Shown here: in pieces, positions 1-60,828 of the stretch | Numbering within the stretch: position 1 is the stretch's first letter | Layout of the letters: each line of letters begins with the position of its first letter | Source: a virus | IMG/VR virus record: IMGVR_UViG_3300031707_002291 | Span: 1 to 60,828 of that record | Length of the DNA: 60,828 bases | Reading direction: 5' to 3' (one strand) | Made by a program: the position numbers and the translations under genes | Notes under the pieces: generated by a model | Databases searched by the model: none | Seen by the model: the letters and a program-made list of their open reading frames with translations, nothing else | Told to the model about the DNA's origin: nothing

Positions 1-127
1 ACCAACGCGCCGTCGGACGGGTCGGCCCCCGAGGCTCGCGCTGCCGTGACCGAAACCATGGACGCGATCGCCGCTGCCCTACAGCGCGGCGCCAACGCCC
101 AGGAAATGCAGGGCCTTCTGGAGGACC
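1..127. repeat. Terminal direct repeat, left copy (circular-assembly overlap)
   Basis: These 127 bases are identical to the last 127 bases of the window (60702-60828). The length equals a common assembler k-mer size, and the reading frame of the ChaB-domain prohead gene runs through the joined ends without a break. The simplest reading is an assembled circle of 60,701 bp and not a physical terminal repeat. Confidence 0.95.
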
Positions 128-453
128 TGACCGACGACCTCCGGCGATGTGTACCGGCGCCCGAGCCAGCGGGCGACGGCCAGAACCAGAACGTCCTGGT
201 GGCAATCCTAGGCAAGCTACAGACAATTGAGGACCGCATGGACGCTCCAGCAGAGCCAGCGCCGGCGGATGGGGAGGACCGTAGCGGCGGGCCGCCGGCC
301 GCCCCGCCCAGGCGTAAGGGCTTCTCGCCGCGACTCGACACCGACGTACTGAGCCAGCGCCGCCGGACCTCGCGGCCGGGCCAGTACGGATGGTCGCCGC
401 AGCAATTCGCGCACGGCGAACACAGGCGCGGCCAGAGTGACCTGCGGGCCTAA
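1..453 (+). CDS. ChaB-domain prohead/scaffold protein, 3' part (continues from 58551)
   Basis: This is the C-terminal part of the gene that begins at 58551 and passes through the circular junction. Base 1 is the first base of a codon and the stop is TAA at 451-453; the joined protein is about 867 residues. This tail is rich in Ala, Pro and Arg with charged helical stretches, as expected for a scaffold-like region that is not globular. It ends 17 bases before the major capsid gene, whose strong ribosome site (AAAGGAGGAGG) overlaps the stop. An internal ATG at 46 could initiate a shorter product, but the continuous frame makes that unnecessary. Confidence 0.85.
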   Translation, partial: TNAPSDGSAPEARAAVTETMDAIAAALQRGANAQEMQGLLEDLTDDLRRCVPAPEPAGDGQNQNVLVAILGKLQTIEDRMDAPAEPAPADGEDRSGGPPAAPPRRKGFSPRLDTDVLSQRRRTSRPGQYGWSPQQFAHGEHRRGQSDLRA

Positions 454-470
454 AGGAGGAGGCTAATATC

Positions 471-2009
471 ATGACGATGCGTTATGCGGGGCCGCCGTTT
501 GGGCCGCACCCCGCGCTTCGCACGCCCAACCTGTTCGGAGGTCCAGGCGTCGACCCGCGTTACTTCGGGTCCGGCGCCTACCGGACCATGAGCTTCTCGG
601 CCTGGAAGGAGCAGGAGGAGCTGATCGCCGCCCAGGAGGGCCGGCGGGCTCACATTCCGCCTACCGACCGCCAGGGGATTCCGAGGGACATCGCCCACGT
701 CGCCGACCCGGACGAGTTGCTGGCGTGGGCACAGGGCATCATCAAGCGTCACGCCGACACCGACCAGACCCAGAAGGCCGCGGCCGCGGTGGCGGCGAAG
801 ATGAGCGACGACTGGAAGCGGGCCGTCGCCTCGTCTGACCCCGAGGCCATCCGGGCCGTCGTGCGGGCGGCCGCCATGGAGCTTCGGGACACCGACCCCA
901 ACATCTGGCCGTCGCCGCCGGTCACGCCGGGCGACTTCCTGCTGGAGTTCGGCGTACCGATCGACCCGACTGAGCTGATCGTGCTGTGCGAGGAGCTTGG
1001 GCTCTACACGGCGCTACCAGAGATCACCAACGGGTCGGCCGTCGAGATCTACAGGGAAATGGACCAGCTCGAGTTCGCGTCGGGCTGCGACTCGTGCGCT
1101 TTCCCCAAGGGGGCGTGCCCGGAGGACTTCGTGCATGACACCGATGTCCTCTCCATGACGAAGCGTCACATCGGCGTCAAGAAGACCCTCAGCGAGTCGG
1201 ACATCCGGCACTCGATCGCCGGTATCGCCGGCGGCATGGGCGTGAACCAGCTCATCGGCGGGTTCAACGATCAGGGCCTGCCCGGCGAGAAGGACGTAGC
1301 CAGTCTCATCAGGGGCGGCGTCGCCGACCTGAAGGAGAAGGAACTCCGGCTGGCGATGATTCTCGTCCTGAATTGTTGGGATGACCTCATTGTCAACGGC
1401 GACAACTTCGCGAACCCGCTGGAGTTCGACGGCATCACCAACCTGATCACCGCCGCCAACGGCGCCCGCGCCTGTCCGGCGTGGATGTCGGGAACGTTCA
1501 GCGCGACCAACTTCGACCGCTTTATCGCCGGCGGGTGCTCGCACCCCCAGGCCATCATGGCGCACCCGACGGCGCTGGCCGAGATCGCGCTGGCCTACTA
1601 CTCCATCGGTAGCCAGACCGTGATGTTCGACAAGAACGAGGGGATCGTGCCCGGTCTCAACTTCGCGTCGCAGATCATGGCTGGAATCGGGCCGGTTGCT
1701 CTGATCGGGGACTCGCGCTTCCCGCGCCAGGACAACGGCAACGGAACGTTCGACACCATCGTCTACCCGGTCCGCCTGACCCACAACGGCGAGCCGCTCA
1801 TCTACAAGGCGACCCAGATCCCCTTGAGCGCCAAGGACCTGACGCCAGGGTGTACCTCGATCGCCTTCGAGATATGGGCGGTAACTGCGCTCGTTGTGAA
1901 GGCATTGTGTGCGCAGTCGCTCTGTTCGATGCGCTTCACCGGACTCGTGGATGATGGGTGTACCTACGTACATCCGTGCACCCCGACACGCCTACCGGGT
2001 GGCGACTAA
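471..2009 (+). CDS. Major capsid protein (candidate)
   Basis: A 512-residue protein directly after the ChaB/scaffold gene, at the usual place of the major capsid gene. The start is ATG 471 behind a near-perfect AAAGGAGGAGG site, implying high expression. The N-terminal third contains an extended arm and a helix-rich stretch. The middle has Gly/Asn-rich strands (FSATNFDRFIAGG) and the C-terminal half has PVALIGDSRFPRQDNGNGTFD, typical of HK97-fold capsid proteins in texture. The last ~50 residues contain four Cys in an unusual low-complexity tail, which could form disulfides or reflect a late sequence change. A strong terminator follows at 2039. Identification rests on position, size, expression signal and fold-like texture, not on a diagnostic motif. 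Confidence 0.72.
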   Translation: MTMRYAGPPFGPHPALRTPNLFGGPGVDPRYFGSGAYRTMSFSAWKEQEELIAAQEGRRAHIPPTDRQGIPRDIAHVADPDELLAWAQGIIKRHADTDQTQKAAAAVAAKMSDDWKRAVASSDPEAIRAVVRAAAMELRDTDPNIWPSPPVTPGDFLLEFGVPIDPTELIVLCEELGLYTALPEITNGSAVEIYREMDQLEFASGCDSCAFPKGACPEDFVHDTDVLSMTKRHIGVKKTLSESDIRHSIAGIAGGMGVNQLIGGFNDQGLPGEKDVASLIRGGVADLKEKELRLAMILVLNCWDDLIVNGDNFANPLEFDGITNLITAANGARACPAWMSGTFSATNFDRFIAGGCSHPQAIMAHPTALAEIALAYYSIGSQTVMFDKNEGIVPGLNFASQIMAGIGPVALIGDSRFPRQDNGNGTFDTIVYPVRLTHNGEPLIYKATQIPLSAKDLTPGCTSIAFEIWAVTALVVKALCAQSLCSMRFTGLVDDGCTYVHPCTPTRLPGGD

Positions 2010-2038
2010 CCCAGCCGCCTAGCCCCCAACAGGCCGGT

Positions 2039-2075
2039 GGGAGAGGCCCCGCAGGAATGCGGGGCTTCTCCCTTT
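2039..2075 (+). terminator. Intrinsic terminator after the capsid gene
   Basis: A 14-bp stem (2039-2052 with 2059-2072; one G-U pair, the rest Watson-Crick) encloses the 6-base loop AGGAAT and is followed by TTT. It lies 30 bases after the capsid stop and just before an independent promoter, so it separates capsid transcription from the HNH gene. Confidence 0.85.
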
Positions 2076-2080
2076 GTGTC

Positions 2081-2109
2081 TTGACCCCAATGGCCGTAGC
2101 GGCTACTAT
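2081..2109 (+). promoter_or_regulatory. Operator-type promoter P1 (HNH gene)
   Basis: -35 TTGACC (2081), 17-base spacer, -10 TACTAT (2104-2109). The spacer holds TGGCCGTAGCGGCTA, one change from the shared palindrome TAGCCGTANCGGCTA. The HNH start codon is only 7 bases after the -10 box, so the message would be leaderless or nearly so. Confidence 0.8.
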
Positions 2110-2116
2110 TACCCTA

Positions 2117-2815
2117 ATGACTCGCGATCGAGTTGCCAGGGCCGCCTACCAGAGAGGATATTTCCTACGAAATAAGGAACGGATCGGTGCTAACCGTCGA
2201 GCGCGCGACCTACCAAATAGGGACCGATTAGCGGCTCGCCAGAGACTTTGGCGCGAGGAACACCCAGGATACGACACCGTCTGCCAGACCAAGTTTCGAT
2301 GGGGCCTGCGGCGGGCGATGATTGCCGCCTACGGCGGCCGATGTGCCCATTGCGGGGAGGCAGACCGACCATTCCTTGTCCTCGATCACATGAATGGCGG
2401 GGGCAAGAAAGACAGACGGGGCTCCGGCGGGGCCAGAGGCGTCTGGATACGGTTGCGGCGCGAAGGGTGGCCACCTGGCTACCAGGTTCTCTGCGCCAAC
2501 TGCAACGCTGCCAAGCGGCGGATGGCGAACTGTGGTCGGTCGCGATCTGCATTAGGGTGGCAACGGTTACGAGGGCAGATGCTCGCAGCCTACGGCGGGG
2601 AATGCGTATGTTGCGGTGAGACCGACCCTCTGTCCCTAGAACTTGACCACATCAACGGTGGAGGAGGCAAAGAATACCGTGGGTCGGGCGGGCATGGCCC
2701 CACCTACCGCCGCCTCCGCCGCGAGGCCTGGCCGCCCGGATACCAAATCCTCTGTGCCAACTGCAACATGGCCAAGGAACGGCCAGGCGGTTGCCCCCAC
2801 CAGAGACAATCTTGA
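2117..2815 (+). CDS. HNH endonuclease with two tandem HNH modules
   Basis: A 232-residue protein with a duplicated HNH zinc-binding unit. Each unit has a CxxC (CAHC; CVCC), then LDHMNGGG or LDHINGGG carrying the catalytic-type His/Asn, then a second Cys pair in LCANCN. The two units span roughly residues 75-140 and 155-225 and are clearly copies of one another. The basic N-terminus (YFLRNKERIGANRRARD) may contact DNA. I chose ATG 2117 because the promoter -10 box ends at 2109; the open frame extends upstream to 1958 but that part overlaps the capsid gene and terminator. With its own terminator and promoter this is a moron-like insertion between late genes. A role as a free-standing homing nuclease is inferred. 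Confidence 0.82.
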   Translation: MTRDRVARAAYQRGYFLRNKERIGANRRARDLPNRDRLAARQRLWREEHPGYDTVCQTKFRWGLRRAMIAAYGGRCAHCGEADRPFLVLDHMNGGGKKDRRGSGGARGVWIRLRREGWPPGYQVLCANCNAAKRRMANCGRSRSALGWQRLRGQMLAAYGGECVCCGETDPLSLELDHINGGGGKEYRGSGGHGPTYRRLRREAWPPGYQILCANCNMAKERPGGCPHQRQS

Positions 2816-2840
2816 CACCCCCCGCGCCGTAGCGTACAGT
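2812..2840 (+). promoter_or_regulatory. Operator-type promoter P2 (partial palindrome)
   Basis: -35 TTGACA (2812-2817), 17-base spacer, -10 TACAGT (2835-2840). The spacer keeps only the core GCCGTAGCG of the shared palindrome. It would serve the gene at 2873, which has a good ribosome site (GGAAGGAGG). Confidence 0.6.
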
Positions 2841-2872
2841 CGGGCCAGCCTTGATAGCCGGAAGGAGGCCCC

Positions 2873-3451
2873 ATGCCAGGCGAAGATAAAGACCCCGCCC
2901 AGGACCCGGCAGCCGACGAGGCCGGCGTCCTACTAGAAGCCCCCTCCACCCTCGAGCCGACCCTACAGGCCCTGACCCGCGCGTTCGAGTCCTTTGTCAG
3001 CACCGTACGGGTGCCGGCCGACCTTTCGCCTTACCGTTCGATCACAGCCGCCCGCGGCCTACAGGAGTGCCAGGCCATGCTGGACGGCGGCTGGGATATC
3101 GTTCACGCCGACTTCTGCGAGGAGGTTCGGCGCCGGAGCGGCGTAGGGCGCCAGGCGGCCGTTCTGGCCTGGACGCCCTATTTCATCATGGGGCGGCGCG
3201 AGACCCTTCTGGCCAAGGATAAGGCCGCCATCGTCCAGGCCGACGACCAGCGGGCCATGAATGCTGGCGTGCCGATGCGCGAGGGCGACGACGAGGAGGT
3301 CGACCAGGACCCCGCCGGGGACACCACGCCCCCGCCCGCTGCCGCCGGCGCGCCGCCGGCCAATCCGGCCACGCCGCGCGGGCGCCATGTAACGGCTCAG
3401 GGGCCGAGGTCGATTGGGGCAGAGGGCCAGGGAGCGCTAGTGGGGCGATAG
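2873..3451 (+). CDS. Hypothetical protein, possible head/neck accessory protein
   Basis: A 192-residue protein not recognised as a family. Residues 1-40 are acidic and disordered. Residues 40-125 look folded and helical (RSITAARGLQECQAMLDGGW; VGRQAAVLAWTPYFIMG). The rest is an Ala/Pro-rich tail. The start is ATG 2873 after GGAAGGAGG. It has its own promoter and stands first in a short run with two small genes. Position after the capsid gene suggests a virion role, but nothing in the sequence fixes it. Confidence 0.65.
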   Translation: MPGEDKDPAQDPAADEAGVLLEAPSTLEPTLQALTRAFESFVSTVRVPADLSPYRSITAARGLQECQAMLDGGWDIVHADFCEEVRRRSGVGRQAAVLAWTPYFIMGRRETLLAKDKAAIVQADDQRAMNAGVPMREGDDEEVDQDPAGDTTPPPAAAGAPPANPATPRGRHVTAQGPRSIGAEGQGALVGR

Positions 3452-3452
3452 G

Positions 3453-3662
3453 GTGACGGTTCGACTACGGTATCGCCGCTCCGGCCCGGCGACCGTGGGA
3501 GCCAAGACCAGGCTACCCAGCGGCAAGACCTACCGTGTAGCCATCTTCGGCCGGCGGACCATCGACGTAGAGGAGGAGGACGTGGACGTCCTCCTCGCCT
3601 TCAAGGGCGAGTGCTGCGCCGGCGGCCGGGGGAAGACCCCGCTGTTCGAGCGCGACGAATAG
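3453..3662 (+). CDS. Small hypothetical protein
   Basis: A 69-residue protein beginning with GTG, one base after the preceding stop. It has a beta-like basic N-terminal half (VRLRYRRSGPATVGAK) and a short acidic run EEEDVDVLL. Size and place fit a small neck or head-decoration protein, but no family is recognised. Confidence 0.6.
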   Translation: MTVRLRYRRSGPATVGAKTRLPSGKTYRVAIFGRRTIDVEEEDVDVLLAFKGECCAGGRGKTPLFERDE

Positions 3663-3673
3663 GAGGCATCACC

Positions 3674-3859
3674 GTGTCGGTAGAGCTAGGCGTAAGGGTT
3701 CGCGAGAAGGTGACGGGCGCAGAGGGGGTCGTCGTCGGCAGGGCCGAGTACCTATACGGGTCTTCGTGCGTCCTCCTTCAGCCCGAGAACCTGAAGGATG
3801 GGGCGCCGGTCAAGGCTCAGTGGCTGGAGGAGGCCCAGGTAGAGGCCCTACCTGCCTAG
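3674..3859 (+). CDS. Small SH3-like hypothetical protein
   Basis: A 61-residue protein from GTG 3674, chosen because AGGAGG lies at the right distance; the frame is open further upstream but overlaps the previous gene. The pattern GVRVREKVTGAEGVVVGRAEYLYG resembles small beta-barrel (SH3- or KOW-like) proteins. The function is unknown. Confidence 0.6.
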   Translation: MSVELGVRVREKVTGAEGVVVGRAEYLYGSSCVLLQPENLKDGAPVKAQWLEEAQVEALPA

Positions 3860-3874
3860 TCGGCCGGGCCCATC

Positions 3875-4825
3875 ATGCCGGCCACGGTCTACCTTCTCGA
3901 CATGCGATGGGGGCTGGGCGACGTGCTGTGCTGCACGCCGGCGGTACGGGCTCTCCGCGAGCGCGAGCCGGAAGCCACGATCCTCTTTCGTACTATTACG
4001 AAGGGGCGGCACCGCGTAGAGTACGACCCGCCAGGCAGCCCGCCGGGTAGCGGCGGCGCGCCTGACGAGATGCTCTGGTACAACCCCTACATTGCCCGAA
4101 TCCTTGACGTAGACGAGCGCGCGCCGGCCGGCGTTGCGGCGACCGAGCTCTACTACGTCAAGTATGGCGGGCCGCCGCTGGATAGACCGCTCCAGGGTCG
4201 CTACTTCGACTGCCTGGGGCTACCGTGGCCCGAGCGCTTTGACCTCGACTACTACATTCAGGATTTCGAGAGGGCCGACGCTGCCACCCTTCTCCAGCAG
4301 CAGGGCGGCAGCGCCCCGTACTGTGTCCTGACGCCGCGCGTGGGCTGGCCAGGCAAGATGTGGAGCGACGAGGGCTGGACCTACATCATCGGCCGGCTAC
4401 GCGAGTTCGGCTGGACGCCGGTAGTGATGGCGGGCCGCCGGCTACAGGGCCGGCCATGGGCCGACGCCGTGAACCTATCCGGCACGCTTGACGTCCGCGA
4501 GACCGCCGGCGTGCTCGACGCCTGCGAGGCGATGGTCTGCACCGAGGGCGGCCTGGCCCACCTGCGCTTCGCCCTGGGGAAGCCGGCCGTGGTCCTGACC
4601 TGCGCTACCTCCTACAAGGTCCAGGTCTGGGCGCCGCCCGAGCTCGTAACCGAGGTCCGGCATGCCCAATGGTGCGAGCCCTGCATGTGGCGCTTCGGCC
4701 ACGTCGAGGGCCGGCCCAGCACACCGCCAGGAAACACCCACGATTGCCCGCGCGGCATAACGCTCCGCGATCTGTCGGGCGACGCCGTCTGGGCCGTACT
4801 GCGGGAAAGGCTTTATGGGACGTAG
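3875..4825 (+). CDS. Glycosyltransferase family 9 (heptosyltransferase-like)
   Basis: A 316-residue GT-B enzyme. The N-terminal RWGLGDVLCCTPAVRALRE matches the GT9 opening motif, in which the GD-loop contacts the donor. The C-terminal half carries VCTEGGLAHLRFALGKPAVVL, the GT9 nucleotide-sugar signature region (usually D/E-GG-xxH). GT9 enzymes known from lipopolysaccharide synthesis transfer heptose from ADP-heptose. This matters here because the same genome carries an HldE-like kinase and adenylyltransferase at 47100-48487. A Cys-rich C-terminus (WCEPCMW and a later Cys) is unusual. First gene of the glycan block; donor and acceptor are inferred. Confidence 0.82.
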   Translation: MPATVYLLDMRWGLGDVLCCTPAVRALREREPEATILFRTITKGRHRVEYDPPGSPPGSGGAPDEMLWYNPYIARILDVDERAPAGVAATELYYVKYGGPPLDRPLQGRYFDCLGLPWPERFDLDYYIQDFERADAATLLQQQGGSAPYCVLTPRVGWPGKMWSDEGWTYIIGRLREFGWTPVVMAGRRLQGRPWADAVNLSGTLDVRETAGVLDACEAMVCTEGGLAHLRFALGKPAVVLTCATSYKVQVWAPPELVTEVRHAQWCEPCMWRFGHVEGRPSTPPGNTHDCPRGITLRDLSGDAVWAVLRERLYGT

Positions 4826-4841
4826 CCGATACGGTTATAAT
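4812..4841 (+). promoter_or_regulatory. Operator-type promoter P3
   Basis: Weak -35 TTTATG (4812), 18-base spacer, perfect -10 TATAAT (4836-4841). The spacer has TAGCCGATACGGTTA, a two- to three-base variant of the shared palindrome. It overlaps the end of the GT9 gene and reads into the gene at 4861. Confidence 0.7.
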
Positions 4842-4860
4842 CCGGTCCAGGGGTGGCGAG

Positions 4861-5433
4861 ATGAGACTCAAGTTCTGGCATAATCGAACAAAAGTGGGGA
4901 AGCCCTACAGTTGGTCCTTTAGGTCTCGACCAGTCCTGTTCCCTAAGTCCTGGGGCAATCAGCGCATGGGAGCCACTCCAATACGTCACTCTTATGGCCC
5001 CAATGATAGTCGCCTGGAGGACGGCGGCCGCCTGAGCGGCATTGAGAAGCATTTTATGGACGCGCAGGGCGAGAAGGGCCTATTTGTCATGCGTTTCCTA
5101 TTTTTTGATCTAGAACAAGCGGTCGCGTATTACATGGATTTGCTTATGCAGCAGTGCGGGCGTCTCTTAGAGGGCAATGATTCGCTCGCGGAGCGGGTTC
5201 GCAGTCTGCGATTGGAAGACCGGGCCTCATGGCGGGTGATCGCTGAGACCATCCACGAGGAAGGGGACGGCCAATGGAATCCGCCATTCAATCAGTTTGC
5301 CGGACTGGCCCTTTGTTTACTGGTGGCCGACAGGGCCAGCGAGAGCGGCCTGGCACCGCCATGGAACGACCAACCTCTCCGCGAAGGTGAGGAGGCCGTT
5401 TGGCTGGCCCATTTAAAGGCGGCGACTCGATGA
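4861..5433 (+). CDS. Hypothetical protein in the glycan block
   Basis: A 190-residue protein of unrecognised family. ATG 4861 was chosen because promoter P3 ends at 4841; an upstream extension would run into the GT9 gene. The sequence has an N-terminal Lys/Arg/aromatic stretch, a hydrophobic helix pair (FFDLEQAVAYYMDLLMQQCG) and a C-terminal helix (FAGLALCLLVADRA). Codon use is less GC-biased than its neighbours, suggesting later acquisition. Its stop overlaps the next start (ATGA). Confidence 0.65.
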   Translation: MRLKFWHNRTKVGKPYSWSFRSRPVLFPKSWGNQRMGATPIRHSYGPNDSRLEDGGRLSGIEKHFMDAQGEKGLFVMRFLFFDLEQAVAYYMDLLMQQCGRLLEGNDSLAERVRSLRLEDRASWRVIAETIHEEGDGQWNPPFNQFAGLALCLLVADRASESGLAPPWNDQPLREGEEAVWLAHLKAATR

Positions 5434-6452
5434 CTAAGCCGCCGCGGGTCCTGCACGTCTCCTGGCTGAAGCGCTCGGACGGCGAGACCGGGGGCGTGGA
5501 GAAGTTCGCCGCCTACCTGAAGGGCGCCCTGACCGAGCGCGGCTGGGAAGTCGTGGTGATTAGCTGGTCCGACATGCCGGGCCACGAGCGGTACGACAGG
5601 CAGAGCCTGGGGAATCCCGACAAAGCCTACATCCTCGGCCAGTGGCTGGACGGGCCGGCCTTCGGCGTCGGGTACGACATAGCCGTCAGCGACGGCTATT
5701 GGGGGATCGGGATCACGAGCCGGCCCGTCGTGCCGGTCGTCCACGGTACCTGGGCCGAGATGTTCGTGAGAATGGGGATGCGTCCGACCGACGAGGTCCA
5801 GCGCCAGGGAGAAGCCTTCAACGCTCCTAACGCCTATCCGGTTGCGTGTAGCGCCGCGTCGGCGCGCGAGCTCCGCCGGCACTACGGCCGGACCGCCGTG
5901 GCCACGATCCACCATGGGGTCGACCTTGCAGCCTTTCACCCTAGGGATGAACCGCTGCCGCCGGGCCCGCCGTGGATCGTGCTGGAGGCGGCCGGCCAGA
6001 ACGCCAAGAAGGGCGGGCGGGTCATGCCGGCGATCGCGGCGCTGCTAGGGAGCCCGTACCGGATCGACTACCTGAACGCCGGCGTCGGCCAGGAGCCCGA
6101 CGCCTTCCGGCGCGGCCACATGTTCCTACACCCGACCCGCCACGAGGGCAACGCCTATGCTTGCCTGGAGGCTCTAGCTACGGACCTGCCGATCGTGACG
6201 ACGCAGGCCGGCATTTTCGAGGACATTCCCTGGAGCGGTAGCGGCCAGACCGTGCTGGGGTATACTCTACCCGTAACGGCTAGGCCGGAGGACTTGGCGC
6301 ATGCAGTCCGCCAGCTCTGCCGCGATGTCGAGACGGGGAACATGCGAGGCATACCGCGCCGATGGGCCGAGACCAACGCCAACCTGACGGGCTTCGCCGA
6401 CCGCTGGGATCGGCTACTGCGGGAGATCGCCAGTGACCACGCGCCCTCTTGA
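5430..6452 (+). CDS. Glycosyltransferase, GT4-like
   Basis: A 340-residue GT-B enzyme. N-terminal VLHVSWLKRSDGETGGVEKFAAYL is the usual GT4 acceptor-side opening with a Gly-Gly-Val loop. The C-terminal donor half has HPTRHEGNAYACLEALATDLPIV, matching the GT4 pattern P-S/T-x-x-E-G-x-x-x-x-x-x-EA. ATG 5430 overlaps the previous stop by the ATGA arrangement. GT4 enzymes use nucleotide sugars with retention of configuration; the sugar cannot be read from sequence. Confidence 0.85.
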   Translation: MTKPPRVLHVSWLKRSDGETGGVEKFAAYLKGALTERGWEVVVISWSDMPGHERYDRQSLGNPDKAYILGQWLDGPAFGVGYDIAVSDGYWGIGITSRPVVPVVHGTWAEMFVRMGMRPTDEVQRQGEAFNAPNAYPVACSAASARELRRHYGRTAVATIHHGVDLAAFHPRDEPLPPGPPWIVLEAAGQNAKKGGRVMPAIAALLGSPYRIDYLNAGVGQEPDAFRRGHMFLHPTRHEGNAYACLEALATDLPIVTTQAGIFEDIPWSGSGQTVLGYTLPVTARPEDLAHAVRQLCRDVETGNMRGIPRRWAETNANLTGFADRWDRLLREIASDHAPS

Positions 6453-7386
6453 CCATACGCCTACCGGCCTCGTCAACTTTGACGCGGCCTACGCTGCCCT
6501 TGCCCTCGCCAGCACGATTGACGAGGCGCGCGAGATTAGGAACGCGGCGGTCGCCTTCCACGTCTACGCCAAGCAAGCTGGCCTCTCTCTGGAAATGCAG
6601 AACAAGGCCGCTGAGATCAAGTTGCGCGCCGAGAGGCGCTGCGGGGAACTCCTGGGGGAGATGGCGGAGAGGGGCGAGAGGGCTACCGATGGCAAACCAT
6701 CACAGGACGTTATGGTTTCACCCCCAACCCTGGCCGATCTCGGCGTCGAACCGATGCAGTCCTCCCGATGGCAAAAGCTGGCGGCCATTCCCGCGCCGGC
6801 CTTCGAGCGCTACATCGCCGACAAGCGGGACAGTGCCCAGGAGATCACCACCGCCGGGTTGCTGGCGCGGGGCGACAACCGGCCAGTCCTGTCCTCAGAA
6901 TCCTACGAATGGTACACGCCAGCCCTCTATGTCCAGGCGGCCCGCCGCGTCCTGGGCGGTATCGATCTAGATCCTGCCTCCTGTGATCGAGCCAACGAGA
7001 TCGTCAGGGCCGATGTCTACTTCACCCGCGAAGACGACGGCCTGGCCCATGACTGGCGGGGCCGCATCTGGTTGAACCCGCCCTACGGTGGGGCGCAAGC
7101 CGCCTTCACCGATCATCTGGTCGCCGAATATGAACGTGGCCACATCCTGGCGGCAATCCTTCTCGTCAATTCCCACGCGACCGACACGGACTGGTTCCAA
7201 CCTTTGTGGGACCACCTCCTTTGTTTCTCAGAGGGGCGCATCAACTTCATCGGCCCAACTGGAGAGATCGAGTCCGGTTCGACGCATGGCAGCGTGTTCG
7301 CCTACCTGGGTCCTGACCGTGCCGCCTTCGCTGGCCAATTCCGCGACTTCGGCGCAATCGTCGAGAGATATCATGACGATTCGTGA
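6433..7386 (+). CDS. DNA N6-adenine methyltransferase (phage Dam-like)
   Basis: A 317-residue protein starting with GTG inside the end of the GT4 gene. The N-terminal ~130 residues (AAEIKLRAERRCGELLGEM) match the helical lead domain seen in many phage and plasmid adenine methyltransferases. The catalytic part begins near ESYEWYTPALYV, continues with GGIDLDPASCD and has WLNPPYGG as motif IV (N-P-P-Y). It probably methylates adenine in phage DNA for restriction avoidance. The start of a PD-(D/E)XK-like gene overlaps its end. Confidence 0.85.
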   Translation: MTTRPLDHTPTGLVNFDAAYAALALASTIDEAREIRNAAVAFHVYAKQAGLSLEMQNKAAEIKLRAERRCGELLGEMAERGERATDGKPSQDVMVSPPTLADLGVEPMQSSRWQKLAAIPAPAFERYIADKRDSAQEITTAGLLARGDNRPVLSSESYEWYTPALYVQAARRVLGGIDLDPASCDRANEIVRADVYFTREDDGLAHDWRGRIWLNPPYGGAQAAFTDHLVAEYERGHILAAILLVNSHATDTDWFQPLWDHLLCFSEGRINFIGPTGEIESGSTHGSVFAYLGPDRAAFAGQFRDFGAIVERYHDDS

Positions 7387-7729
7387 CCTCGACAAGTACG
7401 TGGCCCGGCTGTGGGATTGGGGGTTTCTAGACCAATGCTTCGGTGCCACCGGCATCAGGGTCTCGGACCTAGATGGCATCGTCGAGAGAAACGGCCGGTT
7501 CTTGGTAATCGAGGCTAAGGGGACGGGGCAAGCCGTTCCTGTCGGACAGGCGCGCCTGTTCAGGGCCTTCGTCAATACGGGCCTGTTCACGGTTCTTGTC
7601 CTTTGGGGCGAGACGAACAAACCAGCCAGAATGTCGGCCTTCCCAGGGCCAGCAACGGCTTGCACGACGGCCGACATTCTGGACTTTGTAACGGTCTGGT
7701 TTCAATATGCGGATGAGGCCAGGCCATGA
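7373..7729 (+). CDS. PD-(D/E)XK-superfamily nuclease-like protein
   Basis: A 118-residue protein starting at ATG 7373, overlapping the methyltransferase end by 14 bases. It has the compact nuclease-like order DLDGIVERNGRFLVIEAKGTG: an Asp, then E-x-K, followed by a Gln in VGQARLF, as in VRR-type or RecB-type folds. Similar small proteins occur in actinophages without known activity. Tight coupling to a DNA methyltransferase invites a modification-linked role, but that is inference. Confidence 0.65.
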   Translation: MTIRDLDKYVARLWDWGFLDQCFGATGIRVSDLDGIVERNGRFLVIEAKGTGQAVPVGQARLFRAFVNTGLFTVLVLWGETNKPARMSAFPGPATACTTADILDFVTVWFQYADEARP

Positions 7730-8142
7730 TCCACCCCCACCTGGTCCTGCGATTCATGGCGCCTTACCCGCCGCCGGCGCTCCTACCCAATAGCCGCGCG
7801 CATTGGGCCGCGAAAGCGAACGCGGCCACCAAATATGGCCTGGAGGCTGGCGACGCCATCATGGCCTACTGCGCCCAGGCGGGCCTCCAGCTTCCGCTCG
7901 GCTACCGGCATGGACGGTTAGCCACTACCCACCACTTCACCCGCCAGGCGGCCGACCCGGACAACTGCGTCGGCGCCCTGAAGCCCCTGATCGACATCCT
8001 CCAGATGGCCAACGCCGGTAGCGGCGTCCGGTTCCGTCTGGGCATCATCGAGAACGACCGCAACCTCCAGGTCTCCGAGCCCGTCCGCCGGCCGCGTAGC
8101 CCGTTCGGGAAGGTGATCGAGTGCGTTTTGGAGGTATGGTGA
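7726..8142 (+). CDS. rusA: RusA-like Holliday-junction resolvase
   Basis: A 138-residue protein, near the usual RusA length. PDPDNCVGALKPLIDIL type acidic motif (here ADPDNCVGALKPLIDIL) and the later GIIENDRNL supply the conserved Asp residues that bind metal in RusA resolvases. RusA resolves four-way junctions made during recombination and replication, which fits the RecT/SbcCD set elsewhere. The start overlaps the previous stop by ATGA. Confidence 0.78.
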   Translation: MIHPHLVLRFMAPYPPPALLPNSRAHWAAKANAATKYGLEAGDAIMAYCAQAGLQLPLGYRHGRLATTHHFTRQAADPDNCVGALKPLIDILQMANAGSGVRFRLGIIENDRNLQVSEPVRRPRSPFGKVIECVLEVW

Positions 8143-8363
8143 GGATCGACAAGATCATCGACGCCATCGGGATCTGGCCGTTTCGCCGGCCCCCGCGCCC
8201 GCCCGATCCCGACCTACCGCCGGACCGTATCACCAAGGGCTTTCCGCCGGCGCCGCTGGGGCCGAATTATGTTGAGGGCGGCCACGACTGCCCTGCCTGT
8301 GGGCGGTTCTACGTCTGGCCATGGTGGCACCGACTGGTCAGGGGGCATTGGCCTACGCGATGA
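8136..8363 (+). CDS. Small Cys-containing hypothetical protein
   Basis: About 75 residues. The start is uncertain: GGAGG sits immediately before ATG 8136, and GTG 8139 has better spacing. A Pro-rich stretch is followed by GHDCPACGRFYVWPWW, one CxxC pair plus an aromatic cluster. The gene is coupled to both neighbours by overlaps. No function is recognised. Confidence 0.55.
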   Translation: MVRIDKIIDAIGIWPFRRPPRPPDPDLPPDRITKGFPPAPLGPNYVEGGHDCPACGRFYVWPWWHRLVRGHWPTR

Positions 8364-9349
8364 ACATCTGGCTACAGTCCAGCGTCTTCGCCCCTACGCC
8401 AGCCCATGCCACGGCGGCTCTGGAGTACCTGGTCGCCAAGTTGGGCGAGAACCTGAGCGGCCTGGGGCACCATGTCACGCTCTTTGCCCTCCAGGGCTCC
8501 GACGTACCCCGCGTCGAGCTCGTCACGGTACCGCGGTACACCACGCCATCGGCGACCGAGACCGCGATCGTAGACCGGATGGAGCGCCTACCGCGCCCCG
8601 ACGTACTCTTTGACCACAGCCGCTGGCAACAGGCCCAGACCCGATGGCCGGCCCTACCGGCCGTCACGATGATCCACGGCAACGCATCCCTGGAGGCCCA
8701 CGCCCGTAATCTCGTCTTCTGCTCTGTGGCTCACGGCCGCTGGCACGGCCGGCCGAACCCGGTCGCCTTGCACAACGGGATCGAGCCGGCCGACTTTCGC
8801 GTAGGCCCGCCGATGGCGCAGCGCCGCGGCGCCCTGTGGATGGGGCGCATCATGCCCTATAAGCGGCCGCATTTGGCCGTGGACATGTGCGAGCAGGCCG
8901 GCGTAGCGCTCACCATCGCGGGCCCGGCGGCCGACGCCGGCTACTTCCAAATGTCCATGCGGCCTCGGTTGAAGCCGGAGGGCTGGGCCGACTACGCCGG
9001 CGAGGTCGCCGGCGACGAGCGCCTCCGCCTCCTGTCCGAGTCCTGCTGCCTCCTTATGACGTCAGAGGCCCAGGACCCGGCGCCGATCGTGGTGATAGAG
9101 GCCATGGCGTCCGGCACCCCGGTCTTCGCCTTCGACCACGGCTCGCTACCGGAGTTCGTCCGATTTGGCGTAAGCGGTTTCCTCTGGAAGACCGTTGACG
9201 AGTTCGTCGAGGCCCTACGGCTACACCAGTGGCAACAGATCGACCCGGCCGTGTGCCGGCAGCACGTGGAGGACCACCTGAGCATGGCCACGATGGCGCG
9301 CAAGGCCGAGGCCCTGCTGGCCCAAGCCGCAGAGGGGGCGACATGGTAG
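8360..9349 (+). CDS. Glycosyltransferase, GT4-like
   Basis: A 329-residue GT-B enzyme beginning at ATG 8360 (ATGA overlap). The donor half has ALWMGRIMPYKRPHLAVDM and DPAPIVVIEAMASGTPVFAF, the classic GT4 EAMASGxPV signature, then PEFVRFGVSGFLW. It is the second GT4 of the block and belongs to a run of nine overlapping genes, so it is probably co-translated with the methyltransferases that follow. Confidence 0.87.
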   Translation: MNIWLQSSVFAPTPAHATAALEYLVAKLGENLSGLGHHVTLFALQGSDVPRVELVTVPRYTTPSATETAIVDRMERLPRPDVLFDHSRWQQAQTRWPALPAVTMIHGNASLEAHARNLVFCSVAHGRWHGRPNPVALHNGIEPADFRVGPPMAQRRGALWMGRIMPYKRPHLAVDMCEQAGVALTIAGPAADAGYFQMSMRPRLKPEGWADYAGEVAGDERLRLLSESCCLLMTSEAQDPAPIVVIEAMASGTPVFAFDHGSLPEFVRFGVSGFLWKTVDEFVEALRLHQWQQIDPAVCRQHVEDHLSMATMARKAEALLAQAAEGATW

Positions 9350-10146
9350 ACGAGGCCACGGAATACTGCTTCCAGCTAGCCTCTGAATACTGGCCCGGCC
9401 TACCCCGCGAGGAGTTCGACGCCTGTAGCGCCGTGGGCGCCGAGGCCGCCGTATTGCTGGAGGCCGAATGGCAAGACGTGACCGGCCCGGACTTCGACTG
9501 GCAGGACATGAGCGCGGCCGCCCAGATACCGCCAGCCGCGGTCCGCGCCTTCTACGAGCGCTGCTTCGGCCTAATCTTCGAGCTAATGCGCGGGATCGGC
9601 CCACCTGACGAGATGTGGGCTGGCGACCATCGGGCCAACATCGTCCATCAGTACATGACACACCTTACGGCCCATGGTCCGGTCCTCGACTATGGCGGAG
9701 GGATCGGCCAGCAGTCGATGTTCCTGGCGGCTCGGGGCTGGACGGTGGGATTTGCCGACCTAGGCGAGACCGCCGCCTTCGCCAGGTGGCGGTTCGAGCG
9801 GGCCAACCTACTAGCCTTGCCCGACGGCTGGCGCGGCGGTACAATCCGGGCCTTCCCGCCCAGCGTAGCCCTGAGACATCAGGGCTGGGGCAGTCTACTA
9901 GCCCTTGACGTGGTCGAGCATATCCCTGACCCCATCGGTCTACTTCGGCGCTTCGACTCCTGCCTAGCGCCTGATGGCGTCCTATACCTGACGCGTCATA
10001 GCTTTCGGCCCTACCCAACTCATCTACCCGAGAGCGCGCCGCTCATGGAGACCCTAGACGACGTGCTAGCCAGCATGGGATACCGGCGCGCCATCGAACC
10101 TGACGGCCATTTCGGAATCGGTGCCTGGCGGAAGGTGGCGGCATGA
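9343..10146 (+). CDS. SAM-dependent methyltransferase (class I), small-molecule type
   Basis: A 267-residue protein from ATG 9343, overlapping the previous stop. Motif I is VLDYGGGIGQQSMFLAARGW (SAM-binding Gly loop). The acidic strand-2 residue is in VGFADLGETA. LLALDVVEHIPDPIGLL is the post-motif II typical of methyltransferase type 11/12. These enzymes usually methylate small molecules or sugars; being among glycosyltransferases, O-methylation of a glycan is the best guess. Confidence 0.8.
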   Translation: MVDEATEYCFQLASEYWPGLPREEFDACSAVGAEAAVLLEAEWQDVTGPDFDWQDMSAAAQIPPAAVRAFYERCFGLIFELMRGIGPPDEMWAGDHRANIVHQYMTHLTAHGPVLDYGGGIGQQSMFLAARGWTVGFADLGETAAFARWRFERANLLALPDGWRGGTIRAFPPSVALRHQGWGSLLALDVVEHIPDPIGLLRRFDSCLAPDGVLYLTRHSFRPYPTHLPESAPLMETLDDVLASMGYRRAIEPDGHFGIGAWRKVAA

Positions 10147-10394
10147 GGCTAGGTAAAGGTCATCGCACAACCCTCGTCCAGATGGGGCTCGATCCAGACA
10201 AGCCTACCGTCAGGCAGTATGGCCGCGCCCCCGTTGATCATTCGGTACCCGATAGCGCCCTAGTAACCTTCTTTACCTTCGTCGATACGGGGATACGACC
10301 AAATAGGCCATGGACAGACATCGAGGGAGAGCTATTGGCCCTTTTCAAGATTATTGCAGTCAATAACGGAATGAAGCGATCCGATGCGCTCTGA
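10143..10394 (+). CDS. Small hypothetical protein
   Basis: An 83-residue protein with ATGA coupling to the gene before and an 11-base overlap with the gene after. The C-terminus is helical (DIEGELLALFKIIAVNNG). No family is recognised; it is kept as a gene because of the tight overlaps on both sides. Confidence 0.5.
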   Translation: MRLGKGHRTTLVQMGLDPDKPTVRQYGRAPVDHSVPDSALVTFFTFVDTGIRPNRPWTDIEGELLALFKIIAVNNGMKRSDAL

Positions 10395-10902
10395 GGTCAT
10401 GAACTGGATGCGCCAGGCCGTGCGGCGCTATAATCCCGACCCTCCGGTCCTCGAGGTCGGGGCCTACAACGAGAACGGCACGGCCCGCTCGCTGTTTCCC
10501 CAGCCTGGCTACCTGGGCATAGACGTCCGCCCTGGGCCAGGCGTCGACATGGTGGCCGATATCCTGGGGCCAACGGAATTCGCCGGCTACGGTACGGCCT
10601 ACGCCTGCGAGACCTTGGAGCATGTGCTGGAGCCTTGGGTAGCGATCGAGCGGATGTTTGCTGCCCTTCGGCCCGGCGGCCTATTCCTGGCGACCTGGTG
10701 TTTCAGCTTCCCGATCCACGCCGCGCCCCGCGACTTCTACCGCGTCACGCCCTACGGCCTCCACTACCTCCTGAGCCGCGCCGGCTTCGTGGAGATCGCG
10801 GTCGATACCGCCGGCACGAATCGCCCCGCCGGCCGGCCGCCCGCGGAGGAGGACTGGCAGTGGCCCGACATGGTGGCGGCGGCCGCTCGGAGGCCGGTAT
10901 GA
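10384..10902 (+). CDS. SAM-dependent methyltransferase, second of four
   Basis: A 172-residue class I methyltransferase. VLEVGAYNENGTARSLFP is a degenerate motif I, GIDVRPGPGVDMVADI gives the acidic ribose-binding region, and ACETLEHVLEP the motif II area. LRPGGLFLATW is the typical strand before the C-terminal beta-hairpin. Short versions of this fold are common in polysaccharide clusters. It is translationally coupled to the next methyltransferase. Confidence 0.75.
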   Translation: MRSEVMNWMRQAVRRYNPDPPVLEVGAYNENGTARSLFPQPGYLGIDVRPGPGVDMVADILGPTEFAGYGTAYACETLEHVLEPWVAIERMFAALRPGGLFLATWCFSFPIHAAPRDFYRVTPYGLHYLLSRAGFVEIAVDTAGTNRPAGRPPAEEDWQWPDMVAAAARRPV

Positions 10903-11462
10903 CGTGGGAGCAGATGCAGCGCGGCGAGCTGGAGTGGTGGCGAGCCTTCCTGGCCCGGCCCCACGCGCTGGAGCGCCTGTTCGCCCTCTACGGCTATCGC
11001 TACCTGGACTTCTTCTTCAAGGAGTTCAACGACCTCGGCAACGTGATCGACTTCGGCTCGGGGCCGGTATCGGCCGCTTGGATAGCCGACCGGCCGCCAG
11101 AGGAAGTGACCTGCATCGACCCACTGTTCACGGCCTACCGTAAGGTTGGGTTAGTCTATGGTAGGGCCAGGGAACCCGCAGGTACGATTCCGGCCGAGTT
11201 TGACACAGCCCTGGTCCTGAATGTCCTAGACCACGCCGACGATCCAGTCCCCATACTGATAACCGTAGCGGGAACGCTTAAGCCGGGCGGCAAAGCGCTT
11301 GTGTGGGTTCACGTGGAGCAGCCAGCGGACGCCTTGCACCGCCTCATCACGGCAGGCGATGTTCGAGGCTGGCTGAAGTTGGTGGGTCTGACAATCACGC
11401 GAAGCAACATCCGGCGCGGCCTCGGTCCGGCGCAGTTCATGGCTGTGGCGGAGCGGCAGTAA
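10899..11462 (+). CDS. SAM-dependent methyltransferase-like, third of four
   Basis: A 187-residue protein with ATGA coupling to the gene before. VIDFGSGPVSAAWIA is motif I, EEVTCIDPLFTAY motif II, and TLKPGGKALVWVHV the late strand. The N-terminal 45 residues form an amphipathic helix region with many Trp/Phe/Tyr. A sugar or polyol substrate is inferred from the neighbourhood. Confidence 0.75.
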   Translation: MTWEQMQRGELEWWRAFLARPHALERLFALYGYRYLDFFFKEFNDLGNVIDFGSGPVSAAWIADRPPEEVTCIDPLFTAYRKVGLVYGRAREPAGTIPAEFDTALVLNVLDHADDPVPILITVAGTLKPGGKALVWVHVEQPADALHRLITAGDVRGWLKLVGLTITRSNIRRGLGPAQFMAVAERQ

Positions 11463-11995
11463 TGAGCAACCTACCGGCGCCGGCGTGGCTCGAGCTAGGT
11501 TGTGGCCTGAACAAAGCGGAGGGCTACTTCGGCGTAGACCGCGCCGGGCTGGTCGGCGTTGACCTGGTACATGACCTGGAGATCCACCCCTGGCCCATCA
11601 GCGCCGGCTGTGCCGAGCGGGTCGCCTGCTATCAGACCCTCGAGCATATCCGCGACATGCTGGCCTTCATGGCCGACCTCTGGCGGGTCTGCTCCGCAGA
11701 GCCGCAGGCCTGGGTCGAGATCACGGTGCCGTACCACGCGGCGCCGACGGCATGGGGCGACCCCACGCATGTCCGCGCCTTCACCGAGGACACCTTTCGG
11801 TACTTCGAGCCCGGCTACGTCGAGCGCTTCAGCGACTATGGCATCGCGCCCCACCACTTCCACATCGTTGACCTGGCGTTTCGGCTGGCCGGCAACCTGT
11901 GGGTCCTCCTCCGGCCGCTCAAGACCGAGGCCCAGCTAGCCGCCCATGAGGAGGAGCGCTGGTGGCGCGATCGGAGGGCGGCGATGGTCGGCTAG
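11462..11995 (+). CDS. SAM-dependent methyltransferase, fourth of four
   Basis: A 177-residue protein whose ATG shares one base with the previous TAA. WLELGCGLNKAEGYFGVD is motif I as seen in the predicted SAM methyltransferases of polysaccharide loci, followed by VDLVHDLEIHPWP and ACYQTLEHIRD. HHFHIVDLAFRLAGNLWVLLRP at the end matches the usual close of this family. The fourth methyltransferase in a row. Confidence 0.78.
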   Translation: MSNLPAPAWLELGCGLNKAEGYFGVDRAGLVGVDLVHDLEIHPWPISAGCAERVACYQTLEHIRDMLAFMADLWRVCSAEPQAWVEITVPYHAAPTAWGDPTHVRAFTEDTFRYFEPGYVERFSDYGIAPHHFHIVDLAFRLAGNLWVLLRPLKTEAQLAAHEEERWWRDRRAAMVG

Positions 11996-12053
11996 AAGGC
12001 TTGGAATTTGGCCCATGTTTAGAATCTGACGTTTTTGTCGCAAGGGGTGATGT

Positions 12054-12863
12054 ATGGGGCCTACTGCCAGCATTGTGGTCCTGACGATGAACCGCCGACA
12101 GGCCCTAGAGGACTGCCTGGCGGCCATCGTGGAGAAGACTACCACGCCCTATGAACTACTTGTGGTCGACAATGGCAGCACCGATGGTACGGTAGCCTGG
12201 CTAGAGGCCGCAATCCCGCGCGGGATCAACACCTACGCCCCCTGGCGGACGTTCTGCATGAGCGAAAACTGCGGCGTTTGTGCCCGAAATGTTGCCCTGG
12301 ACGCGGCCGCCGGCGCCTTCATCCTTCAGGTAGACGACGATGTGGTCGTGGGGCCCGGCTGGGATATCGCTCTGCTGAAGCCTCTGCTGGCGGACCCCGC
12401 CGTCGGGGCCGTCGGCCAGCAGGGATTCTGGCTTAACTGGCCAGGCCTCCAGCATCCGGGCCGGACGCTATTCCTAGACCAGCGCCTACCCCAAGCCGGC
12501 GACTTCTGCGACCTGGTGATGGGCTACTGCTGGGCCTGGCGGAATGACCGCCTGCCGGCTACCCTGAGTCAGCATACCGAGGGCACCCCGACGGTCCCGC
12601 GCTTCCGGTATGACGAACGCTTCAATCCACACTGGCACGAGGAAACCGACCTCCAGCTCCAGATCAAGGCCGCCGGCTACCGTATCCGGTGCGGGCCGGT
12701 CGTGAGCCAACACCGTAGCATGAAGTCCTGGCACGCCGCCCACAACGGCGACCCGATGGTCGGGCTCCAGCACGCCGTCGCGCACGAGCACCTGCTAGTC
12801 CAGAAATGGGGCGGGCGGCGCCAGGACCTAGGATTAGAGTTAGACAGGAGGGGATTGCAGTGA
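12054..12863 (+). CDS. Glycosyltransferase family 2
   Basis: A 269-residue GT-A enzyme. SIVVLTMNRRQALEDCLAAI is the GT2 opening; VVDNGSTDGT binds the nucleotide; LQVDDDVVVG is the metal-binding DxD; HEETDLQLQ near residue 195 carries the ED-type catalytic residues. ATG 12054 lies after a 58-base gap with the ribosome site AAGGGG. Codon and structure are typical of the block. Confidence 0.85.
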   Translation: MGPTASIVVLTMNRRQALEDCLAAIVEKTTTPYELLVVDNGSTDGTVAWLEAAIPRGINTYAPWRTFCMSENCGVCARNVALDAAAGAFILQVDDDVVVGPGWDIALLKPLLADPAVGAVGQQGFWLNWPGLQHPGRTLFLDQRLPQAGDFCDLVMGYCWAWRNDRLPATLSQHTEGTPTVPRFRYDERFNPHWHEETDLQLQIKAAGYRIRCGPVVSQHRSMKSWHAAHNGDPMVGLQHAVAHEHLLVQKWGGRRQDLGLELDRRGLQ

Positions 12864-13162
12864 GTGGCATGAAGCGGATGTCTGTCGAGGACTTTCAACG
12901 CCTGGGCTATTTGCAGGAGGTGAACCGCCAGTTTCTTCACCCACTTGGCCTGGCCCTGGAGGTCACCACTGGCGGCGGCGAGCCAAGCCGCCTAAGTGGC
13001 ATCTGGGACTGCCGAGACGAGCCCGATGGCTTGATTTTCGAGGAATCCGAACTCGGCGAAGCGGAGCGCACCCTCGCTAACCGCATAGAGGAGGAGGGCA
13101 AGGTCAAGGCCACTCACCGTCTGGCTTCCCTGGGCTACATCGTGCAGCCCATCGGCCAGTGA
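12860..13162 (+). CDS. Conserved phage protein of unknown function
   Basis: A 100-residue protein starting at GTG 12860, overlapping the previous stop (GTGA) and preceded by ACAGGAGGGG. The opening MSVEDFQRLGYLQEVNRQFLHPLGLALEV resembles a hypothetical family seen across phages of high-GC hosts. The second half is acidic and helical. No biochemical role is known to me. Confidence 0.65.
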   Translation: MSGMKRMSVEDFQRLGYLQEVNRQFLHPLGLALEVTTGGGEPSRLSGIWDCRDEPDGLIFEESELGEAERTLANRIEEEGKVKATHRLASLGYIVQPIGQ

Positions 13163-13338
13163 GCCTCTTTCTGCGGCGCGCCTGGCACATCATCGCCGGC
13201 CACGGCAAGTCGTTTGAGATGGGCATTTTCTACTCCAGGTGCCGGCGCTGCCGTCGCGCCTGGGCGACGACCAGCTCGGGCGCGCTCTCCGGCCTGGCCG
13301 GCGAAGCGGCGCGCATTGTTCTGGACGAGGTGAAGTGA
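13159..13338 (+). CDS. Small CxxC protein (59 aa)
   Basis: A 59-residue open frame from GTG 13159 (GTGA overlap with the previous stop) to TGA 13338. It has an amphipathic basic N-terminus (LFLRRAWHIIAGHGKS) and a single knuckle CRRCRRAW. Too little sequence for a family; translational coupling supports it as a gene. Confidence 0.5.
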   Translation: MSLFLRRAWHIIAGHGKSFEMGIFYSRCRRCRRAWATTSSGALSGLAGEAARIVLDEVK

Positions 13339-13368
13339 GTAAGCATTTGGCGCGGAAGTGCTCATAAT

Positions 13369-13668
13369 ATGCGCAGTTTTGAGCCGTCCGACTACCGGCC
13401 GCGCGTCCTGTTCACCCAGGTGCCCGGCGGCTATCCACCAGCGATGGCCTGGGCGCGACGCCAGCAGGGACGAGGCCGCCGCGATCGGGCATGGGGCGGC
13501 CGGCTACGGCGGGCGCATCTGGACGTGCTAGCGGCCCGCCGGCGCGCCGCGGACGAGCGGCTGAACGCCTTAGGCCGGCTCGCCATGGTGGGCGAGAGGC
13601 TCGGCTTATTGTCCACGTCCGGCGACAAACCGCGCGACATTCCGGGTGCCGGCCCACATCTACGGTAG
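13369..13668 (+). CDS. Hypothetical basic protein (weak call)
   Basis: A 99-residue, very Arg-rich and Ala-rich frame with no clear ribosome site before ATG 13369. It may be a real DNA- or RNA-binding protein or a chance frame in GC-rich DNA. A TAATAT element overlaps the start codon, but no -35 is at the right distance. Confidence 0.35.
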   Translation: MRSFEPSDYRPRVLFTQVPGGYPPAMAWARRQQGRGRRDRAWGGRLRRAHLDVLAARRRAADERLNALGRLAMVGERLGLLSTSGDKPRDIPGAGPHLR

Positions 13669-13750
13669 ATTCGCGCGGCCGCGACATTGGGCGCGACAAT
13701 AGAAGGGGAACCGTCCCAATCCTGAAGGAACTGGACAGGAGGGATCTACA

Positions 13751-13987
13751 GTGAAAATGGTCTTGGATAACGGCCGGGGCACGGTCACCATCAGCCTTGA
13801 GGACGGCGATTTCCTGGGCGACTACCAATACTATCGAGGACCTACCATCGAGGAGACCTTCCCTGTGACCGACCTAGGGGGCCGTCTGTGGGCAGACTAC
13901 CAATTGGTTAGATTTGCCTGGGAGCATTTCGCGGGCCGACAAGGGACTCATAGTTTCGCTGGCACCGTAATCCAGAAGGAAGAATGA
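13751..13987 (+). CDS. Small hypothetical protein
   Basis: A 78-residue protein from GTG 13751 with a good ribosome site (ACAGGAGGG). The composition is acidic and aromatic with beta-like strands (GTVTISLEDGDFLGDYQYY). It sits one base before the next glycosyltransferase, so the two are probably co-translated. Family not recognised. Confidence 0.6.
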   Translation: MKMVLDNGRGTVTISLEDGDFLGDYQYYRGPTIEETFPVTDLGGRLWADYQLVRFAWEHFAGRQGTHSFAGTVIQKEE

Positions 13988-13988
13988 C

Positions 13989-15251
13989 GTGAAGGTAGTA
14001 GTGATCAGCGAGTTCAACCTAGCCGTGGGGTCCGGCTACACGACGATCGCGCGCGCCATCGGCGCCGGCCTGGGCGAGCGCGGGCATGACGTGAAGGTCC
14101 TGGGCATCGACTACAACGGCTGCGAGCACCGCCTACCGATCACGGTCCTAGGCGCTGACGAGCGTTTCCTAATCCCCCACCTACGGCAGCTCGACCTGGC
14201 GTGGGGCATCGAGGCCGTGGTCGTGACCCACGACATTACCAAGCATCTACAGTTTCGCGCCATCATGGACGCCTACCCGTACGTCGGCATCTTCCCGCTG
14301 GAGAGTGACCCGCTCATGCACCCCAGCGAGTGGACGCGCACCATCGACGGCATGGGCGCCGCCCTGGCCGAGACCGAGTGGGCGACCCAGCTCTGTGCCG
14401 ATGTCGGCCTGACGGTCCGCCACATCCCGATCGGCGTCGACAGCGAGTTCTGGCACCCGCCGGCGCCGGCGGACCGCGACGCCATCCGCGCCAGGCTAGG
14501 CGTGGCCGACCGCTACGTGCTCCTGACCGTCTCGGATAACCACGAGCGCAAGAACCTGCCGGCCGTCTTCGCGACGGCGGCCCTCCTCCAGGGCCGCGAC
14601 ATCGAATGGCCCGCTGGTAGTGGCCATCGAATCTCCATGCCGGTTAACCCTGGAGAGGGCTATTTCCTGATCGTCAACACTAAGCGCCGGCCGGAGTCGG
14701 TCGGCTACTCGCTCTGGGATCTGGCCAGCACGTTCCAGCTCCAGAATGACACCACGTTCTATCAGCATGAGCGGTACGGCGGCCTGAGCGACGCGGAGCT
14801 GCGGAACCTGTATTGGGCGGGCGATTGCTTTGTCCTGCTCTCGAAGGCGGAGGGGCTCGGGCTGCCGGTAATGGAGGCGATGGCCTGCGGCTTGCCGTGC
14901 GTCTGCACCGACGCCGGCGGCATGGCGGAGAACCTGGCCGATGGCCGCGGCTGGCTAGTGCCGGCCGAGTATAGCCACATAGACCCGTTCTGTAACCAGA
15001 TCCGGCGGTACGCCGACCCCTACGAGGCCGCCAAGGCGATCGCCGACTTACGGGCGCGTGACGATGATCGCGCCGGGCGGGTCGTGGCCGCCCTGGAGTG
15101 GGCGCGGGGCCGGACGTGGGGTAAGGCTCTGGACGTGCTAGAGGAGGCGCTTGATGGACTCGTCAAAGCGAAGACAGAACAGGCGGGGGCGGCCCCACCA
15201 GCGGCCGCCTACGCCGGCGCTCTCGCCGGCGGCAATCCCGCTTCGCGGTAG
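13989..15251 (+). CDS. Glycosyltransferase, GT4-like
   Basis: A 420-residue GT-B enzyme from GTG 13989. VVVISEFNLAVGSGYTTIARAIGAGL is the acceptor-side opening. LLTVSDNHERKNLPAVFA marks the inter-domain strand with the Lys/Arg that contacts phosphate. LLSKAEGLGLPVMEAMACGLPCVC is the full GT4 E-x7-E signature. A C-terminal tail of ~30 Ala/Pro residues overlaps the next gene. It is the clearest GT4 in the window. Confidence 0.9.
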   Translation: MKVVVISEFNLAVGSGYTTIARAIGAGLGERGHDVKVLGIDYNGCEHRLPITVLGADERFLIPHLRQLDLAWGIEAVVVTHDITKHLQFRAIMDAYPYVGIFPLESDPLMHPSEWTRTIDGMGAALAETEWATQLCADVGLTVRHIPIGVDSEFWHPPAPADRDAIRARLGVADRYVLLTVSDNHERKNLPAVFATAALLQGRDIEWPAGSGHRISMPVNPGEGYFLIVNTKRRPESVGYSLWDLASTFQLQNDTTFYQHERYGGLSDAELRNLYWAGDCFVLLSKAEGLGLPVMEAMACGLPCVCTDAGGMAENLADGRGWLVPAEYSHIDPFCNQIRRYADPYEAAKAIADLRARDDDRAGRVVAALEWARGRTWGKALDVLEEALDGLVKAKTEQAGAAPPAAAYAGALAGGNPASR

Positions 15252-16038
15252 CGTCGACGCCGTCGTTTCGGCGCGCCATGAGGTCGGGCGCCTACCGGCC
15301 TGCCTGGCGGCGCTAAGGGCGTACCTACCGGCCGACGCCACCATCACGGTCGCCGACAGCCCGCCGGGCCGGCCGGCCGAGGCCAATGCCGGCGAGCGCC
15401 ATACCCAGATCGCTCGCATGGCGCGAGAGGTCAACGGCCGCACCGTAGTCAACGGCCATGGTCAGTGGGAGTGCCGTAACAGGGCGGCCGCCCAGGGCTT
15501 CGCCCCTTTCATCCTTTTCCTTGACGGCGATGTGGTCCTGACGCCCGACGCCTGGCCGACGCTTCTGGGCGCCATGGCCCACGAGGAGGTCGGGATCGCG
15601 ACGGGCCTGCTACTGTGGGATGAAGGCCTGGCGCCCCGCGAGATGCCCCTGGCATCCTGCATCAAGTTCGCCGGGTACGCCTTCGGCCTCCGGCGCCTGC
15701 CCTATGCGCGCTTCGTGGGCTGGCTGCCCGACAACCCCAAGGTCTACCCCTGCTCGGACCTCCAGGCCGTCAGCGCCGCCTTAATGCTGACGCGCCGGCC
15801 GCTCTGGCGCTCGCTCGAGGGGTTCGCTACCGACTACGGCAGCCGCCCCCTGGCCGATGTAGACTTCTGTGTGCGGGCCCGGAGCCAGGGGCCGGTAATC
15901 GCCTTCGAGCCGGCGGCCCTGGCGCTAGCCGGCCTGGAGCCACTAGCGGACGACATGATCCTCTTACAGCAGGGCGGCGCCATCCTAGACGCCCGGCTCG
16001 GGCCACACCGGCAGTATGATGAGTTTAACCTGCTGTGA
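15154..16038 (+). CDS. Glycosyltransferase family 2-like
   Basis: A GT-A enzyme of up to 294 residues. SVDAVVSARHEVGRLPACLAAL (about residue 33 on) is the GT2 opening, and FILFLDGDVVLTPDAW the DxD metal site. LADVDFCVRARSQG is the later catalytic Asp region. ATG 15154 follows GAGGAGG but makes a 98-base overlap with the previous GT4; the catalytic fold begins only after the overlap, so a later start is possible. Last gene of the glycan block. Confidence 0.78.
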   Translation: MDSSKRRQNRRGRPHQRPPTPALSPAAIPLRGSVDAVVSARHEVGRLPACLAALRAYLPADATITVADSPPGRPAEANAGERHTQIARMAREVNGRTVVNGHGQWECRNRAAAQGFAPFILFLDGDVVLTPDAWPTLLGAMAHEEVGIATGLLLWDEGLAPREMPLASCIKFAGYAFGLRRLPYARFVGWLPDNPKVYPCSDLQAVSAALMLTRRPLWRSLEGFATDYGSRPLADVDFCVRARSQGPVIAFEPAALALAGLEPLADDMILLQQGGAILDARLGPHRQYDEFNLL

Positions 16039-16047
16039 TGCTATAAT
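16039..16047 (+). promoter_or_regulatory. Extended -10 promoter for the NUMOD4-HNH gene
   Basis: TGCTATAAT gives an extended -10 box without a consensus -35 or the shared palindrome. The start codon at 16054 lies six bases after it, so the message is leaderless or nearly so, like the operator-type promoters. Confidence 0.55.
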
Positions 16048-16053
16048 GGTGGC

Positions 16054-16566
16054 ATGCTATCCGCGCCCGAAATCTGGCTTGCCGTCGTCGGCTACGAAGG
16101 TCTCTACGAGGTCTCTGATCTTGGCCGGGTCCGACGAGTCAAGGCTGGCCACCACACGCGCCCCGGCCTCGTGCTAGCCGCCCGCGCAAATAATACGGGC
16201 CGGCTGTATGTGAACCTCTACGGGTCCGCGCGACGTAGGAGCCACACGATTCATCGTCTGGTCGCGCTTAGTTTCTTGGGGCCGGCCCCGCCCAGCCATG
16301 AGGTCAATCACAAGAATGGGGACCATACCGACAACCGGCTTGCCAACCTGGAGTGGATGACGCGGCCCGATAATGGTCGCCACGCTGCCGTTGCCGACCT
16401 GAAGGCATCCGGCGAGCGCCATCCCAACGCTAAACTCCGCAGGGCCGACGTAGAGGCCATAAGGGCGGCGCGCGGCCGTAGGACACAACAAGACCTGGCG
16501 CGCGAGTTTGGCGTAAGCCAGCCCGTCATCTCCAGCATCCAGCGCGGCCAACATTGGAAGCACTAA
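16054..16566 (+). CDS. NUMOD4-HNH homing endonuclease with C-terminal HTH
   Basis: A 170-residue protein. Residues 5-40 form a NUMOD4 DNA-binding motif (EIWLAVVGYEGLYEVSDLGRVRRV). Residues 60-115 form an HNH nuclease: IHRLVALSFLG, then EVNHKNGDHTDNRLANLEWMT. Residues 130-170 form a helix-turn-helix (QQDLAREFGVSQPVISSIQRG). This is the usual layout of free-standing phage homing endonucleases. It has its own promoter and sits between the glycan block and the neck genes. Confidence 0.9.
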   Translation: MLSAPEIWLAVVGYEGLYEVSDLGRVRRVKAGHHTRPGLVLAARANNTGRLYVNLYGSARRRSHTIHRLVALSFLGPAPPSHEVNHKNGDHTDNRLANLEWMTRPDNGRHAAVADLKASGERHPNAKLRRADVEAIRAARGRRTQQDLAREFGVSQPVISSIQRGQHWKH

Positions 16567-16618
16567 GGTACACCTAGACCTCCTAGCGCATCCCCGTGCA
16601 TCCCAGGGGGCCGTTCAG

Positions 16619-16628
16619 GTCGACCATT
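16619..16628 (+). promoter_or_regulatory. Late-gene motif copy (GTCGACCATT)
   Basis: A copy of the motif found upstream of virion and lysis genes, 17 bases before the neck gene at 16646. Compare 18977, 19680, 32014, 55328 and 58533. Confidence 0.45.
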
Positions 16629-16645
16629 CTAGCGAGGAGGTCGCC

Positions 16646-17365
16646 ATGCCCCCCCCTGACGCCGGCACTCTGCACGCCCTCCAGGCGGAGATGTACGCCG
16701 TTGGCTTCCCGACCGGAACCGCCGCGGTCGAGGACATGGCCTGGGAAGCCGCTTGGGATGGGGCCGAGACCCTGCTGGGCACCAACCTCCTGACCGGCAC
16801 CGTGGGGCCTGAACGCCACATCTGGCCGCGCGGCTGGGTCGATTGGGATACGCGCTACCGCTATCTCCAGCTCGACAGGACGTACCTCGTGTCGGTCGTG
16901 ACCGCTACGCTGACGCATGACCTGGGCGAGTGTGACTGCGGCACCGACGACGTGAGTGCATGCGTCCTTCCCTACGACCTCCGCCGATCGGTCGTGGAGG
17001 TCCGGCCTGCTGACGCGGGGATCTGCGCCGGGTGCGGCTGTGTCCTATGCGACAAAGAGGCCTGGATTGACGTAACCTACATCGCCGGCGTCTGGAACAC
17101 GCTGGGCGACATCCCCGCCACGGTCAAGCTGGCGATCGCCACGCTGGCCCAGGAGTGGAAGCAGATCATGGCGACCGCCGGCGCCAGCGCCGCGTCGGCC
17201 CTCGTGACACAGTGGTCCTCGATGGACTACTCGGAGACCAAGGGCCTCCAGGTCAAGACGGCGGCCGGCCCATCGCCGGCCGCCAACCTGGCCGCCGGCG
17301 TCTTCCGTAGGTACAAGGTCAACCGGATGGTGGGCCTGCGGGGCCGGCCCAGCATAACCGGCTAG
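16646..17365 (+). CDS. Head-tail connector/adaptor protein (candidate)
   Basis: A 239-residue protein, first in the neck-tail series, with GAGGAGG seven bases before ATG 16646. It is rich in strands and has six Cys in its middle (ECDCG; CAGCGCVLC), perhaps a metal- or disulfide-stabilised insert. The C-terminal helix pair (ATLAQEWKQIMATAG; AAGVFRRYKVNRM) suits an adaptor that packs on the portal. Assigned by order, since it precedes the head-closure, gp10-like and tail genes. Confidence 0.6.
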   Translation: MPPPDAGTLHALQAEMYAVGFPTGTAAVEDMAWEAAWDGAETLLGTNLLTGTVGPERHIWPRGWVDWDTRYRYLQLDRTYLVSVVTATLTHDLGECDCGTDDVSACVLPYDLRRSVVEVRPADAGICAGCGCVLCDKEAWIDVTYIAGVWNTLGDIPATVKLAIATLAQEWKQIMATAGASAASALVTQWSSMDYSETKGLQVKTAAGPSPAANLAAGVFRRYKVNRMVGLRGRPSITG

Positions 17366-17396
17366 CCGGGGGATATCGTTCTAATAGCGTTCTGAA

Positions 17397-17410
17397 AAAA
17401 GATATCTTTT
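17397..17410. repeat. AT-rich perfect palindrome before the start codon
   Basis: AAAAGATATCTTTT is a perfect 14-base palindrome ending directly at ATG 17411. A second GATATC lies 26 bases upstream. It stands out in GC-rich DNA and replaces a normal ribosome site. Confidence 0.6.
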
Positions 17411-17782
17411 ATGGAGGGGCTGAACGTCACGGTCGACATCTACGAGCGCGCCCACGCCCCCGACGACACCGTGGGCGGCGCGGTCCGCAGCGATTCGCTG
17501 CGATATGCTGCCGTGCCGGCGCGCATCGCCAACGATCGGGTCTCGGCCGACTTCCGGGCCCAGGGTCTGGAGCTACCGCGCACCGTGCGGATCATCCTCT
17601 GGCCCGACTCGGCGCCCGGCGTAGAGGCCGGCGACATCGTGATACCGGCGTCCGGCGCATGGGCCGGCCAGCGCCTACGAGTAACAGGAGTCCAGCGGTC
17701 GAGCGTCCTGCCTGGTGACGCCCGCTCGCACATTCAGCTAACAGCGATCCACACCGACTACGCGGATCGCGAGGAGACCTAA
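17411..17782 (+). CDS. Head-closure/stopper-like protein (candidate)
   Basis: A 123-residue beta-rich protein (TVDIYERAHAPDDTVGG; IVIPASGAWAGQRLRVTGVQ), the size and texture of SPP1 gp16-like head-closure proteins. It sits between the adaptor and the gp10-like protein, as expected. The start is uncertain: no ribosome site precedes ATG 17411, and GGAGGGG occurs just inside the gene. Confidence 0.6.
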   Translation: MEGLNVTVDIYERAHAPDDTVGGAVRSDSLRYAAVPARIANDRVSADFRAQGLELPRTVRIILWPDSAPGVEAGDIVIPASGAWAGQRLRVTGVQRSSVLPGDARSHIQLTAIHTDYADREET

Positions 17783-17792
17783 GGAGGGCAAC

Positions 17793-17945
17793 ATGACATC
17801 ACTGGCAACGGTAGTGGCGGCCGTTAACGCGGCCGGCGGCGCCGACCTAGCGGCGTACGAGGCCCTGAGCAAGGCCAACCGCAAGACCGTGACCCAAGAA
17901 GCGCTGGTGTGGATTCAGATCTGGACGGCACTAGCCTACCCGTAG
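17793..17945 (+). CDS. Small hypothetical protein (50 aa)
   Basis: A 50-residue frame with a strong ribosome site (AAGGAGGG) before ATG 17793. It is Ala-rich and helical (LATVVAAVNAAGG) with a Trp-containing C-terminus. Between two neck genes and tightly spaced; function unknown. Confidence 0.55.
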   Translation: MTSLATVVAAVNAAGGADLAAYEALSKANRKTVTQEALVWIQIWTALAYP

Positions 17946-17955
17946 GAGGCCGCCG

Positions 17956-18147
17956 ATGCCAGCACCCAATTTCGAGGTGGTCCTGGCCCAGATCAAGGCC
18001 CTGGGTCCAGACCTCGGACCGTATGAGATTCTGGTGCCAGCGGACCGGAGGATAGTAACCTCCGATATTAAGTCAACGGTTCATACGTGGCTAATAGGAA
18101 ATTGGCCGCCAGGACTATCTGTGAGGCAGTATTGGCGGGCACTGTAG
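17956..18147 (+). CDS. Small hypothetical protein (63 aa)
   Basis: A 63-residue protein behind TAGGAGG. It begins with a helix (NFEVVLAQIKALG) and ends in a Trp-rich segment. Its last third overlaps the next gene by 61 bases, so one of the two starts may be misplaced. Confidence 0.5.
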   Translation: MPAPNFEVVLAQIKALGPDLGPYEILVPADRRIVTSDIKSTVHTWLIGNWPPGLSVRQYWRAL

Positions 18148-18542
18148 AGCGTACCCACAAGCTGCGGGATCGGGTCCGCCAGCTGGAGGCCCAGATGCGC
18201 CAGGGTCTGATGCTAGCCGGCAAGGTGGTACAGCAGGCCGGCCAGCTAAAGGCGCCCGAGCTAACCGGCCAAATGACCCGCAGCGTGACGGTGAGCGAGC
18301 CCCGGTACGTCGGCGGGGTGCTCACGGTCTACATCGGGCCGGGGCCGGAGAGCGCGGCCTACGCCAAATTCAGCGAGCTTCCGCGCTACATCGCCATGCG
18401 GCCAGGCCTGGGGCCGATCAGCCGCCGGAAGGGTGCCACCAAGCCGTGGCTGAAGCCGGCGCTGGACACTCACCGCCAACAGGTGGTCGACATCCTGCGT
18501 AGCTCGCTCCGGAAGGGGCTCCAAGACATCGCGAGGGGCTAG
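18087..18542 (+). CDS. HK97 gp10-like neck/tail-completion protein
   Basis: Up to 151 residues. The helix with a heptad-like pattern (KLRDRVRQLEAQMRQGLMLAG), then Thr/Ser-rich strands (TGQMTRSVTVSEP) and the AAYAKFSELPRYIA motif match the HK97 gp10 family, which joins the neck and tail. GTG 18087 has no good ribosome site, and a later start near residue 15-30 is possible. The C-terminus is a basic helix. Confidence 0.7.
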   Translation: MANRKLAARTICEAVLAGTVERTHKLRDRVRQLEAQMRQGLMLAGKVVQQAGQLKAPELTGQMTRSVTVSEPRYVGGVLTVYIGPGPESAAYAKFSELPRYIAMRPGLGPISRRKGATKPWLKPALDTHRQQVVDILRSSLRKGLQDIARG

Positions 18543-18959
18543 ATGCTATCGCCTACCAAGGTCCAGGCCGCGCTGGTGGCGCTCCTCAAGGCTAACGGCC
18601 TGCTGGTGGCGGGGTTGCCGGCCGCCGACGCTATCAAAGAGGCACAGTGGCGCGGCTCCAAGTTCGACTACCCGGCGGTTCGGGTCGACATCTCCGACAT
18701 GCGGCCCCAGGGGAACGGCGCCTGCGCCAACCGCTGGCTGGCCACGGCCGGCTCGATCCTGGTCTACAGCAAGGGCGATTCATCGGCCGAATGCGAGAAC
18801 GTCCTGGGCCTAGTAGAGAACGCTATCGTGAGGCGGCACCTGTCGGCTGCCGGCTTGACCAGCCTAGAACTCCGCGTCGACCAGGTGGTCTGCCCGTTCC
18901 GCGAGAGCAACCTGTGGCGCGGCGAAATCCTCTTTGCCACTACCGCCATCGAGACCTAG
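18543..18959 (+). CDS. Tail terminator-like protein
   Basis: A 138-residue protein immediately after the gp10-like gene and before the tail tube. It is an alternating helix/strand protein (PTKVQAALVALLKANGL; YPAVRVDISDM; GEILFATTAIE), the size and position of lambda gpU-like tail terminators. No separate motif confirms it. Confidence 0.6.
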   Translation: MLSPTKVQAALVALLKANGLLVAGLPAADAIKEAQWRGSKFDYPAVRVDISDMRPQGNGACANRWLATAGSILVYSKGDSSAECENVLGLVENAIVRRHLSAAGLTSLELRVDQVVCPFRESNLWRGEILFATTAIET

Positions 18960-18976
18960 CCGTCCGGCGGTCGCTT

Positions 18977-18993
18977 GTCGACCATTAGGGTGA
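18977..18993 (+). promoter_or_regulatory. Late-gene motif copy upstream of the tail tube gene
   Basis: GTCGACCATTAGGGTGA, the best form of the recurring late-gene motif, 34 bases before ATG 19028. It differs at one base from the copy directly before the prohead gene (58533). Confidence 0.55.
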
Positions 18994-19027
18994 TGAACCC
19001 TGACGACAAACCGAGGGAGGTCTACCA

Positions 19028-19666
19028 ATGCCGACGCTAGGAACGGGGACCGACACTCCGATCGGGCCTGGTATCACCAATGAGGACATCTACGTCCAGG
19101 GGGGGCCGACCATGTGGTTCCAAGACTACGGAGCCACAGAGGAGCATCACCCTGATAGTGACGGCTTCTACTGGGGCCTGAGCGGGACCGCGGCCTATCC
19201 GGTCTACGCCCTAGGCTGCTACGACGACCTGACGGTCGGCGACACCCGGACCACCAACGCGGTTAGGTGCGCGGCCGTGGGCGATGTGGCCCAGATGCAG
19301 AGCCGCGACGCCCTTGAGATCGCCTTCACCCTCAAGTCGCTGTTCCCGCTGGAGACCCTCCGTTGGATCATCGGCGGCGGGGCGGTGACGCATAACGTGG
19401 CCGAGGAAACCTCGAAGATGGGGCTTGGCCCCCTCCCGGTCAACCAGTACTTCCACCTGGTCACGAGCCGCGTGTACGACGAGGACGCCGGCGACTTCCT
19501 GCTGGAGACCTTCCACAAGGTCCAGTTCATCGACGCCACGCCGCTGACCATGGCCTACGGGAAGGAGTGGACCTACGCCGTCAAGGCGATGGCCCTGGCC
19601 GACACCACGATGCCGAAGGCGCAACGGTTCTCGACCAAGGTCCGCTACGATCCAAGCGTCTTGTAG
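19028..19666 (+). CDS. Major tail (tube) protein
   Basis: A 212-residue beta-rich protein behind GAGGGAGG. It starts with a Gly/Thr/Pro-rich arm and ends in KEWTYAVKAMALADTTMPKAQRF, similar in texture to siphovirus tube subunits. It sits where a tube gene belongs, between the terminator and the two assembly-chaperone candidates and tape measure. It is preceded by the recurring late motif, consistent with strong late expression. Confidence 0.7.
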   Translation: MPTLGTGTDTPIGPGITNEDIYVQGGPTMWFQDYGATEEHHPDSDGFYWGLSGTAAYPVYALGCYDDLTVGDTRTTNAVRCAAVGDVAQMQSRDALEIAFTLKSLFPLETLRWIIGGGAVTHNVAEETSKMGLGPLPVNQYFHLVTSRVYDEDAGDFLLETFHKVQFIDATPLTMAYGKEWTYAVKAMALADTTMPKAQRFSTKVRYDPSVL

Positions 19667-19679
19667 GTAGGCTGCCGGG

Positions 19680-19692
19680 GTCGACCATGAAG
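19680..19692 (+). promoter_or_regulatory. Late-gene motif copy (weak)
   Basis: GTCGACCATGAAG, a weaker match of the late motif, just before the first chaperone gene at 19695. Confidence 0.35.
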
Positions 19693-19694
19693 GT

Positions 19695-20381
19695 GTGGAA
19701 CCCGTAGACTACCTAGAGGCCCTTGCTGCAAAGGACGCGGCCGCCGAGATCCAGATCGGCGGCCGCTCTGTCTCCGTCGCGCGCGCCCGCCTAGGTCAGC
19801 ATTACCGCCTCCACAGCATCCTGGCCAGCGGACGTCCGCTAGGCGACCTGGCCGCCGACTACGTGGCGGCGGCATCGGGCCTGTCCCTAGCCGAAATCGA
19901 CGCCGGCAAGCCGGCCGAGCTGATGGTGGCCGCGAACACGCTGGTCGACCTCAATCGCTTCCACGGCACCCTGGCTGTTCTCTGGCCGCACCCGCCGGGG
20001 CCCGATGGCCCACGACCGGAGGACTACCCACACCGAGCCCTGGCGTCAGTAGTGGCTTTGCTGGCCCGCGCCTACGGCTGGCCCGCCGACCATATCCTTG
20101 AAGGGCTGGGGCCAGAGGAGGCGATGTGCTACGTGCAGGAGGCCCGCGTCCTCGAGCACCAGCGCCAGGAGTGGCAGTGGCTGATGGCCGGCGGCGGGAT
20201 CGGTAAGGACGGTAAGCCGGCAACCTTCCCGCCGATACCGTGGGGCCGGCCCGAAGATGCCCCGCCACGCCGGCCAGTACGGCCCATACCTAGGTTCCTA
20301 CAGCCTGTTGGAGTGGTGATTTCGTCACAGGAGGAGGCTCGCGCACATGCCAGAACTAGAGTCGGTCAAGTTGGGGGATGA
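19695..20381 (+). CDS. Tail assembly chaperone candidate, first
   Basis: A 228-residue, helix-rich protein between the tube and the tape measure. GTG 19695 is the likely start. The first half resembles an Ala-rich adaptor; the second has ASVVALLARAYGWPADHILEGLGPEE and a Pro-rich tail. Tail chaperones often come as a frameshifted pair, but here the next gene lies in the +1 frame with its own ribosome site, so no programmed slip is required. Confidence 0.55.
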   Translation: MEPVDYLEALAAKDAAAEIQIGGRSVSVARARLGQHYRLHSILASGRPLGDLAADYVAAASGLSLAEIDAGKPAELMVAANTLVDLNRFHGTLAVLWPHPPGPDGPRPEDYPHRALASVVALLARAYGWPADHILEGLGPEEAMCYVQEARVLEHQRQEWQWLMAGGGIGKDGKPATFPPIPWGRPEDAPPRRPVRPIPRFLQPVGVVISSQEEARAHARTRVGQVGG

Positions 20382-20742
20382 GGAATTCCCGCTGAAGCAG
20401 ATCACGGCCCGCCGCGGCCTGACGGCGGCAAGCCTATTGCTGCCCTACGTCTCGGCCTTAAAGCCGGTCCTCGAGAAGGCGGCTGGCGGCCGCCCTGGCA
20501 AGGCGCCTAGCCCGGCCATGGGCATGACGCTTCTGATGGAGACCCTCAACGCCCTGGCGCCTGTCTTGAACCCTGAGACCTTTCTGGAGGTAGCAAGCGC
20601 CGCGACCGGGATCGAGAAGGAAATGCTAGCGGAGGCGCCCCTGGAGGACGTGCTGGCCGCCACTATGAGGGCCCTCAAGGCCCTCAACCTGATGGAGATC
20701 GTAAGGACCGGCATGGGCATATTCGGCCAGATTCCCGAGTAA
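20347..20742 (+). CDS. Tail assembly chaperone candidate, second
   Basis: A 131-residue protein with ACAGGAGGAGG before ATG 20347, overlapping the previous gene by 35 bases. It is strongly helical and Leu/Ala-rich with two internal similar segments. It directly precedes the tape measure gene. Position, not sequence motif, supports the call. Confidence 0.55.
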   Translation: MPELESVKLGDEEFPLKQITARRGLTAASLLLPYVSALKPVLEKAAGGRPGKAPSPAMGMTLLMETLNALAPVLNPETFLEVASAATGIEKEMLAEAPLEDVLAATMRALKALNLMEIVRTGMGIFGQIPE

Positions 20743-20757
20743 CGGAGGCGACGGCTG

Positions 20758-23700
20758 GTGGGCGACCCCATCGAAGAAGTCCGCGTAAAGCTCTCGGCTG
20801 ACACCACGGCATTTTTCGGCCAGGTCGACGGCGCCGTCAACGGCGCCACTACCCGCATGGGTAAAATCGGCACCTTCCTCCAGAGTAGCGTGGTGAAATG
20901 GGGCGCCATGATTGCCGGCGCGGCCGCTGGCTTTGCGTCCTGGCGCACACTCGAGTCGGCCATCTCTAGCACCCAGGACTTGGGATTGGCCGTCGGTAAA
21001 CTTAGCCGTGAGACCGGACTATCGGCAGAGGCCTCCTCTCAACTGTTGTTCGCCTTCAAGCACTTTGGCCTGGAGGCCGACGATGCCAGCCGGTCCATCG
21101 GCATCTTCGCCAAGAAGCTAAAGGGCGTCTCCGACGAGGAGACCGGCGTCACGACCGGCGGCAAGAGCACGGCCCAGATCCTCGCCGACATCGGCGTAAA
21201 GGCTACCGACGCCGCGGGCAACCTCAAGCCCATGATGGACATCCTGCTCCCGCTGGCCGACCAGTTCCAAACGATGCCCGACGGCCTGGAGAAGACCGGC
21301 CTGGCGATGCAACTCTTTGGCCGGTCGGGCAAGGACATGATCCCGCTACTGAACGCCGGCAGCGAGGGCCTAAAGGAATTGGCTGGCCAGGCCGACAAGT
21401 TGGGCCTCACCCTAACGGCCAAGAATGTAGCCGCTATTAAGGCTTATACCTTTGCCCAGCGGGGCATGAACGAGGCCCTGGGCGGCCTGAAACTCATGCT
21501 CGGCCTGGCGGTGATGCCGGTCCTGACACGGTTTCTACAATGGCTGATTAGCGTCCAGCCGGCCGCCAGGGCGTTCCTAGACAACGTGATCAAGAAGTTC
21601 CGGGCCGCCGCCGACGCCGCGCGTCCATTTGTGGAGGCGACCAAGCGGATCGCGCAGGTCTTCGACGCCGTGGGGGCCGACCTGGTCGATCTGATCATAG
21701 TGCTGACCGCGGCGGCGGCCGGGTTTGCCGCCCTCAACTTCGCCGCTGATGCGATAGACCTGGCCACCCTAATCATCCAGACGATCCAGCTACAAATGGC
21801 CCTGGCGACCACCACGACCGTCATGGCTTCGCTTAGGGCTGCCATGCTGACGCTGCCCGGCATCCTGATGATGGTCACGGTCGCGTTCCTCGTCATAAAC
21901 CAGGCCTGCCAAATCTTCCTGGGCTTCGGCTTGCTGGATGCGCTCACCGGCGCTGGCGCGGCGGCCAAACGAAACGCCGCCTTCCTAAAGGAATTCGGGG
22001 ATAACGTGGCCCGCATAGACGCGCTGACGCGCGAGGGCGCGTCGCCCGAACAGGCCCATCTAATCCGCCTCAATGAGCTCGCCAAGAGCTCCCACGACCT
22101 GACGGCTGAGACAAAGGCCCTGGCAGACGCCGGCGATCTAGGGTTTAAGGGCGCCCTCCACTACAAGGAGGGCATGGAGGTTCTGGGAAAGCAACTCATC
22201 GACCTGCACCTGACCTACGAGGAATGGCTGGCAGTTCTCAAGCAGGCTCCCGACCTGACAATGGTGTCGGATGTTAGGGACGCCGTAGACGAAGCCCGGC
22301 AGGCGTTCATCGACCTGAACGTCACCCAGCGGGCATCCTACCCGAAGGAACTGATTAGCCGGATTTTCGCTACTGGCGCCGCCATCCAGAAAACGGCCAA
22401 GGACATCACCGACGCCATCACCGCATTCGGGACGGCTACCGACCAGCTCACAACGGTTTACCTCGACAAGCTGGGCGGCAGTCTCGAGCGCCTGGAACTA
22501 GAGAGGACGGCCAACCGATTAGAGGCCCTCAAGACCAAACTGGGGGACGCCTTTAAGGATCAGGCAGCCCTCGATCAGGTCAACGGGAAGCTAGACCTGC
22601 TGGATCGGCGCGATCAAGCCGTGACGCTGAGCTTACAGGTCGTGGGCGAGCGTCTACGCGAGGCGTTTGGGGCGCACGCTGCTGACAAGATAGACGCGAT
22701 CGCTAACGCCATCGCCGACATGCCGGACGAAAAGGCCATCGAGATCTTGCCCCTGCTGGACGTACTTCGCGCCAAGCAGATCATCACCTTCATGGACTAC
22801 CTCAAGCGCGGCGTGACCGTTAACGTGGCCCTTGCCATGGCGCTGTACAACATCCCCAGCGTGGCGATCTCGCCAGCGGTCAAGTTTGCCTTGCCTGTCA
22901 TCGAGAAGGCCATCGGCGTATTCGGGGAGCAGGCCGCAGCCGCCGCCCAGGCCTCGTTTAACCTAGACCAGTATGGCGGCAGTGTTGCCGCCGCCGGCGA
23001 CAAGACGGCCGCGGCTACCGACCAGACGGCTGCGGCTACCGACCAGTTCACAGATTTTACCGACACCCTAGACGAAACTACCAAGACCCTCCTGGGGCTG
23101 GGGCGGGCCGCCGGCATGACCGACCAGCAGCTAGCCGGCTACCCCTGGACCCTCGACCTGGCCCGCCGGGCAGCCGAGCGCCTGGGCCTCACGACCGACG
23201 ACCTGCTTGACATATTCAACCGTACGGGCGCCGGCTTCGCGGACTTCATGCGCGCCCTGGCGGCTAGCGAATCCCTCGACCAGCTAAAGAAGATCTCCGA
23301 CGCAGTAGTCTCCAGCCTGTCGGACCTGCGTAACCAGTTCAACACCCTGTTTGGCGCGCCTACTAAGGAGCAGGCGGCCATCAATTACCAGGTCGCCCAA
23401 CTGAAGCTCCGGCGCGCCCAGATGGTCGCCGGCGGCGCTACCGAGGAAGCCCTGGCCGGCGTAGACCGGCAGATCGCCAAGATGGAGGCGGTCAACACCG
23501 TGCGCCAGGCCGAGGTGGACGTCATGCGCGCCCAGCTCGACATGGCCGACAAGACCCTCCTGACGGACGCCCAGCAGTTCGCCCAGGGCCAGAACCTGGT
23601 AGCCAAGATGGCCGATCTCTCCGCGGCCGCCCAACCCGTGATCGACCTCTACCGGAGCCAGGCCGCCCTCATGCAGGGCTGGATGGACTCGCTGAGTAAG

Positions 23701-24003
23701 ATCGTGTTCATGGCGGCCGCCCTGCCGCTACCGGCCGCCCAGGTACCGTCTGCGCAGACCGGCGGGATCGTGCCGGGCCCGCGTGGCCAGCCCCAACTGA
23801 TCATCGCCCACGGCGGCGAGGCGGTCCTGCCCCTAGGCTCGAGCCTTAGCTTTGCCATGCCGATAACCGTGAACGTGAGCGGCGGCACGCCAGACTGGAC
23901 CGAAGTGCTCCGGCGGGCTCAGGAGGCGGTTGCGGAGGCGGTACACGGCGCCCGCCAGCGCAGTTATCTCCAGGGTGCCCCGCTGGGCTCCGGTATCGGA
24001 TAG
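20758..24003 (+). CDS. Tape measure protein
   Basis: A 1081-residue protein from GTG 20758, the longest of the tail tube region. The opening EEVRVKLSADTTAFFGQVDGAV is the usual tape-measure start. Hydrophobic helices cluster at residues ~305-395 (LPGILMMVTVAFLVINQACQ), as in tape measures that insert into the cell membrane. A short Thr/Ala repeat DKTAAATDQTAAATDQ lies near residue 760. The end has TGGIVPGPRGQPQLIIAHGGEAVLP, a common tape-measure C-terminal signature. By the usual rule of thumb this length predicts a tail of roughly 160 nm. Confidence 0.93.
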   Translation: MGDPIEEVRVKLSADTTAFFGQVDGAVNGATTRMGKIGTFLQSSVVKWGAMIAGAAAGFASWRTLESAISSTQDLGLAVGKLSRETGLSAEASSQLLFAFKHFGLEADDASRSIGIFAKKLKGVSDEETGVTTGGKSTAQILADIGVKATDAAGNLKPMMDILLPLADQFQTMPDGLEKTGLAMQLFGRSGKDMIPLLNAGSEGLKELAGQADKLGLTLTAKNVAAIKAYTFAQRGMNEALGGLKLMLGLAVMPVLTRFLQWLISVQPAARAFLDNVIKKFRAAADAARPFVEATKRIAQVFDAVGADLVDLIIVLTAAAAGFAALNFAADAIDLATLIIQTIQLQMALATTTTVMASLRAAMLTLPGILMMVTVAFLVINQACQIFLGFGLLDALTGAGAAAKRNAAFLKEFGDNVARIDALTREGASPEQAHLIRLNELAKSSHDLTAETKALADAGDLGFKGALHYKEGMEVLGKQLIDLHLTYEEWLAVLKQAPDLTMVSDVRDAVDEARQAFIDLNVTQRASYPKELISRIFATGAAIQKTAKDITDAITAFGTATDQLTTVYLDKLGGSLERLELERTANRLEALKTKLGDAFKDQAALDQVNGKLDLLDRRDQAVTLSLQVVGERLREAFGAHAADKIDAIANAIADMPDEKAIEILPLLDVLRAKQIITFMDYLKRGVTVNVALAMALYNIPSVAISPAVKFALPVIEKAIGVFGEQAAAAAQASFNLDQYGGSVAAAGDKTAAATDQTAAATDQFTDFTDTLDETTKTLLGLGRAAGMTDQQLAGYPWTLDLARRAAERLGLTTDDLLDIFNRTGAGFADFMRALAASESLDQLKKISDAVVSSLSDLRNQFNTLFGAPTKEQAAINYQVAQLKLRRAQMVAGGATEEALAGVDRQIAKMEAVNTVRQAEVDVMRAQLDMADKTLLTDAQQFAQGQNLVAKMADLSAAAQPVIDLYRSQAALMQGWMDSLSKIVFMAAALPLPAAQVPSAQTGGIVPGPRGQPQLIIAHGGEAVLPLGSSLSFAMPITVNVSGGTPDWTEVLRRAQEAVAEAVHGARQRSYLQGAPLGSGIG

Positions 24004-24012
24004 GAGGGGGCC

Positions 24013-24372
24013 GTGGCCAGCTTTGGAGGCTTCACCTTCGCCACCGACGAGGCTCCGGCACCCGGCGCCGACACCGGCTGGGTCACGCAGCTAAAGTTAG
24101 ACCGCGCGACGCCCCTGGGGGCCGCGAGGGATAGCATCGTAACCCTGGGCGTCGGGTCCGCCACGCGGGTCTTCGAGGTCTCCCTGACGCTAGCCCGGTA
24201 CGCCGTCCTGCTCGCCATGCTGAATACCGTGGCTACCTTCACCGATTGGGAAGCCGTCCCCAACGTGCGGTCCGCGTTCCTCGCTGGAGTTACGCCGGTC
24301 GACCAGGCGGGGCCATGGAGCGGCGAGACCGGCAACCGCATCGCGGTCCGCGGCGAGCTGATCTCGCAGTAG
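24013..24372 (+). CDS. Distal tail-like protein (candidate)
   Basis: A 119-residue protein from GTG 24013 with GGAGGGGG before it. It is beta-rich and lies between the tape measure and the baseplate hub, the place of distal-tail or baseplate ring proteins, but it is shorter than most Dit proteins. Two bases separate it from the next gene. Confidence 0.55.
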   Translation: MASFGGFTFATDEAPAPGADTGWVTQLKLDRATPLGAARDSIVTLGVGSATRVFEVSLTLARYAVLLAMLNTVATFTDWEAVPNVRSAFLAGVTPVDQAGPWSGETGNRIAVRGELISQ

Positions 24373-24373
24373 G

Positions 24374-27300
24374 ATGGTCTCGAACCTCTATCAGAACGTA
24401 GACGCCAAGACCGCCACGCTGCGCGTGGTTATCGGCGGCAGCCTGATCCCCGAGGTTCTCTCCGCCGAGTGGGCCTTCGGCTTCCAGCGGCCCCCTACGG
24501 CTACCCTCCGAGTCCGTAACCCGCCGCCCGCCGCCGCCACCTTCGGCGCCGCCGTAACAATCGACGCTGGCTGGAACGGGTTGACGGCGCGTTGCTTCAC
24601 CGGCACGGTCCTCAATGTCAACCCGGATGAGACAGGCTGCACCATCGAATGCCAGGGTAAGTCGGCGGTCCTAGAAAACACCTTCCACAAGATTACCGTC
24701 TCGGTAGACGGTACCAAGACGGCTACCCAGCTAGTGAATGAGCTACTAGCGGCGTCCGGCCTAACAGCCTATTCCGTGACCCTACCGGCCTGGACGCCGG
24801 GGACTGTCTGCCCCGAGGACCTGGAGTTTTCCACTTACTCAGAGGCCATTACCAAGATCGCCGAGGTAGACGGAGGCCAGTGGTTCGAACTACCCACCGG
24901 CACGGTCATGGTGGCTGTCCTCGATCCAATACCCAGCGCGACGGCATGGCGCGTCTACTTCAGCGGCGTCCTGACGGGGCCGGTAGAGGGCTACCCGCCG
25001 GGCGTGGTCTCCGGTCGGCCCCGCCTACGGCGCATCGCGCAAGCGCAACAGACGCGGGATGTCAAGAATCAGGCGTGGGCGCGCGGCTGCACCTATACCC
25101 AGACTAACCCTGACGGTACCGAGGTCTCGATCGACGTAGAGGGCACGGCCATGGCGGCGAGCCCGTGGGTAAAGAACCCTGACGGGAGCCAGGCCTATAA
25201 CGACTATCTTTTCTCGAACGAACTTATCGATACGCCGGTCAAGGCCGGCACTGTGGCGGCCCGGCTGGTCACCCTCTATAACCGTCGGCTAACCCAGATC
25301 ACCGCGCAGGTGGATGGCGACCCCCAGGTCGCGTTAGGCGTCACCATCGGTTTCGAGGACCCTTCGTACAGTGGCACCACGGGCAACTGGTTCGTCGGCG
25401 ACTACCGGACGCGCATCGACTCGTCGCAGTTCGTGACCGACTTTACCACGCTGTTCGGCGGCCCCGATTCCGGCTCCACCGTGAACATCTGCCCCTTCGC
25501 CCTGTTCACCTACTTTACCGACCTCCAGGTGATAGGCGATCGGGTGTGGGCGATCGTGACCCTCGACGGCTGCACCAGTGTCGACCCCGATGGTACGATC
25601 GCCCTCTACTCTTGGACTGATAACCAAACGCCCCACCAGGTCTCGGCCAGCGGGACCGACTGCATCCTGACCCGACGGGTAGACCCGACGGCGCTGACCG
25701 GCACCTGGCAGGTCACCCTCACGGTCACCGACGACAAGGGTTGCGCCGACGACATCACCCTACCGGTGGCCGTAGTGGAGGGCTCCGCGATCGTGCAGGT
25801 ACCGGCCCTGTTCGTCGCCTTCGACGCCTGGTTCAGCGCCTCGCCGGATGGCGGCCAGACGTGGAATGACCAGGCGGCTCCGGCCGGCCGAGCCGTGGTC
25901 AGCGTCTCCGCCAAACCCGCTGACGGCGAGCACTACGGCTATGGGGTCTACGGTCTCAGCGGTACGGCCACCAGCGCCGGCGATGTCTACTTGACCACCG
26001 ACTACTGCGCCACGGCACCGGTGCCGGTCCTGACGGGGCTGGATTCGCCCGTTGTTCACTGTTGGTGGGATACGAACCATCCCACCGATGTCTTTGCCCT
26101 GACATGGCTGGGGGGCCTGTGGCGTTCGCAGAATAATGGGGCAGTTGGCTCCTGGTCCCTCTACAAGAACCTGAACGCGCTGCCTTGGCTGAACGCTGGC
26201 GAGTACGTCCGCGGTAGCCGGATCGCTACGCCGCCGCCAAACGGGGTATGGGTCTTCGGCGGCCAATACATCGACCGGGGCGCGGGAATCGTGGGCTGGC
26301 CGCTAGTCTGCTGGGATGCCAACCTAAACGGTAACTGGGGGCAGGCGGCCATCGGCGGCGAACTGCGGGCCGATCTAGGCGTCGGTGGCCCCCTGGACCT
26401 CTACGTGCGCGAAGCCGCTAGCCGCCAGGCCGGCGAACTCGCCATCCTCTTTAACTCGGCCACGTGGATGTCGGGGGTCTACTACACGCCGACCGTCCTG
26501 GGCGACGGCTCGGGCTGGCTGCGGGCTACCGGCGCGCCGACTAAGAGCCGTGGCCGCTGGATCGCGCCGGACTTCGCGGTGGGCAAGTTCGCCTTTGCCT
26601 ACAACGACGCCGTCATCTACCTGGGCAACGTGGACCCGGTGACAAACCGCATGGCCGTTACCGTCGCGCCGGCCCATCTCGACACCGGGCCCAGCGGCAC
26701 GGACCAGCCCAACTACGGCCAGTGGATCGGCGCCTTCAACTGGTGGCTACCCGGCGTCTATCTGGTGGCCGCTGAGGGGCCAAACTATCCCGGCCTGGTC
26801 TACAAGTCCTGGGATCGGTTCCTCACCATCGGGAAGTTGCGGCCCGCCACGGGTTTCGAGGCGGCCCATGCCGGCTCCAAGGGACGGATGTTCGCGCTCT
26901 CCGGCTCGGGCGAGGCCGCGCCGTCAGGTCCGAGTAGGCCCTACATGCTGATCCGAAACGCCGCTAACACCGATCGCCGGCTGGTCAAGCTCGAGGCCGG
27001 CGTGTGGTCTACGATCAAGAGCGGGATGCCCAACGGGTTCTGGGGCCTACGGTACTGGGGCACCGGCCGGTTCACGCACCTGGTGGACGCCGCCTTACCG
27101 CAATACTCGGGCGACTACGGTGCCACGTGGTTGCCTGCCACGCCCCCGACCGGCGTACTCTACGGCCCCTACGTCGAATGCCTAGGGATCGACAAGAGTG
27201 AATATAGCGACCGCCTCTGGGGCATCTGGAAGGACGGGACGGGTACCGGGCCGTCAACGACCATACACTACTGCGTCGCCTATAGCGACGACTGGGGCGC

Positions 27301-28036
27301 GACGTGGACACTCTCGTTCGAGGAGACGCTAGCGGTCTCGGGCTACTTCCTGCCCTACTACTCGATCGCCTGCCACCCGACCAACCCTAATCTCATCTTC
27401 ACCGTCGGAAAGTTCAGGCCGCTGGGGAACCAGTCCGGCCGGATCACGCAGAATGGCGGCGGAATCTGGACACTCTATAGCATCAACCCTACCCGGGATG
27501 ACCAGTCCTCCGACCCCCCGTCGACCAGCGCGGCCCAGATGAACGCCATCTGGGCAACGTCTGGCAACCGGATGCTGGTTCACGTCCGCACCTCCGCTGG
27601 TCCCAATTCCTATATCGCTCGGTCGGACGATTTTGGGGTTACATGGGCGTATTTCAACATTAGTCCAGGTCTCGCAGCGAATATAGCGATTGACATCCAG
27701 ATCATCAGGGCAGGGCCAACCGGCTCGCTGTTTATTGTTCATCGTTATGGGGTGACCAGCACAGTTACTTCTTTGTTCCGGTCGCATGACCATGGCACTA
27801 CCTGGGAAGTTGTGGGGAGACTCACTCTCGGTGGCGAGATGGCTCTAGGTTACGATCTCTGCAACGACTTCTTGTGGCTTGGGGTGGACATTGCGAGCGC
27901 AGATACCATCTACTCTATGACTCCTAGTAGTACCGGCGGGGCCGGCGATTGGACCAGTCGAGAATATAACCTAGACAGCATTGGTGCGGGTATGGATGCT
28001 CCCCGGCAGAGGGGTATTCAGATCGTGTGGGATTAG
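24374..28036 (+). CDS. Baseplate hub/tail-tip protein fused to PKD-like domain and Asp-box beta-propeller
   Basis: A 1220-residue protein. Residues 1-~370 resemble phage hub proteins (gp27/late control D type): ATLRVVIGGSLIPEVLSAEW, then LVNELLAASGLTAYSV. Residues ~385-470 look like a PKD-type immunoglobulin domain (DPDGTIALYSW; WQVTLTVTDDKG). From ~485 to the end there are repeated Asp-box (BNR) motifs S-x-D-x-G-x-T-W near residues 490 (SPDGGQTW), 912 (SGDYGATW), 969 (SDDWGATW), 1082 (SDDFGVTW) and 1136 (SHDHGTTW). Asp boxes mark beta-propellers of sialidases and similar enzymes. So the tail tip may bind or cut a host glycan. No catalytic set could be confirmed. Confidence 0.75.
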   Translation: MVSNLYQNVDAKTATLRVVIGGSLIPEVLSAEWAFGFQRPPTATLRVRNPPPAAATFGAAVTIDAGWNGLTARCFTGTVLNVNPDETGCTIECQGKSAVLENTFHKITVSVDGTKTATQLVNELLAASGLTAYSVTLPAWTPGTVCPEDLEFSTYSEAITKIAEVDGGQWFELPTGTVMVAVLDPIPSATAWRVYFSGVLTGPVEGYPPGVVSGRPRLRRIAQAQQTRDVKNQAWARGCTYTQTNPDGTEVSIDVEGTAMAASPWVKNPDGSQAYNDYLFSNELIDTPVKAGTVAARLVTLYNRRLTQITAQVDGDPQVALGVTIGFEDPSYSGTTGNWFVGDYRTRIDSSQFVTDFTTLFGGPDSGSTVNICPFALFTYFTDLQVIGDRVWAIVTLDGCTSVDPDGTIALYSWTDNQTPHQVSASGTDCILTRRVDPTALTGTWQVTLTVTDDKGCADDITLPVAVVEGSAIVQVPALFVAFDAWFSASPDGGQTWNDQAAPAGRAVVSVSAKPADGEHYGYGVYGLSGTATSAGDVYLTTDYCATAPVPVLTGLDSPVVHCWWDTNHPTDVFALTWLGGLWRSQNNGAVGSWSLYKNLNALPWLNAGEYVRGSRIATPPPNGVWVFGGQYIDRGAGIVGWPLVCWDANLNGNWGQAAIGGELRADLGVGGPLDLYVREAASRQAGELAILFNSATWMSGVYYTPTVLGDGSGWLRATGAPTKSRGRWIAPDFAVGKFAFAYNDAVIYLGNVDPVTNRMAVTVAPAHLDTGPSGTDQPNYGQWIGAFNWWLPGVYLVAAEGPNYPGLVYKSWDRFLTIGKLRPATGFEAAHAGSKGRMFALSGSGEAAPSGPSRPYMLIRNAANTDRRLVKLEAGVWSTIKSGMPNGFWGLRYWGTGRFTHLVDAALPQYSGDYGATWLPATPPTGVLYGPYVECLGIDKSEYSDRLWGIWKDGTGTGPSTTIHYCVAYSDDWGATWTLSFEETLAVSGYFLPYYSIACHPTNPNLIFTVGKFRPLGNQSGRITQNGGGIWTLYSINPTRDDQSSDPPSTSAAQMNAIWATSGNRMLVHVRTSAGPNSYIARSDDFGVTWAYFNISPGLAANIAIDIQIIRAGPTGSLFIVHRYGVTSTVTSLFRSHDHGTTWEVVGRLTLGGEMALGYDLCNDFLWLGVDIASADTIYSMTPSSTGGAGDWTSREYNLDSIGAGMDAPRQRGIQIVWD

Positions 28037-29515
28037 ATGAGGCTCGCCGAGTGGGATAGGACCAACGCCGCCCTCAAACAGGCCGAGCGCGAGATCCGAC
28101 GGCTCCGGGTGCGTATGGACGCGATCGCGGCCGGGTCCTCGCTGCGCGCCACGGCCATTACCGGCGTAATCCCAGCCGCAAACCGGCCCGTCGAGTGGTG
28201 GTTCAACGCTAACCTTCTCGGCCTGGGCGACGAACTCGAACTCCACATCGGCGGCGGCGTTTGGATCAGTGGCTCCTTTGCCGCCGGCCGTGCCCACTAC
28301 GTTATCGGTTCCTACTGCGCGCCCCCTTGTGGCGGTGGCGGCGGTGCCAGCGGTACGGTCGGCTGGTACGCCAACGGTGGCTGGTTCTGCAACGCCCTGG
28401 AGGCCGACCTTCAAGAGGAGGCTGGGGTCTGGATTAGTGGGTCCTGCGGCGGCGGACGGCCCGTCTATCACGTCGGGGCCTACCCGGTCGGCGCTGGCGG
28501 CGGCCTCAGCGGAGTCTCGATCGGCCTAGAGGGGGCGGACTTCTGTTTCGCCGGCGGCCTGGACTTCCATCAGGGGGCCGGCGTCTGGATCTCGGGGTCC
28601 TGCGCTGCTGGTCAGGCGGACGTCACGGTTGGCGCGTACCCTGCGGCCTCTCCGCCGACCTCTATCTCCGGCGTCGATGTCCTGGTGAAAGATACCGAGG
28701 TTTGCTTCGCGCGGGCGGTCGATTTCCACGAGGGGACCGGACTCTGGATCAGTGGCTCGTGTGCCGGCGCTGAGGCCACGGTCGAGTTCGGCGTCTATCC
28801 CGCTGCTGCGCCGCCAACCTCCATCTCGGGCGTGGACTTTGACCTGAACGGCGCCGACCTCGGCTACGGCGCTGGCCTAGACATCCAGCAGCGCCCTGGC
28901 GTCTGGATCAGTGGCAGCATGAGCGGCGGCCGCGCCGACTACCAGATCGGGGCCTACACCGACAACGATCCGTTTCTATCCGGCGTGAGCTTCGCTGCCA
29001 GGGGCGGTGCCCTCTGCGTAGGCCAAGGCATTGACCTTCGCGAGGGAACCGGCATCTGGATCAGCGGTTCCTGTTCGGCAGGAGAAGCCCAGTACAACAT
29101 CGGGGTCAAGGCTGGTAATCTCTACTCAGTCCACGACCACATTTTCGCGCCCAACGCGGCACCCGGCGCGACGGTTGCCTCTGGCACGGCCCAGGGACTC
29201 TACCACCATTCCGGCCCCGACGGCGAGACCGCGGTCCGCCTCTACGTGGACGCCAAGACGGCGCCCGGTGCGAGCGGCCTACCTGTCACCGTCCAGTTCG
29301 GAGACACCGACGACCTAGACACGGTCAGCGCCTGGACCCCGATCGTAGGATGGACCCTCTCGTCCGAAAAGTCCCACTACAATGATTCTATGATCAGCGG
29401 TACAATTCCGGCCAACCGCCTCCTACGGGCCGATTGGGGCGCGATAGTAGGAACGCCGACCGATGCCCAGGCCCTACTCCGGGTACGCCGCCCCTTGGGT
29501 ACGGCAATACCATGA
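28037..29515 (+). CDS. Tail fibre with six-fold internal repeat
   Basis: A 492-residue protein starting one base after the hub stop. Residues 5-30 form a coiled-coil-like helix (LKQAEREIRRLRVRMDAI). Six copies of a ~50-residue repeat follow, each with the core GVWISGSC-x2-G-x-A and an acidic/aromatic lead such as FAGGLDFHQGA. The C-terminal ~120 residues differ and look like a lectin-type beta-sandwich (TAVRLYVDAKTAPGA). This is typical of a trimeric fibre shaft with a receptor-binding head. Confidence 0.72.
   Translation: MRLAEWDRTNAALKQAEREIRRLRVRMDAIAAGSSLRATAITGVIPAANRPVEWWFNANLLGLGDELELHIGGGVWISGSFAAGRAHYVIGSYCAPPCGGGGGASGTVGWYANGGWFCNALEADLQEEAGVWISGSCGGGRPVYHVGAYPVGAGGGLSGVSIGLEGADFCFAGGLDFHQGAGVWISGSCAAGQADVTVGAYPAASPPTSISGVDVLVKDTEVCFARAVDFHEGTGLWISGSCAGAEATVEFGVYPAAAPPTSISGVDFDLNGADLGYGAGLDIQQRPGVWISGSMSGGRADYQIGAYTDNDPFLSGVSFAARGGALCVGQGIDLREGTGIWISGSCSAGEAQYNIGVKAGNLYSVHDHIFAPNAAPGATVASGTAQGLYHHSGPDGETAVRLYVDAKTAPGASGLPVTVQFGDTDDLDTVSAWTPIVGWTLSSEKSHYNDSMISGTIPANRLLRADWGAIVGTPTDAQALLRVRRPLGTAIP
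28258..29100 (+). repeat. Six tandem ~150-bp fibre repeats
   Basis: Six in-frame units each encoding G-(V/L/I)-WISGS followed by a small-residue stretch, at about 28258, 28428, 28584, 28740, 28899 and 29052. Spacing is about 150-170 bases. They are diverged at the DNA level, so the expansion is not very recent. Confidence 0.8.
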
Positions 29516-29946
29516 CCGCACGACTAGCCAATCTCAGCGACGTGGATTACATTAGGAGGAAGCTCCTCAGTCGTGGGCAGAACTACGCCGACTCTGCCAT
29601 CCAGAAGATGGCTACCAGCCCACGATTCCTAACTGTCGTTGCCCCTCCGACTGGCCTGTTCTGGCTTTGCCAGGACGAGGCCGACCTGACACTTCTCCAC
29701 GCGGGCCTTACCTTTAGCAGCGGCCCTGCTCAGACCATTGAGATGCTCAGGCTGATGCTCGCCCTCAACCCCTGGCCGAATTGGAAACTGTGTCGCGTCC
29801 AGGCCGACCCCGCCGTGTGTAGTGCCGACGCGCAACAGGCGATAACCGACGTGGCCAAGATGTCCGTGGTGGGGCAGGTGGGCAAGGCCAAAGTATATGA
29901 GATTACGAAGGCGACCCTGCTAAAGAACTTGGGAGTAAAACCATGA
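29512..29946 (+). CDS. Hypothetical protein in the tail-fibre region
   Basis: A 144-residue protein with ATGA coupling to the fibre gene. The fold appears alpha/beta (SDVDYIRRKLLSRGQ; GLFWLCQDEADLTLLHAGLT). Lower GC than the tail genes. It may be a fibre chaperone or a surface protein; no family is recognised. Confidence 0.55.
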   Translation: MTARLANLSDVDYIRRKLLSRGQNYADSAIQKMATSPRFLTVVAPPTGLFWLCQDEADLTLLHAGLTFSSGPAQTIEMLRLMLALNPWPNWKLCRVQADPAVCSADAQQAITDVAKMSVVGQVGKAKVYEITKATLLKNLGVKP

Positions 29947-30188
29947 GTTGGGGTCACGAAGCACGGGATGTTGAGCGTCCCGATCACTGGATACCGAAGG
30001 ATGCAGGACCAGGCATACCGACCCGCCCCAAGAGCCCTTTCTACCGCGCAGTTTGTGGCGAGCGGGCACAACCCTATGGCCCTTGCCCACCGCCATCTGA
30101 AGAACTGCGATGCCTGGAATGTCTCAGGCTCGCGGGTGACGAGATCGCGGCCTACGAGAAGGGCCTCGAAGGAATGGTCTTCGCATGA
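29943..30188 (+). CDS. Small hypothetical protein with CxxC
   Basis: An 81-residue protein coupled by ATGA to both neighbours. CPPPSEELRCLECLRLAG holds three Cys, possibly one metal site together with an upstream Cys in VCGERA. Function unknown. Confidence 0.5.
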   Translation: MSWGHEARDVERPDHWIPKDAGPGIPTRPKSPFYRAVCGERAQPYGPCPPPSEELRCLECLRLAGDEIAAYEKGLEGMVFA

Positions 30189-31456
30189 CCATCCGCTACC
30201 AAGACTTCTTTGGCGGCGAGAGCGGCACCCTGCTAATCGATGGCGACAAGGCGCCTCCTGGGGACGTTGCTCCGGCAGGTTGGGCTAATGTCTCCTCCCC
30301 CGTCAAGACCGGAGCGAGGGCCATCCGCATCAACGTCAACGGTAGTCAGTCGAGTCAGGCTGGCATAATTTCCTACTACGACGAACCCGAGGTCTCCTGT
30401 TGGATGATGCAACTGCACGCCTGGGTCGTGCAGTCAGGAGTGCCTGCACTTCCCTATTGCCTCGCTGGATTTGTTTGGTCAACGCGGGTTGGCCTAGAAG
30501 TTGGCACCGACAGTAAGATTCGATTGGTACAGATGGGTGCCTCGTATACTCCCGCGATTGCTTGGGCTGACCGCGTGGCCCTCACGGACTGGTCAATCGA
30601 TGCCTTGGCGACAGACGATGTGACGTTCAAGGAGGTTAGTTTCTGGCTCGACCCCAAAACCCTTGGGATGGACCATACCTGGGCCACGTTGATTATTGAT
30701 GATGTCGTGCAGTGGTCGGCAGATATTGGAGACACGTCTGGCTCGGCAAGTGCGGCTTGGATATTCTACACCTGCCCCGCTGCGGCCAACGCTGCCATCT
30801 ATGTAACCCTGGACGACTGTGTTGGCCTCGCTTCAACCTTAGCCGCCGATGCGCCCCACCTTGTCAAATGGCCGAAGCCGGAGGTCCACGCCCAGGCAGC
30901 CATCGCCGACGTGGTAGGGAGGGACGAGTGGACGGGTACGCCGGAGGCGACGGACCAGTGGAAGAACTGGCTCACTGACGATGGGGATACGAGTTACAAC
31001 TACCCCTCTGTTACCAGCCAGAAACAGGCCAGCGACGGCCAGACGGCAGCGACGGTGGGGATAACCGGACACACCGTCCTTACCGAGTTAATGTCAGGCA
31101 TCTATGGCCCTATCCTCAACTTTGTCCACCGCGACACCGGCTCTGGAACCAAATGGAATAACGCAATCTACAACAGCCTGGGGACCGCGTTTCCAGCCAC
31201 TATAGGCAGGCCAGGTACGACCTACATCGGCAGCCGGTCCTTCTTCGTTCGGAGTAGTGGTAGTTGGGCCGTCGCAGACCTTGCGGACCTAAACTTCGGC
31301 CTGACCGCCGGAGACACCCTCGATGTACCCTGGCGCGTGACCCTGTGTGTCATGCAGTGGTGTACCTATATCAATACCTTTGCGCTACTTCCGATTCCCG
31401 GAGAGCCGTGGCCACCCGTGGGGGGTCAGCGACGACAACTCGGAGCATTTGTGTAG
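30185..31456 (+). CDS. Putative tail/adhesin protein
   Basis: A 423-residue protein, last of the tail run. Residues 1-230 alternate strands and Trp/Tyr-rich turns in a way that suggests a concanavalin-like sandwich (WMMQLHAWVVQSG; EVSFWLDPKTLG; ATLIIDDVVQWSADI). A second domain follows. Its GC content is lower than the neighbours', as often for receptor-binding genes exchanged between phages. A ligand is not predictable. Confidence 0.55.
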   Translation: MTIRYQDFFGGESGTLLIDGDKAPPGDVAPAGWANVSSPVKTGARAIRINVNGSQSSQAGIISYYDEPEVSCWMMQLHAWVVQSGVPALPYCLAGFVWSTRVGLEVGTDSKIRLVQMGASYTPAIAWADRVALTDWSIDALATDDVTFKEVSFWLDPKTLGMDHTWATLIIDDVVQWSADIGDTSGSASAAWIFYTCPAAANAAIYVTLDDCVGLASTLAADAPHLVKWPKPEVHAQAAIADVVGRDEWTGTPEATDQWKNWLTDDGDTSYNYPSVTSQKQASDGQTAATVGITGHTVLTELMSGIYGPILNFVHRDTGSGTKWNNAIYNSLGTAFPATIGRPGTTYIGSRSFFVRSSGSWAVADLADLNFGLTAGDTLDVPWRVTLCVMQWCTYINTFALLPIPGEPWPPVGGQRRQLGAFV

Positions 31457-31493
31457 GATTGCCAATGGCCAGCCGTCAGCGTAGGCTCTAGGC

Positions 31494-32030
31494 GTGGTTA
31501 CGATCGACGGCGCTGACCTGGCCCTGGCTCCCGAGGTGGTGGGGATGATCCAGGCCGTAGCCCGGCGGGCCGGCATCGCCGACGGCGTCGGCTACCTAGG
31601 CCGCGAGGACGTTCTAAGCGAGCTAATGCTGGTGGCCCTCCAGGCCGAGCCGCTATACGATCCTACGCGCGGCAAGTTCACCACCTTCGTCTGGAAGCGC
31701 CTGTGGGGCCGCGCCGTCGACCTGCGCCGCCGGCATGGGCGGCAGCTACGTGACGGCCAGCCTCGCCCCGTAGAGGTCGGCCTGGAGGAGGCCGAGTCCC
31801 TCGAGGATGGCTCGCCGTCCGCCAGCGACGGCAGTTTGATGCACGCCATCTCTCGCCTACCGGGCCGCGAGCGCGCGGCCCTTTTGATGCGCGACGTGGG
31901 CGGCGTGCCGGCCGCTGACGTGGGGCGCGTCCTGGGCATCGGTAAGAGCCAAGCCAAGGACCTACGCCGGCAGGCGGTCCGCCGGCTACATGTTGCCTTC
32001 CGGCCGGCAGGTGGCCGACCATTAGGGTAG
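31494..32030 (+). CDS. RNA polymerase sigma factor-like protein
   Basis: A 178-residue protein from GTG 31494. Residues ~35-85 match sigma region 2 (EDVLSELMLVALQAEPLYDPTRG; FTTFVWKRLWGRAVDLRRRHG), including the aromatic core that melts the -10 region. Residues ~120-165 match region 4, a helix-turn-helix (LPGRERAALLMRDVGGVP; DVGRVLGIGKSQAKDLRRQAVRRL). Two-domain size equals ECF/group 4 sigma factors. Its place between tail and lysis genes suggests a late-gene switch; see the GTCGACCATTA motif. Confidence 0.82.
   Translation: MVTIDGADLALAPEVVGMIQAVARRAGIADGVGYLGREDVLSELMLVALQAEPLYDPTRGKFTTFVWKRLWGRAVDLRRRHGRQLRDGQPRPVEVGLEEAESLEDGSPSASDGSLMHAISRLPGRERAALLMRDVGGVPAADVGRVLGIGKSQAKDLRRQAVRRLHVAFRPAGGRPLG
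32014..32030 (+). promoter_or_regulatory. Late-gene motif copy before the holin candidate
   Basis: GCCGACCATTAGGGTAG, a close copy of the late motif, overlapping the end of the sigma-like gene and 14 bases before ATG 32045. Confidence 0.45.
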
Positions 32031-32044
32031 GAGGATAAGGCCGC

Positions 32045-32317
32045 ATGAACATAAAGCTGAACGAGAAGCACATCATCCTAGGCGTCGTGGGCGGCGCCTT
32101 CCTGATTATGCTCCTCACGGCTAGCGTCTGTGTCATGCTCGGCCACGACGTGCCAGACGACTATTTCGCCTTCATGAAGGAGCTCGGCACCTTCTTCCTC
32201 GGCGGTAGCGCCATCGCCATTTTCGCCAACGGGGCTAAGAACGGGTGGAATAAGTTGAACGGCGGGACCACACCGGCGCCGCCTCCAGCGGTGGGGTCGG
32301 GGGCGCCGCCAGGCTAG
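32045..32317 (+). CDS. Holin-like membrane protein
   Basis: A 90-residue protein with TAGGAGG before ATG 32045. A strong membrane helix spans residues 10-32 (IILGVVGGAFLIMLLTASVC) and a second weaker one residues 46-62 (LGTFFLGGSAIAIFAN). A short basic stretch and a Gly/Pro tail follow. Size and helices fit a phage holin. It is placed before a possible cell-wall hydrolase, though the lysis role is inferred. Confidence 0.6.
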   Translation: MNIKLNEKHIILGVVGGAFLIMLLTASVCVMLGHDVPDDYFAFMKELGTFFLGGSAIAIFANGAKNGWNKLNGGTTPAPPPAVGSGAPPG

Positions 32318-32323
32318 GGTCAG

Positions 32324-32674
32324 ATGCACGTCCTGGTCGACATCAAGACCCGCCGCGTAGCGGCCCGCCGGGATTGGACCCCCCGCGCCGCTAACGCCTT
32401 TGTCGACCGCGCCGTAGAGATCACCGGGCTTAGCCCATTCGGCGAGCGCCAGGTAATCGAGCACGACGACCTGGTGATCTTCTGCCAGCTCATCGCCGAA
32501 TCCCACATCATCGGCCACCTGGATCGCCACCGCGGGCGGGCCTGGGTGGACGTCTTCTCGTGCCGGGATGTCGACGCCGACCTCGTGGAGGCCGCCGTCC
32601 TTCAGTACCTGGTGCCGCCCAGCGCCGCCAGCACCAGTACGGTGCGCGTCCTCGATCGGGGCATCCTACCATGA
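32324..32674 (+). CDS. speD: S-adenosylmethionine decarboxylase homologue
   Basis: A 116-residue protein, the size of the short prokaryotic AdoMetDC proenzyme. The self-cleavage site is visible in IAESHIIGH: cleavage between Glu and Ser would give the pyruvoyl group. The catalytic His lies five residues after that Ser and the catalytic Cys (VDVFSC) exactly twenty after it, the same spacing as in the bacterial SpeD class typified by Thermotoga. SpeD makes decarboxylated AdoMet, the aminopropyl donor for spermidine. Some phage homologues of this family have been reported to act on other amino acids, so the substrate is open. Confidence 0.85.
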   Translation: MHVLVDIKTRRVAARRDWTPRAANAFVDRAVEITGLSPFGERQVIEHDDLVIFCQLIAESHIIGHLDRHRGRAWVDVFSCRDVDADLVEAAVLQYLVPPSAASTSTVRVLDRGILP

Positions 32675-32782
32675 GGCCCGTCGGTGGAGACCTGGACGCC
32701 GCCCCGTTTCAGCACCGACCTGAGCGCCGGCAACCGCTTTAGTCCTGTCGGCTTTGACCGCCTGATCGGAAGGAGACTCACC

Positions 32783-33649
32783 ATGACACCGCAGCTCGCC
32801 GGCCGGCCTTGGGCCTGGTGGAATCAAAACAGCGACATCTCCTTTGACCTTGCCCGGCTCGTGCAGCGCGCCCTAGATGCGCGCCTGGGCGGCATACTCG
32901 CCAAATGGGGCTACCCGGATGTCGAGGCCGCCTTCGCCCGCGCGGGTCTGCCCTGGGGAACCGAGCGCTACGTATACCCTCACCAGGCCCAGCTCGAAGG
33001 GAATAGGCTGGCCGACGCGGTCGACGCCGGCGCCGTCCTGGCGGTGATCAACGCTGAGAAGGAGTGGGAAGCGCTGGACGCGGCGCCGATGGAGCTGTTG
33101 ATCGCCACGTTCAGGGCGCGCCATCCGACTACGGAGCTCTACGCTTCCGTCGACACCAGGGGGAACCGGCTAACGCTACCCTACCAGCGGGTCCTCGCCC
33201 AGCACGTCGCTGGCTGGTTGCCGATGATCTACCCGTTCGCCTTCTACGGCCGCGACGGCGAGGGTAACAGGATCACCCCGCCGCCGGACTTCGTGGCCCG
33301 AGCCTTCGCCGCCTGCATCGACGGCCACGACTTCGGCGGAATCCCCGTCTACCCGACGATCCAACTGTACGACGACATAGGCGCCGCGGCCGTCCAGCAG
33401 GAGCTTGCCGAGGTCGCCGCGCGAGGGCTGGAGGGCTACCAAGCCTACACGATCCCCCACGCTACGGCGCCTGAGTGGGCCGTGATCGTGAACGCGGCCC
33501 AGGAGGCCCCCATCGCGGAGCCGACCGTCGCCCAGGAGCTGGCCGCCATCCGTGCGCTCCAGCCGGCGCTGACGGCGGTAGACCTAGCGAAGCTGGTTGG
33601 GCAAATCCGCTGGCTCTACCTCCAGGCCGGCCGGCCGTTCCCGTCCTAG
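32783..33649 (+). CDS. TIM-barrel glycoside hydrolase-like protein, lysin candidate
   Basis: A 288-residue protein. ATG 32783 was chosen because AAGGAG precedes it; the frame is open upstream to 32684. The sequence alternates strand and helix as in a TIM barrel: VLAVINAEKEWEAL, TTELYASVDTRGN, HVAGWLPMIYPFAFYG, GIPVYPTIQLYDD. The Glu in NAEKEWE is in the usual place of a barrel catalytic acid. Family resembles GH25/DUF1906-like lysins in layout. Position after the holin supports lysis; the substrate is not established. Confidence 0.6.
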   Translation: MTPQLAGRPWAWWNQNSDISFDLARLVQRALDARLGGILAKWGYPDVEAAFARAGLPWGTERYVYPHQAQLEGNRLADAVDAGAVLAVINAEKEWEALDAAPMELLIATFRARHPTTELYASVDTRGNRLTLPYQRVLAQHVAGWLPMIYPFAFYGRDGEGNRITPPPDFVARAFAACIDGHDFGGIPVYPTIQLYDDIGAAAVQQELAEVAARGLEGYQAYTIPHATAPEWAVIVNAAQEAPIAEPTVAQELAAIRALQPALTAVDLAKLVGQIRWLYLQAGRPFPS

Positions 33650-33653
33650 CCGC

Positions 33654-33845
33654 ATGACGTGGCTCTACTATCGCGGTAACGCCCGCCGGACCATCGCCGG
33701 GCCCGCGACCGGCATGGCCTATAGCTGTGCGCCGCGTTCCTTCATCCAGGCCGAGGATGCTGACGTGGCCGGCCTTCTCCGCATGGTCAAGAGCCGGTGT
33801 GGCTGTGGCCACATGTTTCAGCGCCGGCAACCCCGCCGAGCTTGA
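33654..33845 (+). CDS. Small basic hypothetical protein
   Basis: A 63-residue protein five bases after the hydrolase. It ends in SRCGCGHMFQRRQPRR, with one CxC pair and a basic tail. Its stop overlaps promoter P4. Function unknown. Confidence 0.5.
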   Translation: MTWLYYRGNARRTIAGPATGMAYSCAPRSFIQAEDADVAGLLRMVKSRCGCGHMFQRRQPRRA

Positions 33846-33871
33846 CACAGACTGGCCGTTACGGCTATCAT
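33842..33871 (+). promoter_or_regulatory. Operator-type promoter P4 (start of recombination region)
   Basis: -35 TTGACA (33842), 18-base spacer, -10 TATCAT (33866-33871). The spacer holds TGGCCGTTACGGCTA, one change from the shared palindrome. Start codon ATG 33882 is 11 bases after the -10 box. It drives the run to recT. Confidence 0.85.
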
Positions 33872-33881
33872 ACCTTCCGCC

Positions 33882-34343
33882 ATGATAACGCGCGCCAGGG
33901 CCGTCCAGCGGTGGGCGAAGGATCGCCTATGCGCCGAGTGCGGCACCCGCCTAGTCGCAGGGCCGGCCGGCCCCCTCTGCCCTCTAACTCCGGGGCATGT
34001 GGGTTCCCTGACCGCCCCATCGGGCATCCTGGCGCGCGTCATGGTGGAATGGGGGCGGGGGCTGGAGGCCGATGCTGAAGTGGTGGCGGCCTATCGGGGG
34101 CCGCTGGCCTATTGGCTAATGCGGCTGCACATGTGGGGAAATCATCGCCTCTGCCCCTTCCTAAATCCGCTGTTGGGGGAGAACCTGGACTGTTACGCCG
34201 GCGAGGCGTTGAAGCATCCGCCGCCCTATCCGGGCCTGGCCGCGATCTCCCCGTCAGAGTGTGCCGCCGACTGTACCGCCGAGTGTACCGATCTCGGGAC
34301 AGATCGTGCGACAGTCGAGGCGGCCCTAGGAGGTTGCCAGTGA
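33882..34343 (+). CDS. Hypothetical Cys-rich protein
   Basis: A 153-residue protein whose ATG nearly coincides with the expected transcript start. It carries a zinc-ribbon-like CAECGTRL...LCPL and later scattered Cys (CAADCTAEC). A hydrophobic central part (LAYWLMRLHMWGNH) follows. Coupled by overlap to the RecT-like gene, so probably part of the same early operon; not recognised. Confidence 0.6.
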   Translation: MITRARAVQRWAKDRLCAECGTRLVAGPAGPLCPLTPGHVGSLTAPSGILARVMVEWGRGLEADAEVVAAYRGPLAYWLMRLHMWGNHRLCPFLNPLLGENLDCYAGEALKHPPPYPGLAAISPSECAADCTAECTDLGTDRATVEAALGGCQ

Positions 34344-35206
34344 CCCAGAATCAAGACCAGGCCCTGGTAGTAGTCGGCACGCGGCCGCTACCGGCCACCA
34401 AGCAAAACGTCGACACCATGAAGCGGTTCGTCCAGGTGATGGACCCCCGCGCCGACCCGAAACAGGCCTGGGCGCTAGCGGTCGTCGCCGTACGGCTCGG
34501 CCTGCACCCGTTCAATAACGAGGTCATGCTGTACGAGGGCCAGGTGTTCATCACGATCCACGGCCGGCGCCGGCTAGCGGAGCGGAGTGGCGATCTGGCC
34601 GCCATCCAGCCAGGGATCGTCAGGGACGAGCAACTCCGGCGCGACATGGGCGCCACCATCAAGGGCGACATCGTGGCCGAGTGCCGAATCTACCGGCGTA
34701 GCGACGAGCGCCCGACCATCCAGTACAGCCTGGTCCGCGCCATGGAGCGCTGGCCTAGCGACAAGGAAGCCGAGGCCCTCGGCGTTAGCCGCCAGCAGCT
34801 CGAGAAGCTGCGTAACAACGATGATCCCGACGGCCTGTTCGCCCTGGTTACAAATCCCCGCGCCAAGGTCCGGCCCATCATCATGCAGCCGCAGCTCATG
34901 GCGATGAAGCGGGCGGAGGCCCGCGCGCTCGACGCCCTGGCCGGCGTACCCCTACCGACATACGACCCGGAGATGGGTACCCAGGTCGCCAACGGCGTCC
35001 TGCCGGGCTACATGCTTCAGGAGGACCCAGAGCCCGCTCCGGCCCCGTCTACGGCCGAGCCATCGCCGCCGCCGCCGCCATCGACGCCGTCACAGCAAGA
35101 GGGCGGCGCCCAGCCCGAGCTCCGCCCGCCCTGCCCGAATAACTGGCAGACGTGCAACTGCGCCGAGCACCAGGCGGAGCGCCAGGCCCGCCGCGCCAGG
35201 GAGTAG
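34340..35206 (+). CDS. recT: RecT/Bet-like single-strand annealing protein
   Basis: A 288-residue protein from GTG 34340 (GGAGG six bases before; overlaps the previous stop). The core VAVRLGLHPFNNEVMLYEGQVFITIHGRRRLAERSG matches the conserved centre of phage RecT/Bet annealing proteins. Residues ~225-270 are a Pro/Ser linker and the C-terminus has a CxxC-like knot (CPNNWQTCNC). It would anneal resected single strands, a natural partner of the SbcCD pair. No separate RecE exonuclease was seen. Confidence 0.7.
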   Translation: MTQNQDQALVVVGTRPLPATKQNVDTMKRFVQVMDPRADPKQAWALAVVAVRLGLHPFNNEVMLYEGQVFITIHGRRRLAERSGDLAAIQPGIVRDEQLRRDMGATIKGDIVAECRIYRRSDERPTIQYSLVRAMERWPSDKEAEALGVSRQQLEKLRNNDDPDGLFALVTNPRAKVRPIIMQPQLMAMKRAEARALDALAGVPLPTYDPEMGTQVANGVLPGYMLQEDPEPAPAPSTAEPSPPPPPSTPSQQEGGAQPELRPPCPNNWQTCNCAEHQAERQARRARE

Positions 35207-35209
35207 CTC

Positions 35210-35443
35210 ATGGGCGGACGGAACCTAGCCACGTACCCGCGATGTCCGAAGTGTCACCGCAAGCGCGATGTGGCTAGGTTCCCCAGGGCCTGGCCCCCGT
35301 GGTATTGCCAGCCGTGCGACCTTAACTTCTACGTCCGCCTCGGCTTCTCGACCGTTGATGATAGCGACCTGCCGCCGTACCCTAGCGACATCAAGCCGGC
35401 CTGTAAGCCCCAAGGATTGGGGGTAGCCCATGACCCGACCTAA
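35210..35443 (+). CDS. Zinc-ribbon protein
   Basis: A 77-residue protein four bases after recT. Two knuckles, CPKC and CQPC about 20 residues apart, form a classic zinc ribbon (YPRCPKCHRKRDVARF; WYCQPCDLNFY). Probably nucleic-acid or protein binding. Overlaps the next gene by 14 bases. Confidence 0.65.
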   Translation: MGGRNLATYPRCPKCHRKRDVARFPRAWPPWYCQPCDLNFYVRLGFSTVDDSDLPPYPSDIKPACKPQGLGVAHDPT

Positions 35444-36020
35444 GACGGATGAAGCCGTCGGCCCGCCGGCCAACACCACGGCCGGCGACGTGACCGACCA
35501 GGCCCAAGAACCGCCGGCGATCGAGACGATCCCGCGCCGGCCGCCGGAGCCGGCCGACCTGCCCGAGGTTCCAGAGGAGCCCGCCGCCGCGGAGGCCGAG
35601 ACCCTCGAGCGGCTACCGCCGGCGCCACTTCATCTAACCCTGGAGGCGAAGGGCCGCGTGGTAGCGTGGGCACCCAAGGCGACCGATACCGGCCAGGTTT
35701 GCCGGATCACCTTCGAGACCTCCGACATCGACGGCGACGATCTCGACCTTCTATGGTCCGCCCAGCCCTTCCTTGCCCACATGACGCTGACCTTCTCCGG
35801 CCGGAGCCAGCGCATGCCGATGGAGGCACGCGCCCAGGAGATCGACACAGGGGCACCGGCCGCCGAGCCCGACGCCTCCGGCGAACCGCTGGCCGAGGTC
35901 CGTGTCAGCATTGGACTAGGCGGCTCGGCATTCGCCCAGCCGGGCGAGGGCCGACAGCCGGAAGGGTACGCCGTGCCGCCGGACGAGACCGACCAGAAAG
36001 CGGCGTCGGATGAACCCTAA
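35430..36020 (+). CDS. Hypothetical protein with disordered N-terminus
   Basis: A 196-residue protein. Residues 1-65 are acidic and Pro-rich, and residues 65-135 form a beta-rich unit (LHLTLEAKGRVVAWAP; QVCRITFETSDID; MTLTFSGRSQRM). The rest is disordered. A small binding domain flanked by tails resembles phage accessory replication or SSB-like proteins in architecture only. Confidence 0.5.
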   Translation: MTRPKTDEAVGPPANTTAGDVTDQAQEPPAIETIPRRPPEPADLPEVPEEPAAAEAETLERLPPAPLHLTLEAKGRVVAWAPKATDTGQVCRITFETSDIDGDDLDLLWSAQPFLAHMTLTFSGRSQRMPMEARAQEIDTGAPAAEPDASGEPLAEVRVSIGLGGSAFAQPGEGRQPEGYAVPPDETDQKAASDEP

Positions 36021-36237
36021 GCTGCGCCGGCTTGTGGCCGAGCTCATAGGCGGCTGCCAGGTGCCGCGTTCCCTGGGGGTATTAGGGGCCGCCGAGGCGC
36101 CCTTTGACGGCCTGTGCGACGCCCTTCACCTGTTCGGCTATCCCGACGCCGACGAGATTGAGCGCAAGCTGGAGCTGGCCGAGGCCGACCCTCGTACCGT
36201 GAAGTTACCGACAGCCGGCCGGCCAGGAGCGGTCTAG
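36010..36237 (+). CDS. Small helical hypothetical protein
   Basis: A 75-residue, helix-rich protein overlapping the previous gene by 11 bases (LRRLVAELIGGCQ; DEIERKLELAEAD). Last gene of the recT operon; function unknown. Confidence 0.5.
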   Translation: MNPKLRRLVAELIGGCQVPRSLGVLGAAEAPFDGLCDALHLFGYPDADEIERKLELAEADPRTVKLPTAGRPGAV

Positions 36238-36279
36238 GGAGGCGCCTGTCGGCTAAGGCGCGTAAGCCCATCAATAACC

Positions 36280-36307
36280 TTGACGCAGGGCCGCCTCCGG
36301 CTATGAT
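36280..36307 (+). promoter_or_regulatory. Promoter P5 with partial operator
   Basis: -35 TTGACG (36280), 16-base spacer, -10 TATGAT (36302-36307). Only the right half-site CCGGCTA of the shared palindrome is kept. It transcribes a leader with a strong hairpin (36333-36362) and a NUMOD4 fragment. Confidence 0.55.
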
Positions 36308-36332
36308 CCAGGGGCGGCCCTAATAAATGGGC

Positions 36333-36362
36333 GCAGCCGCGAGGCTGGGGGCCTCCGGCTGC
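36333..36362 (+). other. Stable RNA hairpin in the P5 leader
   Basis: GCAGCCG and GAGGC pair with GCCTC and CGGCTGC, giving a 12-bp stem with one bulged C and the loop TGGGG. No U-run follows, so it is not a standard terminator; it may be a structured leader or small RNA element. Confidence 0.5.
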
Positions 36363-36388
36363 ATGGCACTAGGAAAGTCAGGTTCCCG

Positions 36389-36499
36389 ATGCCCCTCCAA
36401 GATACCATAATCCCCGAAGAATGGCACCCCGTCGCCCGGTATGAAGGCTGGTACGAGGTCTCGAACCTCGGCCGCATACGACCTTGCCCTTATCGGTAG
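36389..36499 (+). pseudogene. Orphan NUMOD4 fragment of a homing endonuclease
   Basis: A 36-codon frame (ATG 36389 to TAG 36499) encodes PEEWHPVARYEGWYEVSNLG and ends shortly after. This is a complete NUMOD4 motif as at the N-terminus of the 16054 gene, but nuclease and HTH parts are absent. It is most simply the remnant of a degraded homing endonuclease; translation as a small DNA-binding peptide cannot be excluded. Confidence 0.7.
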
Positions 36500-36525
36500 T
36501 TTTAAGGTAAGAAAGGACTCTCCCC

Positions 36526-37080
36526 ATGCCGCGCCGCCGCTTACCGCCCCACGTTCTCGACATTGCCGCGCCCCAATATCCCCTCCCAGAGGCCTCGCGT
36601 AGTGCGCGCGCCTGCGCGCCCCTCCCCGGCCGTAATGATGATGATGATGATCACATAACTACTGATCTACATCATCATCATCATGTGGGGGGACGGGGGG
36701 CGCGCCTGCGCGCAACCCCTAGCGAGAGACGACTGGCGCGATGGCTCGCCGGCCACCTCTCTTTCGGCAATGCTCTGCCCTTCGTGGTCCGCCACGGCGC
36801 CACTACGGTCGCTAACATCCTACATTGGGAAGGCGTAGTCTCGCCGCGCGTCGAGGGGGGGTGGGACGTTAACTCGCGCTTCCATACGCCGGGCGGTTTC
36901 TTACGCCGGGCGGTAGAGCGCTGGGCGCCTACTGCCATGCCGTCGCCTACGGCCCTAGAGTTCCGGCGCCAGCGGGACCTAGCCGAGGGCGGCCGGTTGA
37001 CAGGGGCTAGCCGTAACGGCTATCATGTCGAAGCCGCGCCGGTTACAGAGCCGCGCCGGCTAGCGATCGGAGGTAAGTAA
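36526..37080 (+). CDS. Hypothetical protein containing Asp5/His5 runs
   Basis: A 184-residue frame. Residues 36-54 include five Asp and five His encoded by the ATG/CAT repeat hairpin described separately. Residues 65-180 look like a normal basic protein (ERRLARWLAGHLSFGNALPFVVRHG; GGFLRRAVERWAPTAM). The ribosome site before ATG 36526 is weak, and translation may begin after the hairpin. The 3' end contains promoter P6. Family not recognised. Confidence 0.45.
   Translation: MPRRRLPPHVLDIAAPQYPLPEASRSARACAPLPGRNDDDDDHITTDLHHHHHVGGRGARLRATPSERRLARWLAGHLSFGNALPFVVRHGATTVANILHWEGVVSPRVEGGWDVNSRFHTPGGFLRRAVERWAPTAMPSPTALEFRRQRDLAEGGRLTGASRNGYHVEAAPVTEPRRLAIGGK
36606..36713. repeat. Large inverted repeat with (ATG)5/(CAT)5 stem
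   Basis: The inner arms are (ATG)5 at 36635-36649 and (CAT)5 at 36670-36684, a perfect 15-bp stem with a 20-base AT-rich loop. The outer arms at 36606-36622 and 36697-36713 are GC-rich and complementary at 15 of 17 positions. Between them lie short G- and C-runs. The whole could fold into a cruciform or hairpin of about 108 bases. A trinucleotide hairpin with an AT-rich tip in GC-rich DNA suggests an origin or another cis site. Confidence 0.8.
36997..37026 (+). promoter_or_regulatory. Operator-type promoter P6 (perfect palindrome)
   Basis: -35 TTGACA, 18-base spacer, -10 TATCAT (37021-37026). TAGCCGTAACGGCTA at 37008-37022 is a perfect copy of the shared palindrome. It is inside the end of the upstream gene and drives 37083 and sbcD with a 57-base leader. 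Confidence 0.88.
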
Positions 37081-37082
37081 TC

Positions 37083-37301
37083 ATGGCAGAGGAAGACGAG
37101 CCGCGCCTGGCAATCTCGGTTGAGATGAAGGTCAATCTGGGAAACTACGAGAGCGGCAGTGCCTTCGTTTCCATGAACGGCCTTACGGCTAGGACGGCGC
37201 CGGAGGAAATGGAGGCCTTATTGGCCAATGGTCAGCTAGCCTGGGATAAGGTGCGGACCGACCTGGCGGCCAAGGTGGCCGAGATCAGGCGCATACGATG
37301 A
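37083..37301 (+). CDS. Small conserved-type phage protein
   Basis: A 72-residue protein after CGGAGG. It has a beta-strand start (RLAISVEMKVNLGNYESGSAFVSM) and a helical end, a pattern found in small early proteins before recombination genes. It overlaps the sbcD start (ATGA). Function unknown. Confidence 0.6.
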   Translation: MAEEDEPRLAISVEMKVNLGNYESGSAFVSMNGLTARTAPEEMEALLANGQLAWDKVRTDLAAKVAEIRRIR

Positions 37302-38593
37302 GCGACCTCATTCGAGGCATAGCGACGGCGGATCTCCATCTGGGCATCGACAACGTCGGCGGCGTGAACCAGTACGGCCTGCCGGCGCGCGTTGACGACT
37401 TCTTCGGCGCCCTAGACCACATCTGCATGATCGCCCTCGGCATGGAGGGCGCGGGCTTCGCGGCGACGCAGACAAGGCCAAAGGCCGACCTGCTGGTGAT
37501 CGCCGGCGACCTAACCCGGCACCGGAACCCGCCCCAGCGCATCATGGCGCCCCTGCTGTATCGACTACGCGAGATGTCCAATCGGGGCATCACCGTGGTC
37601 CTGGTACGGGGCAACCACGACGGCGACTCCGGCGGGGGCCAGAGCAACCTGCTAGATTCGGCCCAGATGGTGGGGATGTCTAAGGACGCCCCCATCGTGA
37701 CATTCAACGAGCCGGCGTCGACTACGCTCGAGGTCGGGCCGCCGCCGGGCAAGAAGGTGCGGATCATCGGCGTTCCCTGGCCGCGGCTAGGGCGAGCCGA
37801 CAACCGGCCGCTAGACGAGGTCACGATGGCGGCTGACGAGGCGGTCCGCCAGACCATCGCATGGGCCACGGCGCGGGGCCAGGGCTACGGCGAGCCGATG
37901 CTGATGGTCGGCCACCTGGCGGTAGCGGGCGCAGATCGGGCCAGCGACGTGTGGATGACTCTAGGCTGGGAGCCGCTGGTCCGGCCGGTCGACTTTCCTG
38001 GCCACGTCGACCTGACGGTCCTGGGCCACTACCACAAGCCAGGGCTAGTCAAGGCAACCCGTACGCCCGTGGTCTACTGCGGATCGCCCATCACGATCGA
38101 CTTCGGCGAAGAAGGCCAGGAGAAGGTATGCTGGAGCTTCGCCCTTGACCCGAGCCAGCCGGAGGGGAAGCGGTGCGTAGAGCTGACGCCGATCCCGCTG
38201 CCGGGCCGGCCCTTCCGAACCCTCGAGCTTGACATGGCCGACTTCATCGACCCCGAGGCGGTCACCGGGGCCGCTGTCGACGCGATCCACCAGGCCGGCG
38301 GCCTCGCCGACGCCGTCGTCAGGGTACGGGTGAAGTGCAGGGCGGCCGCCCAGGCGGGCGCGCTAAAGCTGGGCGCCATCGACGCGGCGCTCCGCCAGGA
38401 CGGCGCCTGGTACGTGGCCGGCATAACTGTCGAGGCCCCGCGGGCCGAGCGCCGCTGGGCCGGCGGCGAGGGACTCACGGCGCGGCCGCCCGACGAACTC
38501 CTACGCGAGTACCTGGAGCGGACCGAGCCGGACGAGACCCGCCGGGCCCGCCTGTTCGGGCTGGCGATGGGGCTAAGGGCCGACAATGCCTAG
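37298..38593 (+). CDS. sbcD: SbcD-like nuclease (Mre11 family)
   Basis: A 431-residue metallophosphoesterase. All motifs are visible: ADLHLG (I), VIAGDLTRHRNPP (II), VLVRGNHDGDS (III), LMVGHLAVAG (IV) and VLGHYHKPG (V), which bind two metal ions. The C-terminal part is the capping and SbcC-binding region. With the SbcC homologue at 39062 it would form an Mre11-Rad50-type complex (as T4 gp47/gp46) that resects DNA ends for RecT-mediated recombination. Confidence 0.9.
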   Translation: MSDLIRGIATADLHLGIDNVGGVNQYGLPARVDDFFGALDHICMIALGMEGAGFAATQTRPKADLLVIAGDLTRHRNPPQRIMAPLLYRLREMSNRGITVVLVRGNHDGDSGGGQSNLLDSAQMVGMSKDAPIVTFNEPASTTLEVGPPPGKKVRIIGVPWPRLGRADNRPLDEVTMAADEAVRQTIAWATARGQGYGEPMLMVGHLAVAGADRASDVWMTLGWEPLVRPVDFPGHVDLTVLGHYHKPGLVKATRTPVVYCGSPITIDFGEEGQEKVCWSFALDPSQPEGKRCVELTPIPLPGRPFRTLELDMADFIDPEAVTGAAVDAIHQAGGLADAVVRVRVKCRAAAQAGALKLGAIDAALRQDGAWYVAGITVEAPRAERRWAGGEGLTARPPDELLREYLERTEPDETRRARLFGLAMGLRADNA

Positions 38594-38846
38594 GCCATTC
38601 TGCCCCAGGGCCTACGCCCACCTACGCAAGAGGTACGAGGCCTATCCCGATCCATGGTGGCGGGCCTGGCTAAACGAGACGATCGACATCTTAGAGTGGG
38701 CGGCGGGGCAAGAGGAAGCCTTTGCCTTTATGATGGCCCCATTTCAGACCGGGGCAGCGCCGCCTCCCGACCCATGGGTGGGGTTTCTCCGGCAGCTTGG
38801 GGCGCGGGCGCGCGAGGCGGGGGTCCATGCTGATGCTAGGGACTAA
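38586..38846 (+). CDS. Small hypothetical protein
   Basis: An 86-residue protein overlapping the sbcD stop by 8 bases. It is rich in Trp, Arg and Pro (YEAYPDPWWRAWLNETIDILEWA). Lies between sbcD and sbcC; perhaps an accessory factor, but no family is recognised. Confidence 0.5.
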   Translation: MPRPFCPRAYAHLRKRYEAYPDPWWRAWLNETIDILEWAAGQEEAFAFMMAPFQTGAAPPPDPWVGFLRQLGARAREAGVHADARD

Positions 38847-39027
38847 GACGCGGTCCACGGATAGACAGATCGTGGCCGGCCTGGAGGCCGAGTGCCGAAC
38901 CCATTGGGCGCTTCTACACCAGTGGCGCCAGCGCTACCGCCAAGGCGGCGAGGAATGGTGCCGGAAGGCTGCGATCGATACCTGGTACACGCTCCGGCTT
39001 CTACTTAGCCTCCGGCGGGGCGGTTGA
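38827..39027 (+). CDS. Small helical hypothetical protein
   Basis: A 66-residue protein from ATG 38827 (a second in-frame ATG follows at 38833). Basic helical (IVAGLEAECRTHWALLHQWRQRYRQGG). It ends over promoter P7, just before sbcC. Confidence 0.5.
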   Translation: MLMLGTKTRSTDRQIVAGLEAECRTHWALLHQWRQRYRQGGEEWCRKAAIDTWYTLRLLLSLRRGG

Positions 39028-39052
39028 CTAGACTAGCCGAGACGGCTAGTGT
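39024..39052 (+). promoter_or_regulatory. Operator-type promoter P7 (sbcC)
   Basis: -35 TTGACT, 17-base spacer, -10 TAGTGT (39047-39052). TAGCCGAGACGGCTA at 39034-39048 keeps both perfect half-sites with a changed centre. ATG 39062 is 10 bases after the -10 box; GGAGG is squeezed into this leader. Confidence 0.82.
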
Positions 39053-39061
39053 GGAGGCGCC

Positions 39062-40843
39062 ATGATACCTATACGCATCGCCGCTACGAACTTCCTAAGC
39101 TACGGCCAGGTCGATGTCGACCTGCGGGGCCTCTCGATGGTAGCCCTTGCCGGCGACAACGGCGCCGGTAAGTCGGCCCTGGCCGTCGACGCCCTAACGT
39201 GGGCGCTGTGGGGCGAGAGCCGGGCCCGCTCGGACGACGACCTGGTCCGCGCCGGCGCGGATGAATGCCAGGTAGCGATAGACGTCCAGGCCGAGCGGGG
39301 CTGCTACCGGATAACGCGCCGGCGCCGGCTGGCCGGTAGCGGCCGGGCCGGCACCAGCGGCTTGACGGTCGAGCTGCTGAATCTGGCCGGCGCCCCCGCT
39401 ACTAAGCTGACGGCCGAGACCATCAAAGAGACCCAGGAGCGCATCGACGCCATCCTAGGGCTCGACGGCAAGACCTTCATCAACACCGCTTGCCTGGTAC
39501 AGGGCCGCGCCGACGAATTCGCGCGCGCCGGCCCCAAGGACCGTAAGGACCTGCTAACCGAGATCCTCGGCGTCCGGTCCTGGCAGGTCTGGGCCGTGCG
39601 CGCCCACGAGGCGCGCCGCGACGCCACGGCGTCGGCAGAGGCCGAGGCTGCCGCCGGCGCGGCTATGCGCCAGGTCCTGGCCGGCTCCAGCGACCTAAAG
39701 ACACGGCTAGCCGACTTCGAGAGCAAGGCCAAGGTGGAGGCCGATACCGTCGGCTATAAGGAACGGGCCGTCGCAGATGCCCAGGGGCTGGCGCAGGCCC
39801 AAGCCGCGACGCTTACTACCCGTAACCAGCTCAAGGCTGACCTGGGCCACGTGGAGGCCCAGAAGCGCCAATCGCGGTTTAACGTGGAAACCCTCACCAG
39901 GCAGGTGCAGGCGATCGATGTGCCGCCGGCGGGCGTCTCGCCGCGGACCTGCCCGACCTGCGGCCAGGAGATAGCCGACCAGGGCGCCGCCGCGCGCCTG
40001 GAGGAATGGGCCGCGCGGCAGAGGGCGCTGCGGGCGGAGCTGGCGGAGCGCCTGGTCAAGGCCCAGGCCGCGATGGACGTGGCCGTTGTCGAGGTCGGCG
40101 CCGTGCGAGAGCGTCTTACCGCGATCGAGATCGAGATCGAGGGCGTCGGCGACATGGGCCACGTGCTGAAGGTCGCCGAGGATGGGCTAGACGGGGCGCG
40201 CCGGGCCCTATCCTACTACCAGACCGAGGCCGCCACAATAAGGGGCCGCCTTGACCAGCTACGGGCGCTGGAGGGCGATCTGGAGGCTACAGAGGAGCGC
40301 CAGGCGAGGGCGGCCGCGCGGGCGGAAGACCTGGGCGCGGTCGAGGCCGCCCTAGGGCCGAATGGCATCCAGGCCATGCTAATCGACGCCGCTATCCCCG
40401 AGATCGTGGACGAGGCCAACCGTTTGCTAGACATCCTGACCGGCGGCACGACGACCATTGATCTGAGGACACAGCGCGCCGGTAAGACGACCGGCCGCGA
40501 CATCGAAACACTAGACCTACTGATCAGCGACGCCCTGGGCATCCGCCCTTACGAGCTCTACTCCGGCGGCGAGCGCTTCCGGGTCGACTTCGCAACACGG
40601 ATCGCATTATCCCGACTGCTGGCCAGGAGGGCTTCGGCGCCATGCAGGACGCTAGTGATAGACGAGGGTTTCGGGAGCCAGGATGGCCACGGCCGCGAGG
40701 CGCTGATGGAGTGCCTTTCGATGATACGGGCCGAGTTCGGCCTGATTCTGGTGATCAGTCACGTGGACGATTTGAGGGAAGCACTTCCGAGCACGATCCT
40801 GGTCGAGAAAGGACCCAATGGTTCGCGGGCCAGCCTACACTGA
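39062..40843 (+). CDS. sbcC: SbcC-like ATPase (Rad50 family)
   Basis: A 593-residue SMC-like ATPase. Walker A is LAGDNGAGKSAL at the N-terminus, the signature motif is YSGGERFRVDFATRIALSRLL, and Walker B is LVIDEGFGSQD, with a following His switch in LVISHVDD. A Cys pair CPTCGQ at residue ~297 is the zinc hook between two short coiled coils. At 593 residues it is short, like T4 gp46. Works with SbcD in end resection. Starts nearly at its transcript start. Confidence 0.92.
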   Translation: MIPIRIAATNFLSYGQVDVDLRGLSMVALAGDNGAGKSALAVDALTWALWGESRARSDDDLVRAGADECQVAIDVQAERGCYRITRRRRLAGSGRAGTSGLTVELLNLAGAPATKLTAETIKETQERIDAILGLDGKTFINTACLVQGRADEFARAGPKDRKDLLTEILGVRSWQVWAVRAHEARRDATASAEAEAAAGAAMRQVLAGSSDLKTRLADFESKAKVEADTVGYKERAVADAQGLAQAQAATLTTRNQLKADLGHVEAQKRQSRFNVETLTRQVQAIDVPPAGVSPRTCPTCGQEIADQGAAARLEEWAARQRALRAELAERLVKAQAAMDVAVVEVGAVRERLTAIEIEIEGVGDMGHVLKVAEDGLDGARRALSYYQTEAATIRGRLDQLRALEGDLEATEERQARAAARAEDLGAVEAALGPNGIQAMLIDAAIPEIVDEANRLLDILTGGTTTIDLRTQRAGKTTGRDIETLDLLISDALGIRPYELYSGGERFRVDFATRIALSRLLARRASAPCRTLVIDEGFGSQDGHGREALMECLSMIRAEFGLILVISHVDDLREALPSTILVEKGPNGSRASLH

Positions 40844-40970
40844 CCGGCCCCACAACCGCCACTCAGGGCGGGCTGCCTGGGGCAAAGCCACGCGGAATCG
40901 GAAGCATCGGCGCGGCTTTCGGCGATGGACTGGCTGGACGGTTCGGCAGCGGCCGCTTTGGGCCAACTAG
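40818..40970 (+). CDS. Small basic protein (50 aa, weak call)
   Basis: A 50-residue frame from ATG 40818 inside the end of sbcC. It is strongly basic with many Arg, His and Trp (TRNRKHRRGFRRWTGW). Could be a real DNA-binding peptide or chance. The stretch from here to the next gene at 41025 otherwise has only short overlapping frames. Confidence 0.3.
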   Translation: MVRGPAYTDRPHNRHSGRAAWGKATRNRKHRRGFRRWTGWTVRQRPLWAN

Positions 40971-41024
40971 CGATCCTCGAACGGAGGCCAGCATGCAGAC
41001 AGGGACGAGGTTCTGAGATGGCGG

Positions 41025-41594
41025 TTGCTCGGGGCGACACTGCTAGCCACGATCGTCCTGGGCGCTGGAACTGCATGCGGAGGCGCCTATCGTCAAATTG
41101 AACCACCGCCGGTGGCCTCAGCCACCAGCAACCCACCGGCTTTGGTTACGGCCGGCGCCCGGATGTGCCCAGGTCCACGCCCCGCCAACAACAGGACGTG
41201 GGGTACTCCGGCGCCGGCCCCTACAATTCATGCCATGGCGGCCCCTACGCTGGCAAAGGCGGCGCCGCCGACGGGGACTGCTCAGCCCCCCGTCGGCGGC
41301 CCGCCTACTATTCGCGACGCTTTCCTGGCCGGCTATGCCGCCGCCGGCGGCCCTCCCGAGCTGGCCCTGCATTTTGTGGACGTCGTAATCCCCTGCGAAG
41401 ACCCCCGCTGGGATCTGGACCCGGTCGGCCACCACGCCGGCCTAACCCAATTCGCGCCGGAGACGTGGGCTAAGGCCGCCCGCCCTGGCGCCGACTACCG
41501 CGACCCCTGGGAGCAGGGCTACGCCGTCGGCACGTGGATTGGGCCGATGGGCGTCGACCCCGCCGGCTCCGGCGGCTGGGCGGCCTGTTGGTGA
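41025..41594 (+). CDS. Secreted lysozyme-like (SLT-type) cell-wall hydrolase
   Basis: About 190 residues. The N-terminus is a signal peptide (LGATLLATIVLGAGTACGG). A Pro/Ala/Thr-rich linker covers residues ~25-95. The C-terminal ~80 residues resemble the transglycosylase/Rpf-type lysozyme fold: a Glu in VIPCEDPRWDLDPVG, then HHAGLTQFAPETWAKAA and a final Trp-Cys-Trp pattern WAACW. No ATG is in frame; TTG 41025 or CTG 41013 must be the start, and the latter adds the positive residues (RWR) expected before a signal helix. A cell-wall role in lysis or entry is likely. Confidence 0.6.
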   Translation: MLGATLLATIVLGAGTACGGAYRQIEPPPVASATSNPPALVTAGARMCPGPRPANNRTWGTPAPAPTIHAMAAPTLAKAAPPTGTAQPPVGGPPTIRDAFLAGYAAAGGPPELALHFVDVVIPCEDPRWDLDPVGHHAGLTQFAPETWAKAARPGADYRDPWEQGYAVGTWIGPMGVDPAGSGGWAACW

Positions 41595-41641
41595 AGCGCC
41601 CACGTTGCCCGTAGGGCCGTTTGATGGGGCCGGCCCGTAGT

Positions 41642-41662
41642 GGGCGGCGACCCCCGCCCTTT
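41642..41662 (+). terminator. Possible terminator after the hydrolase gene
   Basis: GGGCGG pairs with CCGCCC (6 bp, 6-base loop) and is followed by TTT. The surrounding 250 bases (41595-41846) hold no convincing gene, only this hairpin and promoter P8 near the end. Confidence 0.45.
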
Positions 41663-41781
41663 ACCCTATGCCTTGCCCTGCCACGGGCCAGCGCGAGGCC
41701 GTCAGGCGGTGGTCCTGCCTCGATAATTCCGCCACTTAGGCGATCTCCGCGAATGTCACCCGATCGTCACCCTTTGGATGG

Positions 41782-41810
41782 TTGCCCGGACTAGCCGTAG
41801 CGGCTATACT
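41782..41810 (+). promoter_or_regulatory. Operator-type promoter P8 (perfect palindrome)
   Basis: -35 TTGCCC, 17-base spacer, -10 TATACT (41805-41810). TAGCCGTAGCGGCTA at 41792-41806 is a perfect copy. It leads a run of small genes (41847-43281) with a 36-base leader. Confidence 0.85.
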
Positions 41811-41846
41811 GCCGATACATAGAGTAGAAGGACAGAGGGGCGAATC

Positions 41847-41939
41847 ATGAAGACACAATGCAGATGCAGCAACCCGATCATCATCAAGATCATGGGTGCC
41901 GAGAGTTGCACGAAGTGCAAGGGGCTGATAGTTCGATAG
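41847..41939 (+). CDS. 30-residue zinc-ribbon microprotein
   Basis: A 30-codon frame, ATG 41847 to TAG 41939, first after promoter P8. It has CRC near the start and CTKC near the end, together a compact four-Cys ribbon. Small but with four spaced Cys and a place directly downstream of a strong promoter, so it is likely real. Role unknown. Confidence 0.55.
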   Translation: MKTQCRCSNPIIIKIMGAESCTKCKGLIVR

Positions 41940-41948
41940 GGGCTGGCC

Positions 41949-42161
41949 ATGCAGACATTCACCACGGTCAAGATCGGCGGCGAGGAGTGGGTCATGGTCA
42001 AGCGGGCGCCGCGCGAGGAGTTCCGCGAGGCGACAGCGAAAGCCATGGAGAACGCTGGGATCGTGGCCCGGCTAACGGTCCGCCGGTACAGCGGGCGCCT
42101 GCTCTACCACGTCAACGAATACGCCGACGGCGGCCTCGGGCCGCCGCGCCGCGCCATGTAG
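41949..42161 (+). CDS. Small hypothetical protein
   Basis: A 70-residue protein ten bases after the microprotein. Beta-strand start (FTTVKIGGEEWVMVKRA), then a helix (REEFREATAKAMENAG) and a final strand pair. Possibly a small ubiquitin- or DUF-type fold; not recognised. Confidence 0.55.
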   Translation: MQTFTTVKIGGEEWVMVKRAPREEFREATAKAMENAGIVARLTVRRYSGRLLYHVNEYADGGLGPPRRAM

Positions 42162-42249
42162 GAGGCTACGGCCTCCGGCCCTGGGCCGGCGAAAGAAACC
42201 TAGTACCAGCTACGGCTGCGAACGGGCCTCCAGTACCCGACCCAGGGCC

Positions 42250-42266
42250 GGCGGTCGACAACCGCC
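42250..42266 (+). other. Small hairpin before a ribosome site
   Basis: GGCGGT pairs with ACCGCC around the loop CGACA, ending just before the AAGGAGG of the gene at 42280. The 118 bases from 42162 hold no gene; they contain this and another GC-rich imperfect hairpin. It may affect translation. Confidence 0.35.
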
Positions 42267-42279
42267 GAAGGAGGTAGAT

Positions 42280-42480
42280 GTGGAACAAAACCAGTACGAC
42301 CGGATCGACAACGGCCTAGCGCGTGCCGCCAGTGGCATAGCGGCGGTACTCACCGCCGGCCGTCGGGGGCGCGTCCAGATGGCAAAGGGCGAGGCGGATG
42401 CGCTACGGATCGCCCGCCGCCACCTTGACATAGCGATTGAGGCGGTACGGCCGTACGATCCCAGCGCTAAACCGGCCTAG
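42280..42480 (+). CDS. Small helical hypothetical protein
   Basis: A 66-residue protein from GTG 42280 behind GAAGGAGG (an ATG two bases earlier gives only a short frame). Two helices with Ala and basic residues (YDRIDNGLARAASGIAAVL; ADALRIARRHLDIAIEAV). Function unknown. Confidence 0.55.
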   Translation: MEQNQYDRIDNGLARAASGIAAVLTAGRRGRVQMAKGEADALRIARRHLDIAIEAVRPYDPSAKPA

Positions 42481-42550
42481 TGGGGCTTCCTGCCCCCTAG
42501 CGCGCCGACCCTCTTGGGCCGGCGGGCACATGAGGCAGGAGGTAAGTGCG

Positions 42551-42907
42551 ATGGCGCACGAATTGGAGATCAAGAAGGACGGCAAGGCCAGCATGTTCTA
42601 TGTAGACTGGCAGGCCCCATGGCACGGCCTGGGGGTGTCGGTAGCGGAGGCGCCGAACGGCGCCGAAGCGCGGAAGCTGGCAGGGACCGATTGGGAGGTC
42701 GCTATGCGGCCGATCCACACCGAAGCCGGCGAGGTAATCGACGGATACAAAGCGGTGACGCGGCTGACCGACAACAAGGTCTTCGCGGTTACGAGCAACC
42801 GCTGGACCCCCTTCCAGAACGAGCAGATCGGCGACTTCGTGGACGACCTGGTCGTGGCCGGCAGGCTCAAGAGGGAGACGGCCGGCGGAGGCGAGGGCCG
42901 GATATGA
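42551..42907 (+). CDS. DUF932 protein, truncated to its N-terminal third
   Basis: A 118-residue protein. MAHELEIKKDGKASMFYVDWQAPWHGLGVSV matches the start of the DUF932 phage/plasmid family, followed by TSNRWTPFQNEQIGDFVDDLV and LKRETAGG. Family members usually run past 300 residues; here the frame stops right after the ETAG motif, in a region of altered sequence. It is probably a truncated copy, or a domain that survives alone. Confidence 0.75.
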   Translation: MAHELEIKKDGKASMFYVDWQAPWHGLGVSVAEAPNGAEARKLAGTDWEVAMRPIHTEAGEVIDGYKAVTRLTDNKVFAVTSNRWTPFQNEQIGDFVDDLVVAGRLKRETAGGGEGRI

Positions 42908-42919
42908 CGACCCCGAATT

Positions 42920-42976
42920 ACTAGCCGGTATCCTACTGGCCGGGAGTACCTAGCCAGTATGTTACCGGCTAGGGAA
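42920..42976 (+). promoter_or_regulatory. Region with scattered operator half-sites
   Basis: Between two genes lie CTAGCCGG, TGGCC, CTAGCCAG and CCGGCTAG within about 50 bases, variants of the half-sites TAGCC/GGCTA but with different spacing. It may be an additional regulator-binding region. No -35/-10 pair with good spacing is seen. Confidence 0.3.
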
Positions 42977-42990
42977 GGAGGACCGCCACC

Positions 42991-43281
42991 ATGAAAAGCG
43001 CAAGGATCATCCTACGCTGTGTTGTGGGGCTAATCGGTACGGTTCACGCGGCCGCCGTCGCCCTACAGGAGGACCACGAAGCCGAATATCAGCAGGCGCG
43101 CCGGGACTTCGACGCCGTCTGTGCCGAGAGCGACTATCTACTGGCGGAAGCCGACGGGGCTGCGGCCGACGCCGCCTCATGGCTTGGCCTACGGCGAGCG
43201 GAAGGCCCCGCGAGAGTGAGCAATCACCAGTTCCTCAGCTCTCCCCCATCTGCCATGACCCGTAGGCTAGGCCACCAGTAA
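42991..43281 (+). CDS. Hypothetical protein with N-terminal hydrophobic segment
   Basis: A 96-residue protein with GGGAAGGAGG before ATG 42991. Residues 5-25 (RIILRCVVGLIGTVHAAAVAL) could be a membrane anchor or signal; an acidic helix follows (DHEAEYQQARRDFDAVCAESD). Function unknown. Confidence 0.5.
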   Translation: MKSARIILRCVVGLIGTVHAAAVALQEDHEAEYQQARRDFDAVCAESDYLLAEADGAAADAASWLGLRRAEGPARVSNHQFLSSPPSAMTRRLGHQ

Positions 43282-43296
43282 CAGCGGTATCGGAGT

Positions 43297-43325
43297 TTGA
43301 CGAGGCTAGCCGTACCGGCTAGTAT
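43297..43325 (+). promoter_or_regulatory. Operator-type promoter P9 (perfect palindrome)
   Basis: -35 TTGACG, 17-base spacer, -10 TAGTAT (43320-43325). TAGCCGTACCGGCTA at 43307-43321 is perfect. ATG 43335 lies 10 bases after the -10 box with GGAGGGG in between. Confidence 0.87.
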
Positions 43326-43334
43326 GGAGGGGCC

Positions 43335-43826
43335 ATGAGCAACGGAACCAAGGTACCAAGGGGGCAGGCCGCCGCCGCTGGCTACAAGGTCATGGCGGCG
43401 ATCGGGCCGTACGTCCGGCGGGCCGAGATCTGCGGCTCCATCCGCCGGGGAGTCGAGTTAGTCCACGACTGCGACATCGTCGCCGTGGCCTACCACGACG
43501 AGGCCGCCGCGGCCGCGATGGAAGCCCTGGCCGGCATGGGCGAGATCATCCGCGCCGGCAAGAAGCTGACAAGCGCCCGCGTCGAGGGCGTCCAGGTGGA
43601 CCTATGGCTGGTCCCTAACGAGTCCTGGGGCGCGGCCCTGATGTTCGCTACCGGAAGCCCGCACCTTAACATCCGCCAGCGCCAGATGGCGCGCCGGCGC
43701 GGAATGGTCCTGAATCGGTACGGGCTCTACCGCGATGGCGACCCCGTCGCCGGCGAGACCGAGCAAGAGGTCTACGAGGCGCTCGGCATGGCCTACCTGG
43801 AGCCGGCGGAGAGGAGTTGGGACTGA
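43335..43826 (+). CDS. PolX-like nucleotidyltransferase
   Basis: A 163-residue protein related to family X DNA polymerases. AEICGSIRRGVELVHDCDIV contains the GS motif and the two Asp of the catalytic triad; VQVDLWLV supplies the third Asp. WGAALMFATGSPHLNIRQRQMA and LNRYGLYRDG are typical of the palm/thumb end. The N-terminal 8-kDa lyase part is missing, so it is a minimal palm-thumb enzyme. It could fill gaps or add nucleotides during repair; it is not a replicative polymerase. Confidence 0.82.
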   Translation: MSNGTKVPRGQAAAAGYKVMAAIGPYVRRAEICGSIRRGVELVHDCDIVAVAYHDEAAAAAMEALAGMGEIIRAGKKLTSARVEGVQVDLWLVPNESWGAALMFATGSPHLNIRQRQMARRRGMVLNRYGLYRDGDPVAGETEQEVYEALGMAYLEPAERSWD

Positions 43827-44071
43827 TGGCGAGTCTGCTGTTACCTCGAGCGCAGACCTGCCGGCACTGCCGTGGCCCCATTCGATTCGAGAGGGGCCGC
43901 GGCTACGTCCACGCCAACGGCGGCGGCTCGTATGAGATGTCTTGCCCCGGCTGCGGCTGGGTAGGCACCCCGTACCCGTCGCCGACGCGGTGCCCAAGCT
44001 GCGGGAGCACGGAGGTCCGCGACGACCACATAGCCGAGCCGGACCACAGCCGACAAGATTGGGGGTCCTGA
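43826..44071 (+). CDS. Zinc-ribbon protein with three Cys pairs
   Basis: An 81-residue protein from ATG 43826, overlapping the PolX stop. Three knuckles are visible: CRHC, CPGC and CPSC, with an acidic C-terminus. Likely a structural zinc protein that binds nucleic acid or a polymerase subunit; the link to PolX rests only on coupling. Confidence 0.65.
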   Translation: MASLLLPRAQTCRHCRGPIRFERGRGYVHANGGGSYEMSCPGCGWVGTPYPSPTRCPSCGSTEVRDDHIAEPDHSRQDWGS

Positions 44072-44223
44072 TGGACAAGCCAGAGTGTGAGCTAATCGGC
44101 GGCGACGGCAATGTCTTCGCCATCATGGGCGCCGTCAGGCGGGCGAAGGAAGGATGGGTAACAATATACTTGACTCAGCACGCCGTAGCTGCGATGCTGA
44201 GTCTGGCGCGGGGTGGCGTATGA
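44071..44223 (+). CDS. Small conserved protein disrupted/extended by the IS
   Basis: The frame starts at ATG 44071, sharing a base with the previous stop. PECELIGGDGNVFAIMGAVRRA matches the start of a small family known from phages and plasmids. The insertion sequence begins at 44157, so the last ~22 residues (from WVTIYLTQ on) are IS-derived. Before insertion the sequence would have read a TGA right after the target site, giving only 28 residues, so it may already have been short. Confidence 0.6.
   Translation: MDKPECELIGGDGNVFAIMGAVRRAKEGWVTIYLTQHAVAAMLSLARGGV
44149..44156. repeat. Target-site duplication, left (GAAGGATG)
   Basis: An 8-base direct repeat identical to 46296-46303, flanking the insertion. 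Eight bases is the usual IS1595-family duplication. Confidence 0.88.
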
Positions 44224-45125
44224 CAGGAAGTTACGTCGCCCGCGCGCTAAGGTCGGCATTCCCGTTCTCACTTCCGCTTGCTGAGCGCCTTGTGATGGCG
44301 ATGCAGATAGATGGCTATTTCGACGAAAGCGGAACCCACCATGGTTCCGAAGGCATCGTTGCAGCCGGATACCTAGCTGGGCCGCAACGCTGGGAGCAGT
44401 TCGAGGGCAAATGGAACGAGGCGCTGGCTGATTTTGGCGTCGAATCCTTCCACATGGCCGACTTCGTTGCGAGGCAGCCGCCTTTTGATACCGAGGACTG
44501 GCGAGGTCGAAGCGGCGAGGCTCGATTTCGGAGGCTTGCGCAGATAGTGAATGAGGCCGCCGAATGGGGCGTCGGCATCGCCGTTCCCCGTGCGGGCCTA
44601 GATGCGTTTGTTGGGCCTGATCTCAGGAAGCAGTCGACCTACGCCTATGCTTTGGCCACTGTCTTCTGCACACTGGATGTGGGCCTCATCTTGCGGGCGA
44701 ATTATCCAGACGGCCGCTTGGCATTGTTCTTTGACGCTGGGGCTCCCGGAGAAGGGCTTGCTGAAGGTAGACTTCGCCGTGCACTGAAAAGTCCCGTCGG
44801 TCAGGCCGCTGTCCCATTAGATAGCATCGACTTTGTGGATAGGCACCGCTTCGTTCCACTACAGGCTGCCGACATTTTGGTGCATTCTCTCTATAGGCGG
44901 TTCTGCCAGCGACGAACGTATATGGACATCCTCGAAGCACCTCTCTATTGGTCAGTCCTAGACGAGGATGAAGTTGCCGCGTGCTCGACCTTGTTCAATC
45001 TTTGGTCGATTTCCTACGGCAAGCCAGCTCGTCCCAGGAAGCGCCCGCCGCCACCGCCGCTGCCGGAGAGGCTACGACCGCATGGCGTTATCATCGACTA
45101 CCGCAGCTTCAAGCAAGAGAACTGA
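44220..45125 (+). CDS. DUF3800 protein (IS passenger)
   Basis: Up to 301 residues; the domain itself begins at MQIDGYFDESGTHHGSEGIV (ATG 44301). The DESG motif near the start, the central acidic LALFFDAG and the later Asp in VPLQAADILVH are DUF3800 hallmarks; the fold is thought to be RNase H-like, so these acids may bind metal. DUF3800 genes often travel with mobile elements. The start between 44220 and 44301 is uncertain. Confidence 0.82.
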   Translation: MTGSYVARALRSAFPFSLPLAERLVMAMQIDGYFDESGTHHGSEGIVAAGYLAGPQRWEQFEGKWNEALADFGVESFHMADFVARQPPFDTEDWRGRSGEARFRRLAQIVNEAAEWGVGIAVPRAGLDAFVGPDLRKQSTYAYALATVFCTLDVGLILRANYPDGRLALFFDAGAPGEGLAEGRLRRALKSPVGQAAVPLDSIDFVDRHRFVPLQAADILVHSLYRRFCQRRTYMDILEAPLYWSVLDEDEVAACSTLFNLWSISYGKPARPRKRPPPPPLPERLRPHGVIIDYRSFKQEN

Positions 45126-45128
45126 GGA

Positions 45129-45254
45129 CTACTGCTGTGGCTTATCGCGTCGCTTGGCCAGCCGGTCCTTCGGGACGTTCACTATCTTCTTGGCCAACCG
45201 CTCGAATCTCTGGAAGGCCGTCTCCGTCTTCGGTTGCTGGCTGTCTTTCGCCAT
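45129..45254 (-). CDS. Small protein next to the IS transposase (41 aa)
   Basis: A 41-residue basic, Lys/Gln-rich protein on the - strand (ATG complement of 45252-45254). TAFQRFERLAKKIVNVPKD resembles a short family often found beside DUF3800 genes and transposases, with the pattern F-x-x-L-A-x-K-x-x-x-V-P-K. Function unknown; it follows the transposase in the same direction. Confidence 0.6.
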   Translation of the reverse strand: MAKDSQQPKTETAFQRFERLAKKIVNVPKDRLAKRRDKPQQ

Positions 45255-45271
45255 GCTTCAACCTTCCCGCC

Positions 45272-46228
45272 TTACGCTTGCGTCGTGGTGGCTCCAATCA
45301 ACTGGCTGTAGGTCAGCCGCTTGCCAACAACAGCCCTAGAGACGCTGCGGAAGCGCTCACCATCGTTGCCTCTGCGACTGTTGAAGCGGAAGACTTCTTC
45401 GTCGAGATAACGGAACAGGTGGAACGGCTCGACATTGACGTACGTGCCCCTGATGGCCCGCTTCAAGAGACTCCAGAAGTTTTCGAGGCCGTTGGTGTGC
45501 ACCTGGCCCCTGACATAGGTCTCGGCGTGGTCAATGACCTCATGGGCGTATTCGTACTTGACCATCCGGTAAGACGGGTGCTCGTCAGTGAAGACCTGAA
45601 CGCCAGCCCTAACGTGGCGCTTGATTTCGGGAAGCAGCACCCGACGGCGGTTGTTGGGAACCACCTTCGCCCGAACCAGGCTATAGCCGTCCGGCCCGTG
45701 ACGTTCGAGCAGCCCGAATACGACGGTCTTTCCGGCTGGCCCCGTGGACTTGATCTTCCGCTGTCGCTTTTCCTTGTGCATGTTCGCGGACTTGCCGCCG
45801 ATGAAGGTTTCATCGGCCTCAACCGGCCCGTTGATCATGCCGAAGCCGTCCGACTGCATGGCGAGCCGGATACGGTGAAGCATGAACCAAGCGGTCTTCT
45901 GAGTCACACCGAGAGCCCGATGCACTTCATAGGAGCTAACACCGTTCTTGTCATTGGCGATCATCCAGATGGCCGCGAGCCACTTGTCGAGCCCGATGGG
46001 GCTGTCCTCGAAGATGGTGCCGACCTTGATGGAGAATTGCCGCTTGGGGTGCTCGGCCTTGCACTCCCAAATGCGCCGCGTCGAGATGAACCGGACATCG
46101 GTGCGCCCGCATGTCGGGCAGGTGGCTTCGCCGTTCGGCCAGCGAAGGCGTGCCATGAAGTCCAAGCACACGTCGGGGTCAGAGAAGTACCGGATGGCTT
46201 CGAGGAAGGTCTGCGGTTCGGTGTTCAT
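45272..46228 (-). CDS. IS1595-family (ISXO2-like) transposase
   Basis: A 318-residue transposase. The N-terminal zinc ribbon has CPTCG (with a further Cys in WECKAEH). The DDE-type catalytic core includes EADETFIGGKSAN, VFTDEHPSYRMVKYEYAHEVIDH and GLENFWSLLKRAIRGTY, the last carrying the final Asn/Glu of this family. The frame is intact, so the element may be active. Confidence 0.93.
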   Translation of the reverse strand: MNTEPQTFLEAIRYFSDPDVCLDFMARLRWPNGEATCPTCGRTDVRFISTRRIWECKAEHPKRQFSIKVGTIFEDSPIGLDKWLAAIWMIANDKNGVSSYEVHRALGVTQKTAWFMLHRIRLAMQSDGFGMINGPVEADETFIGGKSANMHKEKRQRKIKSTGPAGKTVVFGLLERHGPDGYSLVRAKVVPNNRRRVLLPEIKRHVRAGVQVFTDEHPSYRMVKYEYAHEVIDHAETYVRGQVHTNGLENFWSLLKRAIRGTYVNVEPFHLFRYLDEEVFRFNSRRGNDGERFRSVSRAVVGKRLTYSQLIGATTTQA

Positions 46229-46295
46229 ACTCTTGGCTCCTAGCTACACCAAGAGCGTAGCACAGACTGGCTACTGTGTCAAGTATATTATTGCC

Positions 46296-46303
46296 GAAGG
46301 ATG
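46296..46303. repeat. Target-site duplication, right (GAAGGATG)
   Basis: The second copy of the 8-base target duplication at 44149-44156. Confidence 0.88.
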
Positions 46304-46308
46304 AGAAG

Positions 46309-46491
46309 ATGCTCTGGACGAAGATCTCCCTTATCGTGCTTGCCCTGAGCCTGTGGGCAGAGTGCGGCCTCCGGCTCGCTGGCAATCATGTCGAACCGAA
46401 CAATGTCATCATGACGATGATCGCGGGATTCGGACTGCTCTGGGGTGGTTGGCCCAGAGGGCCGGCAGGCCATGACGAGCCGAAAGGGTGA
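46309..46491 (+). CDS. Small membrane protein
   Basis: A 60-residue protein starting at ATG 46309, just outside the IS (an ATG at 46301 is in another frame). Two membrane helices: residues 4-20 (TKISLIVLALSLWAECG) and 33-47 (NVIMTMIAGFGLLWGG). It may be a second holin or a membrane accessory. It would have been next to the 44071 gene before insertion. Confidence 0.6.
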   Translation: MLWTKISLIVLALSLWAECGLRLAGNHVEPNNVIMTMIAGFGLLWGGWPRGPAGHDEPKG

Positions 46492-46784
46492 GGGGATGGA
46501 GGCACCGGCATAGGTGGGCGCCGGCCAGCCCCATCAGTCCGACGTGGGACGGCAACAACGCGGTGGCTCGGCGGCTGGCGGCGGACCCGAAGCTAGCCCA
46601 CTACGCCTGCGACTGCGGCGCGGTCGGGACCGTGCGTCTGACGACGCGCCGCCTATACTTCGCCGTCAGCCGGCCCGCCGCCGACGGCGGACGGAGGGTC
46701 TGGACCAGTCTACGTCGGCTGGCCAGCCGAAAAAGAACCGCTAACGCGCCTATACTAGCGGACGGAGTCTTGACACGCGGCTAG
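46488..46784 (+). CDS. Small basic protein
   Basis: A 98-residue protein from GTG 46488, coupled to the previous stop. It has a Cys pair (YACDCGAVG) followed by basic strands (TVRLTTRRLYFAVSRP). The open frame overlaps promoter P10 at its end. A 16-base perfect palindrome (46715-46730) lies within. Unknown function. Confidence 0.5.
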   Translation: MRGWRHRHRWAPASPISPTWDGNNAVARRLAADPKLAHYACDCGAVGTVRLTTRRLYFAVSRPAADGGRRVWTSLRRLASRKRTANAPILADGVLTRG

Positions 46785-46799
46785 CCGTAGCGTTAGGAT
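46770..46799 (+). promoter_or_regulatory. Operator-type promoter P10 (HTH regulator gene)
   Basis: -35 TTGACA, 18-base spacer, -10 TAGGAT (46794-46799). TAGCCGTAGCGTTAG at 46782-46796 has a perfect left half-site and a changed right half. It precedes the HTH gene at 46819, so the regulator may control its own promoter; the weaker right half could set a different response. Confidence 0.82.
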
Positions 46800-46818
46800 C
46801 GCCGACGGAGGCTAACCG

Positions 46819-47103
46819 ATGGAGACCGAGAACGTACCGACCAGCCTGCGGCCCCGCCCGCCAATACCGCGCGCAACGCCGGCGATGCTCCGGGCCTTCC
46901 GCTCGGAGTTTGGTCTAACCCAAGCCGACCTGGTCCGTGACCTGGGCGTCACAGGACAGGCCGTCAGCCGGTGGGAGCGCAACGCGCAGAACATCCGGCA
47001 CCCCCAAATGCTCTACCTGGCGCTTCAGCGCCTGCGCTGCATGTATCACCGGCGCGCCAGGCAGGCCCGACTGTCGAAGGTGGCGCCTAGGGCGGCCGCG
47101 TGA
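46819..47103 (+). CDS. HTH transcriptional regulator (XRE-like), candidate operator-binding protein
   Basis: A 94-residue protein behind GGAGG. The centre (residues ~26-60) is a helix-turn-helix of the XRE/HTH_3 type: AFRSEFGLTQADLVRDLGVTGQAVSRWERN, where TGQAVSRW is the recognition helix. The C-terminal third is a basic helix. It lacks a dimer or protease domain of CI-type repressors. It is behind one of the shared-palindrome promoters and is the only phage DNA-binding regulator of this kind seen, so it is the best candidate for binding TAGCCGTANCGGCTA. Confidence 0.78.
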   Translation: METENVPTSLRPRPPIPRATPAMLRAFRSEFGLTQADLVRDLGVTGQAVSRWERNAQNIRHPQMLYLALQRLRCMYHRRARQARLSKVAPRAAA

Positions 47104-48023
47104 GCCAAAGCGGCGGCGCGGCGGCTGACCGTCCGCCCTGGGCACCCCGATCGCCGATCCTAGTGATCGGCGACATCTGTACTGACGTATTCCTCCGGGT
47201 AGCGGCCTCGCGTTTGTCGCGCGAGGCGCCGTTACCCGTTTTCTCGTTGGAGGAGGATGCGATGGTGCCGGCCGGAGAGGCGGAGGGCGGCGCCGGCAAC
47301 GTGGCGCGCCAGCTTCGGGCCTACGGCGTCGATGCCGTGCTAGTGCCTACCGGCCATCAGCCCAAGGTGCGCGTCTTGGCTGGCGTGCCGCCCCGCGAGG
47401 TCTTCCGGCTTGACGGCGTGTGGGCCGCGCCAGCTTCGGAGACGATGGCCCGCGCGGCCGTCGAGATAGCGCGGCGGACGTTCTCGGCCGCCGTCTACGT
47501 TGACTATCAGGGAAGGGCTGGCCCGGCACCGGGCGCGGCAGTGGTCCTAGCCGGCCTACCGCGCGGCGAATGCCCGCTCCTGGTCGATGCCCGCTCTAGC
47601 CTCGAGGGCTGGTGGGGCGTCGACCTACTCAAGATGCACATCAGCGACGCCGGCCTGGGCGAGAGCCCGAACCCGACCGAGGTTCGGGCCGCCCTGGAGC
47701 GGTCGGGCGCCTTTCGCCTTATCCTGACGCGCGGCGCCGCCGGCCACATCCTAGTCGGCCCCCGCTGGATCTCTCCCCGGCCGGCGGTACAACTGGAGGG
47801 GCCGGTCCTGAACACCAGCGGCGCCGGCGACATCTTTACCGCTACCCTGGCCGCCCTAGTCGCCGGCCGGCCCTCGCTTCTAGCCAACAGGGGCCAGTTG
47901 GAAGGCGCGGCCGAGATCGCCAGTCGGGCGGCCGCGCTGCGGGTCCGCAAGTCGGGCTATAATGAGGCCGTCACGAGCGAGGAGATGGCGCCATGGTGGC
48001 CGTCTGGAACGCCGAGCCCCTAG
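47100..48023 (+). CDS. HldE-like heptose-phosphate kinase domain (PfkB family)
   Basis: A 307-residue protein from GTG 47100 (GTGA overlap with the HTH gene). It is like the N-terminal domain of HldE: ILVIGDICTDVFL at the start, EGGAGNVARQLRAYGVDAVLV for substrate binding, and LNTSGAGDIFTATLAALV, whose GAGD holds the catalytic Asp (about residue 244). HldE phosphorylates D-glycero-D-manno-heptose 7-phosphate at C1. In most bacteria it is fused to the adenylyltransferase; here the two parts are separate overlapping genes. The real sugar substrate is unproven. Confidence 0.82.
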   Translation: MSQSGGAAADRPPWAPRSPILVIGDICTDVFLRVAASRLSREAPLPVFSLEEDAMVPAGEAEGGAGNVARQLRAYGVDAVLVPTGHQPKVRVLAGVPPREVFRLDGVWAAPASETMARAAVEIARRTFSAAVYVDYQGRAGPAPGAAVVLAGLPRGECPLLVDARSSLEGWWGVDLLKMHISDAGLGESPNPTEVRAALERSGAFRLILTRGAAGHILVGPRWISPRPAVQLEGPVLNTSGAGDIFTATLAALVAGRPSLLANRGQLEGAAEIASRAAALRVRKSGYNEAVTSEEMAPWWPSGTPSP

Positions 48024-48487
48024 CCGACCTGGCGGCGCGCTGCCAAGCCCTCCGCCAACACCCGCCCCGCCGGCGCATCGCCCTGATTAACGGCTGCTTC
48101 GATGTCCTGCACCCTGGCCACGTCCTCATGATCCAAGACGCCGCTAGCCGATGCGACGTGCTGGTCGTGGCGATCGATACCGATGGCCAGGTGCATGCAC
48201 TAAAGGGGCGCGATCGGCCGCTCCGGTCCTGGGCCGAGCGGGCCTTCATGGTGGCCTCCATCCGCCGGGTCTTCGGCGTCGTGTCGCTGGGCGAGGGCCA
48301 GGCCCTGGCGACGGTCCTAGCCGCCATCAAGCCGGATCTCTACATGCACCGCGCCGGCGCCCCGCAGGCGGAGCTCGACGCGGCGACCGCTCTGGCCGTA
48401 GAGCTAGTCGAACTACCGGCCCACGGCCACTGGAGCACCACGAGGGAGTTGACACGATGGGAAGAAAGGCGACGAGACCTCCGGTAG
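47993..48487 (+). CDS. HldE-like nucleotidyl(adenylyl)transferase domain
   Basis: A 164-residue protein overlapping the kinase gene by 31 bases, with GGAG before ATG 47993. NGCFDVLHPGHVLMIQDAA contains the HxGH nucleotide-binding motif of the cytidylyltransferase/HldE-II family, and GHWSTTRELTRW the C-terminal STT motif. The usual KGGDY strand is altered (YMHRAGAP). It would join AMP to heptose 1-phosphate, giving ADP-heptose for GT9. The phosphatase step (GmhB) and epimerase (HldD) are not seen and would have to come from the host. Confidence 0.82.
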   Translation: MVAVWNAEPLADLAARCQALRQHPPRRRIALINGCFDVLHPGHVLMIQDAASRCDVLVVAIDTDGQVHALKGRDRPLRSWAERAFMVASIRRVFGVVSLGEGQALATVLAAIKPDLYMHRAGAPQAELDAATALAVELVELPAHGHWSTTRELTRWEERRRDLR

Positions 48488-49692
48488 GGCAGCGCGAGCC
48501 GCTCGAAATCCGCTACGCCGACCCCCGCACGCTGACGCTGAACGAGCAAAACCCCAGGTGGATGCCCCCAGAGGAGATGGCGGCGCTGAAGCGCTCGCTG
48601 GCTACCTGGGGCGTGGTCGACCCCATCATCGTGCGTCGCGAAGACGGCCAGGTAATCGGCGGCCACCAGCGGATCGCCGCCGCCATCGAGCTCGGGCTGG
48701 CCCAGGTGCCGGTCGTGGACGTGGAGATCTCCGGCATGGACGCCGCGCTCCTGGCTCAGGCCCTGAACCGAATCATGGGCCGCTGGGATGAGCCGACCCT
48801 GTCGATTGTCCAGCAGCAGCTCCGCCTACAGGGCGCCGACCTGACCCTGACGGGCTTCACGGAGGGGGAGTTACAGCTTTACGCTGGCCCGAAGCCGGGC
48901 CTGACCGACCCCGACGCCGTGCCGGAGATGCCGGAGCCCGTCTCGAAGCTGGGCGACCTCTGGCTGTGCGGAGAGCACCGCCTCCTGTGCGGGGACGCGA
49001 CGAAGGCGGAGGATGTCGACAGGCTGATGGCGGGGGAGCGGGCAGCCCTGTTCGCTACTGACCCGCCCTATGGCTGCGATGCTGGCAATATCGGATTCAC
49101 GGCCCAACGGGACAAAATTGAGGCCATCACCAAGGATGACTTGGAAGGGCGGGAGATGCAAGCTTTTCTGGAAAGCGCCTTTCGCTCTGCTATTCCCTAT
49201 CTGAACCTCGACTGTGCCTGGTATCTCTGGCATCCGATGCTGACGCAGGGCTACTTTGCTGCTGCTGCTGCTGCTGCTGCTGACCTAATCATTCATAGAC
49301 AAATAATCTGGGTCAAGGAACAGTTCATCTTCGGTCGCGGCGATTATCATTGGCAACATGAACTTTGCTTCTTTGGCTGGCGTCAAGGATACCGGCCACC
49401 GTTCTACGGGGAACGCAATCAGTCAACGGTCTGGTCGATCGCCTGGGGAGAGAAGCGGGGAGCGGTAGGTCATCCGACCGTGAAGCCTGTAACCCTATTT
49501 GAGATACCACTTCGCAATCACACGAAAGCGGGCGGCATTGCCCTTGATCCCTTCCTCGGCTCCGGCACTACCATGATCGCCTGCGAGCGCCTGGGGCGGC
49601 GGTGCTACGGCATGGAGATCGAGCCCCGCTATGTGGATGTAGCCGTGAAGCGCTGGGAGCAGTTCACAGGCCGGGAGGCGCAGCGTGGATAG
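48457..49692 (+). CDS. ParB-domain plus DNA methyltransferase fusion
   Basis: A 411-residue protein starting at ATG 48457 (the frame is open further upstream but overlaps the nucleotidyltransferase). Residues ~15-100 are a ParB/Srx-type nuclease-like domain (DPRTLTLNEQNPRWM; VIGGHQRIAAAIELG). The rest is a beta-class DNA methyltransferase: LLCGDATKAEDV, ATDPPYGCD (motif IV) and DPFLGSGTTMIACERLGRRCYGMEIEP (motif I). Such fusions are common in phages and modify adenine or cytosine N4. An in-frame (GCT)8 tract encodes eight Ala after residue ~267. Confidence 0.88.
   Translation: MGRKATRPPVGQREPLEIRYADPRTLTLNEQNPRWMPPEEMAALKRSLATWGVVDPIIVRREDGQVIGGHQRIAAAIELGLAQVPVVDVEISGMDAALLAQALNRIMGRWDEPTLSIVQQQLRLQGADLTLTGFTEGELQLYAGPKPGLTDPDAVPEMPEPVSKLGDLWLCGEHRLLCGDATKAEDVDRLMAGERAALFATDPPYGCDAGNIGFTAQRDKIEAITKDDLEGREMQAFLESAFRSAIPYLNLDCAWYLWHPMLTQGYFAAAAAAAADLIIHRQIIWVKEQFIFGRGDYHWQHELCFFGWRQGYRPPFYGERNQSTVWSIAWGEKRGAVGHPTVKPVTLFEIPLRNHTKAGGIALDPFLGSGTTMIACERLGRRCYGMEIEPRYVDVAVKRWEQFTGREAQRG
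49258..49281 (+). repeat. (GCT)8 microsatellite inside the methyltransferase
   Basis: Eight GCT codons in a row encode Ala8 between the ParB and motif I parts. Trinucleotide tracts can slip without a frameshift. The surrounding 400 bases have lower GC than the 5' half, suggesting a recombined segment. Confidence 0.75.
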
Positions 49693-49778
49693 CCTGTCAT
49701 TCGCAGACTCAGCACCGAACGGCGCGTGTACGCACCCGTGCGCGACGCCAACTCCTGGGGCAGCAGACTGACTCTGGC

Positions 49779-52601
49779 GTGGCGCGGAAATCTACCCTCA
49801 CCCGGCTACCGGCCGATCTCATAGGCCAGCGCCGCGAACACGTCCGGCGCCTGGACCTCATCGGTGCCACGATCCCCACCATTCTCGCTACCCTACAAGC
49901 CAGCGCGGCCCACCTGATCGACGATCAGGCTAACCCGGCCCAAACCATACGGGACGACCTGGACGTGATCCGGGCCCGCGCCGTTGACGAACTCTCAGAC
50001 CTTGGCTCGGCCGCGCCCGGCGCCCGCGCGCTGGTCGACTACATCGCCCTGAAGCGGGTGCTTCTGAGCAACGCTATGGCGATGGCAGAGTCGCCGGCGC
50101 TAGCCCCCAGGGATCGCGCCAAGTTCCTCCAGGTGGCCAGCGTGACGGCAGACGACATCGCGCGGGCCAGAGGCGTACCCGTAGACCGGCCGGCCTTCAA
50201 CATCAACTTCCAACAGCAGCTCCTGGCCCTGGGCCTGCCGGCCGAAATGGTCGACATGTTAACAGCGGGTCCGGTTCGACAGGCTCAACAGGCGCCCCTT
50301 CTCCTACCGCCTGGCGCCGGCGGCGGGATCGTGGACGCCGTCACGTTCGGGATCTCGCCGGAGTTCTGTAACCTGCCGACCCTGGCGGAGTCCTACCCGA
50401 TGCAGGAGCGGGTACTACGCGATTTCATGTCGCCGCGGTCACTCTACCGCGTGCTGGTCCTGGTCTGCGGGATGCGCTCGGGCAAGGGCGTGGTGGGTAG
50501 CGTCGTCGCCTGGTACGCCGCTTATCAGCTCCTCTCGCTGGCCGACCCGCAGCGCTACTACGGCCTGGCGCCGGGCCAGGAAATCCAGATCGTCACCATG
50601 GCAACATCCCAGGACCAGGCCAAGCGCAACGTCTTTAAGCACATCGTTGACCGGCTGGAGACCGGCGGCGCCTGGTTTCAAGCCCTGCGCGCCCAGGCGG
50701 AGGTCGTGAGCCTGGAGATCCGCCTGCCCAAGAACATCCTGATCCGGTGCGGCCACTCCAAGGCGTCGACCCAGGTGGGCTCGACATCCTTCCTCGTGAT
50801 CCTTGACGAGCTGGCCCGCATGAAAGACACGGAGGGCCGCGACAACGCCGACGAGGTCTACGACAAGATGTCTGCTACGACCGCGACCTTCCCTGAGCAT
50901 GGGAAGGTCCTGGTCCTCACGTCGCCGGAGTGGGAAGGCGACAAGAGCATGAGGCTGTTGGAGGAGGCTACTGCCGTCGACCAGGACGGCCGGCAGATCA
51001 ATCCCGATATGATGGGCCTCCAGCTCGCCACCTGGGAAGCCAACCTAAACCTGAGCGAGGACGCCCTGGCCGAAGCCTTCCATCGCGACGCGAATCCTAT
51101 GGCGTTCTGGCGCGACTTCGGGGCCCGGCCGCCGCTAGCCGCCGAGGGTTACTACCCTGACCCGAGCCGATGGGATCGCCAGGCCGACCCAGACCTGCGG
51201 CATCCGTACGACGAGAACGAGCAGCTCGCCGATTGGTGGCTGCCGTGCTGCGACTCCCGCCGCTACGTCCACATCGACCTGGGCGCCAAGCGCGACGCGT
51301 GCGGGCTCTCCATGGCCCACGCGCCAGTCGCTGGCTGCCCGTACTACAAGACCATCATGCAGGACGGCCAGCTAGTCGAGAATCCGCGCGCCCGCGCGGT
51401 GGTGGTCGACATGATCCACCAGCTCGTCCCCGGCCGCCGGCGGGAGATGAAGGGCGAGGTCTCCTTCGAGACCGTACGCCAGATGATCCGTGATTGGCAG
51501 GATCGGGGCTTCAAAATCAAGGGCGGCCTGGTCAGCTACGACGGCTGGCAGAGCCTCGATAGCCGGCAGCTCTTGAAGCGCGAGGGCTACAAGGTGGCGG
51601 AGTTCTCGCTAGACCGGAACACCGAGGGCCACGACACGCTTCAGGAGCTCATCAACACCGACCGCCTGGCGTACTACGCCCATGCCGTCCTCATCGCCGA
51701 AGGCAAGCGCCTCATGCTCGTACACGGCAAGAAGGTCGACCATCCCAAGGGGGGCTGCTTTACTGGGGATACCAGGATCGCACTGCTCGATGGCAGCAAT
51801 CCAACCATCGCAGAATTGGCGGCGCGCGGCCCAGGTCCCTATTACGTCTTTACGATGGGAGAAGACGGAATCACGGTCGGCGTTGCACACTCGGCCCGAC
51901 TCACCTCGCCGGACGCAGAGATCATCGAGTTGACCTTGGACAGGTTCGATACGGTTCGCTGTACGCCCGACCATCGCTTCCGCCTCCTGGACGGCCAATA
52001 CAAGGAAGCCCGTGCGCTGCTTCCGGCGGATCGCCTTGCGCCTCTCTACCGCGCTGTCGTCATGGAAGGCGGCTGGCAGGGGTATGTACGGATTACGTGC
52101 CCCGTTAATGGCCGCCGGATGGTTCACGACCTCGTCGGCCAATGGAAATATGGTCCCAAGCCAGTTGGGATGCTTTACCACCACCTAGACAACGATGGGA
52201 TGAATAACGATCCGGCCAATGTTGACATATGGACCGAGGCCGAGCACGCACGGTACCACACTACGCTGCGCCACAAGACCGATCCGGGATACAACCTGAA
52301 GGTCCGCCTAGGGGCGGCGGCTTATGCCCGGTCGGAAGGGGGTCGTCAGAAGTCTAGGGAGACGATCCTTGCCAATATGCCAAAGTTGCTGGCCGCCCGG
52401 CGCATTGGCCCCAATCATCGGGTCGTTAGGATAACTGCCGCTGGCCGCGCCTCCGTTTACGATCTCACCGTCGAGGGCACCTCCAACTTTGCCCTCTCCG
52501 CTGGCGTCTTCGTGCACAACTCGAAGGATGTGGTCGACGCGGTCGCCGGCGCCGTCTACCACGCGCTGAAGCATGGCGGACGCATCGCCTTCGTGGGCTA
52601 G
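49779..52601 (+). CDS. terL: Terminase large subunit with intein and N-terminal extension
   Basis: A 940-residue precursor from GTG 49779 (the upstream frame is open but overlaps the methyltransferase). Walker A VCGMRSGKG is near residue 227, Walker B VILDELARM near 345, and nuclease residues in HIDLGAKRDACG and LVSYDGW. A 255-residue intein (Cys1 at 660 to Asn 914) interrupts the nuclease end; after splicing, HPKGG joins SKDVVDAVAGA, placing the catalytic Asp pair. The mature protein is 685 residues. Its first ~190 residues are helical and precede the ATPase; they may be a fused small-subunit-like domain. No separate terS was found nearby. Confidence 0.9.
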   Translation: MARKSTLTRLPADLIGQRREHVRRLDLIGATIPTILATLQASAAHLIDDQANPAQTIRDDLDVIRARAVDELSDLGSAAPGARALVDYIALKRVLLSNAMAMAESPALAPRDRAKFLQVASVTADDIARARGVPVDRPAFNINFQQQLLALGLPAEMVDMLTAGPVRQAQQAPLLLPPGAGGGIVDAVTFGISPEFCNLPTLAESYPMQERVLRDFMSPRSLYRVLVLVCGMRSGKGVVGSVVAWYAAYQLLSLADPQRYYGLAPGQEIQIVTMATSQDQAKRNVFKHIVDRLETGGAWFQALRAQAEVVSLEIRLPKNILIRCGHSKASTQVGSTSFLVILDELARMKDTEGRDNADEVYDKMSATTATFPEHGKVLVLTSPEWEGDKSMRLLEEATAVDQDGRQINPDMMGLQLATWEANLNLSEDALAEAFHRDANPMAFWRDFGARPPLAAEGYYPDPSRWDRQADPDLRHPYDENEQLADWWLPCCDSRRYVHIDLGAKRDACGLSMAHAPVAGCPYYKTIMQDGQLVENPRARAVVVDMIHQLVPGRRREMKGEVSFETVRQMIRDWQDRGFKIKGGLVSYDGWQSLDSRQLLKREGYKVAEFSLDRNTEGHDTLQELINTDRLAYYAHAVLIAEGKRLMLVHGKKVDHPKGGCFTGDTRIALLDGSNPTIAELAARGPGPYYVFTMGEDGITVGVAHSARLTSPDAEIIELTLDRFDTVRCTPDHRFRLLDGQYKEARALLPADRLAPLYRAVVMEGGWQGYVRITCPVNGRRMVHDLVGQWKYGPKPVGMLYHHLDNDGMNNDPANVDIWTEAEHARYHTTLRHKTDPGYNLKVRLGAAAYARSEGGRQKSRETILANMPKLLAARRIGPNHRVVRITAAGRASVYDLTVEGTSNFALSAGVFVHNSKDVVDAVAGAVYHALKHGGRIAFVG
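51756..52520 (+). other. Intein in terminase, with HNH-like homing endonuclease
   Basis: It begins with CFTGDTRIALLDG (block A, Cys1), has CTPDHRFRLLDG (block B, with His) and ends VYDLTVEGTSNFALSAGVFVHN (blocks F and G). The first downstream residue is Ser. The middle contains LYHHLDNDGMNNDPANVDIW followed by a His, an HNH-type motif. All splicing residues are present, so it should be active. It sits exactly between HPKGG and SKDVVDAVAG, the conserved terminase nuclease motif, a favoured intein site. Confidence 0.92.
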
Positions 52602-52618
52602 GGGTTGATCGCCCCTAG
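52598..52618 (+). other. Hairpin overlapping promoter P11
   Basis: CTAGGGG pairs with CCCCTAG (7 bp) around a 7-base loop. It starts at the terminase stop and overlaps the -35 TTGATC and spacer of P11. It could end terminase transcription or fold with the operator. Confidence 0.4.
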
Positions 52619-52634
52619 CCGTAGCGCCTATCAT
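52605..52634 (+). promoter_or_regulatory. Operator-type promoter P11
   Basis: Weak -35 TTGATC, 18-base spacer, -10 TATCAT (52629-52634). TAGCCGTAGCGCCTA at 52616-52630 has one change from the shared palindrome. Start codon ATG 52641 is six bases after the -10 box. Confidence 0.75.
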
Positions 52635-52640
52635 GCGGGC

Positions 52641-52889
52641 ATGCGGCTAGTCTCGCCCAAGGTGAATGACGAGTGGGGCAATCCTATCTACCCTAGGCAT
52701 GGCAGGCCACCCCCCGGTGCCACGGGGATCATCTGCGTCAGGCTAATTCTGAAGCCCAGCCCCGTTGCCGTTATGAATGGCGGCTCGCGAGAGTTCCTGA
52801 TTACCCACGAGGTCTGCCGGGGTGAGATCGTCGGGGGGTCTGGCGATGAGACTTGCTCCTGGTGCGGCGCGCGTCCACTGTGGGCTTGA
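52641..52889 (+). CDS. Small hypothetical Cys protein
   Basis: An 82-residue protein starting at what is nearly the transcript start. ICVRLILKPSPVAVMNGG is beta-like; the end has CSWCGARPLW, plus an earlier Cys in VCRGEIV. Possibly one zinc site. Unknown function. Confidence 0.55.
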   Translation: MRLVSPKVNDEWGNPIYPRHGRPPPGATGIICVRLILKPSPVAVMNGGSREFLITHEVCRGEIVGGSGDETCSWCGARPLWA

Positions 52890-52915
52890 CAAAAGATAGC
52901 CGTACCGGCTAGTAT
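52886..52915 (+). promoter_or_regulatory. Operator-type promoter P12 (perfect palindrome)
   Basis: -35 TTGACA, 18-base spacer, -10 TAGTAT (52910-52915). TAGCCGTACCGGCTA at 52897-52911 is perfect. ATG 52925 lies 10 bases after the -10 box. Drives the dockerin-like gene. Confidence 0.88.
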
Positions 52916-52924
52916 CTACGGGCG

Positions 52925-53512
52925 ATGCTATCGCCTACATTCCGGTCCTCCTTACTCTTGGTGCTGGCGGCTGTGGCGGTAGTGGCGGCTACCGCCCCCG
53001 CCGGCGCCAGGCCGGCGCCCAGGCCCCCGCCTATCTGCCGCTGGTATCCCCAGCTCCGGCTGTGCCGGACCCCGACGCCATCGGCCACGACGACGGCGAC
53101 GCCATCGACAACGACAACGCCCTCGCCGCCGCCCCCGCCGACGCCATCGCTGTCGCCTACGCCATCGCCTGCGGCAACCCCCACGTCAACGCCGACGGCA
53201 ACAGCACAGCCGACGGCTACGCCTTCGGCAACGGTTACGCCTATGCCAACGGCCACGCCTATGCCGCTGCCTACGTCAACGCCCACGCCCATCCGGCACC
53301 TACAGGGCGACCTAAACGGCGACTGTGCGGTCGACATCCTAGACTGGCAGATCATCGCCCCGCGCTTCGGGTGCGTGTGGGGGCGGCTGTGCTATAGCCG
53401 CACCTATGACCTGGAGCCTCCCGGCGGCGACGAGGACATCGACATCTTCGACCTCCAGTACGTCTGTGGCCGGATGGGAAGCACCTGCGCTAACCCGTAC
53501 CCGCCGCAATAA
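52925..53512 (+). CDS. Secreted protein with Thr/Pro linker and dockerin-like domain
   Basis: A 195-residue protein. Residues 1-29 form a signal peptide (SSLLLVLAAVAVVAATAPAGA). Residues ~50-125 are a low-complexity Thr/Pro/Ser linker. Residues 128-190 resemble type I dockerin: two calcium-loop units, GDLNGDCAVDILDWQIIAPRFG and DEDIDIFDLQYVCGRMG, separated by an extra Cys-containing loop. Four Cys may form two disulfides. The linker and dockerin combination is frequent in Chloroflexota secreted proteins. A host-surface or excluded-superinfection role is possible; this is inference. Confidence 0.78.
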   Translation: MLSPTFRSSLLLVLAAVAVVAATAPAGARPAPRPPPICRWYPQLRLCRTPTPSATTTATPSTTTTPSPPPPPTPSLSPTPSPAATPTSTPTATAQPTATPSATVTPMPTATPMPLPTSTPTPIRHLQGDLNGDCAVDILDWQIIAPRFGCVWGRLCYSRTYDLEPPGGDEDIDIFDLQYVCGRMGSTCANPYPPQ

Positions 53513-53519
53513 CGCCCCT

Positions 53520-53549
53520 TTGACATCGGGTAGTCGTATCGGCTAGTCT
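53520..53549 (+). promoter_or_regulatory. Operator-type promoter P13
   Basis: -35 TTGACA, 18-base spacer, -10 TAGTCT (53544-53549). TAGTCGTATCGGCTA at 53531-53545 has an intact right half-site and a changed left half. ATG 53556 is six bases after the -10 box. Confidence 0.75.
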
Positions 53550-53555
53550 TGCCCC

Positions 53556-53747
53556 ATGGCGCCGGCGCCGGTCGACAGGGGCAGCTTGGGGCATGCGTTA
53601 GGTAACGCGGGGGCCTCTGCGGCACCGGCGCTGGTATTGAGCCCGCTTAGTGTAAGTAGCATACCTAACGTCGTACGCGATCGCCGGCTAATCGATATTG
53701 GAGGACCGGGGAGGGCCGCGCCCCCGGAGCGGGCACCAGGCCAATGA
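53556..53747 (+). CDS. Small hypothetical protein (weak call)
   Basis: A 63-residue frame beginning nearly at the transcript start and ending with an ATGA overlap to the next small frame, which supports translation. Low complexity (Ala/Gly/Pro). The DNA carries a short palindrome (GCGTTA-GG-TAACGC near 53596). Unknown. Confidence 0.4.
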   Translation: MAPAPVDRGSLGHALGNAGASAAPALVLSPLSVSSIPNVVRDRRLIDIGGPGRAAPPERAPGQ

Positions 53748-53848
53748 CCAGCGATGATGGCCTGATCATCGCGGCCGAGCGGCGCCGAGGACCGCCAACG
53801 GAGTACGACTTGAGCTTTAAGGGCCTACGGGCGCTGGGGCCGCCGTGA
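53744..53848 (+). CDS. 34-residue peptide in a coupled run
   Basis: A 34-codon frame, ATG 53744 to TGA 53848, that overlaps its neighbours on both sides (ATGA and GTGA). Contains a basic patch (IIAAERRRGPP). It may only be a translational bridge to the methyltransferase-like gene. Confidence 0.35.
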   Translation: MTSDDGLIIAAERRRGPPTEYDLSFKGLRALGPP

Positions 53849-54288
53849 CGGGTCTACCGACGCCGGCCTATGACCAGGACGGGGTCCGTCTCTACCTGGG
53901 CGACTGCCGCGACTCACCCAACCGCGCAGACATGGATGCTGAGGCTGGCCCCGCCTTCGCACACTACCTGAGAACGGACAAGAGCGGTGCTCGGCCCATC
54001 CCGCCTGAACTCCTAGAGGCGTGGATCGAGTGCAGGTGGCTGGGGCGTGTAGTCGTGCCAGCGGCACCGCCTAGCCAGTACGAGCCCGGCCTGGTCCTCG
54101 ACCCGTTCATGGGCACGGGCACGACGGCCATGGCGGCGGTGAAGCTAGGACGTCGGTGCATCGGCCTGGATGCCAGCCAGGACTACGTGAAGCAGGCCAT
54201 CACCCGGCTATCGGTCGGCGACGCCGGCGTCCGGCGCATCGTGGAGGCCCAGCGCGCCGGCGTCGAGCAGCCGACGCTGTTCGGATAA
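53845..54288 (+). CDS. Internally deleted DNA methyltransferase (probably inactive)
   Basis: A 147-residue protein from GTG 53845. It begins with YDQDGVRLYLGDCRDS, the start of beta-class DNA methyltransferases, and ends with LVLDPFMGTGTTAMAAVKLGRRCIGLDAS, the SAM-binding motif I. The section between, where the catalytic DPPY motif belongs, is missing; only ~70 unrelated-looking residues join the ends. It can still bind SAM in principle but should not methylate. Compare the intact methyltransferase at 48457. Confidence 0.75.
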   Translation: MTGLPTPAYDQDGVRLYLGDCRDSPNRADMDAEAGPAFAHYLRTDKSGARPIPPELLEAWIECRWLGRVVVPAAPPSQYEPGLVLDPFMGTGTTAMAAVKLGRRCIGLDASQDYVKQAITRLSVGDAGVRRIVEAQRAGVEQPTLFG

Positions 54289-54289
54289 T

Positions 54290-54526
54290 ATGATCATCTG
54301 CCTTGCCTGCCATTGGAAGGGCTGGATCATGCTGGAGTTCTGCCCATGGTGCGGGCGGGCCACGCTAGCCGACGAGCACGACTTTGGCGTTAACCCCATC
54401 GACGCTGCTAATATGCAGGCGAATCTCGAACACGAGAGGAAGCGGCGAAATGGAGACCCTAGACATCCGCCAGGTGCAGACCAAGCTGGGCCTAATCGCC
54501 CAGGTAACGGCCGACGTAGACCTTGA
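54290..54526 (+). CDS. Zinc-ribbon protein
   Basis: A 78-residue protein two bases after the previous stop. CLACHWKG and CPWCGRATL are two Cys pairs about 15 residues apart, a small ribbon. The tail is charged. It overlaps the next gene by 77 bases. Confidence 0.55.
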   Translation: MIICLACHWKGWIMLEFCPWCGRATLADEHDFGVNPIDAANMQANLEHERKRRNGDPRHPPGADQAGPNRPGNGRRRP

Positions 54527-54725
54527 GGGCTTCCTAGCCGAGCTCGAGATGGCCGATGCCGTGGGCCCGGTTCTCTACCCGAGCGAGTGGATCGCGGACG
54601 TTGTGGCCCAATGCGACGAGGCCCGCGTGCCGGTCTACGTCAAACAGGACGCCGGCCGCTACCCTGGGCGCCAGGGCCGGATACCGGACGCCCTGTGGGC
54701 GCGGAGGGAGCTACCGTGGGGCTAG
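54450..54725 (+). CDS. C-terminal remnant of a DUF5131 (Gp37/Gp68)-like protein
   Basis: A 91-residue protein. GPVLYPSEWIADVVAQCDEARVPVYVKQDAGRYPGRQG resembles the C-terminal end of phage Gp37/Gp68-family (DUF5131) proteins, where a conserved W-x-x-x-x-x-x-Q-C and V-P-x-x-x-K-Q occur before the final Arg-rich segment. The N-terminal radical-SAM-like Cys cluster of that family is absent. Either a truncated remnant or a short relative. Confidence 0.5.
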   Translation: METLDIRQVQTKLGLIAQVTADVDLEGFLAELEMADAVGPVLYPSEWIADVVAQCDEARVPVYVKQDAGRYPGRQGRIPDALWARRELPWG

Positions 54726-54928
54726 GTTGGTTGCTGGGCCGCCTACGGACTTGGCGTGAGCGCCGGCGGACCATCCGCCAGCTCCGCCGGATGGCGCGGG
54801 CTGCCGAGAAGGTCGCCGCTAGCCTGCAGAATCTCGGCGAGGCTACCCATAGGACGCAGGCCGTTATCCGCCAGGCACCCGTTCGGAGCGGGGCCCGGCG
54901 CAACGGAGACCGGCCGGGGCTATGGTGA
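54716..54928 (+). CDS. Small basic helical protein
   Basis: A 70-residue protein starting at GTG 54716 behind GAGGGAG. An Arg-rich helical stretch (RTWRERRRTIRQLRRMARA) follows a short hydrophobic start. Might be a coiled coil; unknown function. Confidence 0.5.
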   Translation: MGLGWLLGRLRTWRERRRTIRQLRRMARAAEKVAASLQNLGEATHRTQAVIRQAPVRSGARRNGDRPGLW

Positions 54929-55434
54929 TTCGCGGCCGGCGCGACGACCCCATGCGGAATTGGGAGCCGGACGCCGGCGCCAGCGTCTTCGGCGCCTACG
55001 GCCTCAAGAATCCCCTGGTCCTCTACCTACTGAGGACGGCGCCGGAGCTCCTGAGCCTAACACCCGACCAGCTCTACGGCCGCGTTAGGGTCCGGCCGCC
55101 GGACTGCCGGCTCTGCCAGCGCCCGATGGCCTTCCGCCTGGACGGCTGGGTCTGCTATCGACACGCCGAGCCGGTCCGGCTAGCATTCGACTATGAGCCC
55201 CAGGCGGCCCGCGTCAGCGGCCGCCGCGACATCCTAGCGGACCTGGGCCGCGAGCTCGACATCATCTACGCCAGTGGCCGCTGGCACGTGGTCGACATGG
55301 AGATGCCGGCCGGCCCGCCCGTACGCCGTCGACCATTTAGGCAGGCGGGTGCCGCGCCGCCCGCGATGAAGGAGCCGCCCGATGGTGAGCACCGACCTGG
55401 CCGACCGCGCAAAGCAACACGGCGCCGAACCTAA
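54922..55434 (+). CDS. Hypothetical protein before the portal gene
   Basis: A 170-residue protein overlapping the previous gene by 7 bases and the portal gene by 53. Residues ~60-85 hold a Cys-Cys knuckle and a later Cys/His (CRLCQRPMAF; CYRHAEP), a possible zinc finger. C-terminus basic and Pro-rich. Not recognised; position would suit a packaging accessory. Confidence 0.55.
   Translation: MVIRGRRDDPMRNWEPDAGASVFGAYGLKNPLVLYLLRTAPELLSLTPDQLYGRVRVRPPDCRLCQRPMAFRLDGWVCYRHAEPVRLAFDYEPQAARVSGRRDILADLGRELDIIYASGRWHVVDMEMPAGPPVRRRPFRQAGAAPPAMKEPPDGEHRPGRPRKATRRRT
55328..55340 (+). promoter_or_regulatory. Late-gene motif copy upstream of the portal gene
   Basis: GTCGACCATTTAG, a match of the recurring late motif, inside the preceding gene and 41 bases before ATG 55382. 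Confidence 0.4.
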
Positions 55435-57592
55435 GCCCAAGGGAGTACGCGAACCCGCCTTCATAGTGCGCCAGCCGGCGCTTTTCTTGGACCCCATGGG
55501 CCTGACAGCGGCAGCATGGCGCCGGGTCGTGGCGGCCGCGCCCGTCGTCCGGTCCTGTATCCAGACCCTGGTGATGCAGATCACCGGCCTGGAGTGGACC
55601 ATCGAGAGCGAGGACGATGGCCTAGTCGACTACTTCACCAAGGTACTGAACGGCGCCGACAACGGCACCGGCTTCGACACCATGATCGCCCGCGTCGTGG
55701 AGGACTGCCTGACGGTTCCCTTCGGCGGCGCCTGGGAAAATGGGGCCTACCGCGATGGTACGATCGCCTGGGTTGCCCACCTGGACGCCGGGCTCATGCA
55801 GCCCACCAATGACTCTAACTACCCCTTCGCCCAGGTGACGCCGTGGTCCGGGCCCCTAGACGTAGCCCTGTTCGCGCCGAACGACGTGTCCCGCGTCATG
55901 TGGCAGCCCCAAACCGACGTGCGGATGTACGGCTGGACCCGTACGCCGGTGATGGACTGCCTGCCGGCCATCCAGGGCTTGCTTCGCTCGGACCGCTTCT
56001 GGCAGACCCTCCTGACGGATAGCCCGCCGCCCGGCGTCCTCGACGTAATCGGCTGGACCGAGGAGGAGGCCCGCGACTGGCTAGAGGGTTGGAAGACCAT
56101 GATGGCCGGCGTGGACGCGCTGAAGGTGCCGATCCTCTACGGCCGTGAGAAGGGCGAGGCGGCCCAATTCATCTCGTTCGGATCTACCGCAACCGAGGCC
56201 CAGCTACCCGAACTGGTCAAGCGGTACTGCGAGATCGTCTGCGCCGCCTTCGGCATGAACGTGGGCGACCTCGGCCTGTACGGCCAGGAACTGCGCCTGG
56301 CCGGCGCCACCAAGATCATCGAGCTATCGAAGCGCCAGGGCCTTGCCCACGTCCTACGGCGCATCAAGCAGCGCTTCGACAATGACGTGCTGCCCGACAA
56401 GGTCAACTTTAAGTGGGAAGACGTGGAGCTGGAGGATAAACTACGGCGCGAGACCGCGAAGAAGATGGCGGCCGAGCGCCTATCGACCCTCACCATGGCC
56501 TTCATCATCGACCCCCAGGTGGCGCTTGACCAGGCGGTAGCGGAGGGGCTGATCACGGTCGACGCTGGCAGCGCACCCGCGCCGCCTGCCGCGCCCGAGC
56601 CCCCGACCGGCGACGAGACCGTGACCACGAGCGGCGATCAGAAGGGCGACCAGGGCCAACAGGGGCGCCATCGCCCTTTTGGCGACGCCCTGCTAAGGCA
56701 GGGCCAGCAGAGCGAGCCGGCCCGAGCCCGCCCCATTACTAGCCCGTCTGCCCAGAGTCTAGGAAAGATCGTCGGGCCGTGGATCGCCAAGATCGCCGGC
56801 ACCATTACGCGCGCGCGCATCGAGACTCTCCTGGCCGCCGGCCTGGCCGCCGCGGAGAAGGCGGGCGGCATAGGAGAGGGCGCCACGGCCCATCGGGCGC
56901 TGGAGCCCAGCCCTGCCGAGAAGGCGATCGAGGACCTCCTCTCCCATGAGTCGTGGTGGCGGGCGCCCAACATCGCCGAGCGCATCGCCGCTACGCTCCA
57001 GCTAGCCTATGCCGAGGGCCTAGTCGACCAGGCCCACGCCATCGAGAAAGCCCTGGTCAATGCCGGCAAAATTTCCAGGCCCCGCGTCGTGCCCGCCGTC
57101 ACCAAGATCACCGACCCGATGGCCTTGCGGCAACTGGAGGGCCGCGCCCTGGGCCTGATTAAGGACGTGGACAAGGGGACCGACCTGTTCATCCGGCGGG
57201 AGATTATGACTGGCGTGAAGGCCGGCCTCCACTCACCGGAGATCGCCCGTAAGATGCTGGTGGACGACGTCCGCCGAGGCATCATCGAGACGTTCCGGGG
57301 CCGCGCCCTCTCGATTACTAACACCGAGATCAACTGGGCGCAGACCCAGGGGGCCATCATCCAGAACCAATCGGTAGGACTGACCAGGCGCGTGTGGAAG
57401 GCTCTACCAGACGCCTGCGATGTCTGTGATGATAACGCTGGGATGGGGCCGATCGGTCCTAACGAGTCCTTCGAGAATGTCTGGGGCGAATGTGACGGCC
57501 CCCCTGGGCACCCCAATTGCCTCTGTTGGATCACCTTCGACCTCGACCAGCTAGCGGCCGTAGCCGGCGCGCCGGACTACTTCACCGGCTAA
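55382..57592 (+). CDS. Portal protein fused to MuF-like head morphogenesis domain
   Basis: A 736-residue protein. Residues ~25-400 are a portal of the DUF935/Mu gp29 type (VVRSCIQTLVMQITGLEWTIESE; GREKGEAAQFISFGSTAT). Residues ~400-440 form a Pro/Thr linker. Residues ~570-736 resemble a MuF minor head protein: FIRREIMTGVKAGLHSPEIA, then CDVCDDNAG and GHPNCLCWITF, a Cys/His cluster typical of the MuF C-terminus. Portal and MuF are usually two genes; here they are one. The ribosome site lies within the upstream gene. Confidence 0.85.
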   Translation: MVSTDLADRAKQHGAEPKPKGVREPAFIVRQPALFLDPMGLTAAAWRRVVAAAPVVRSCIQTLVMQITGLEWTIESEDDGLVDYFTKVLNGADNGTGFDTMIARVVEDCLTVPFGGAWENGAYRDGTIAWVAHLDAGLMQPTNDSNYPFAQVTPWSGPLDVALFAPNDVSRVMWQPQTDVRMYGWTRTPVMDCLPAIQGLLRSDRFWQTLLTDSPPPGVLDVIGWTEEEARDWLEGWKTMMAGVDALKVPILYGREKGEAAQFISFGSTATEAQLPELVKRYCEIVCAAFGMNVGDLGLYGQELRLAGATKIIELSKRQGLAHVLRRIKQRFDNDVLPDKVNFKWEDVELEDKLRRETAKKMAAERLSTLTMAFIIDPQVALDQAVAEGLITVDAGSAPAPPAAPEPPTGDETVTTSGDQKGDQGQQGRHRPFGDALLRQGQQSEPARARPITSPSAQSLGKIVGPWIAKIAGTITRARIETLLAAGLAAAEKAGGIGEGATAHRALEPSPAEKAIEDLLSHESWWRAPNIAERIAATLQLAYAEGLVDQAHAIEKALVNAGKISRPRVVPAVTKITDPMALRQLEGRALGLIKDVDKGTDLFIRREIMTGVKAGLHSPEIARKMLVDDVRRGIIETFRGRALSITNTEINWAQTQGAIIQNQSVGLTRRVWKALPDACDVCDDNAGMGPIGPNESFENVWGECDGPPGHPNCLCWITFDLDQLAAVAGAPDYFTG

Positions 57593-57602
57593 CCGGCCAC
57601 GG

Positions 57603-57632
57603 TTGACACCTACTAGCCGCAGCGGCTATCAT
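57603..57632 (+). promoter_or_regulatory. Operator-type promoter P14
   Basis: -35 TTGACA, 18-base spacer, -10 TATCAT (57627-57632). TAGCCGCAGCGGCTA at 57614-57628 is a fully symmetric copy with C in place of T in the centre. It drives the small gene at 57684 with a ~50-base leader. Confidence 0.85.
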
Positions 57633-57683
57633 CGGCCAAAGAAGCCCGCATCATAGGCCATCCTGGACCCCGGTGCTCAGAGG

Positions 57684-57827
57684 ATGAAGATGAGCGTAAT
57701 TGTGAACTATCTACTTGGGAAACCATGCCCCCTCACCCGGCTAGAACACATAACCATACAGGTAGTCACAGGCGTTCCTTTTGCCCTGCTGTGCTATTGG
57801 GCGGGTACGCAACACTGGCTCTGGTAA
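57684..57827 (+). CDS. Small membrane protein (47 aa)
   Basis: A 47-residue frame downstream of P14, with AGAGG before ATG 57684. A membrane helix spans residues 24-41 (ITIQVVTGVPFALLCYWA). Likely inserted in the host membrane; function unknown. Confidence 0.55.
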   Translation: MKMSVIVNYLLGKPCPLTRLEHITIQVVTGVPFALLCYWAGTQHWLW

Positions 57828-57840
57828 TGGTGAGGGACTA

Positions 57841-58248
57841 GTGGTGGAACCCTTGGAACCAACGAATCATGCGGGGAACGTGCGCGGCCATTCTCGTGCT
57901 GTCGCGCTTAGGACGGCTGCTAGGGTGGTGGTAGGCGGCCGGCCCTTCGGCCGCCGTCTGATGATGGCCGCCCTCGCCAGGGGCGAGGAGCCGCTTTTCC
58001 CCCTGCCGCTGGCCTACCGGCAGGCGATGGCCACCATCACCCACGACGCTCCCCACGTCTGCGGCGTGGCCAACATCGGCGCCGCCGGCGCCTACGTCCT
58101 GACCCTTATCTGTACGGCCTGCGAGCCCGTCTATAACTCCGGCCCGGTCTCGGTCTGCGCTGAGAGCGCGGAGATGGCGCGCGAACGCCTGATGCGCCGG
58201 CATGCTTCGGAGGTCCACGGATGGGCCGCCCCGATGATCTTCAGCTAG
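57841..58248 (+). CDS. Hypothetical protein with uncertain start
   Basis: Up to 135 residues from GTG 57841; ATG 57961 is a safer start and gives about 95 residues. The core HDAPHVCGVANIGAAGAYVLTLICTACEPVY holds three Cys, and a final helix (SAEMARERLMRRHASEVHG) follows. Overlaps the next gene by 28 bases. Unknown. Confidence 0.5.
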   Translation: MVEPLEPTNHAGNVRGHSRAVALRTAARVVVGGRPFGRRLMMAALARGEEPLFPLPLAYRQAMATITHDAPHVCGVANIGAAGAYVLTLICTACEPVYNSGPVSVCAESAEMARERLMRRHASEVHGWAAPMIFS

Positions 58249-58514
58249 CGGACCTGGCCGTCGATGGGCTGGTCAACGCCCAGGTGACGGCGATCGTGGT
58301 TGATAGCGACCTGTTCGAGCCGGTCCGCGACCTAGCCGCCCTGGCGCTGCCGGCCCCGTGGTGCGACCTCCTGACTTGCTACCTCTGTACCGGCACGTGG
58401 GTAGCGATCTTCCAAGCCCTCGCGAGAGGCGGCCGCGCCGGCTTTGTTCGCCGAGCCTTCGCTACGGCCTGCGTGGGCCGGCTAATCCGCGCCCTAACCG
58501 ACCATCCTGCCTAA
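58221..58514 (+). CDS. Small DUF1360-like membrane protein
   Basis: A 97-residue protein. APWCDLLTCYLCTGTWVAIFQALA combines three Cys with a membrane-like helix, a pattern seen in a phage membrane family (DUF1360-type). A second hydrophobic stretch lies near the N-terminus. Perhaps an accessory lysis protein; its place between portal and scaffold genes is odd for that. Confidence 0.5.
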   Translation: MGRPDDLQLADLAVDGLVNAQVTAIVVDSDLFEPVRDLAALALPAPWCDLLTCYLCTGTWVAIFQALARGGRAGFVRRAFATACVGRLIRALTDHPA

Positions 58515-58532
58515 TCCCCCAGGCTTCGCCGC

Positions 58533-58549
58533 GTCGACCATTACGGTGA
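58533..58549 (+). promoter_or_regulatory. Late-gene motif copy directly before the prohead gene
   Basis: GTCGACCATTACGGTGA ends one base before ATG 58551. It differs at one position from the copy upstream of the tail tube gene (18977). Confidence 0.5.
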
Positions 58550-58550
58550 G

Positions 58551-60828
58551 ATGCTCGAGACGCGCCCCTACACCGGCCCCGGCGACGATTCCCTGCCCGC
58601 TGGCGTCAAGGCGCTACCGGACCACGCCAAGGCGATCTGGGTTGCTGCCTTCAACAGCGCGTATGAGTCCTGGGACTCCGGCAAGACGGATCAGACCCAG
58701 GAGGGCTACGCCTTCGCGGTAGCGTGGGCCGCCGTCAAGAAACAGTACCAGAAGGACGCCGACGGCAACTGGACTAAGCGGTCGGGGTTTGAGGCCGCCG
58801 GGCACCTTACCAAGGTCTGGCGGTCCGGCGATGGCCAGCGCCATTGGCGCGCTACCGTCATGGACGATGGGGTCGACTGCTACGCCACGCGTATGACGAC
58901 CGACTTTCAGGACGATGTCTGCGCGCGCGCCGCCGCCGGCGCCGCGGGCATGCCCTGGCTAGGCGTGGCCCACTTCGGCCGCGAGAGCCAGATCGGCGAG
59001 ACCACGCGCCTCTATCGCGATGGCCGGGTCGTCAAGGCCGAGGGCATCTTCCTGGCGGAGCCGCCTACGGCCCTACAGCGCGAGCTGGTCGAGGCCGCAT
59101 GGGCGTCGGCTTTTAAGGAGGTGGACCTCCTACCGGCGCACCGGAGCATCTGCACCAGCCAGGCCTTCTACCCGGAGGCCCACATTGTCGAGGACTGCGG
59201 CGTGCTAGGGTATACGCGCGGCCGCATGGATCACATCGCCCTAACCGTCCGGCCTGGGAACTCGCGGGCCGACTTCGGCGTAGAGGAGGCCAACATGCGG
59301 AGCAGCACGCAGGGCAAGAAGTCGCGGCGGGAGCTACGGCGCGAGGACGCCGCCTCTATCGTGGGCGAGGACCTCGCTGGCCGGCTAGACCAGGCAACCC
59401 GCTCGGCCGAGGCGCCAACGGTAGAGGACGATGGCCTTCAGTACCGGATGTACGCAGTCGGCGCCGACGGCGATCTCGCCCTGGAGGTAAGCGCCGACGG
59501 CCAGACCTGGCAGGACCTGGAGCCCTACATCCGCGCCATGGTTCCGACCCACAAGCCGCCCCTGAACGATCCGGCCGAAGCCTGGGATGCTGCCGCGGCC
59601 AGGAGCGGGATCTGGGATTGGGCCACGACCGACACCGCGTTCGACGCCAAGAAGGCTCGCCAGGGCTTCGCTATCTACGACAGCGACAACCCGGACAACA
59701 AGACGGGCATGGCCCTACCCCACCACGTCGTGACCGACAGCAAGCTCATCACTCACCAGCGCGGCGTCATGGCTGCCGGCAACGTCACCATGGGCGCGCG
59801 CGGGGGCGTGGCCGGCTTCCAGACCGGCGACAACGAGAAGGCCCAGACCCACCTGGGCGTTCACTATGACCAGATGAAGCGGACGCCGCCGTGGCAGCGC
59901 CAGGAAAGCAGCCTACGGCATTGGGCCGAGGCCATGGAGGAGGTCGAGGAGCTAGCCGCTGCCGCCCTTCTAGGCCGGACCGACGCCGATGTGGCGAACG
60001 CCCGCGCGTTCCTCCAGCACCGCCTGGGCGACGGCACCATTACCCTGCCGACGCTGGCCGGGGCCGTCCAGGCCTTCGCCGGCGACGTGGCGCTGGGCGG
60101 CGCGCTCCTACGCGCTACCGGCGAGGCCGACTTCGCCGACGCCATCAGGGCCGTCGTGAGCGATCCCGACAGCGTGGGCTCGCCAGCCCCAGCGCCGACG
60201 GCAGATCCGGCGCCAGAGACCCGCGAGGGCCGGCGCGTCAGGGCCGAGAAGCTGGCCGCTGTCACCGACGCCGTCAAGGCGCTCACCGGCGCCGGCAAGA
60301 CCATCGGAGACTTCGTGACATGGGCGGGCGAGAACCTACGGGCGGACTCTAGCGCCCCCGATCATCGCCTTCTCATGCCGGACGCCGATTTCGGCGCCGA
60401 GCTACGCGACCGCTGGGGTATGGACCCCAACGCCGACCTGATGGCGGAGATGAACGAGAAGAAGCTGCTGGAGGTCATCTACGCGGCCGGCTACACGTTC
60501 CTCGACATCGTTGTGGCCAACGTGCAGGCCGAGCCCGGCGAGTTGACCCAGGAGCAGCGCCTTACGAACGTACAGCAAGCCCTCAACGAGTTTGGCCAGA
60601 TCGTCGCCGGCGTAATCGGCCAGGTGGCGCCAGGAAATGCCCCGCGGTCGAGCGGAGCAGCGACGGGGAACGACGTAAAGCCCAACAGCGCAGGTGGAGC
60701 CACCAACGCGCCGTCGGACGGGTCGGCCCCCGAGGCTCGCGCTGCCGTGACCGAAACCATGGACGCGATCGCCGCTGCCCTACAGCGCGGCGCCAACGCC
60801 CAGGAAATGCAGGGCCTTCTGGAGGACC
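58551..60828 (+). CDS. ChaB-domain prohead/scaffold protein, 5' part (continues at 1-453)
   Basis: The frame runs open from ATG 58551 to the end of the window and continues to 453, about 867 residues in all. Residues 1-80 are a ChaB domain (GVKALPDHAKAIWVAAFNSAYE; AWAAVKKQYQKDADGNW). Residues ~85-260 look like a compact alpha/beta domain (FGRESQIGETTRLYRDGRV; GYTRGRMDHIALTVRPG) that could be a prohead protease; a catalytic set is not certain. The remainder is Ala-, Glu- and Asp-rich, typical of scaffold. It lies immediately before the capsid gene, so assembly and maturation of the prohead is the likely job. ChaB is otherwise known as a small bacterial protein linked to ChaA. Confidence 0.8.
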   Translation, partial: MLETRPYTGPGDDSLPAGVKALPDHAKAIWVAAFNSAYESWDSGKTDQTQEGYAFAVAWAAVKKQYQKDADGNWTKRSGFEAAGHLTKVWRSGDGQRHWRATVMDDGVDCYATRMTTDFQDDVCARAAAGAAGMPWLGVAHFGRESQIGETTRLYRDGRVVKAEGIFLAEPPTALQRELVEAAWASAFKEVDLLPAHRSICTSQAFYPEAHIVEDCGVLGYTRGRMDHIALTVRPGNSRADFGVEEANMRSSTQGKKSRRELRREDAASIVGEDLAGRLDQATRSAEAPTVEDDGLQYRMYAVGADGDLALEVSADGQTWQDLEPYIRAMVPTHKPPLNDPAEAWDAAAARSGIWDWATTDTAFDAKKARQGFAIYDSDNPDNKTGMALPHHVVTDSKLITHQRGVMAAGNVTMGARGGVAGFQTGDNEKAQTHLGVHYDQMKRTPPWQRQESSLRHWAEAMEEVEELAAAALLGRTDADVANARAFLQHRLGDGTITLPTLAGAVQAFAGDVALGGALLRATGEADFADAIRAVVSDPDSVGSPAPAPTADPAPETREGRRVRAEKLAAVTDAVKALTGAGKTIGDFVTWAGENLRADSSAPDHRLLMPDADFGAELRDRWGMDPNADLMAEMNEKKLLEVIYAAGYTFLDIVVANVQAEPGELTQEQRLTNVQQALNEFGQIVAGVIGQVAPGNAPRSSGAATGNDVKPNSAGGATNAPSDGSAPEARAAVTETMDAIAAALQRGANAQEMQGLLED
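60702..60828. repeat. Terminal direct repeat, right copy (circular-assembly overlap)
   Basis: Exact copy of bases 1-127. See the left copy; the circular unit is 60,701 bp. Confidence 0.95.

Follow-up and report, generated by a model that had tools for sequence, protein, structure and literature searches.

The window analysed here, a stretch of 60,828 nucleotides of viral DNA (IMG/VR record IMGVR_UViG_3300031707_002291), represents a closed phage genome of approximately 60.7 kb with a 127-bp exact terminal repeat. Between the genes for the capsid and for the neck and tail, Pfam searches placed one GT9, three GT4 and two GT2 glycosyltransferases together with four class I methyltransferases, while a kinase and a nucleotidyltransferase gene lie at a second site (Table 1). 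The phage belongs to a group of related soil phages with genomes near 60 kb, in which the window phage and at least eight relatives carry this glycan block at the same position and with the same gene order. The nine phages counted below are the window phage and eight relatives, the latter serving as the comparison set for identity ranges; G006 was left out of the count, as its kinase and that of G001 compared identically with the window and did not differ from each other.

Table 1. Features of the glycan block and of the second site in the window
Feature	Position	Strand	Evidence
Major capsid protein (block anchor)	471..2009	+	Weak PHROG 212 match; 60-79% identity in 8 relatives
GT9-family glycosyltransferase	3875..4825	+	PF01075 42.7 bits (cutoff 22), 5.6e-11; 54-77% identity in 8 relatives
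GT4 glycosyltransferase a	5430..6452 (ORF 5400-6452, probable start 5430)	+	PF13439, PF13692; in 9/9 phages
Dam-type DNA adenine methyltransferase	6433-7386		PF05869; within block
GT4 glycosyltransferase b	8360..9349 (ORF 8321-9349, probable start 8360)	+	PF00534 1.7e-12; in 9/9
Class I methyltransferase a	9343..10146 (ORF 9229-10146, probable start 9343)	+	PF13489 1.9e-9 (clear); motif DYGGGIG
Class I methyltransferase-like b	10384..10902	+	PF13489 0.002, below cutoff; 50-82% identity in all relatives
Class I methyltransferase c	10896..11462 (ORF 10635-11462, probable start ~10896)	+	PF13489/PF08241 borderline; motif DFGSGP
Class I methyltransferase-like d	11459..11995 (ORF 11303-11995, probable start 11459)	+	PF13489 0.0029, below cutoff; motif ELGCG; 51-81% identity in all relatives
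GT2 glycosyltransferase a	12054..12863	+	PF00535 66.6 bits, 3.4e-18; in 9/9
GT4 glycosyltransferase c	13989..15251	+	PF00534 8.7e-17; in 9/9, cut by locus end in G009
GT2 glycosyltransferase b	15151..16038 (true start probably near 15250)	+	PF00535 24.1 bits (cutoff 23.3), 3.8e-5
Compact HldE/HldA-type PfkB kinase	47100..48023	+	TIGR02198 2.3e-17; best PDB profile match HldA 9.5e-38; top fold-search matches HldA; in 9/9
HldE/HldC-type nucleotidyltransferase	47993..48487	+	TIGR02199 2.4e-23; top fold-search match HldC 5xf2; in 7/9

The enzyme content of the block, as listed in an earlier note made from the letters alone, was borne out by Pfam together with conservation in the relatives, two of the methyltransferases (b and d, 17.8-18.3 bits) lying below the Pfam cutoff and one (c) being borderline. 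The domain of methyltransferase a is missing in G003, and methyltransferase c was not found in G003 and G011. GT2 glycosyltransferase b occurs in the window and seven relatives; in G009 its position lies beyond the fetched DNA. Several of the listed block ORFs overlap, hence the revised probable starts, and the methyltransferase genes overlap at their starts and stops. The Dam-type methyltransferase is not a glycan enzyme and is missing at that place in the relatives. Judging from these genomes, the block is not a chance arrangement, because its order and content are kept in eight more phages and because the GT9 gene shows a dN/dS of ~0.2 against its nearest relatives, about the same as the capsid gene and indicative of purifying selection.

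The GT9 of the window exceeds the PF01075 gathering score, and that of G003 reaches 20 bits in a six-frame search, just under the cutoff of 22. LPS heptosyltransferases bear the signature D261(T/S)(A/G)xxH266 (PMC3559599). Where this is expected, the window protein has EGGLAH and the lineage as a whole E(G/S)(G/T)xx(H/N), which departs from the LPS signature: Asp261 is replaced by Glu in all nine phages, and His266 is kept in three and replaced by Asn in six. The equivalents of Asp13 and Lys192 are present throughout, a likeness to the GT9/GT-B relatives WaaC and WaaF. The residues at the signature positions, a Cys-rich C-terminal stretch and an SGGAPDEMLW insert set the lineage GT9 apart from WaaC, WaaF and TibC, and its PDB profile matches are weak. 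The loss of His266 was dropped as a disproof of ADP-heptose use, since the protein heptosyltransferase TibC is also without the Asp261/His266 pair, with Pro300 and Trp305 in the corresponding positions (PMC4358343); heptose may therefore still be a substrate. Thus, the earlier assumption that this GT9 uses ADP-heptose appears weakened by the altered signature residues, while the two other conserved positions still agree with it.

At the second site, the kinase scored 63.1 bits with TIGR02198 (rfaE_dom_I) against 26 with ribokinase. The PDB profile search (HldA 9.5e-38, ribokinase 7e-14) and a Foldseek search with the predicted fold (HldA 1e-18, ribokinase 3e-13) gave the same ranking, and phosphofructokinase likewise scored lower than the HldE-type placement. 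The catalytic GAGD and the RxSxExPxPV, KxR, RxD and DYxG motifs are kept, with KxR degenerate in G010. By profiles, motifs and predicted fold, the kinase is thus placed as HldE-type; we do not claim equivalog status, its 63.1 bits lying below the TIGR02198 cutoff of 345. The nucleotidyltransferase, with 82.6 bits for TIGR02199 (rfaE_dom_II; equivalog cutoff 181.5) against 32.9 for glycerol-3-phosphate cytidylyltransferase, is placed with HldE/HldC by profile, predicted fold and part of the motifs, although the PDB profile search ranked ethanolamine-phosphate cytidylyltransferase slightly above HldC. CoaD and NadD placements also scored lower. Compared with the reference motifs NGxFDxxHxGH, KGxxRP, STT and KGGDY, HxGH is present in all seven nucleotidyltransferases, KG..RP in most, STT in three and KGGDY in none. 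The two proteins share family and fold with bacterial HldE, HldA and HldC, the kinase also the main motifs and the nucleotidyltransferase some of them, but both score far under the equivalog cutoffs. As all lineage kinases are without ~28 residues of E. coli HldE, and the nucleotidyltransferases without KGGDY, their substrate could differ. The HldE assignment of the earlier note thus held, and a placement in another family did not arise.

The expected co-occurrence of GT9 with this pair was upheld for the kinase (9/9) but only in part for the nucleotidyltransferase (7/9), as the sister phages G003 and G010 possess the GT9 and the kinase without it. GT9 without a complete pair is one of the two observations that the earlier note named together as refuting, the other being virions free of glycans. 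A marine gene that looked GT9-like by eye (L047:6276-7148) had no Pfam or NCBIfam match and was dropped as co-occurrence evidence. The pair lies ~16 kb from the block, counted round the closed genome, and adjoins the ParB-MTase/TerL region. Together with the kinase retained alone in the two sister phages, the faster evolution of the kinase (37-52% identity to the window, against 54-77% for GT9) and the lineage-wide deletions relative to HldE, this location suggests that the pair could be unrelated to the block, making or salvaging another activated sugar or metabolite or just raising host ADP-heptose. However, kinase and GT9 occur together in all nine phages, albeit of one lineage, and similar pairs in marine phages stand near tail fibres, next to genes for an epimerase, a cupin and a HAD protein. 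We regard an independent role of the pair as doubtful, yet a serious possibility.

As the earlier note had stated, the remaining steps of the heptose route were not seen. GmhA (PF13580) and HldD (PF01370) had no match in the five genomes G000-G003 and G005, which are the window and four relatives, and neither did HAD_2 (PF13419), the family through which GmhB was sought and outside which an unusual GmhB could escape. ADP-heptose would therefore need host enzymes. For the host, a prophage search with the capsid gave no match. GT9 matches were found in two metagenome-assembled genomes of different phyla, Methyloceanibacter (JALHTP010000159.1, 61.6 kb) and Elusimicrobia (MGUL01000026.1, 56.4 kb); as both contigs are of phage-genome size, they were taken as binned phage contigs and rejected as host evidence. 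These searches thus gave no host support for the comparison with actinobacterial phages drawn in the earlier note.

Among 50,697 phage records, no DNA relatives of the window and no protein relatives of the GT9 or the kinase were found. The combination of HldE-like genes with glycosyltransferases has precedents, which weaken the suggestion that a phage with both ends of a heptose route is unusual. The cyanophages P-SSM2, S-CAM1 and P-TIM68 are tailed phages carrying an HldE-type nucleotidyltransferase as its own gene together with glycan-related genes, in P-SSM2 and P-TIM68 near a PfkB-type kinase. Unlike the present block, these cassettes have tail fibres as neighbours, and they include an epimerase, a cupin-type gene and a small gene bearing the annotation phosphoheptose isomerase. 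Pelagimyophages (PMC7029224) and a cave-pool phage contig (PMC11671562) also combine an HldE-like gene with glycosyltransferases, but were interpreted as carrying LPS genes and not reported as having a fixed capsid-tail block. The novelty is thus modest and lies in the lineage itself, which keeps a glycan block within the structural region, has a compact HldE-type pair as two separate genes elsewhere in the genome and shows changed residues in the GT9 site.

The authors of both reports chose host-directed readings, namely O-chain modification for the pelagimyophages (PMC7029224) and LPS synthesis for the cave-pool contig (PMC11671562). Our block may likewise make or modify a polymer of the host surface, such as LPS core, O-chain or capsule, for instance to prevent superinfection or re-adsorption, and the pair would then supply ADP-heptose for this synthesis. 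No likely transmembrane segment was found in the block proteins (highest 19-residue hydropathy, 1.52), which would be no bar to this, as the heptosyltransferases of the LPS core, too, are soluble or peripheral enzymes. Nevertheless, the block is located in the structural gene region, no flippase, polymerase, anchor glycosyltransferase or other membrane protein was found in it, and its GT9 is without the LPS heptosyltransferase signature; we consider a host polymer fairly unlikely.

Mycobacteriophage virion glycosylation systems have, as far as is known, far fewer sugar enzymes. In such phages (Che8, Corndog, Myrna), it is established that phage-encoded glycosyltransferases modify capsid and tail tube (Freeman et al. 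2023, cited in PMC12363180 and PMC12619734), a precedent that favours a virion acceptor in our lineage; heptose donor genes are not mentioned in these two sources. Clusters of phage glycosyltransferases that act on DNA are also on record (Pyle et al. 2024, as reported in PMC12619734), and a DNA methylase gene adjoins the pair, so the enzymes might attach a methylated glycan to the phage DNA as a hypermodification. This is highly improbable, given the block's position among structural genes and the absence of thymidylate-synthase-type PF00303 and Tet/JBP dioxygenase PF12851 from seven lineage genomes, the Tet/JBP control being weak.

Taken together, the module probably makes a methylated glycan; its place would probably be the virion, and it may contain a heptose-type residue. 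Six soluble glycosyltransferases would assemble a short oligosaccharide in the cytosol, which up to four methyltransferases would methylate. We infer that the glycan is most likely transferred to a protein of the capsid or tail, either ahead of virion assembly or in the course of it, because the module lies within the virion gene region and its proteins are without a likely membrane segment. The kinase would phosphorylate a sugar 7-phosphate and the nucleotidyltransferase would activate a sugar 1-phosphate, both HldE-like, raising the pool of nucleotide-activated heptose or a close analogue with isomerase and phosphatase supplied by the host, and the GT9 would be the natural candidate user. 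This linked scheme is supported by the kept block order, the purifying selection on GT9, the lack of likely membrane segments, the overlapping methyltransferase genes, the HldE/HldA/HldC placement, the co-occurrence and the conserved Asp13 and Lys192. It is weakened by the altered GT9 signature, the two phages without nucleotidyltransferase, the absent GmhA, HAD_2 and HldD, the kinase and KGGDY deletions and the ~16 kb distance. We hold it tentatively, at somewhat less than an even chance. A more specific version, in which the pair supplies ADP-heptose itself and the variant-site GT9 is a protein heptosyltransferase that places methylated heptose glycans on the phage's own virion proteins, a viral counterpart of TibC, is unlikely. 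Of the earlier interpretation, the glycan block, here found to be conserved, the HldE placement and the missing pathway families stand, whereas ADP-heptose use, full co-occurrence and rarity are weakened.

With Glu and, in six of the phages, Asn in its donor site, the GT9 offers a natural variant for the study of sugar choice in its family. When glycan genes turn up in environmental phages, they are usually assumed to modify host LPS. A module kept among structural genes throughout a lineage, and having part of a donor route of its own, points instead to decoration of the virion as an inherited trait of the phage. The lineage thus provides a clear, testable case with regard to the sugar, the protein that carries it and the loan of the missing steps from the host.

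The glycan block that the earlier note had placed beside the capsid gene was confirmed. Six glycosyltransferase genes (one GT9, three GT4 and two GT2) and four genes of class I methyltransferase type lie between the capsid and neck/tail genes, and the glycosyltransferase order after the capsid is the same in all eight relatives of the window phage (in G009, the fetched DNA stops before the last GT2, and in G009, G010 and G012 the last gene reached is truncated where the locus ends). Two of the four methyltransferases fall under the Pfam cutoff and were assigned from SAM-motif-like sequence and conservation. All relatives have methyltransferases b and d; G003 lacks the domain of a, and searches found no c in G003 or G011. 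Purifying selection on the GT9 is similar to that on the capsid, with dN/dS about 0.2 against the nearest relatives; for the others, synonymous divergence is too high to give precise values. Overlaps between genes in the block suggest coupled translation. The Dam-type gene appears, by comparison with the relatives, to have been inserted into the block of the window.

Positions of features in the window, and of two comparison sets from other phages (L-prefixed loci)
Feature	Position	Remark
Capsid	471-2009	
Glycan block	3875-16038	
Dam-type DNA adenine methyltransferase	6433-7386	within block, outside shared set; not at that place in relatives
138-aa protein, RusA-like by eye	7726-8142	also within the block of most relatives; without Pfam match
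HNH endonuclease	16054-16566	not among shared block genes
Neck/tail genes	from 16646	
S-adenosylmethionine decarboxylase-like gene (PF02675)	32324-32674	kept in G001, G002, G005
163-aa protein	43335-43826	DNA polymerase beta thumb domain (PF14791) at its end
DUF3800 protein and 420-aa protein without family match	44154-46243	lower GC (59%); missing in G001, G002, G003, G005
PfkB-type kinase	47100-48023	
Nucleotidyltransferase	47993-48487	
Large terminase	49602-52601	HNH-containing intein at about residues 719-973; absent in G001, G002, G005, G011
Cyanophage "phosphoheptose isomerase" genes	L036:10101-10445, L034:10092-10415	only 107-114 aa; no Pfam match
Marine phage cassette	L047:6276-11005, L005:9977-12598	cupin, small HAD-like, HldE-type nucleotidyltransferase plus kinase (as two genes or one fusion), epimerase; adjoins tail genes

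The first and last 127 bases of the 60,828-base record are identical, indicating a closed genome of ~60.7 kb. It encodes capsid, portal, terminase, tape measure and tail genes, as well as RecT, SbcC/D-like genes and a sigma-factor-like gene. No DNA-level relative was found among 50,697 phage records; the eight relatives, retrieved with GT9, capsid, kinase and nucleotidyltransferase queries, are six IMG/VR contigs of 51-61 kb (G001, G002, G003, G005, G011 and G012) and two contigs within MAGs (G009 and G010). The last two, in a Methyloceanibacter (JALHTP010000159.1, L066) and an Elusimicrobia (MGUL01000026.1, L067) MAG, are probably binned phage sequence. The capsid and GT9 trees both support grouping the window with G001 and G002; G011/G012 is supported in all three trees, and G003/G010 in the GT9 tree. 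As an informal comparison, these groupings fit a block that descended together with the capsid. Separately, an unbroken match suggests that the terminase intein is also present in G003, and the two-gene stretch with lower GC is probably a recent insertion.

At the second site, the kinase had rfaE_dom_I as its top match (63 bits vs 26 for ribokinase) and the nucleotidyltransferase rfaE_dom_II (82.6 bits vs 32.9 for glycerol-3-P cytidylyltransferase). A phage-kinase profile search placed Burkholderia cenocepacia HldA first by far (9.5e-38; runner-up 7e-14). In fold searches with AlphaFold models, the top seven hits of the kinase (mean pLDDT 85.8) were HldA chains, and the top three of the nucleotidyltransferase (mean pLDDT 89.3) were HldC 5xf2. 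As the nucleotidyltransferase sequence profile ranked ethanolamine-phosphate cytidylyltransferase slightly above HldC, this placement is less firm. Both proteins share motifs with Escherichia coli HldE (kinase: GD..D, RxSxExPxPV, RxD, DYxG and GAGD; nucleotidyltransferase: NGxxDxxHxGH and KG..RP), whereas about 28 residues of E. coli HldE are missing from every phage kinase, and the nucleotidyltransferases of this lineage have lost the KGGDY stretch. Both score far under curated cutoffs. Judged from sequence and models, "HldE-type" is a justified label and "is HldE" is not.

The expected co-occurrence with GT9 held for the kinase (9/9 phages) and in part for the nucleotidyltransferase (7/9). 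In G003, the ParB-MTase gene directly follows the kinase, and in G010, an unrelated 104-aa ORF separates these two genes; as these phages are sisters in the GT9 tree, a single loss may account for both absences. Since all nine phages form one lineage, the pattern reflects co-inheritance rather than nine independent associations. As in the first reading, HldD, GmhA and GmhB were not seen: epimerase (PF01370), SIS_2 (PF13580) and HAD_2 (PF13419) had no match in the window, G001, G002, G003 or G005, HAD_2 being one general family that an odd GmhB could escape.

Characterised LPS heptosyltransferases have a common D261(T/S)(A/G)xxH266 signature, and every enzyme analysed had D13 and H266 (PMC3559599). 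The phage GT9s retain the D13 and K192 equivalents but do not match this signature, reading EGGLAH (window, G001, G002), EGGL(T/S)N (G005, G009, G011, G012) or ESTMSN (G003, G010). ADP-heptose may still be the donor, since TibC, a protein heptosyltransferase that uses ADP-D,D-heptose, likewise differs from the LPS enzymes at these places, carrying Pro300 and Trp305 (PMC4358343).

HldE-like genes alongside glycosyltransferases are already known in phages, from pelagimyophages with rfaE (PMC7029224) and a cave-pool contig with HldE (PMC11671562). Cyanophages P-SSM2, S-CAM1 and P-TIM68 carry, as in the window, the HldE-type nucleotidyltransferase as a separate gene, together with an epimerase, and P-SSM2 and P-TIM68 also have an annotated carbohydrate kinase. 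The cyanophage isomerase annotation looks doubtful. No report of a heptose-bearing virion glycan was found in the literature searched, most subscription journals lying outside it.

The earlier interpretation, a methylated heptose glycan made with the phage's own donor, is partly supported: it agrees with the block and the HldE-type pair and less well with the GT9 signature and the 7/9 nucleotidyltransferase count. The pair may feed the GT9, as inferred solely from their co-occurrence. DNA glycosylation by the block is disfavoured, as seven genomes gave no hydroxymethylase-type or Tet/JBP family match (the Tet/JBP control was weak). No likely membrane segment was seen in any of the block's proteins. 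The most probable role of the block is cytosolic assembly of a methylated oligosaccharide. A host-surface acceptor is possible; the position of the genes, the solubility of the enzymes and the precedent of the mycobacteriophages favour the virion.

Follow-up and report, generated by a model that had tools for sequence, protein, structure and literature searches.

A divergent SpeD-family protein encoded among the lysis genes of a group of related phages

The genome of a soil-type phage analysed here (the window, an IMG/VR virus record of 60,828 nucleotides taken at its full length) encodes, between a small membrane protein and a candidate endolysin, a divergent member of the SpeD family of pyruvoyl decarboxylases, and related phages carry the same gene in the same place. 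We give a probability of roughly one half to the reading that this protein is a pyruvoyl decarboxylase which processes itself, which probably has a substrate other than S-adenosylmethionine (AdoMet), most likely arginine or ornithine, and which is made together with the lysis proteins. In phages, SpeD homologues count as metabolic genes, and in the named phages examined they mostly lie beside replication or nucleotide genes. If active, the protein described here would either represent a further change of substrate within the SpeD family, where such changes are already known, or connect a pyruvoyl decarboxylase with phage lysis for the first time.

The gene (32324..32674, plus strand) runs from an ATG to a TGA and encodes a 13-kDa protein of 116 amino acids. 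Its residues 20-104 match the Pfam family PF02675 with 33.6 bits (cut-off 25, E 5e-8), the intact relatives scoring 27.2-43 bits, and the product also matches phrog_3125, “S-adenosylmethionine decarboxylase” (E 2.5e-6). The NCBI equivalog for AdoMet decarboxylase (AdoMetDC), TIGR03330, gives 17.9 bits, below its cut-off of 75.65, which marks the protein as a distant AdoMet_dc member. An AlphaFold2 model built from 21 sequences reached a pLDDT of 94.5 and a pTM of 0.88; the top solved structure is the AdoMetDC of T. maritima (Foldseek E 1.4e-5), structure 1vr7 being matched with Z 14.2 over 108 residues (rmsd 2.9), and the A. aeolicus enzyme is matched with Z 13.0. The product is a true AdoMet_dc/SpeD family protein with the class 1b SpeD fold. 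A previous sequence-only reading of this DNA had described the frame as an AdoMetDC homologue with an ESH motif, a His at +5 and a Cys at +20 from the Ser, and both parts of that description are borne out, the homology by the two profiles and the model and the motif by its residues (Ser60, His65 and Cys80). Since related phages keep this motif at 34-62% identity and the model matches the T. maritima enzyme, the motif is not a product of chance.

Relatives were reached via the capsid gene and via a four-sequence SpeD profile; a scan of viral contigs with the single SpeD-family sequence returned no relative. Identity to the window protein is 60-61% for the copies of G001 and G002, 34-40% for those of G003, G005 and G007, and about 40% for that of G008, and pairwise identities among the six copies of the lineage range from 34% to 86%. 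Their six-way alignment contains 26 invariant columns among 111 shared ones, all four catalytic residues included. The gene is under purifying selection, a simple counting method giving dN/dS values of 0.14-0.55 for five pairs (some of them with high dS), which argues against a decaying gene. A SpeD phylogeny, proposed in the sequence-only reading, placed the six copies (G008 was found later and is left out of the tree) in one clade with support of 100/99 and a long stem, beside the canonical SpeDs with weak support, but did not fix its deeper place: alternatives, including a joining with the proven arginine decarboxylases, gave AU p values of 0.14-0.33. The tree does not group the clade with the SpeD of pelagiphage HTVC201P, a joining with which is not rejected either (AU p 0.137). 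Neither G004 (capsid 62%) nor the fragment G010 has a SpeD match. A further contig, G009 (L093:1331-1720), contains a divergent SpeD-like frame located after the lysin, in which the His lies at +7, not +5, and no clear ATG, GTG or TTG start is seen. This frame is possibly decaying, and its displaced His indicates that the SpeD function may be dispensable.

The predicted self-cleavage site, Glu59-Ser60 (32498..32503, plus strand), where Ser60 would become the pyruvoyl group, aligns with Glu62 and Ser63 of the T. maritima enzyme, and the codons of His65 (32516..32518, plus strand) and Cys80 (32561..32563, plus strand) correspond to His68 and Cys83, residues of processing and catalysis; on the T. 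maritima side this residue alignment is approximate, and the match of the structures does not depend on it. S63, H68 and C83 have been named as essential for self-processing (PMC10407285). Glu, Ser, His and Cys are invariant in the seven phages with intact copies (the six of the lineage plus G008), with the Cys at +22 or +23 from the Ser in G003, G005 and G007. On the other hand, the position of T. maritima Ser55 is occupied by Ile52 in the window and by Met in the relatives, so that this Ser is lost in all seven. The human AdoMetDC variant S229A, analogous to this loss, cannot be activated, whereas T. maritima S55A still activates, perhaps with Glu62 as the base (PMC3975893). Self-cleavage is thus plausible in the window protein, as the S55A variant activates and the base-capable equivalent of Glu62 is retained; the reading of the Ser55 loss as an absence of self-cleavage was rejected on the same T. 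maritima result. In this sense, the “intact active site” announced from the sequence alone holds for the catalytic residues but not for Ser55 or the substrate-side Trp-Pro-Glu motif, and the accompanying statement that the site is the same as in bacterial SpeD goes too far, Ser55 and Trp70-Pro71-Glu72 (T. maritima numbering) not being kept.

These losses also bear on the idea of a catalytically silent SpeD-fold protein, which would bind and modulate another protein, such as the host SpeD or a lysis protein. Precedent exists in the trypanosome prozyme, a dead paralogue that activates AdoMetDC (PMC5201418), and the missing Ser55 equivalent in seven of seven phages, the vanished substrate-motif residues, the locking of the gene into the lysis cassette and the displaced catalytic His of the G009 copy would all agree with such a role. 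We nonetheless regard it as unlikely, because the catalytic Glu, Ser, His and Cys are invariant although most of the protein changes, and there is no evident reason for a silent protein to retain a cleavage site.

The neighbourhood of the gene is a conserved block that opens with a Sigma-70-like protein (31494..32030, plus strand; PF08281 33.3 bits, PF04542 31.5 bits) and ends with a RecT-like annealing protein (34340..35206, plus strand; PF03837 33.1 bits), the latter being 46-67% identical in the relatives. The common gene order is sigma-like protein, membrane protein(s), SpeD, endolysin, small protein, an additional gene and RecT, the stretch read in G008 stopping short of RecT. A small membrane protein and holin candidate (32045..32317, plus strand) ends 6 nt upstream of the SpeD start. 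Its product has one clear transmembrane segment by hydropathy and gave no match in a Pfam holin search; membrane proteins occupy the same slot upstream of SpeD in the relatives, and the label “holin-like” is given solely from size, hydropathy and position. Downstream of SpeD lies the TIM-barrel-like endolysin candidate (32684..33649, plus strand), with its likely start at ATG 32783, preceded by AAGGAG. Its low-confidence AlphaFold2 model (pLDDT 60.6) shows a (beta-alpha)n pattern and resembles many TIM barrels with Z of about 10-11, the lysins 2nw0 and 3hmc among them. An enzyme-family name for this protein was considered and dropped, given the weakness of the model and the tie among many unrelated TIM barrels. 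Positions 32684-32782 form a conserved in-frame leader (STDLS..N..SP.GFD) ahead of the likely lysin ATG, and in G001 and G002 this leader begins a separate short ORF. After the lysin comes a small conserved protein (33654..33845, plus strand), 44-62% identical in the relatives.

SpeD stands between a membrane (holin-like) gene and an endolysin gene in seven of seven phages, the window included, while the endolysin types differ: an Amidase_2 protein in G002, a similar protein in G001, the TIM-barrel-like protein in the window and, as we read their sequences, apparently lysozyme-like proteins without a Pfam match in G003, G005 and G007. The earlier placement of the gene between lysis genes is therefore sound, with a membrane-protein gene 6 nt upstream, the TIM-barrel-like protein downstream and the Amidase_2 protein in the corresponding slot of G002. 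In G001 (TGATG) and G002 (TAGTG) the start codon of SpeD overlaps the stop codon of the gene before it, and in G003, G005, G007 and G008 its own stop codon overlaps the start of the lysin gene; together with the gene order, these overlaps support the translation of SpeD along with the lysis genes, and we infer that its expression is late. A literature search for phage papers dealing with SpeD, holin and endolysin gave a sole match, which concerns host SpeD.

Position and activity need not go together, and the gene could be active and still be no more than a metabolic passenger (moron) of the ordinary kind, its place among the lysis genes meaning nothing for lysis. This is a possible explanation, to which we give rather less than even odds, and it is compatible with the enzymatic reading that we prefer. 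In other phages SpeD sits in unrelated places, beside DNA polymerase, ribonucleotide reductase (RNR) or thyX genes, the divergent G009 copy follows the lysin rather than preceding it, and G004 is without SpeD despite a related capsid; a mere passenger would fit poorly, however, with the same slot in seven phages despite different endolysins (amidase, lysozyme-like, TIM barrel), and with start and stop codons overlapping those of the neighbouring genes. At the opposite end, it would be a long shot that a self-cleaving SpeD-fold protein, its gene overlapping or abutting those of holin and endolysin, is a working part of the lysis cassette, its decarboxylation product or the protein itself setting the time or completeness of lysis, with a substrate new to the family.

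With regard to the substrate, Asp67-Arg68-His69 (32522..32530, plus strand) replace in the alignment the Trp70-Pro71-Glu72 of AdoMetDC-type enzymes, so that the His-Thr-Trp-Pro-Glu of AdoMetDCs becomes His-Leu-Asp-Arg-His in the window. The Trp70 and Glu72 of class 1b enzymes take part in AdoMet binding. Both the Trp and the Glu are absent in all seven copies and the Pro in five (window, G001, G002, G007 and G008), while G003 and G005 have Asn-Pro-Lys, with the Pro at +8 by plain counting. The Pro after the catalytic His (HTWPE) has been described as present without exception in bona fide AdoMetDCs (PMC10407285). The loss of Trp-Pro-Glu, taken together with the lack of a spermidine synthase in these phages, suggests that the substrate is probably not AdoMet, and the substrate shift put forward in the sequence-only reading is consistent with that loss. 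Its background statement, that phage relatives of SpeD decarboxylate other amino acids, is likewise found in the literature (PMC9992855; PMC10407285), phage SpeD homologues having been described to decarboxylate arginine or ornithine (PMC9992855). Gln, Thr, Phe and Tyr have been reported as the diagnostic residues of SpeD-type ornithine decarboxylases or SpeDC (PMC10407285); with the columns inferred from the operon-borne SpeDC-like protein of the phage locus L031, not a validated enzyme, the window protein has the Gln, and Glu, Leu and Trp for Thr, Phe and Tyr. Arginine or ornithine would thus be a best guess, taken from the published relatives and not from the residues found here.

A genuine AdoMetDC, feeding decarboxylated AdoMet to a host spermidine synthase, has to be weighed against this preferred reading, and we consider it improbable, with odds well short of even. 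The SpeD of phage phiN3 is a proven AdoMetDC (PMC9992855) without Trp-Pro-Glu, so that AdoMet is compatible with the loss of the motif, and G003 and G005 have their Pro at +8; set against this are the Trp and Glu missing from every copy, the Pro missing from the other five, and the TIGR03330 score far under its cut-off. The AdoMet_dc family, the fold and the weakly supported position of the clade beside canonical SpeDs would accord with an AdoMetDC, as would the partner enzyme available in a host like the Methyloceanibacter MAG that contains G007 (see below), while no phage speE is present in the window, G001, G002, G003 or G005.

The genomic setting can be outlined as follows. The first and last 127 bases of the window are identical, and the genome is therefore probably complete. 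Searches for spermidine synthase (PF01564) and for the arginase/agmatinase family found none in the window, G001, G002, G003 and G005. The phage contig of G007, a complete relative with a 141-bp end repeat, was binned with a Methyloceanibacter MAG, which faintly suggests a host of this type. Phages are often misbinned. The MAG has a canonical speD adjoining speE, and such a host would accordingly need no phage gene for the decarboxylation of AdoMet. Positions 30000-52600 have no close counterpart at the DNA level among named phages, and a tRNA search of the window was negative. An IS1595-type transposase lies inside the phage genome (45272-46228, minus strand), and comparison of this element with plasmids for host inference gave no match. 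The “six SAM-methyltransferase-type genes” previously counted are roughly right, three being above the Pfam cut-off, one a C-terminal fragment and two sub-threshold. The suggested control of SAM pools finds no support: these genes are DNA methylases or lie within a glycosyltransferase-rich cluster, and neither spermidine synthase nor agmatinase was found in the phages searched. Genes for a PfkB-type kinase and, after it, a cytidylyltransferase occur at positions 47262-48487 and 3875-4825 along with a heptosyltransferase-like gene of the GT9 type and several more glycosyltransferases; the set resembles a pathway for ADP-heptose or surface sugars carried by the phage. Positions 49779-52601 encode a protein resembling the terminase large subunit that carries an intein splicing domain as well as an HNH endonuclease.

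Under the preferred reading of a lysis-associated decarboxylase, the class 1b SpeD-fold proenzyme would most likely cleave itself between Glu59 and Ser60, converting Ser60 into the pyruvoyl group, which together with His65 and Cys80 would decarboxylate a small substrate bearing an alpha-amino acid group; the conversion of arginine to agmatine or of ornithine to putrescine is the most likely outcome. SpeD would belong to one transcription unit with the membrane-protein and endolysin genes and, being partly coupled to them in translation, would be made late, and the cationic compound that it yields could be of use for packaging the DNA or in the final phase before lysis. A role of polyamines in DNA packaging has been proposed in the literature (PMC3120641), and would suit late expression of SpeD.

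Other SpeD loci came to light during the searches. In L031:3505-5061 (also L032-L034, IMG/VR phage contigs), genes for a SpeD of canonical appearance and for a SpeDC-like ornithine decarboxylase homologue adjoin one for spermidine synthase (PF01564, 224.9 bits), so that these phages may carry a whole operon leading from ornithine to spermidine. In Microcystis phage MaAM05 (MW495066.1, 245258-251578; L073), two SpeD genes, a spermidine synthase and an agmatinase are consecutive, which suggests an arginine-to-spermidine pathway within one phage. Two Bacilli MAGs (L038:4551-5279 and L052:4566-5237) encode a two-domain SpeD, with an N-terminal domain seemingly devoid of the pyruvoyl Ser and a C-terminal domain that keeps QLIAESHI without Trp-Pro-Glu; no polyamine genes were noticed nearby.

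Among known systems, the class 1b AdoMetDC/SpeD enzymes (T. maritima 1tlu/1vr7, A. aeolicus 2iii) share with the window protein the fold (106-108 residues, Z 13-14) and Glu62, Ser63, His68 and Cys83, but are only 18-24% identical to it and differ in Ser55 and Trp70-Pro71-Glu72; bacterial speD is moreover usually paired with speE, which the window lacks. The arginine decarboxylase of pelagiphage HTVC201P (PMC9992855) is likewise a SpeD-family phage gene without the AdoMetDC-type Pro, but it has Thr for the Glu before the Ser and Thr at the place of Ser55, still has the motif's Trp and Glu (HSWDE), both lost in the window protein, and adjoins a ribonucleotide reductase instead of lysis genes. 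The SpeDC proteins (PMC10407285; the phage proteins LBP and UCP01-04, PMC9992855) have in common with the window protein the Gln five residues before the Ser, and diverge in Thr, Phe and Tyr, by the columns inferred from L031. The best full-length match among named phages, the SpeD of Sinorhizobium phages phiN3/phiM12 (25.7% identity), is also without Trp-Pro-Glu, but has Asp for the Glu before the Ser, keeps Ser55 and lies outside a lysis cassette. Substrate-shifted phage SpeD homologues are already published, and what is new here is a divergent SpeD clade that consistently occupies the same position within the lysis cassette.
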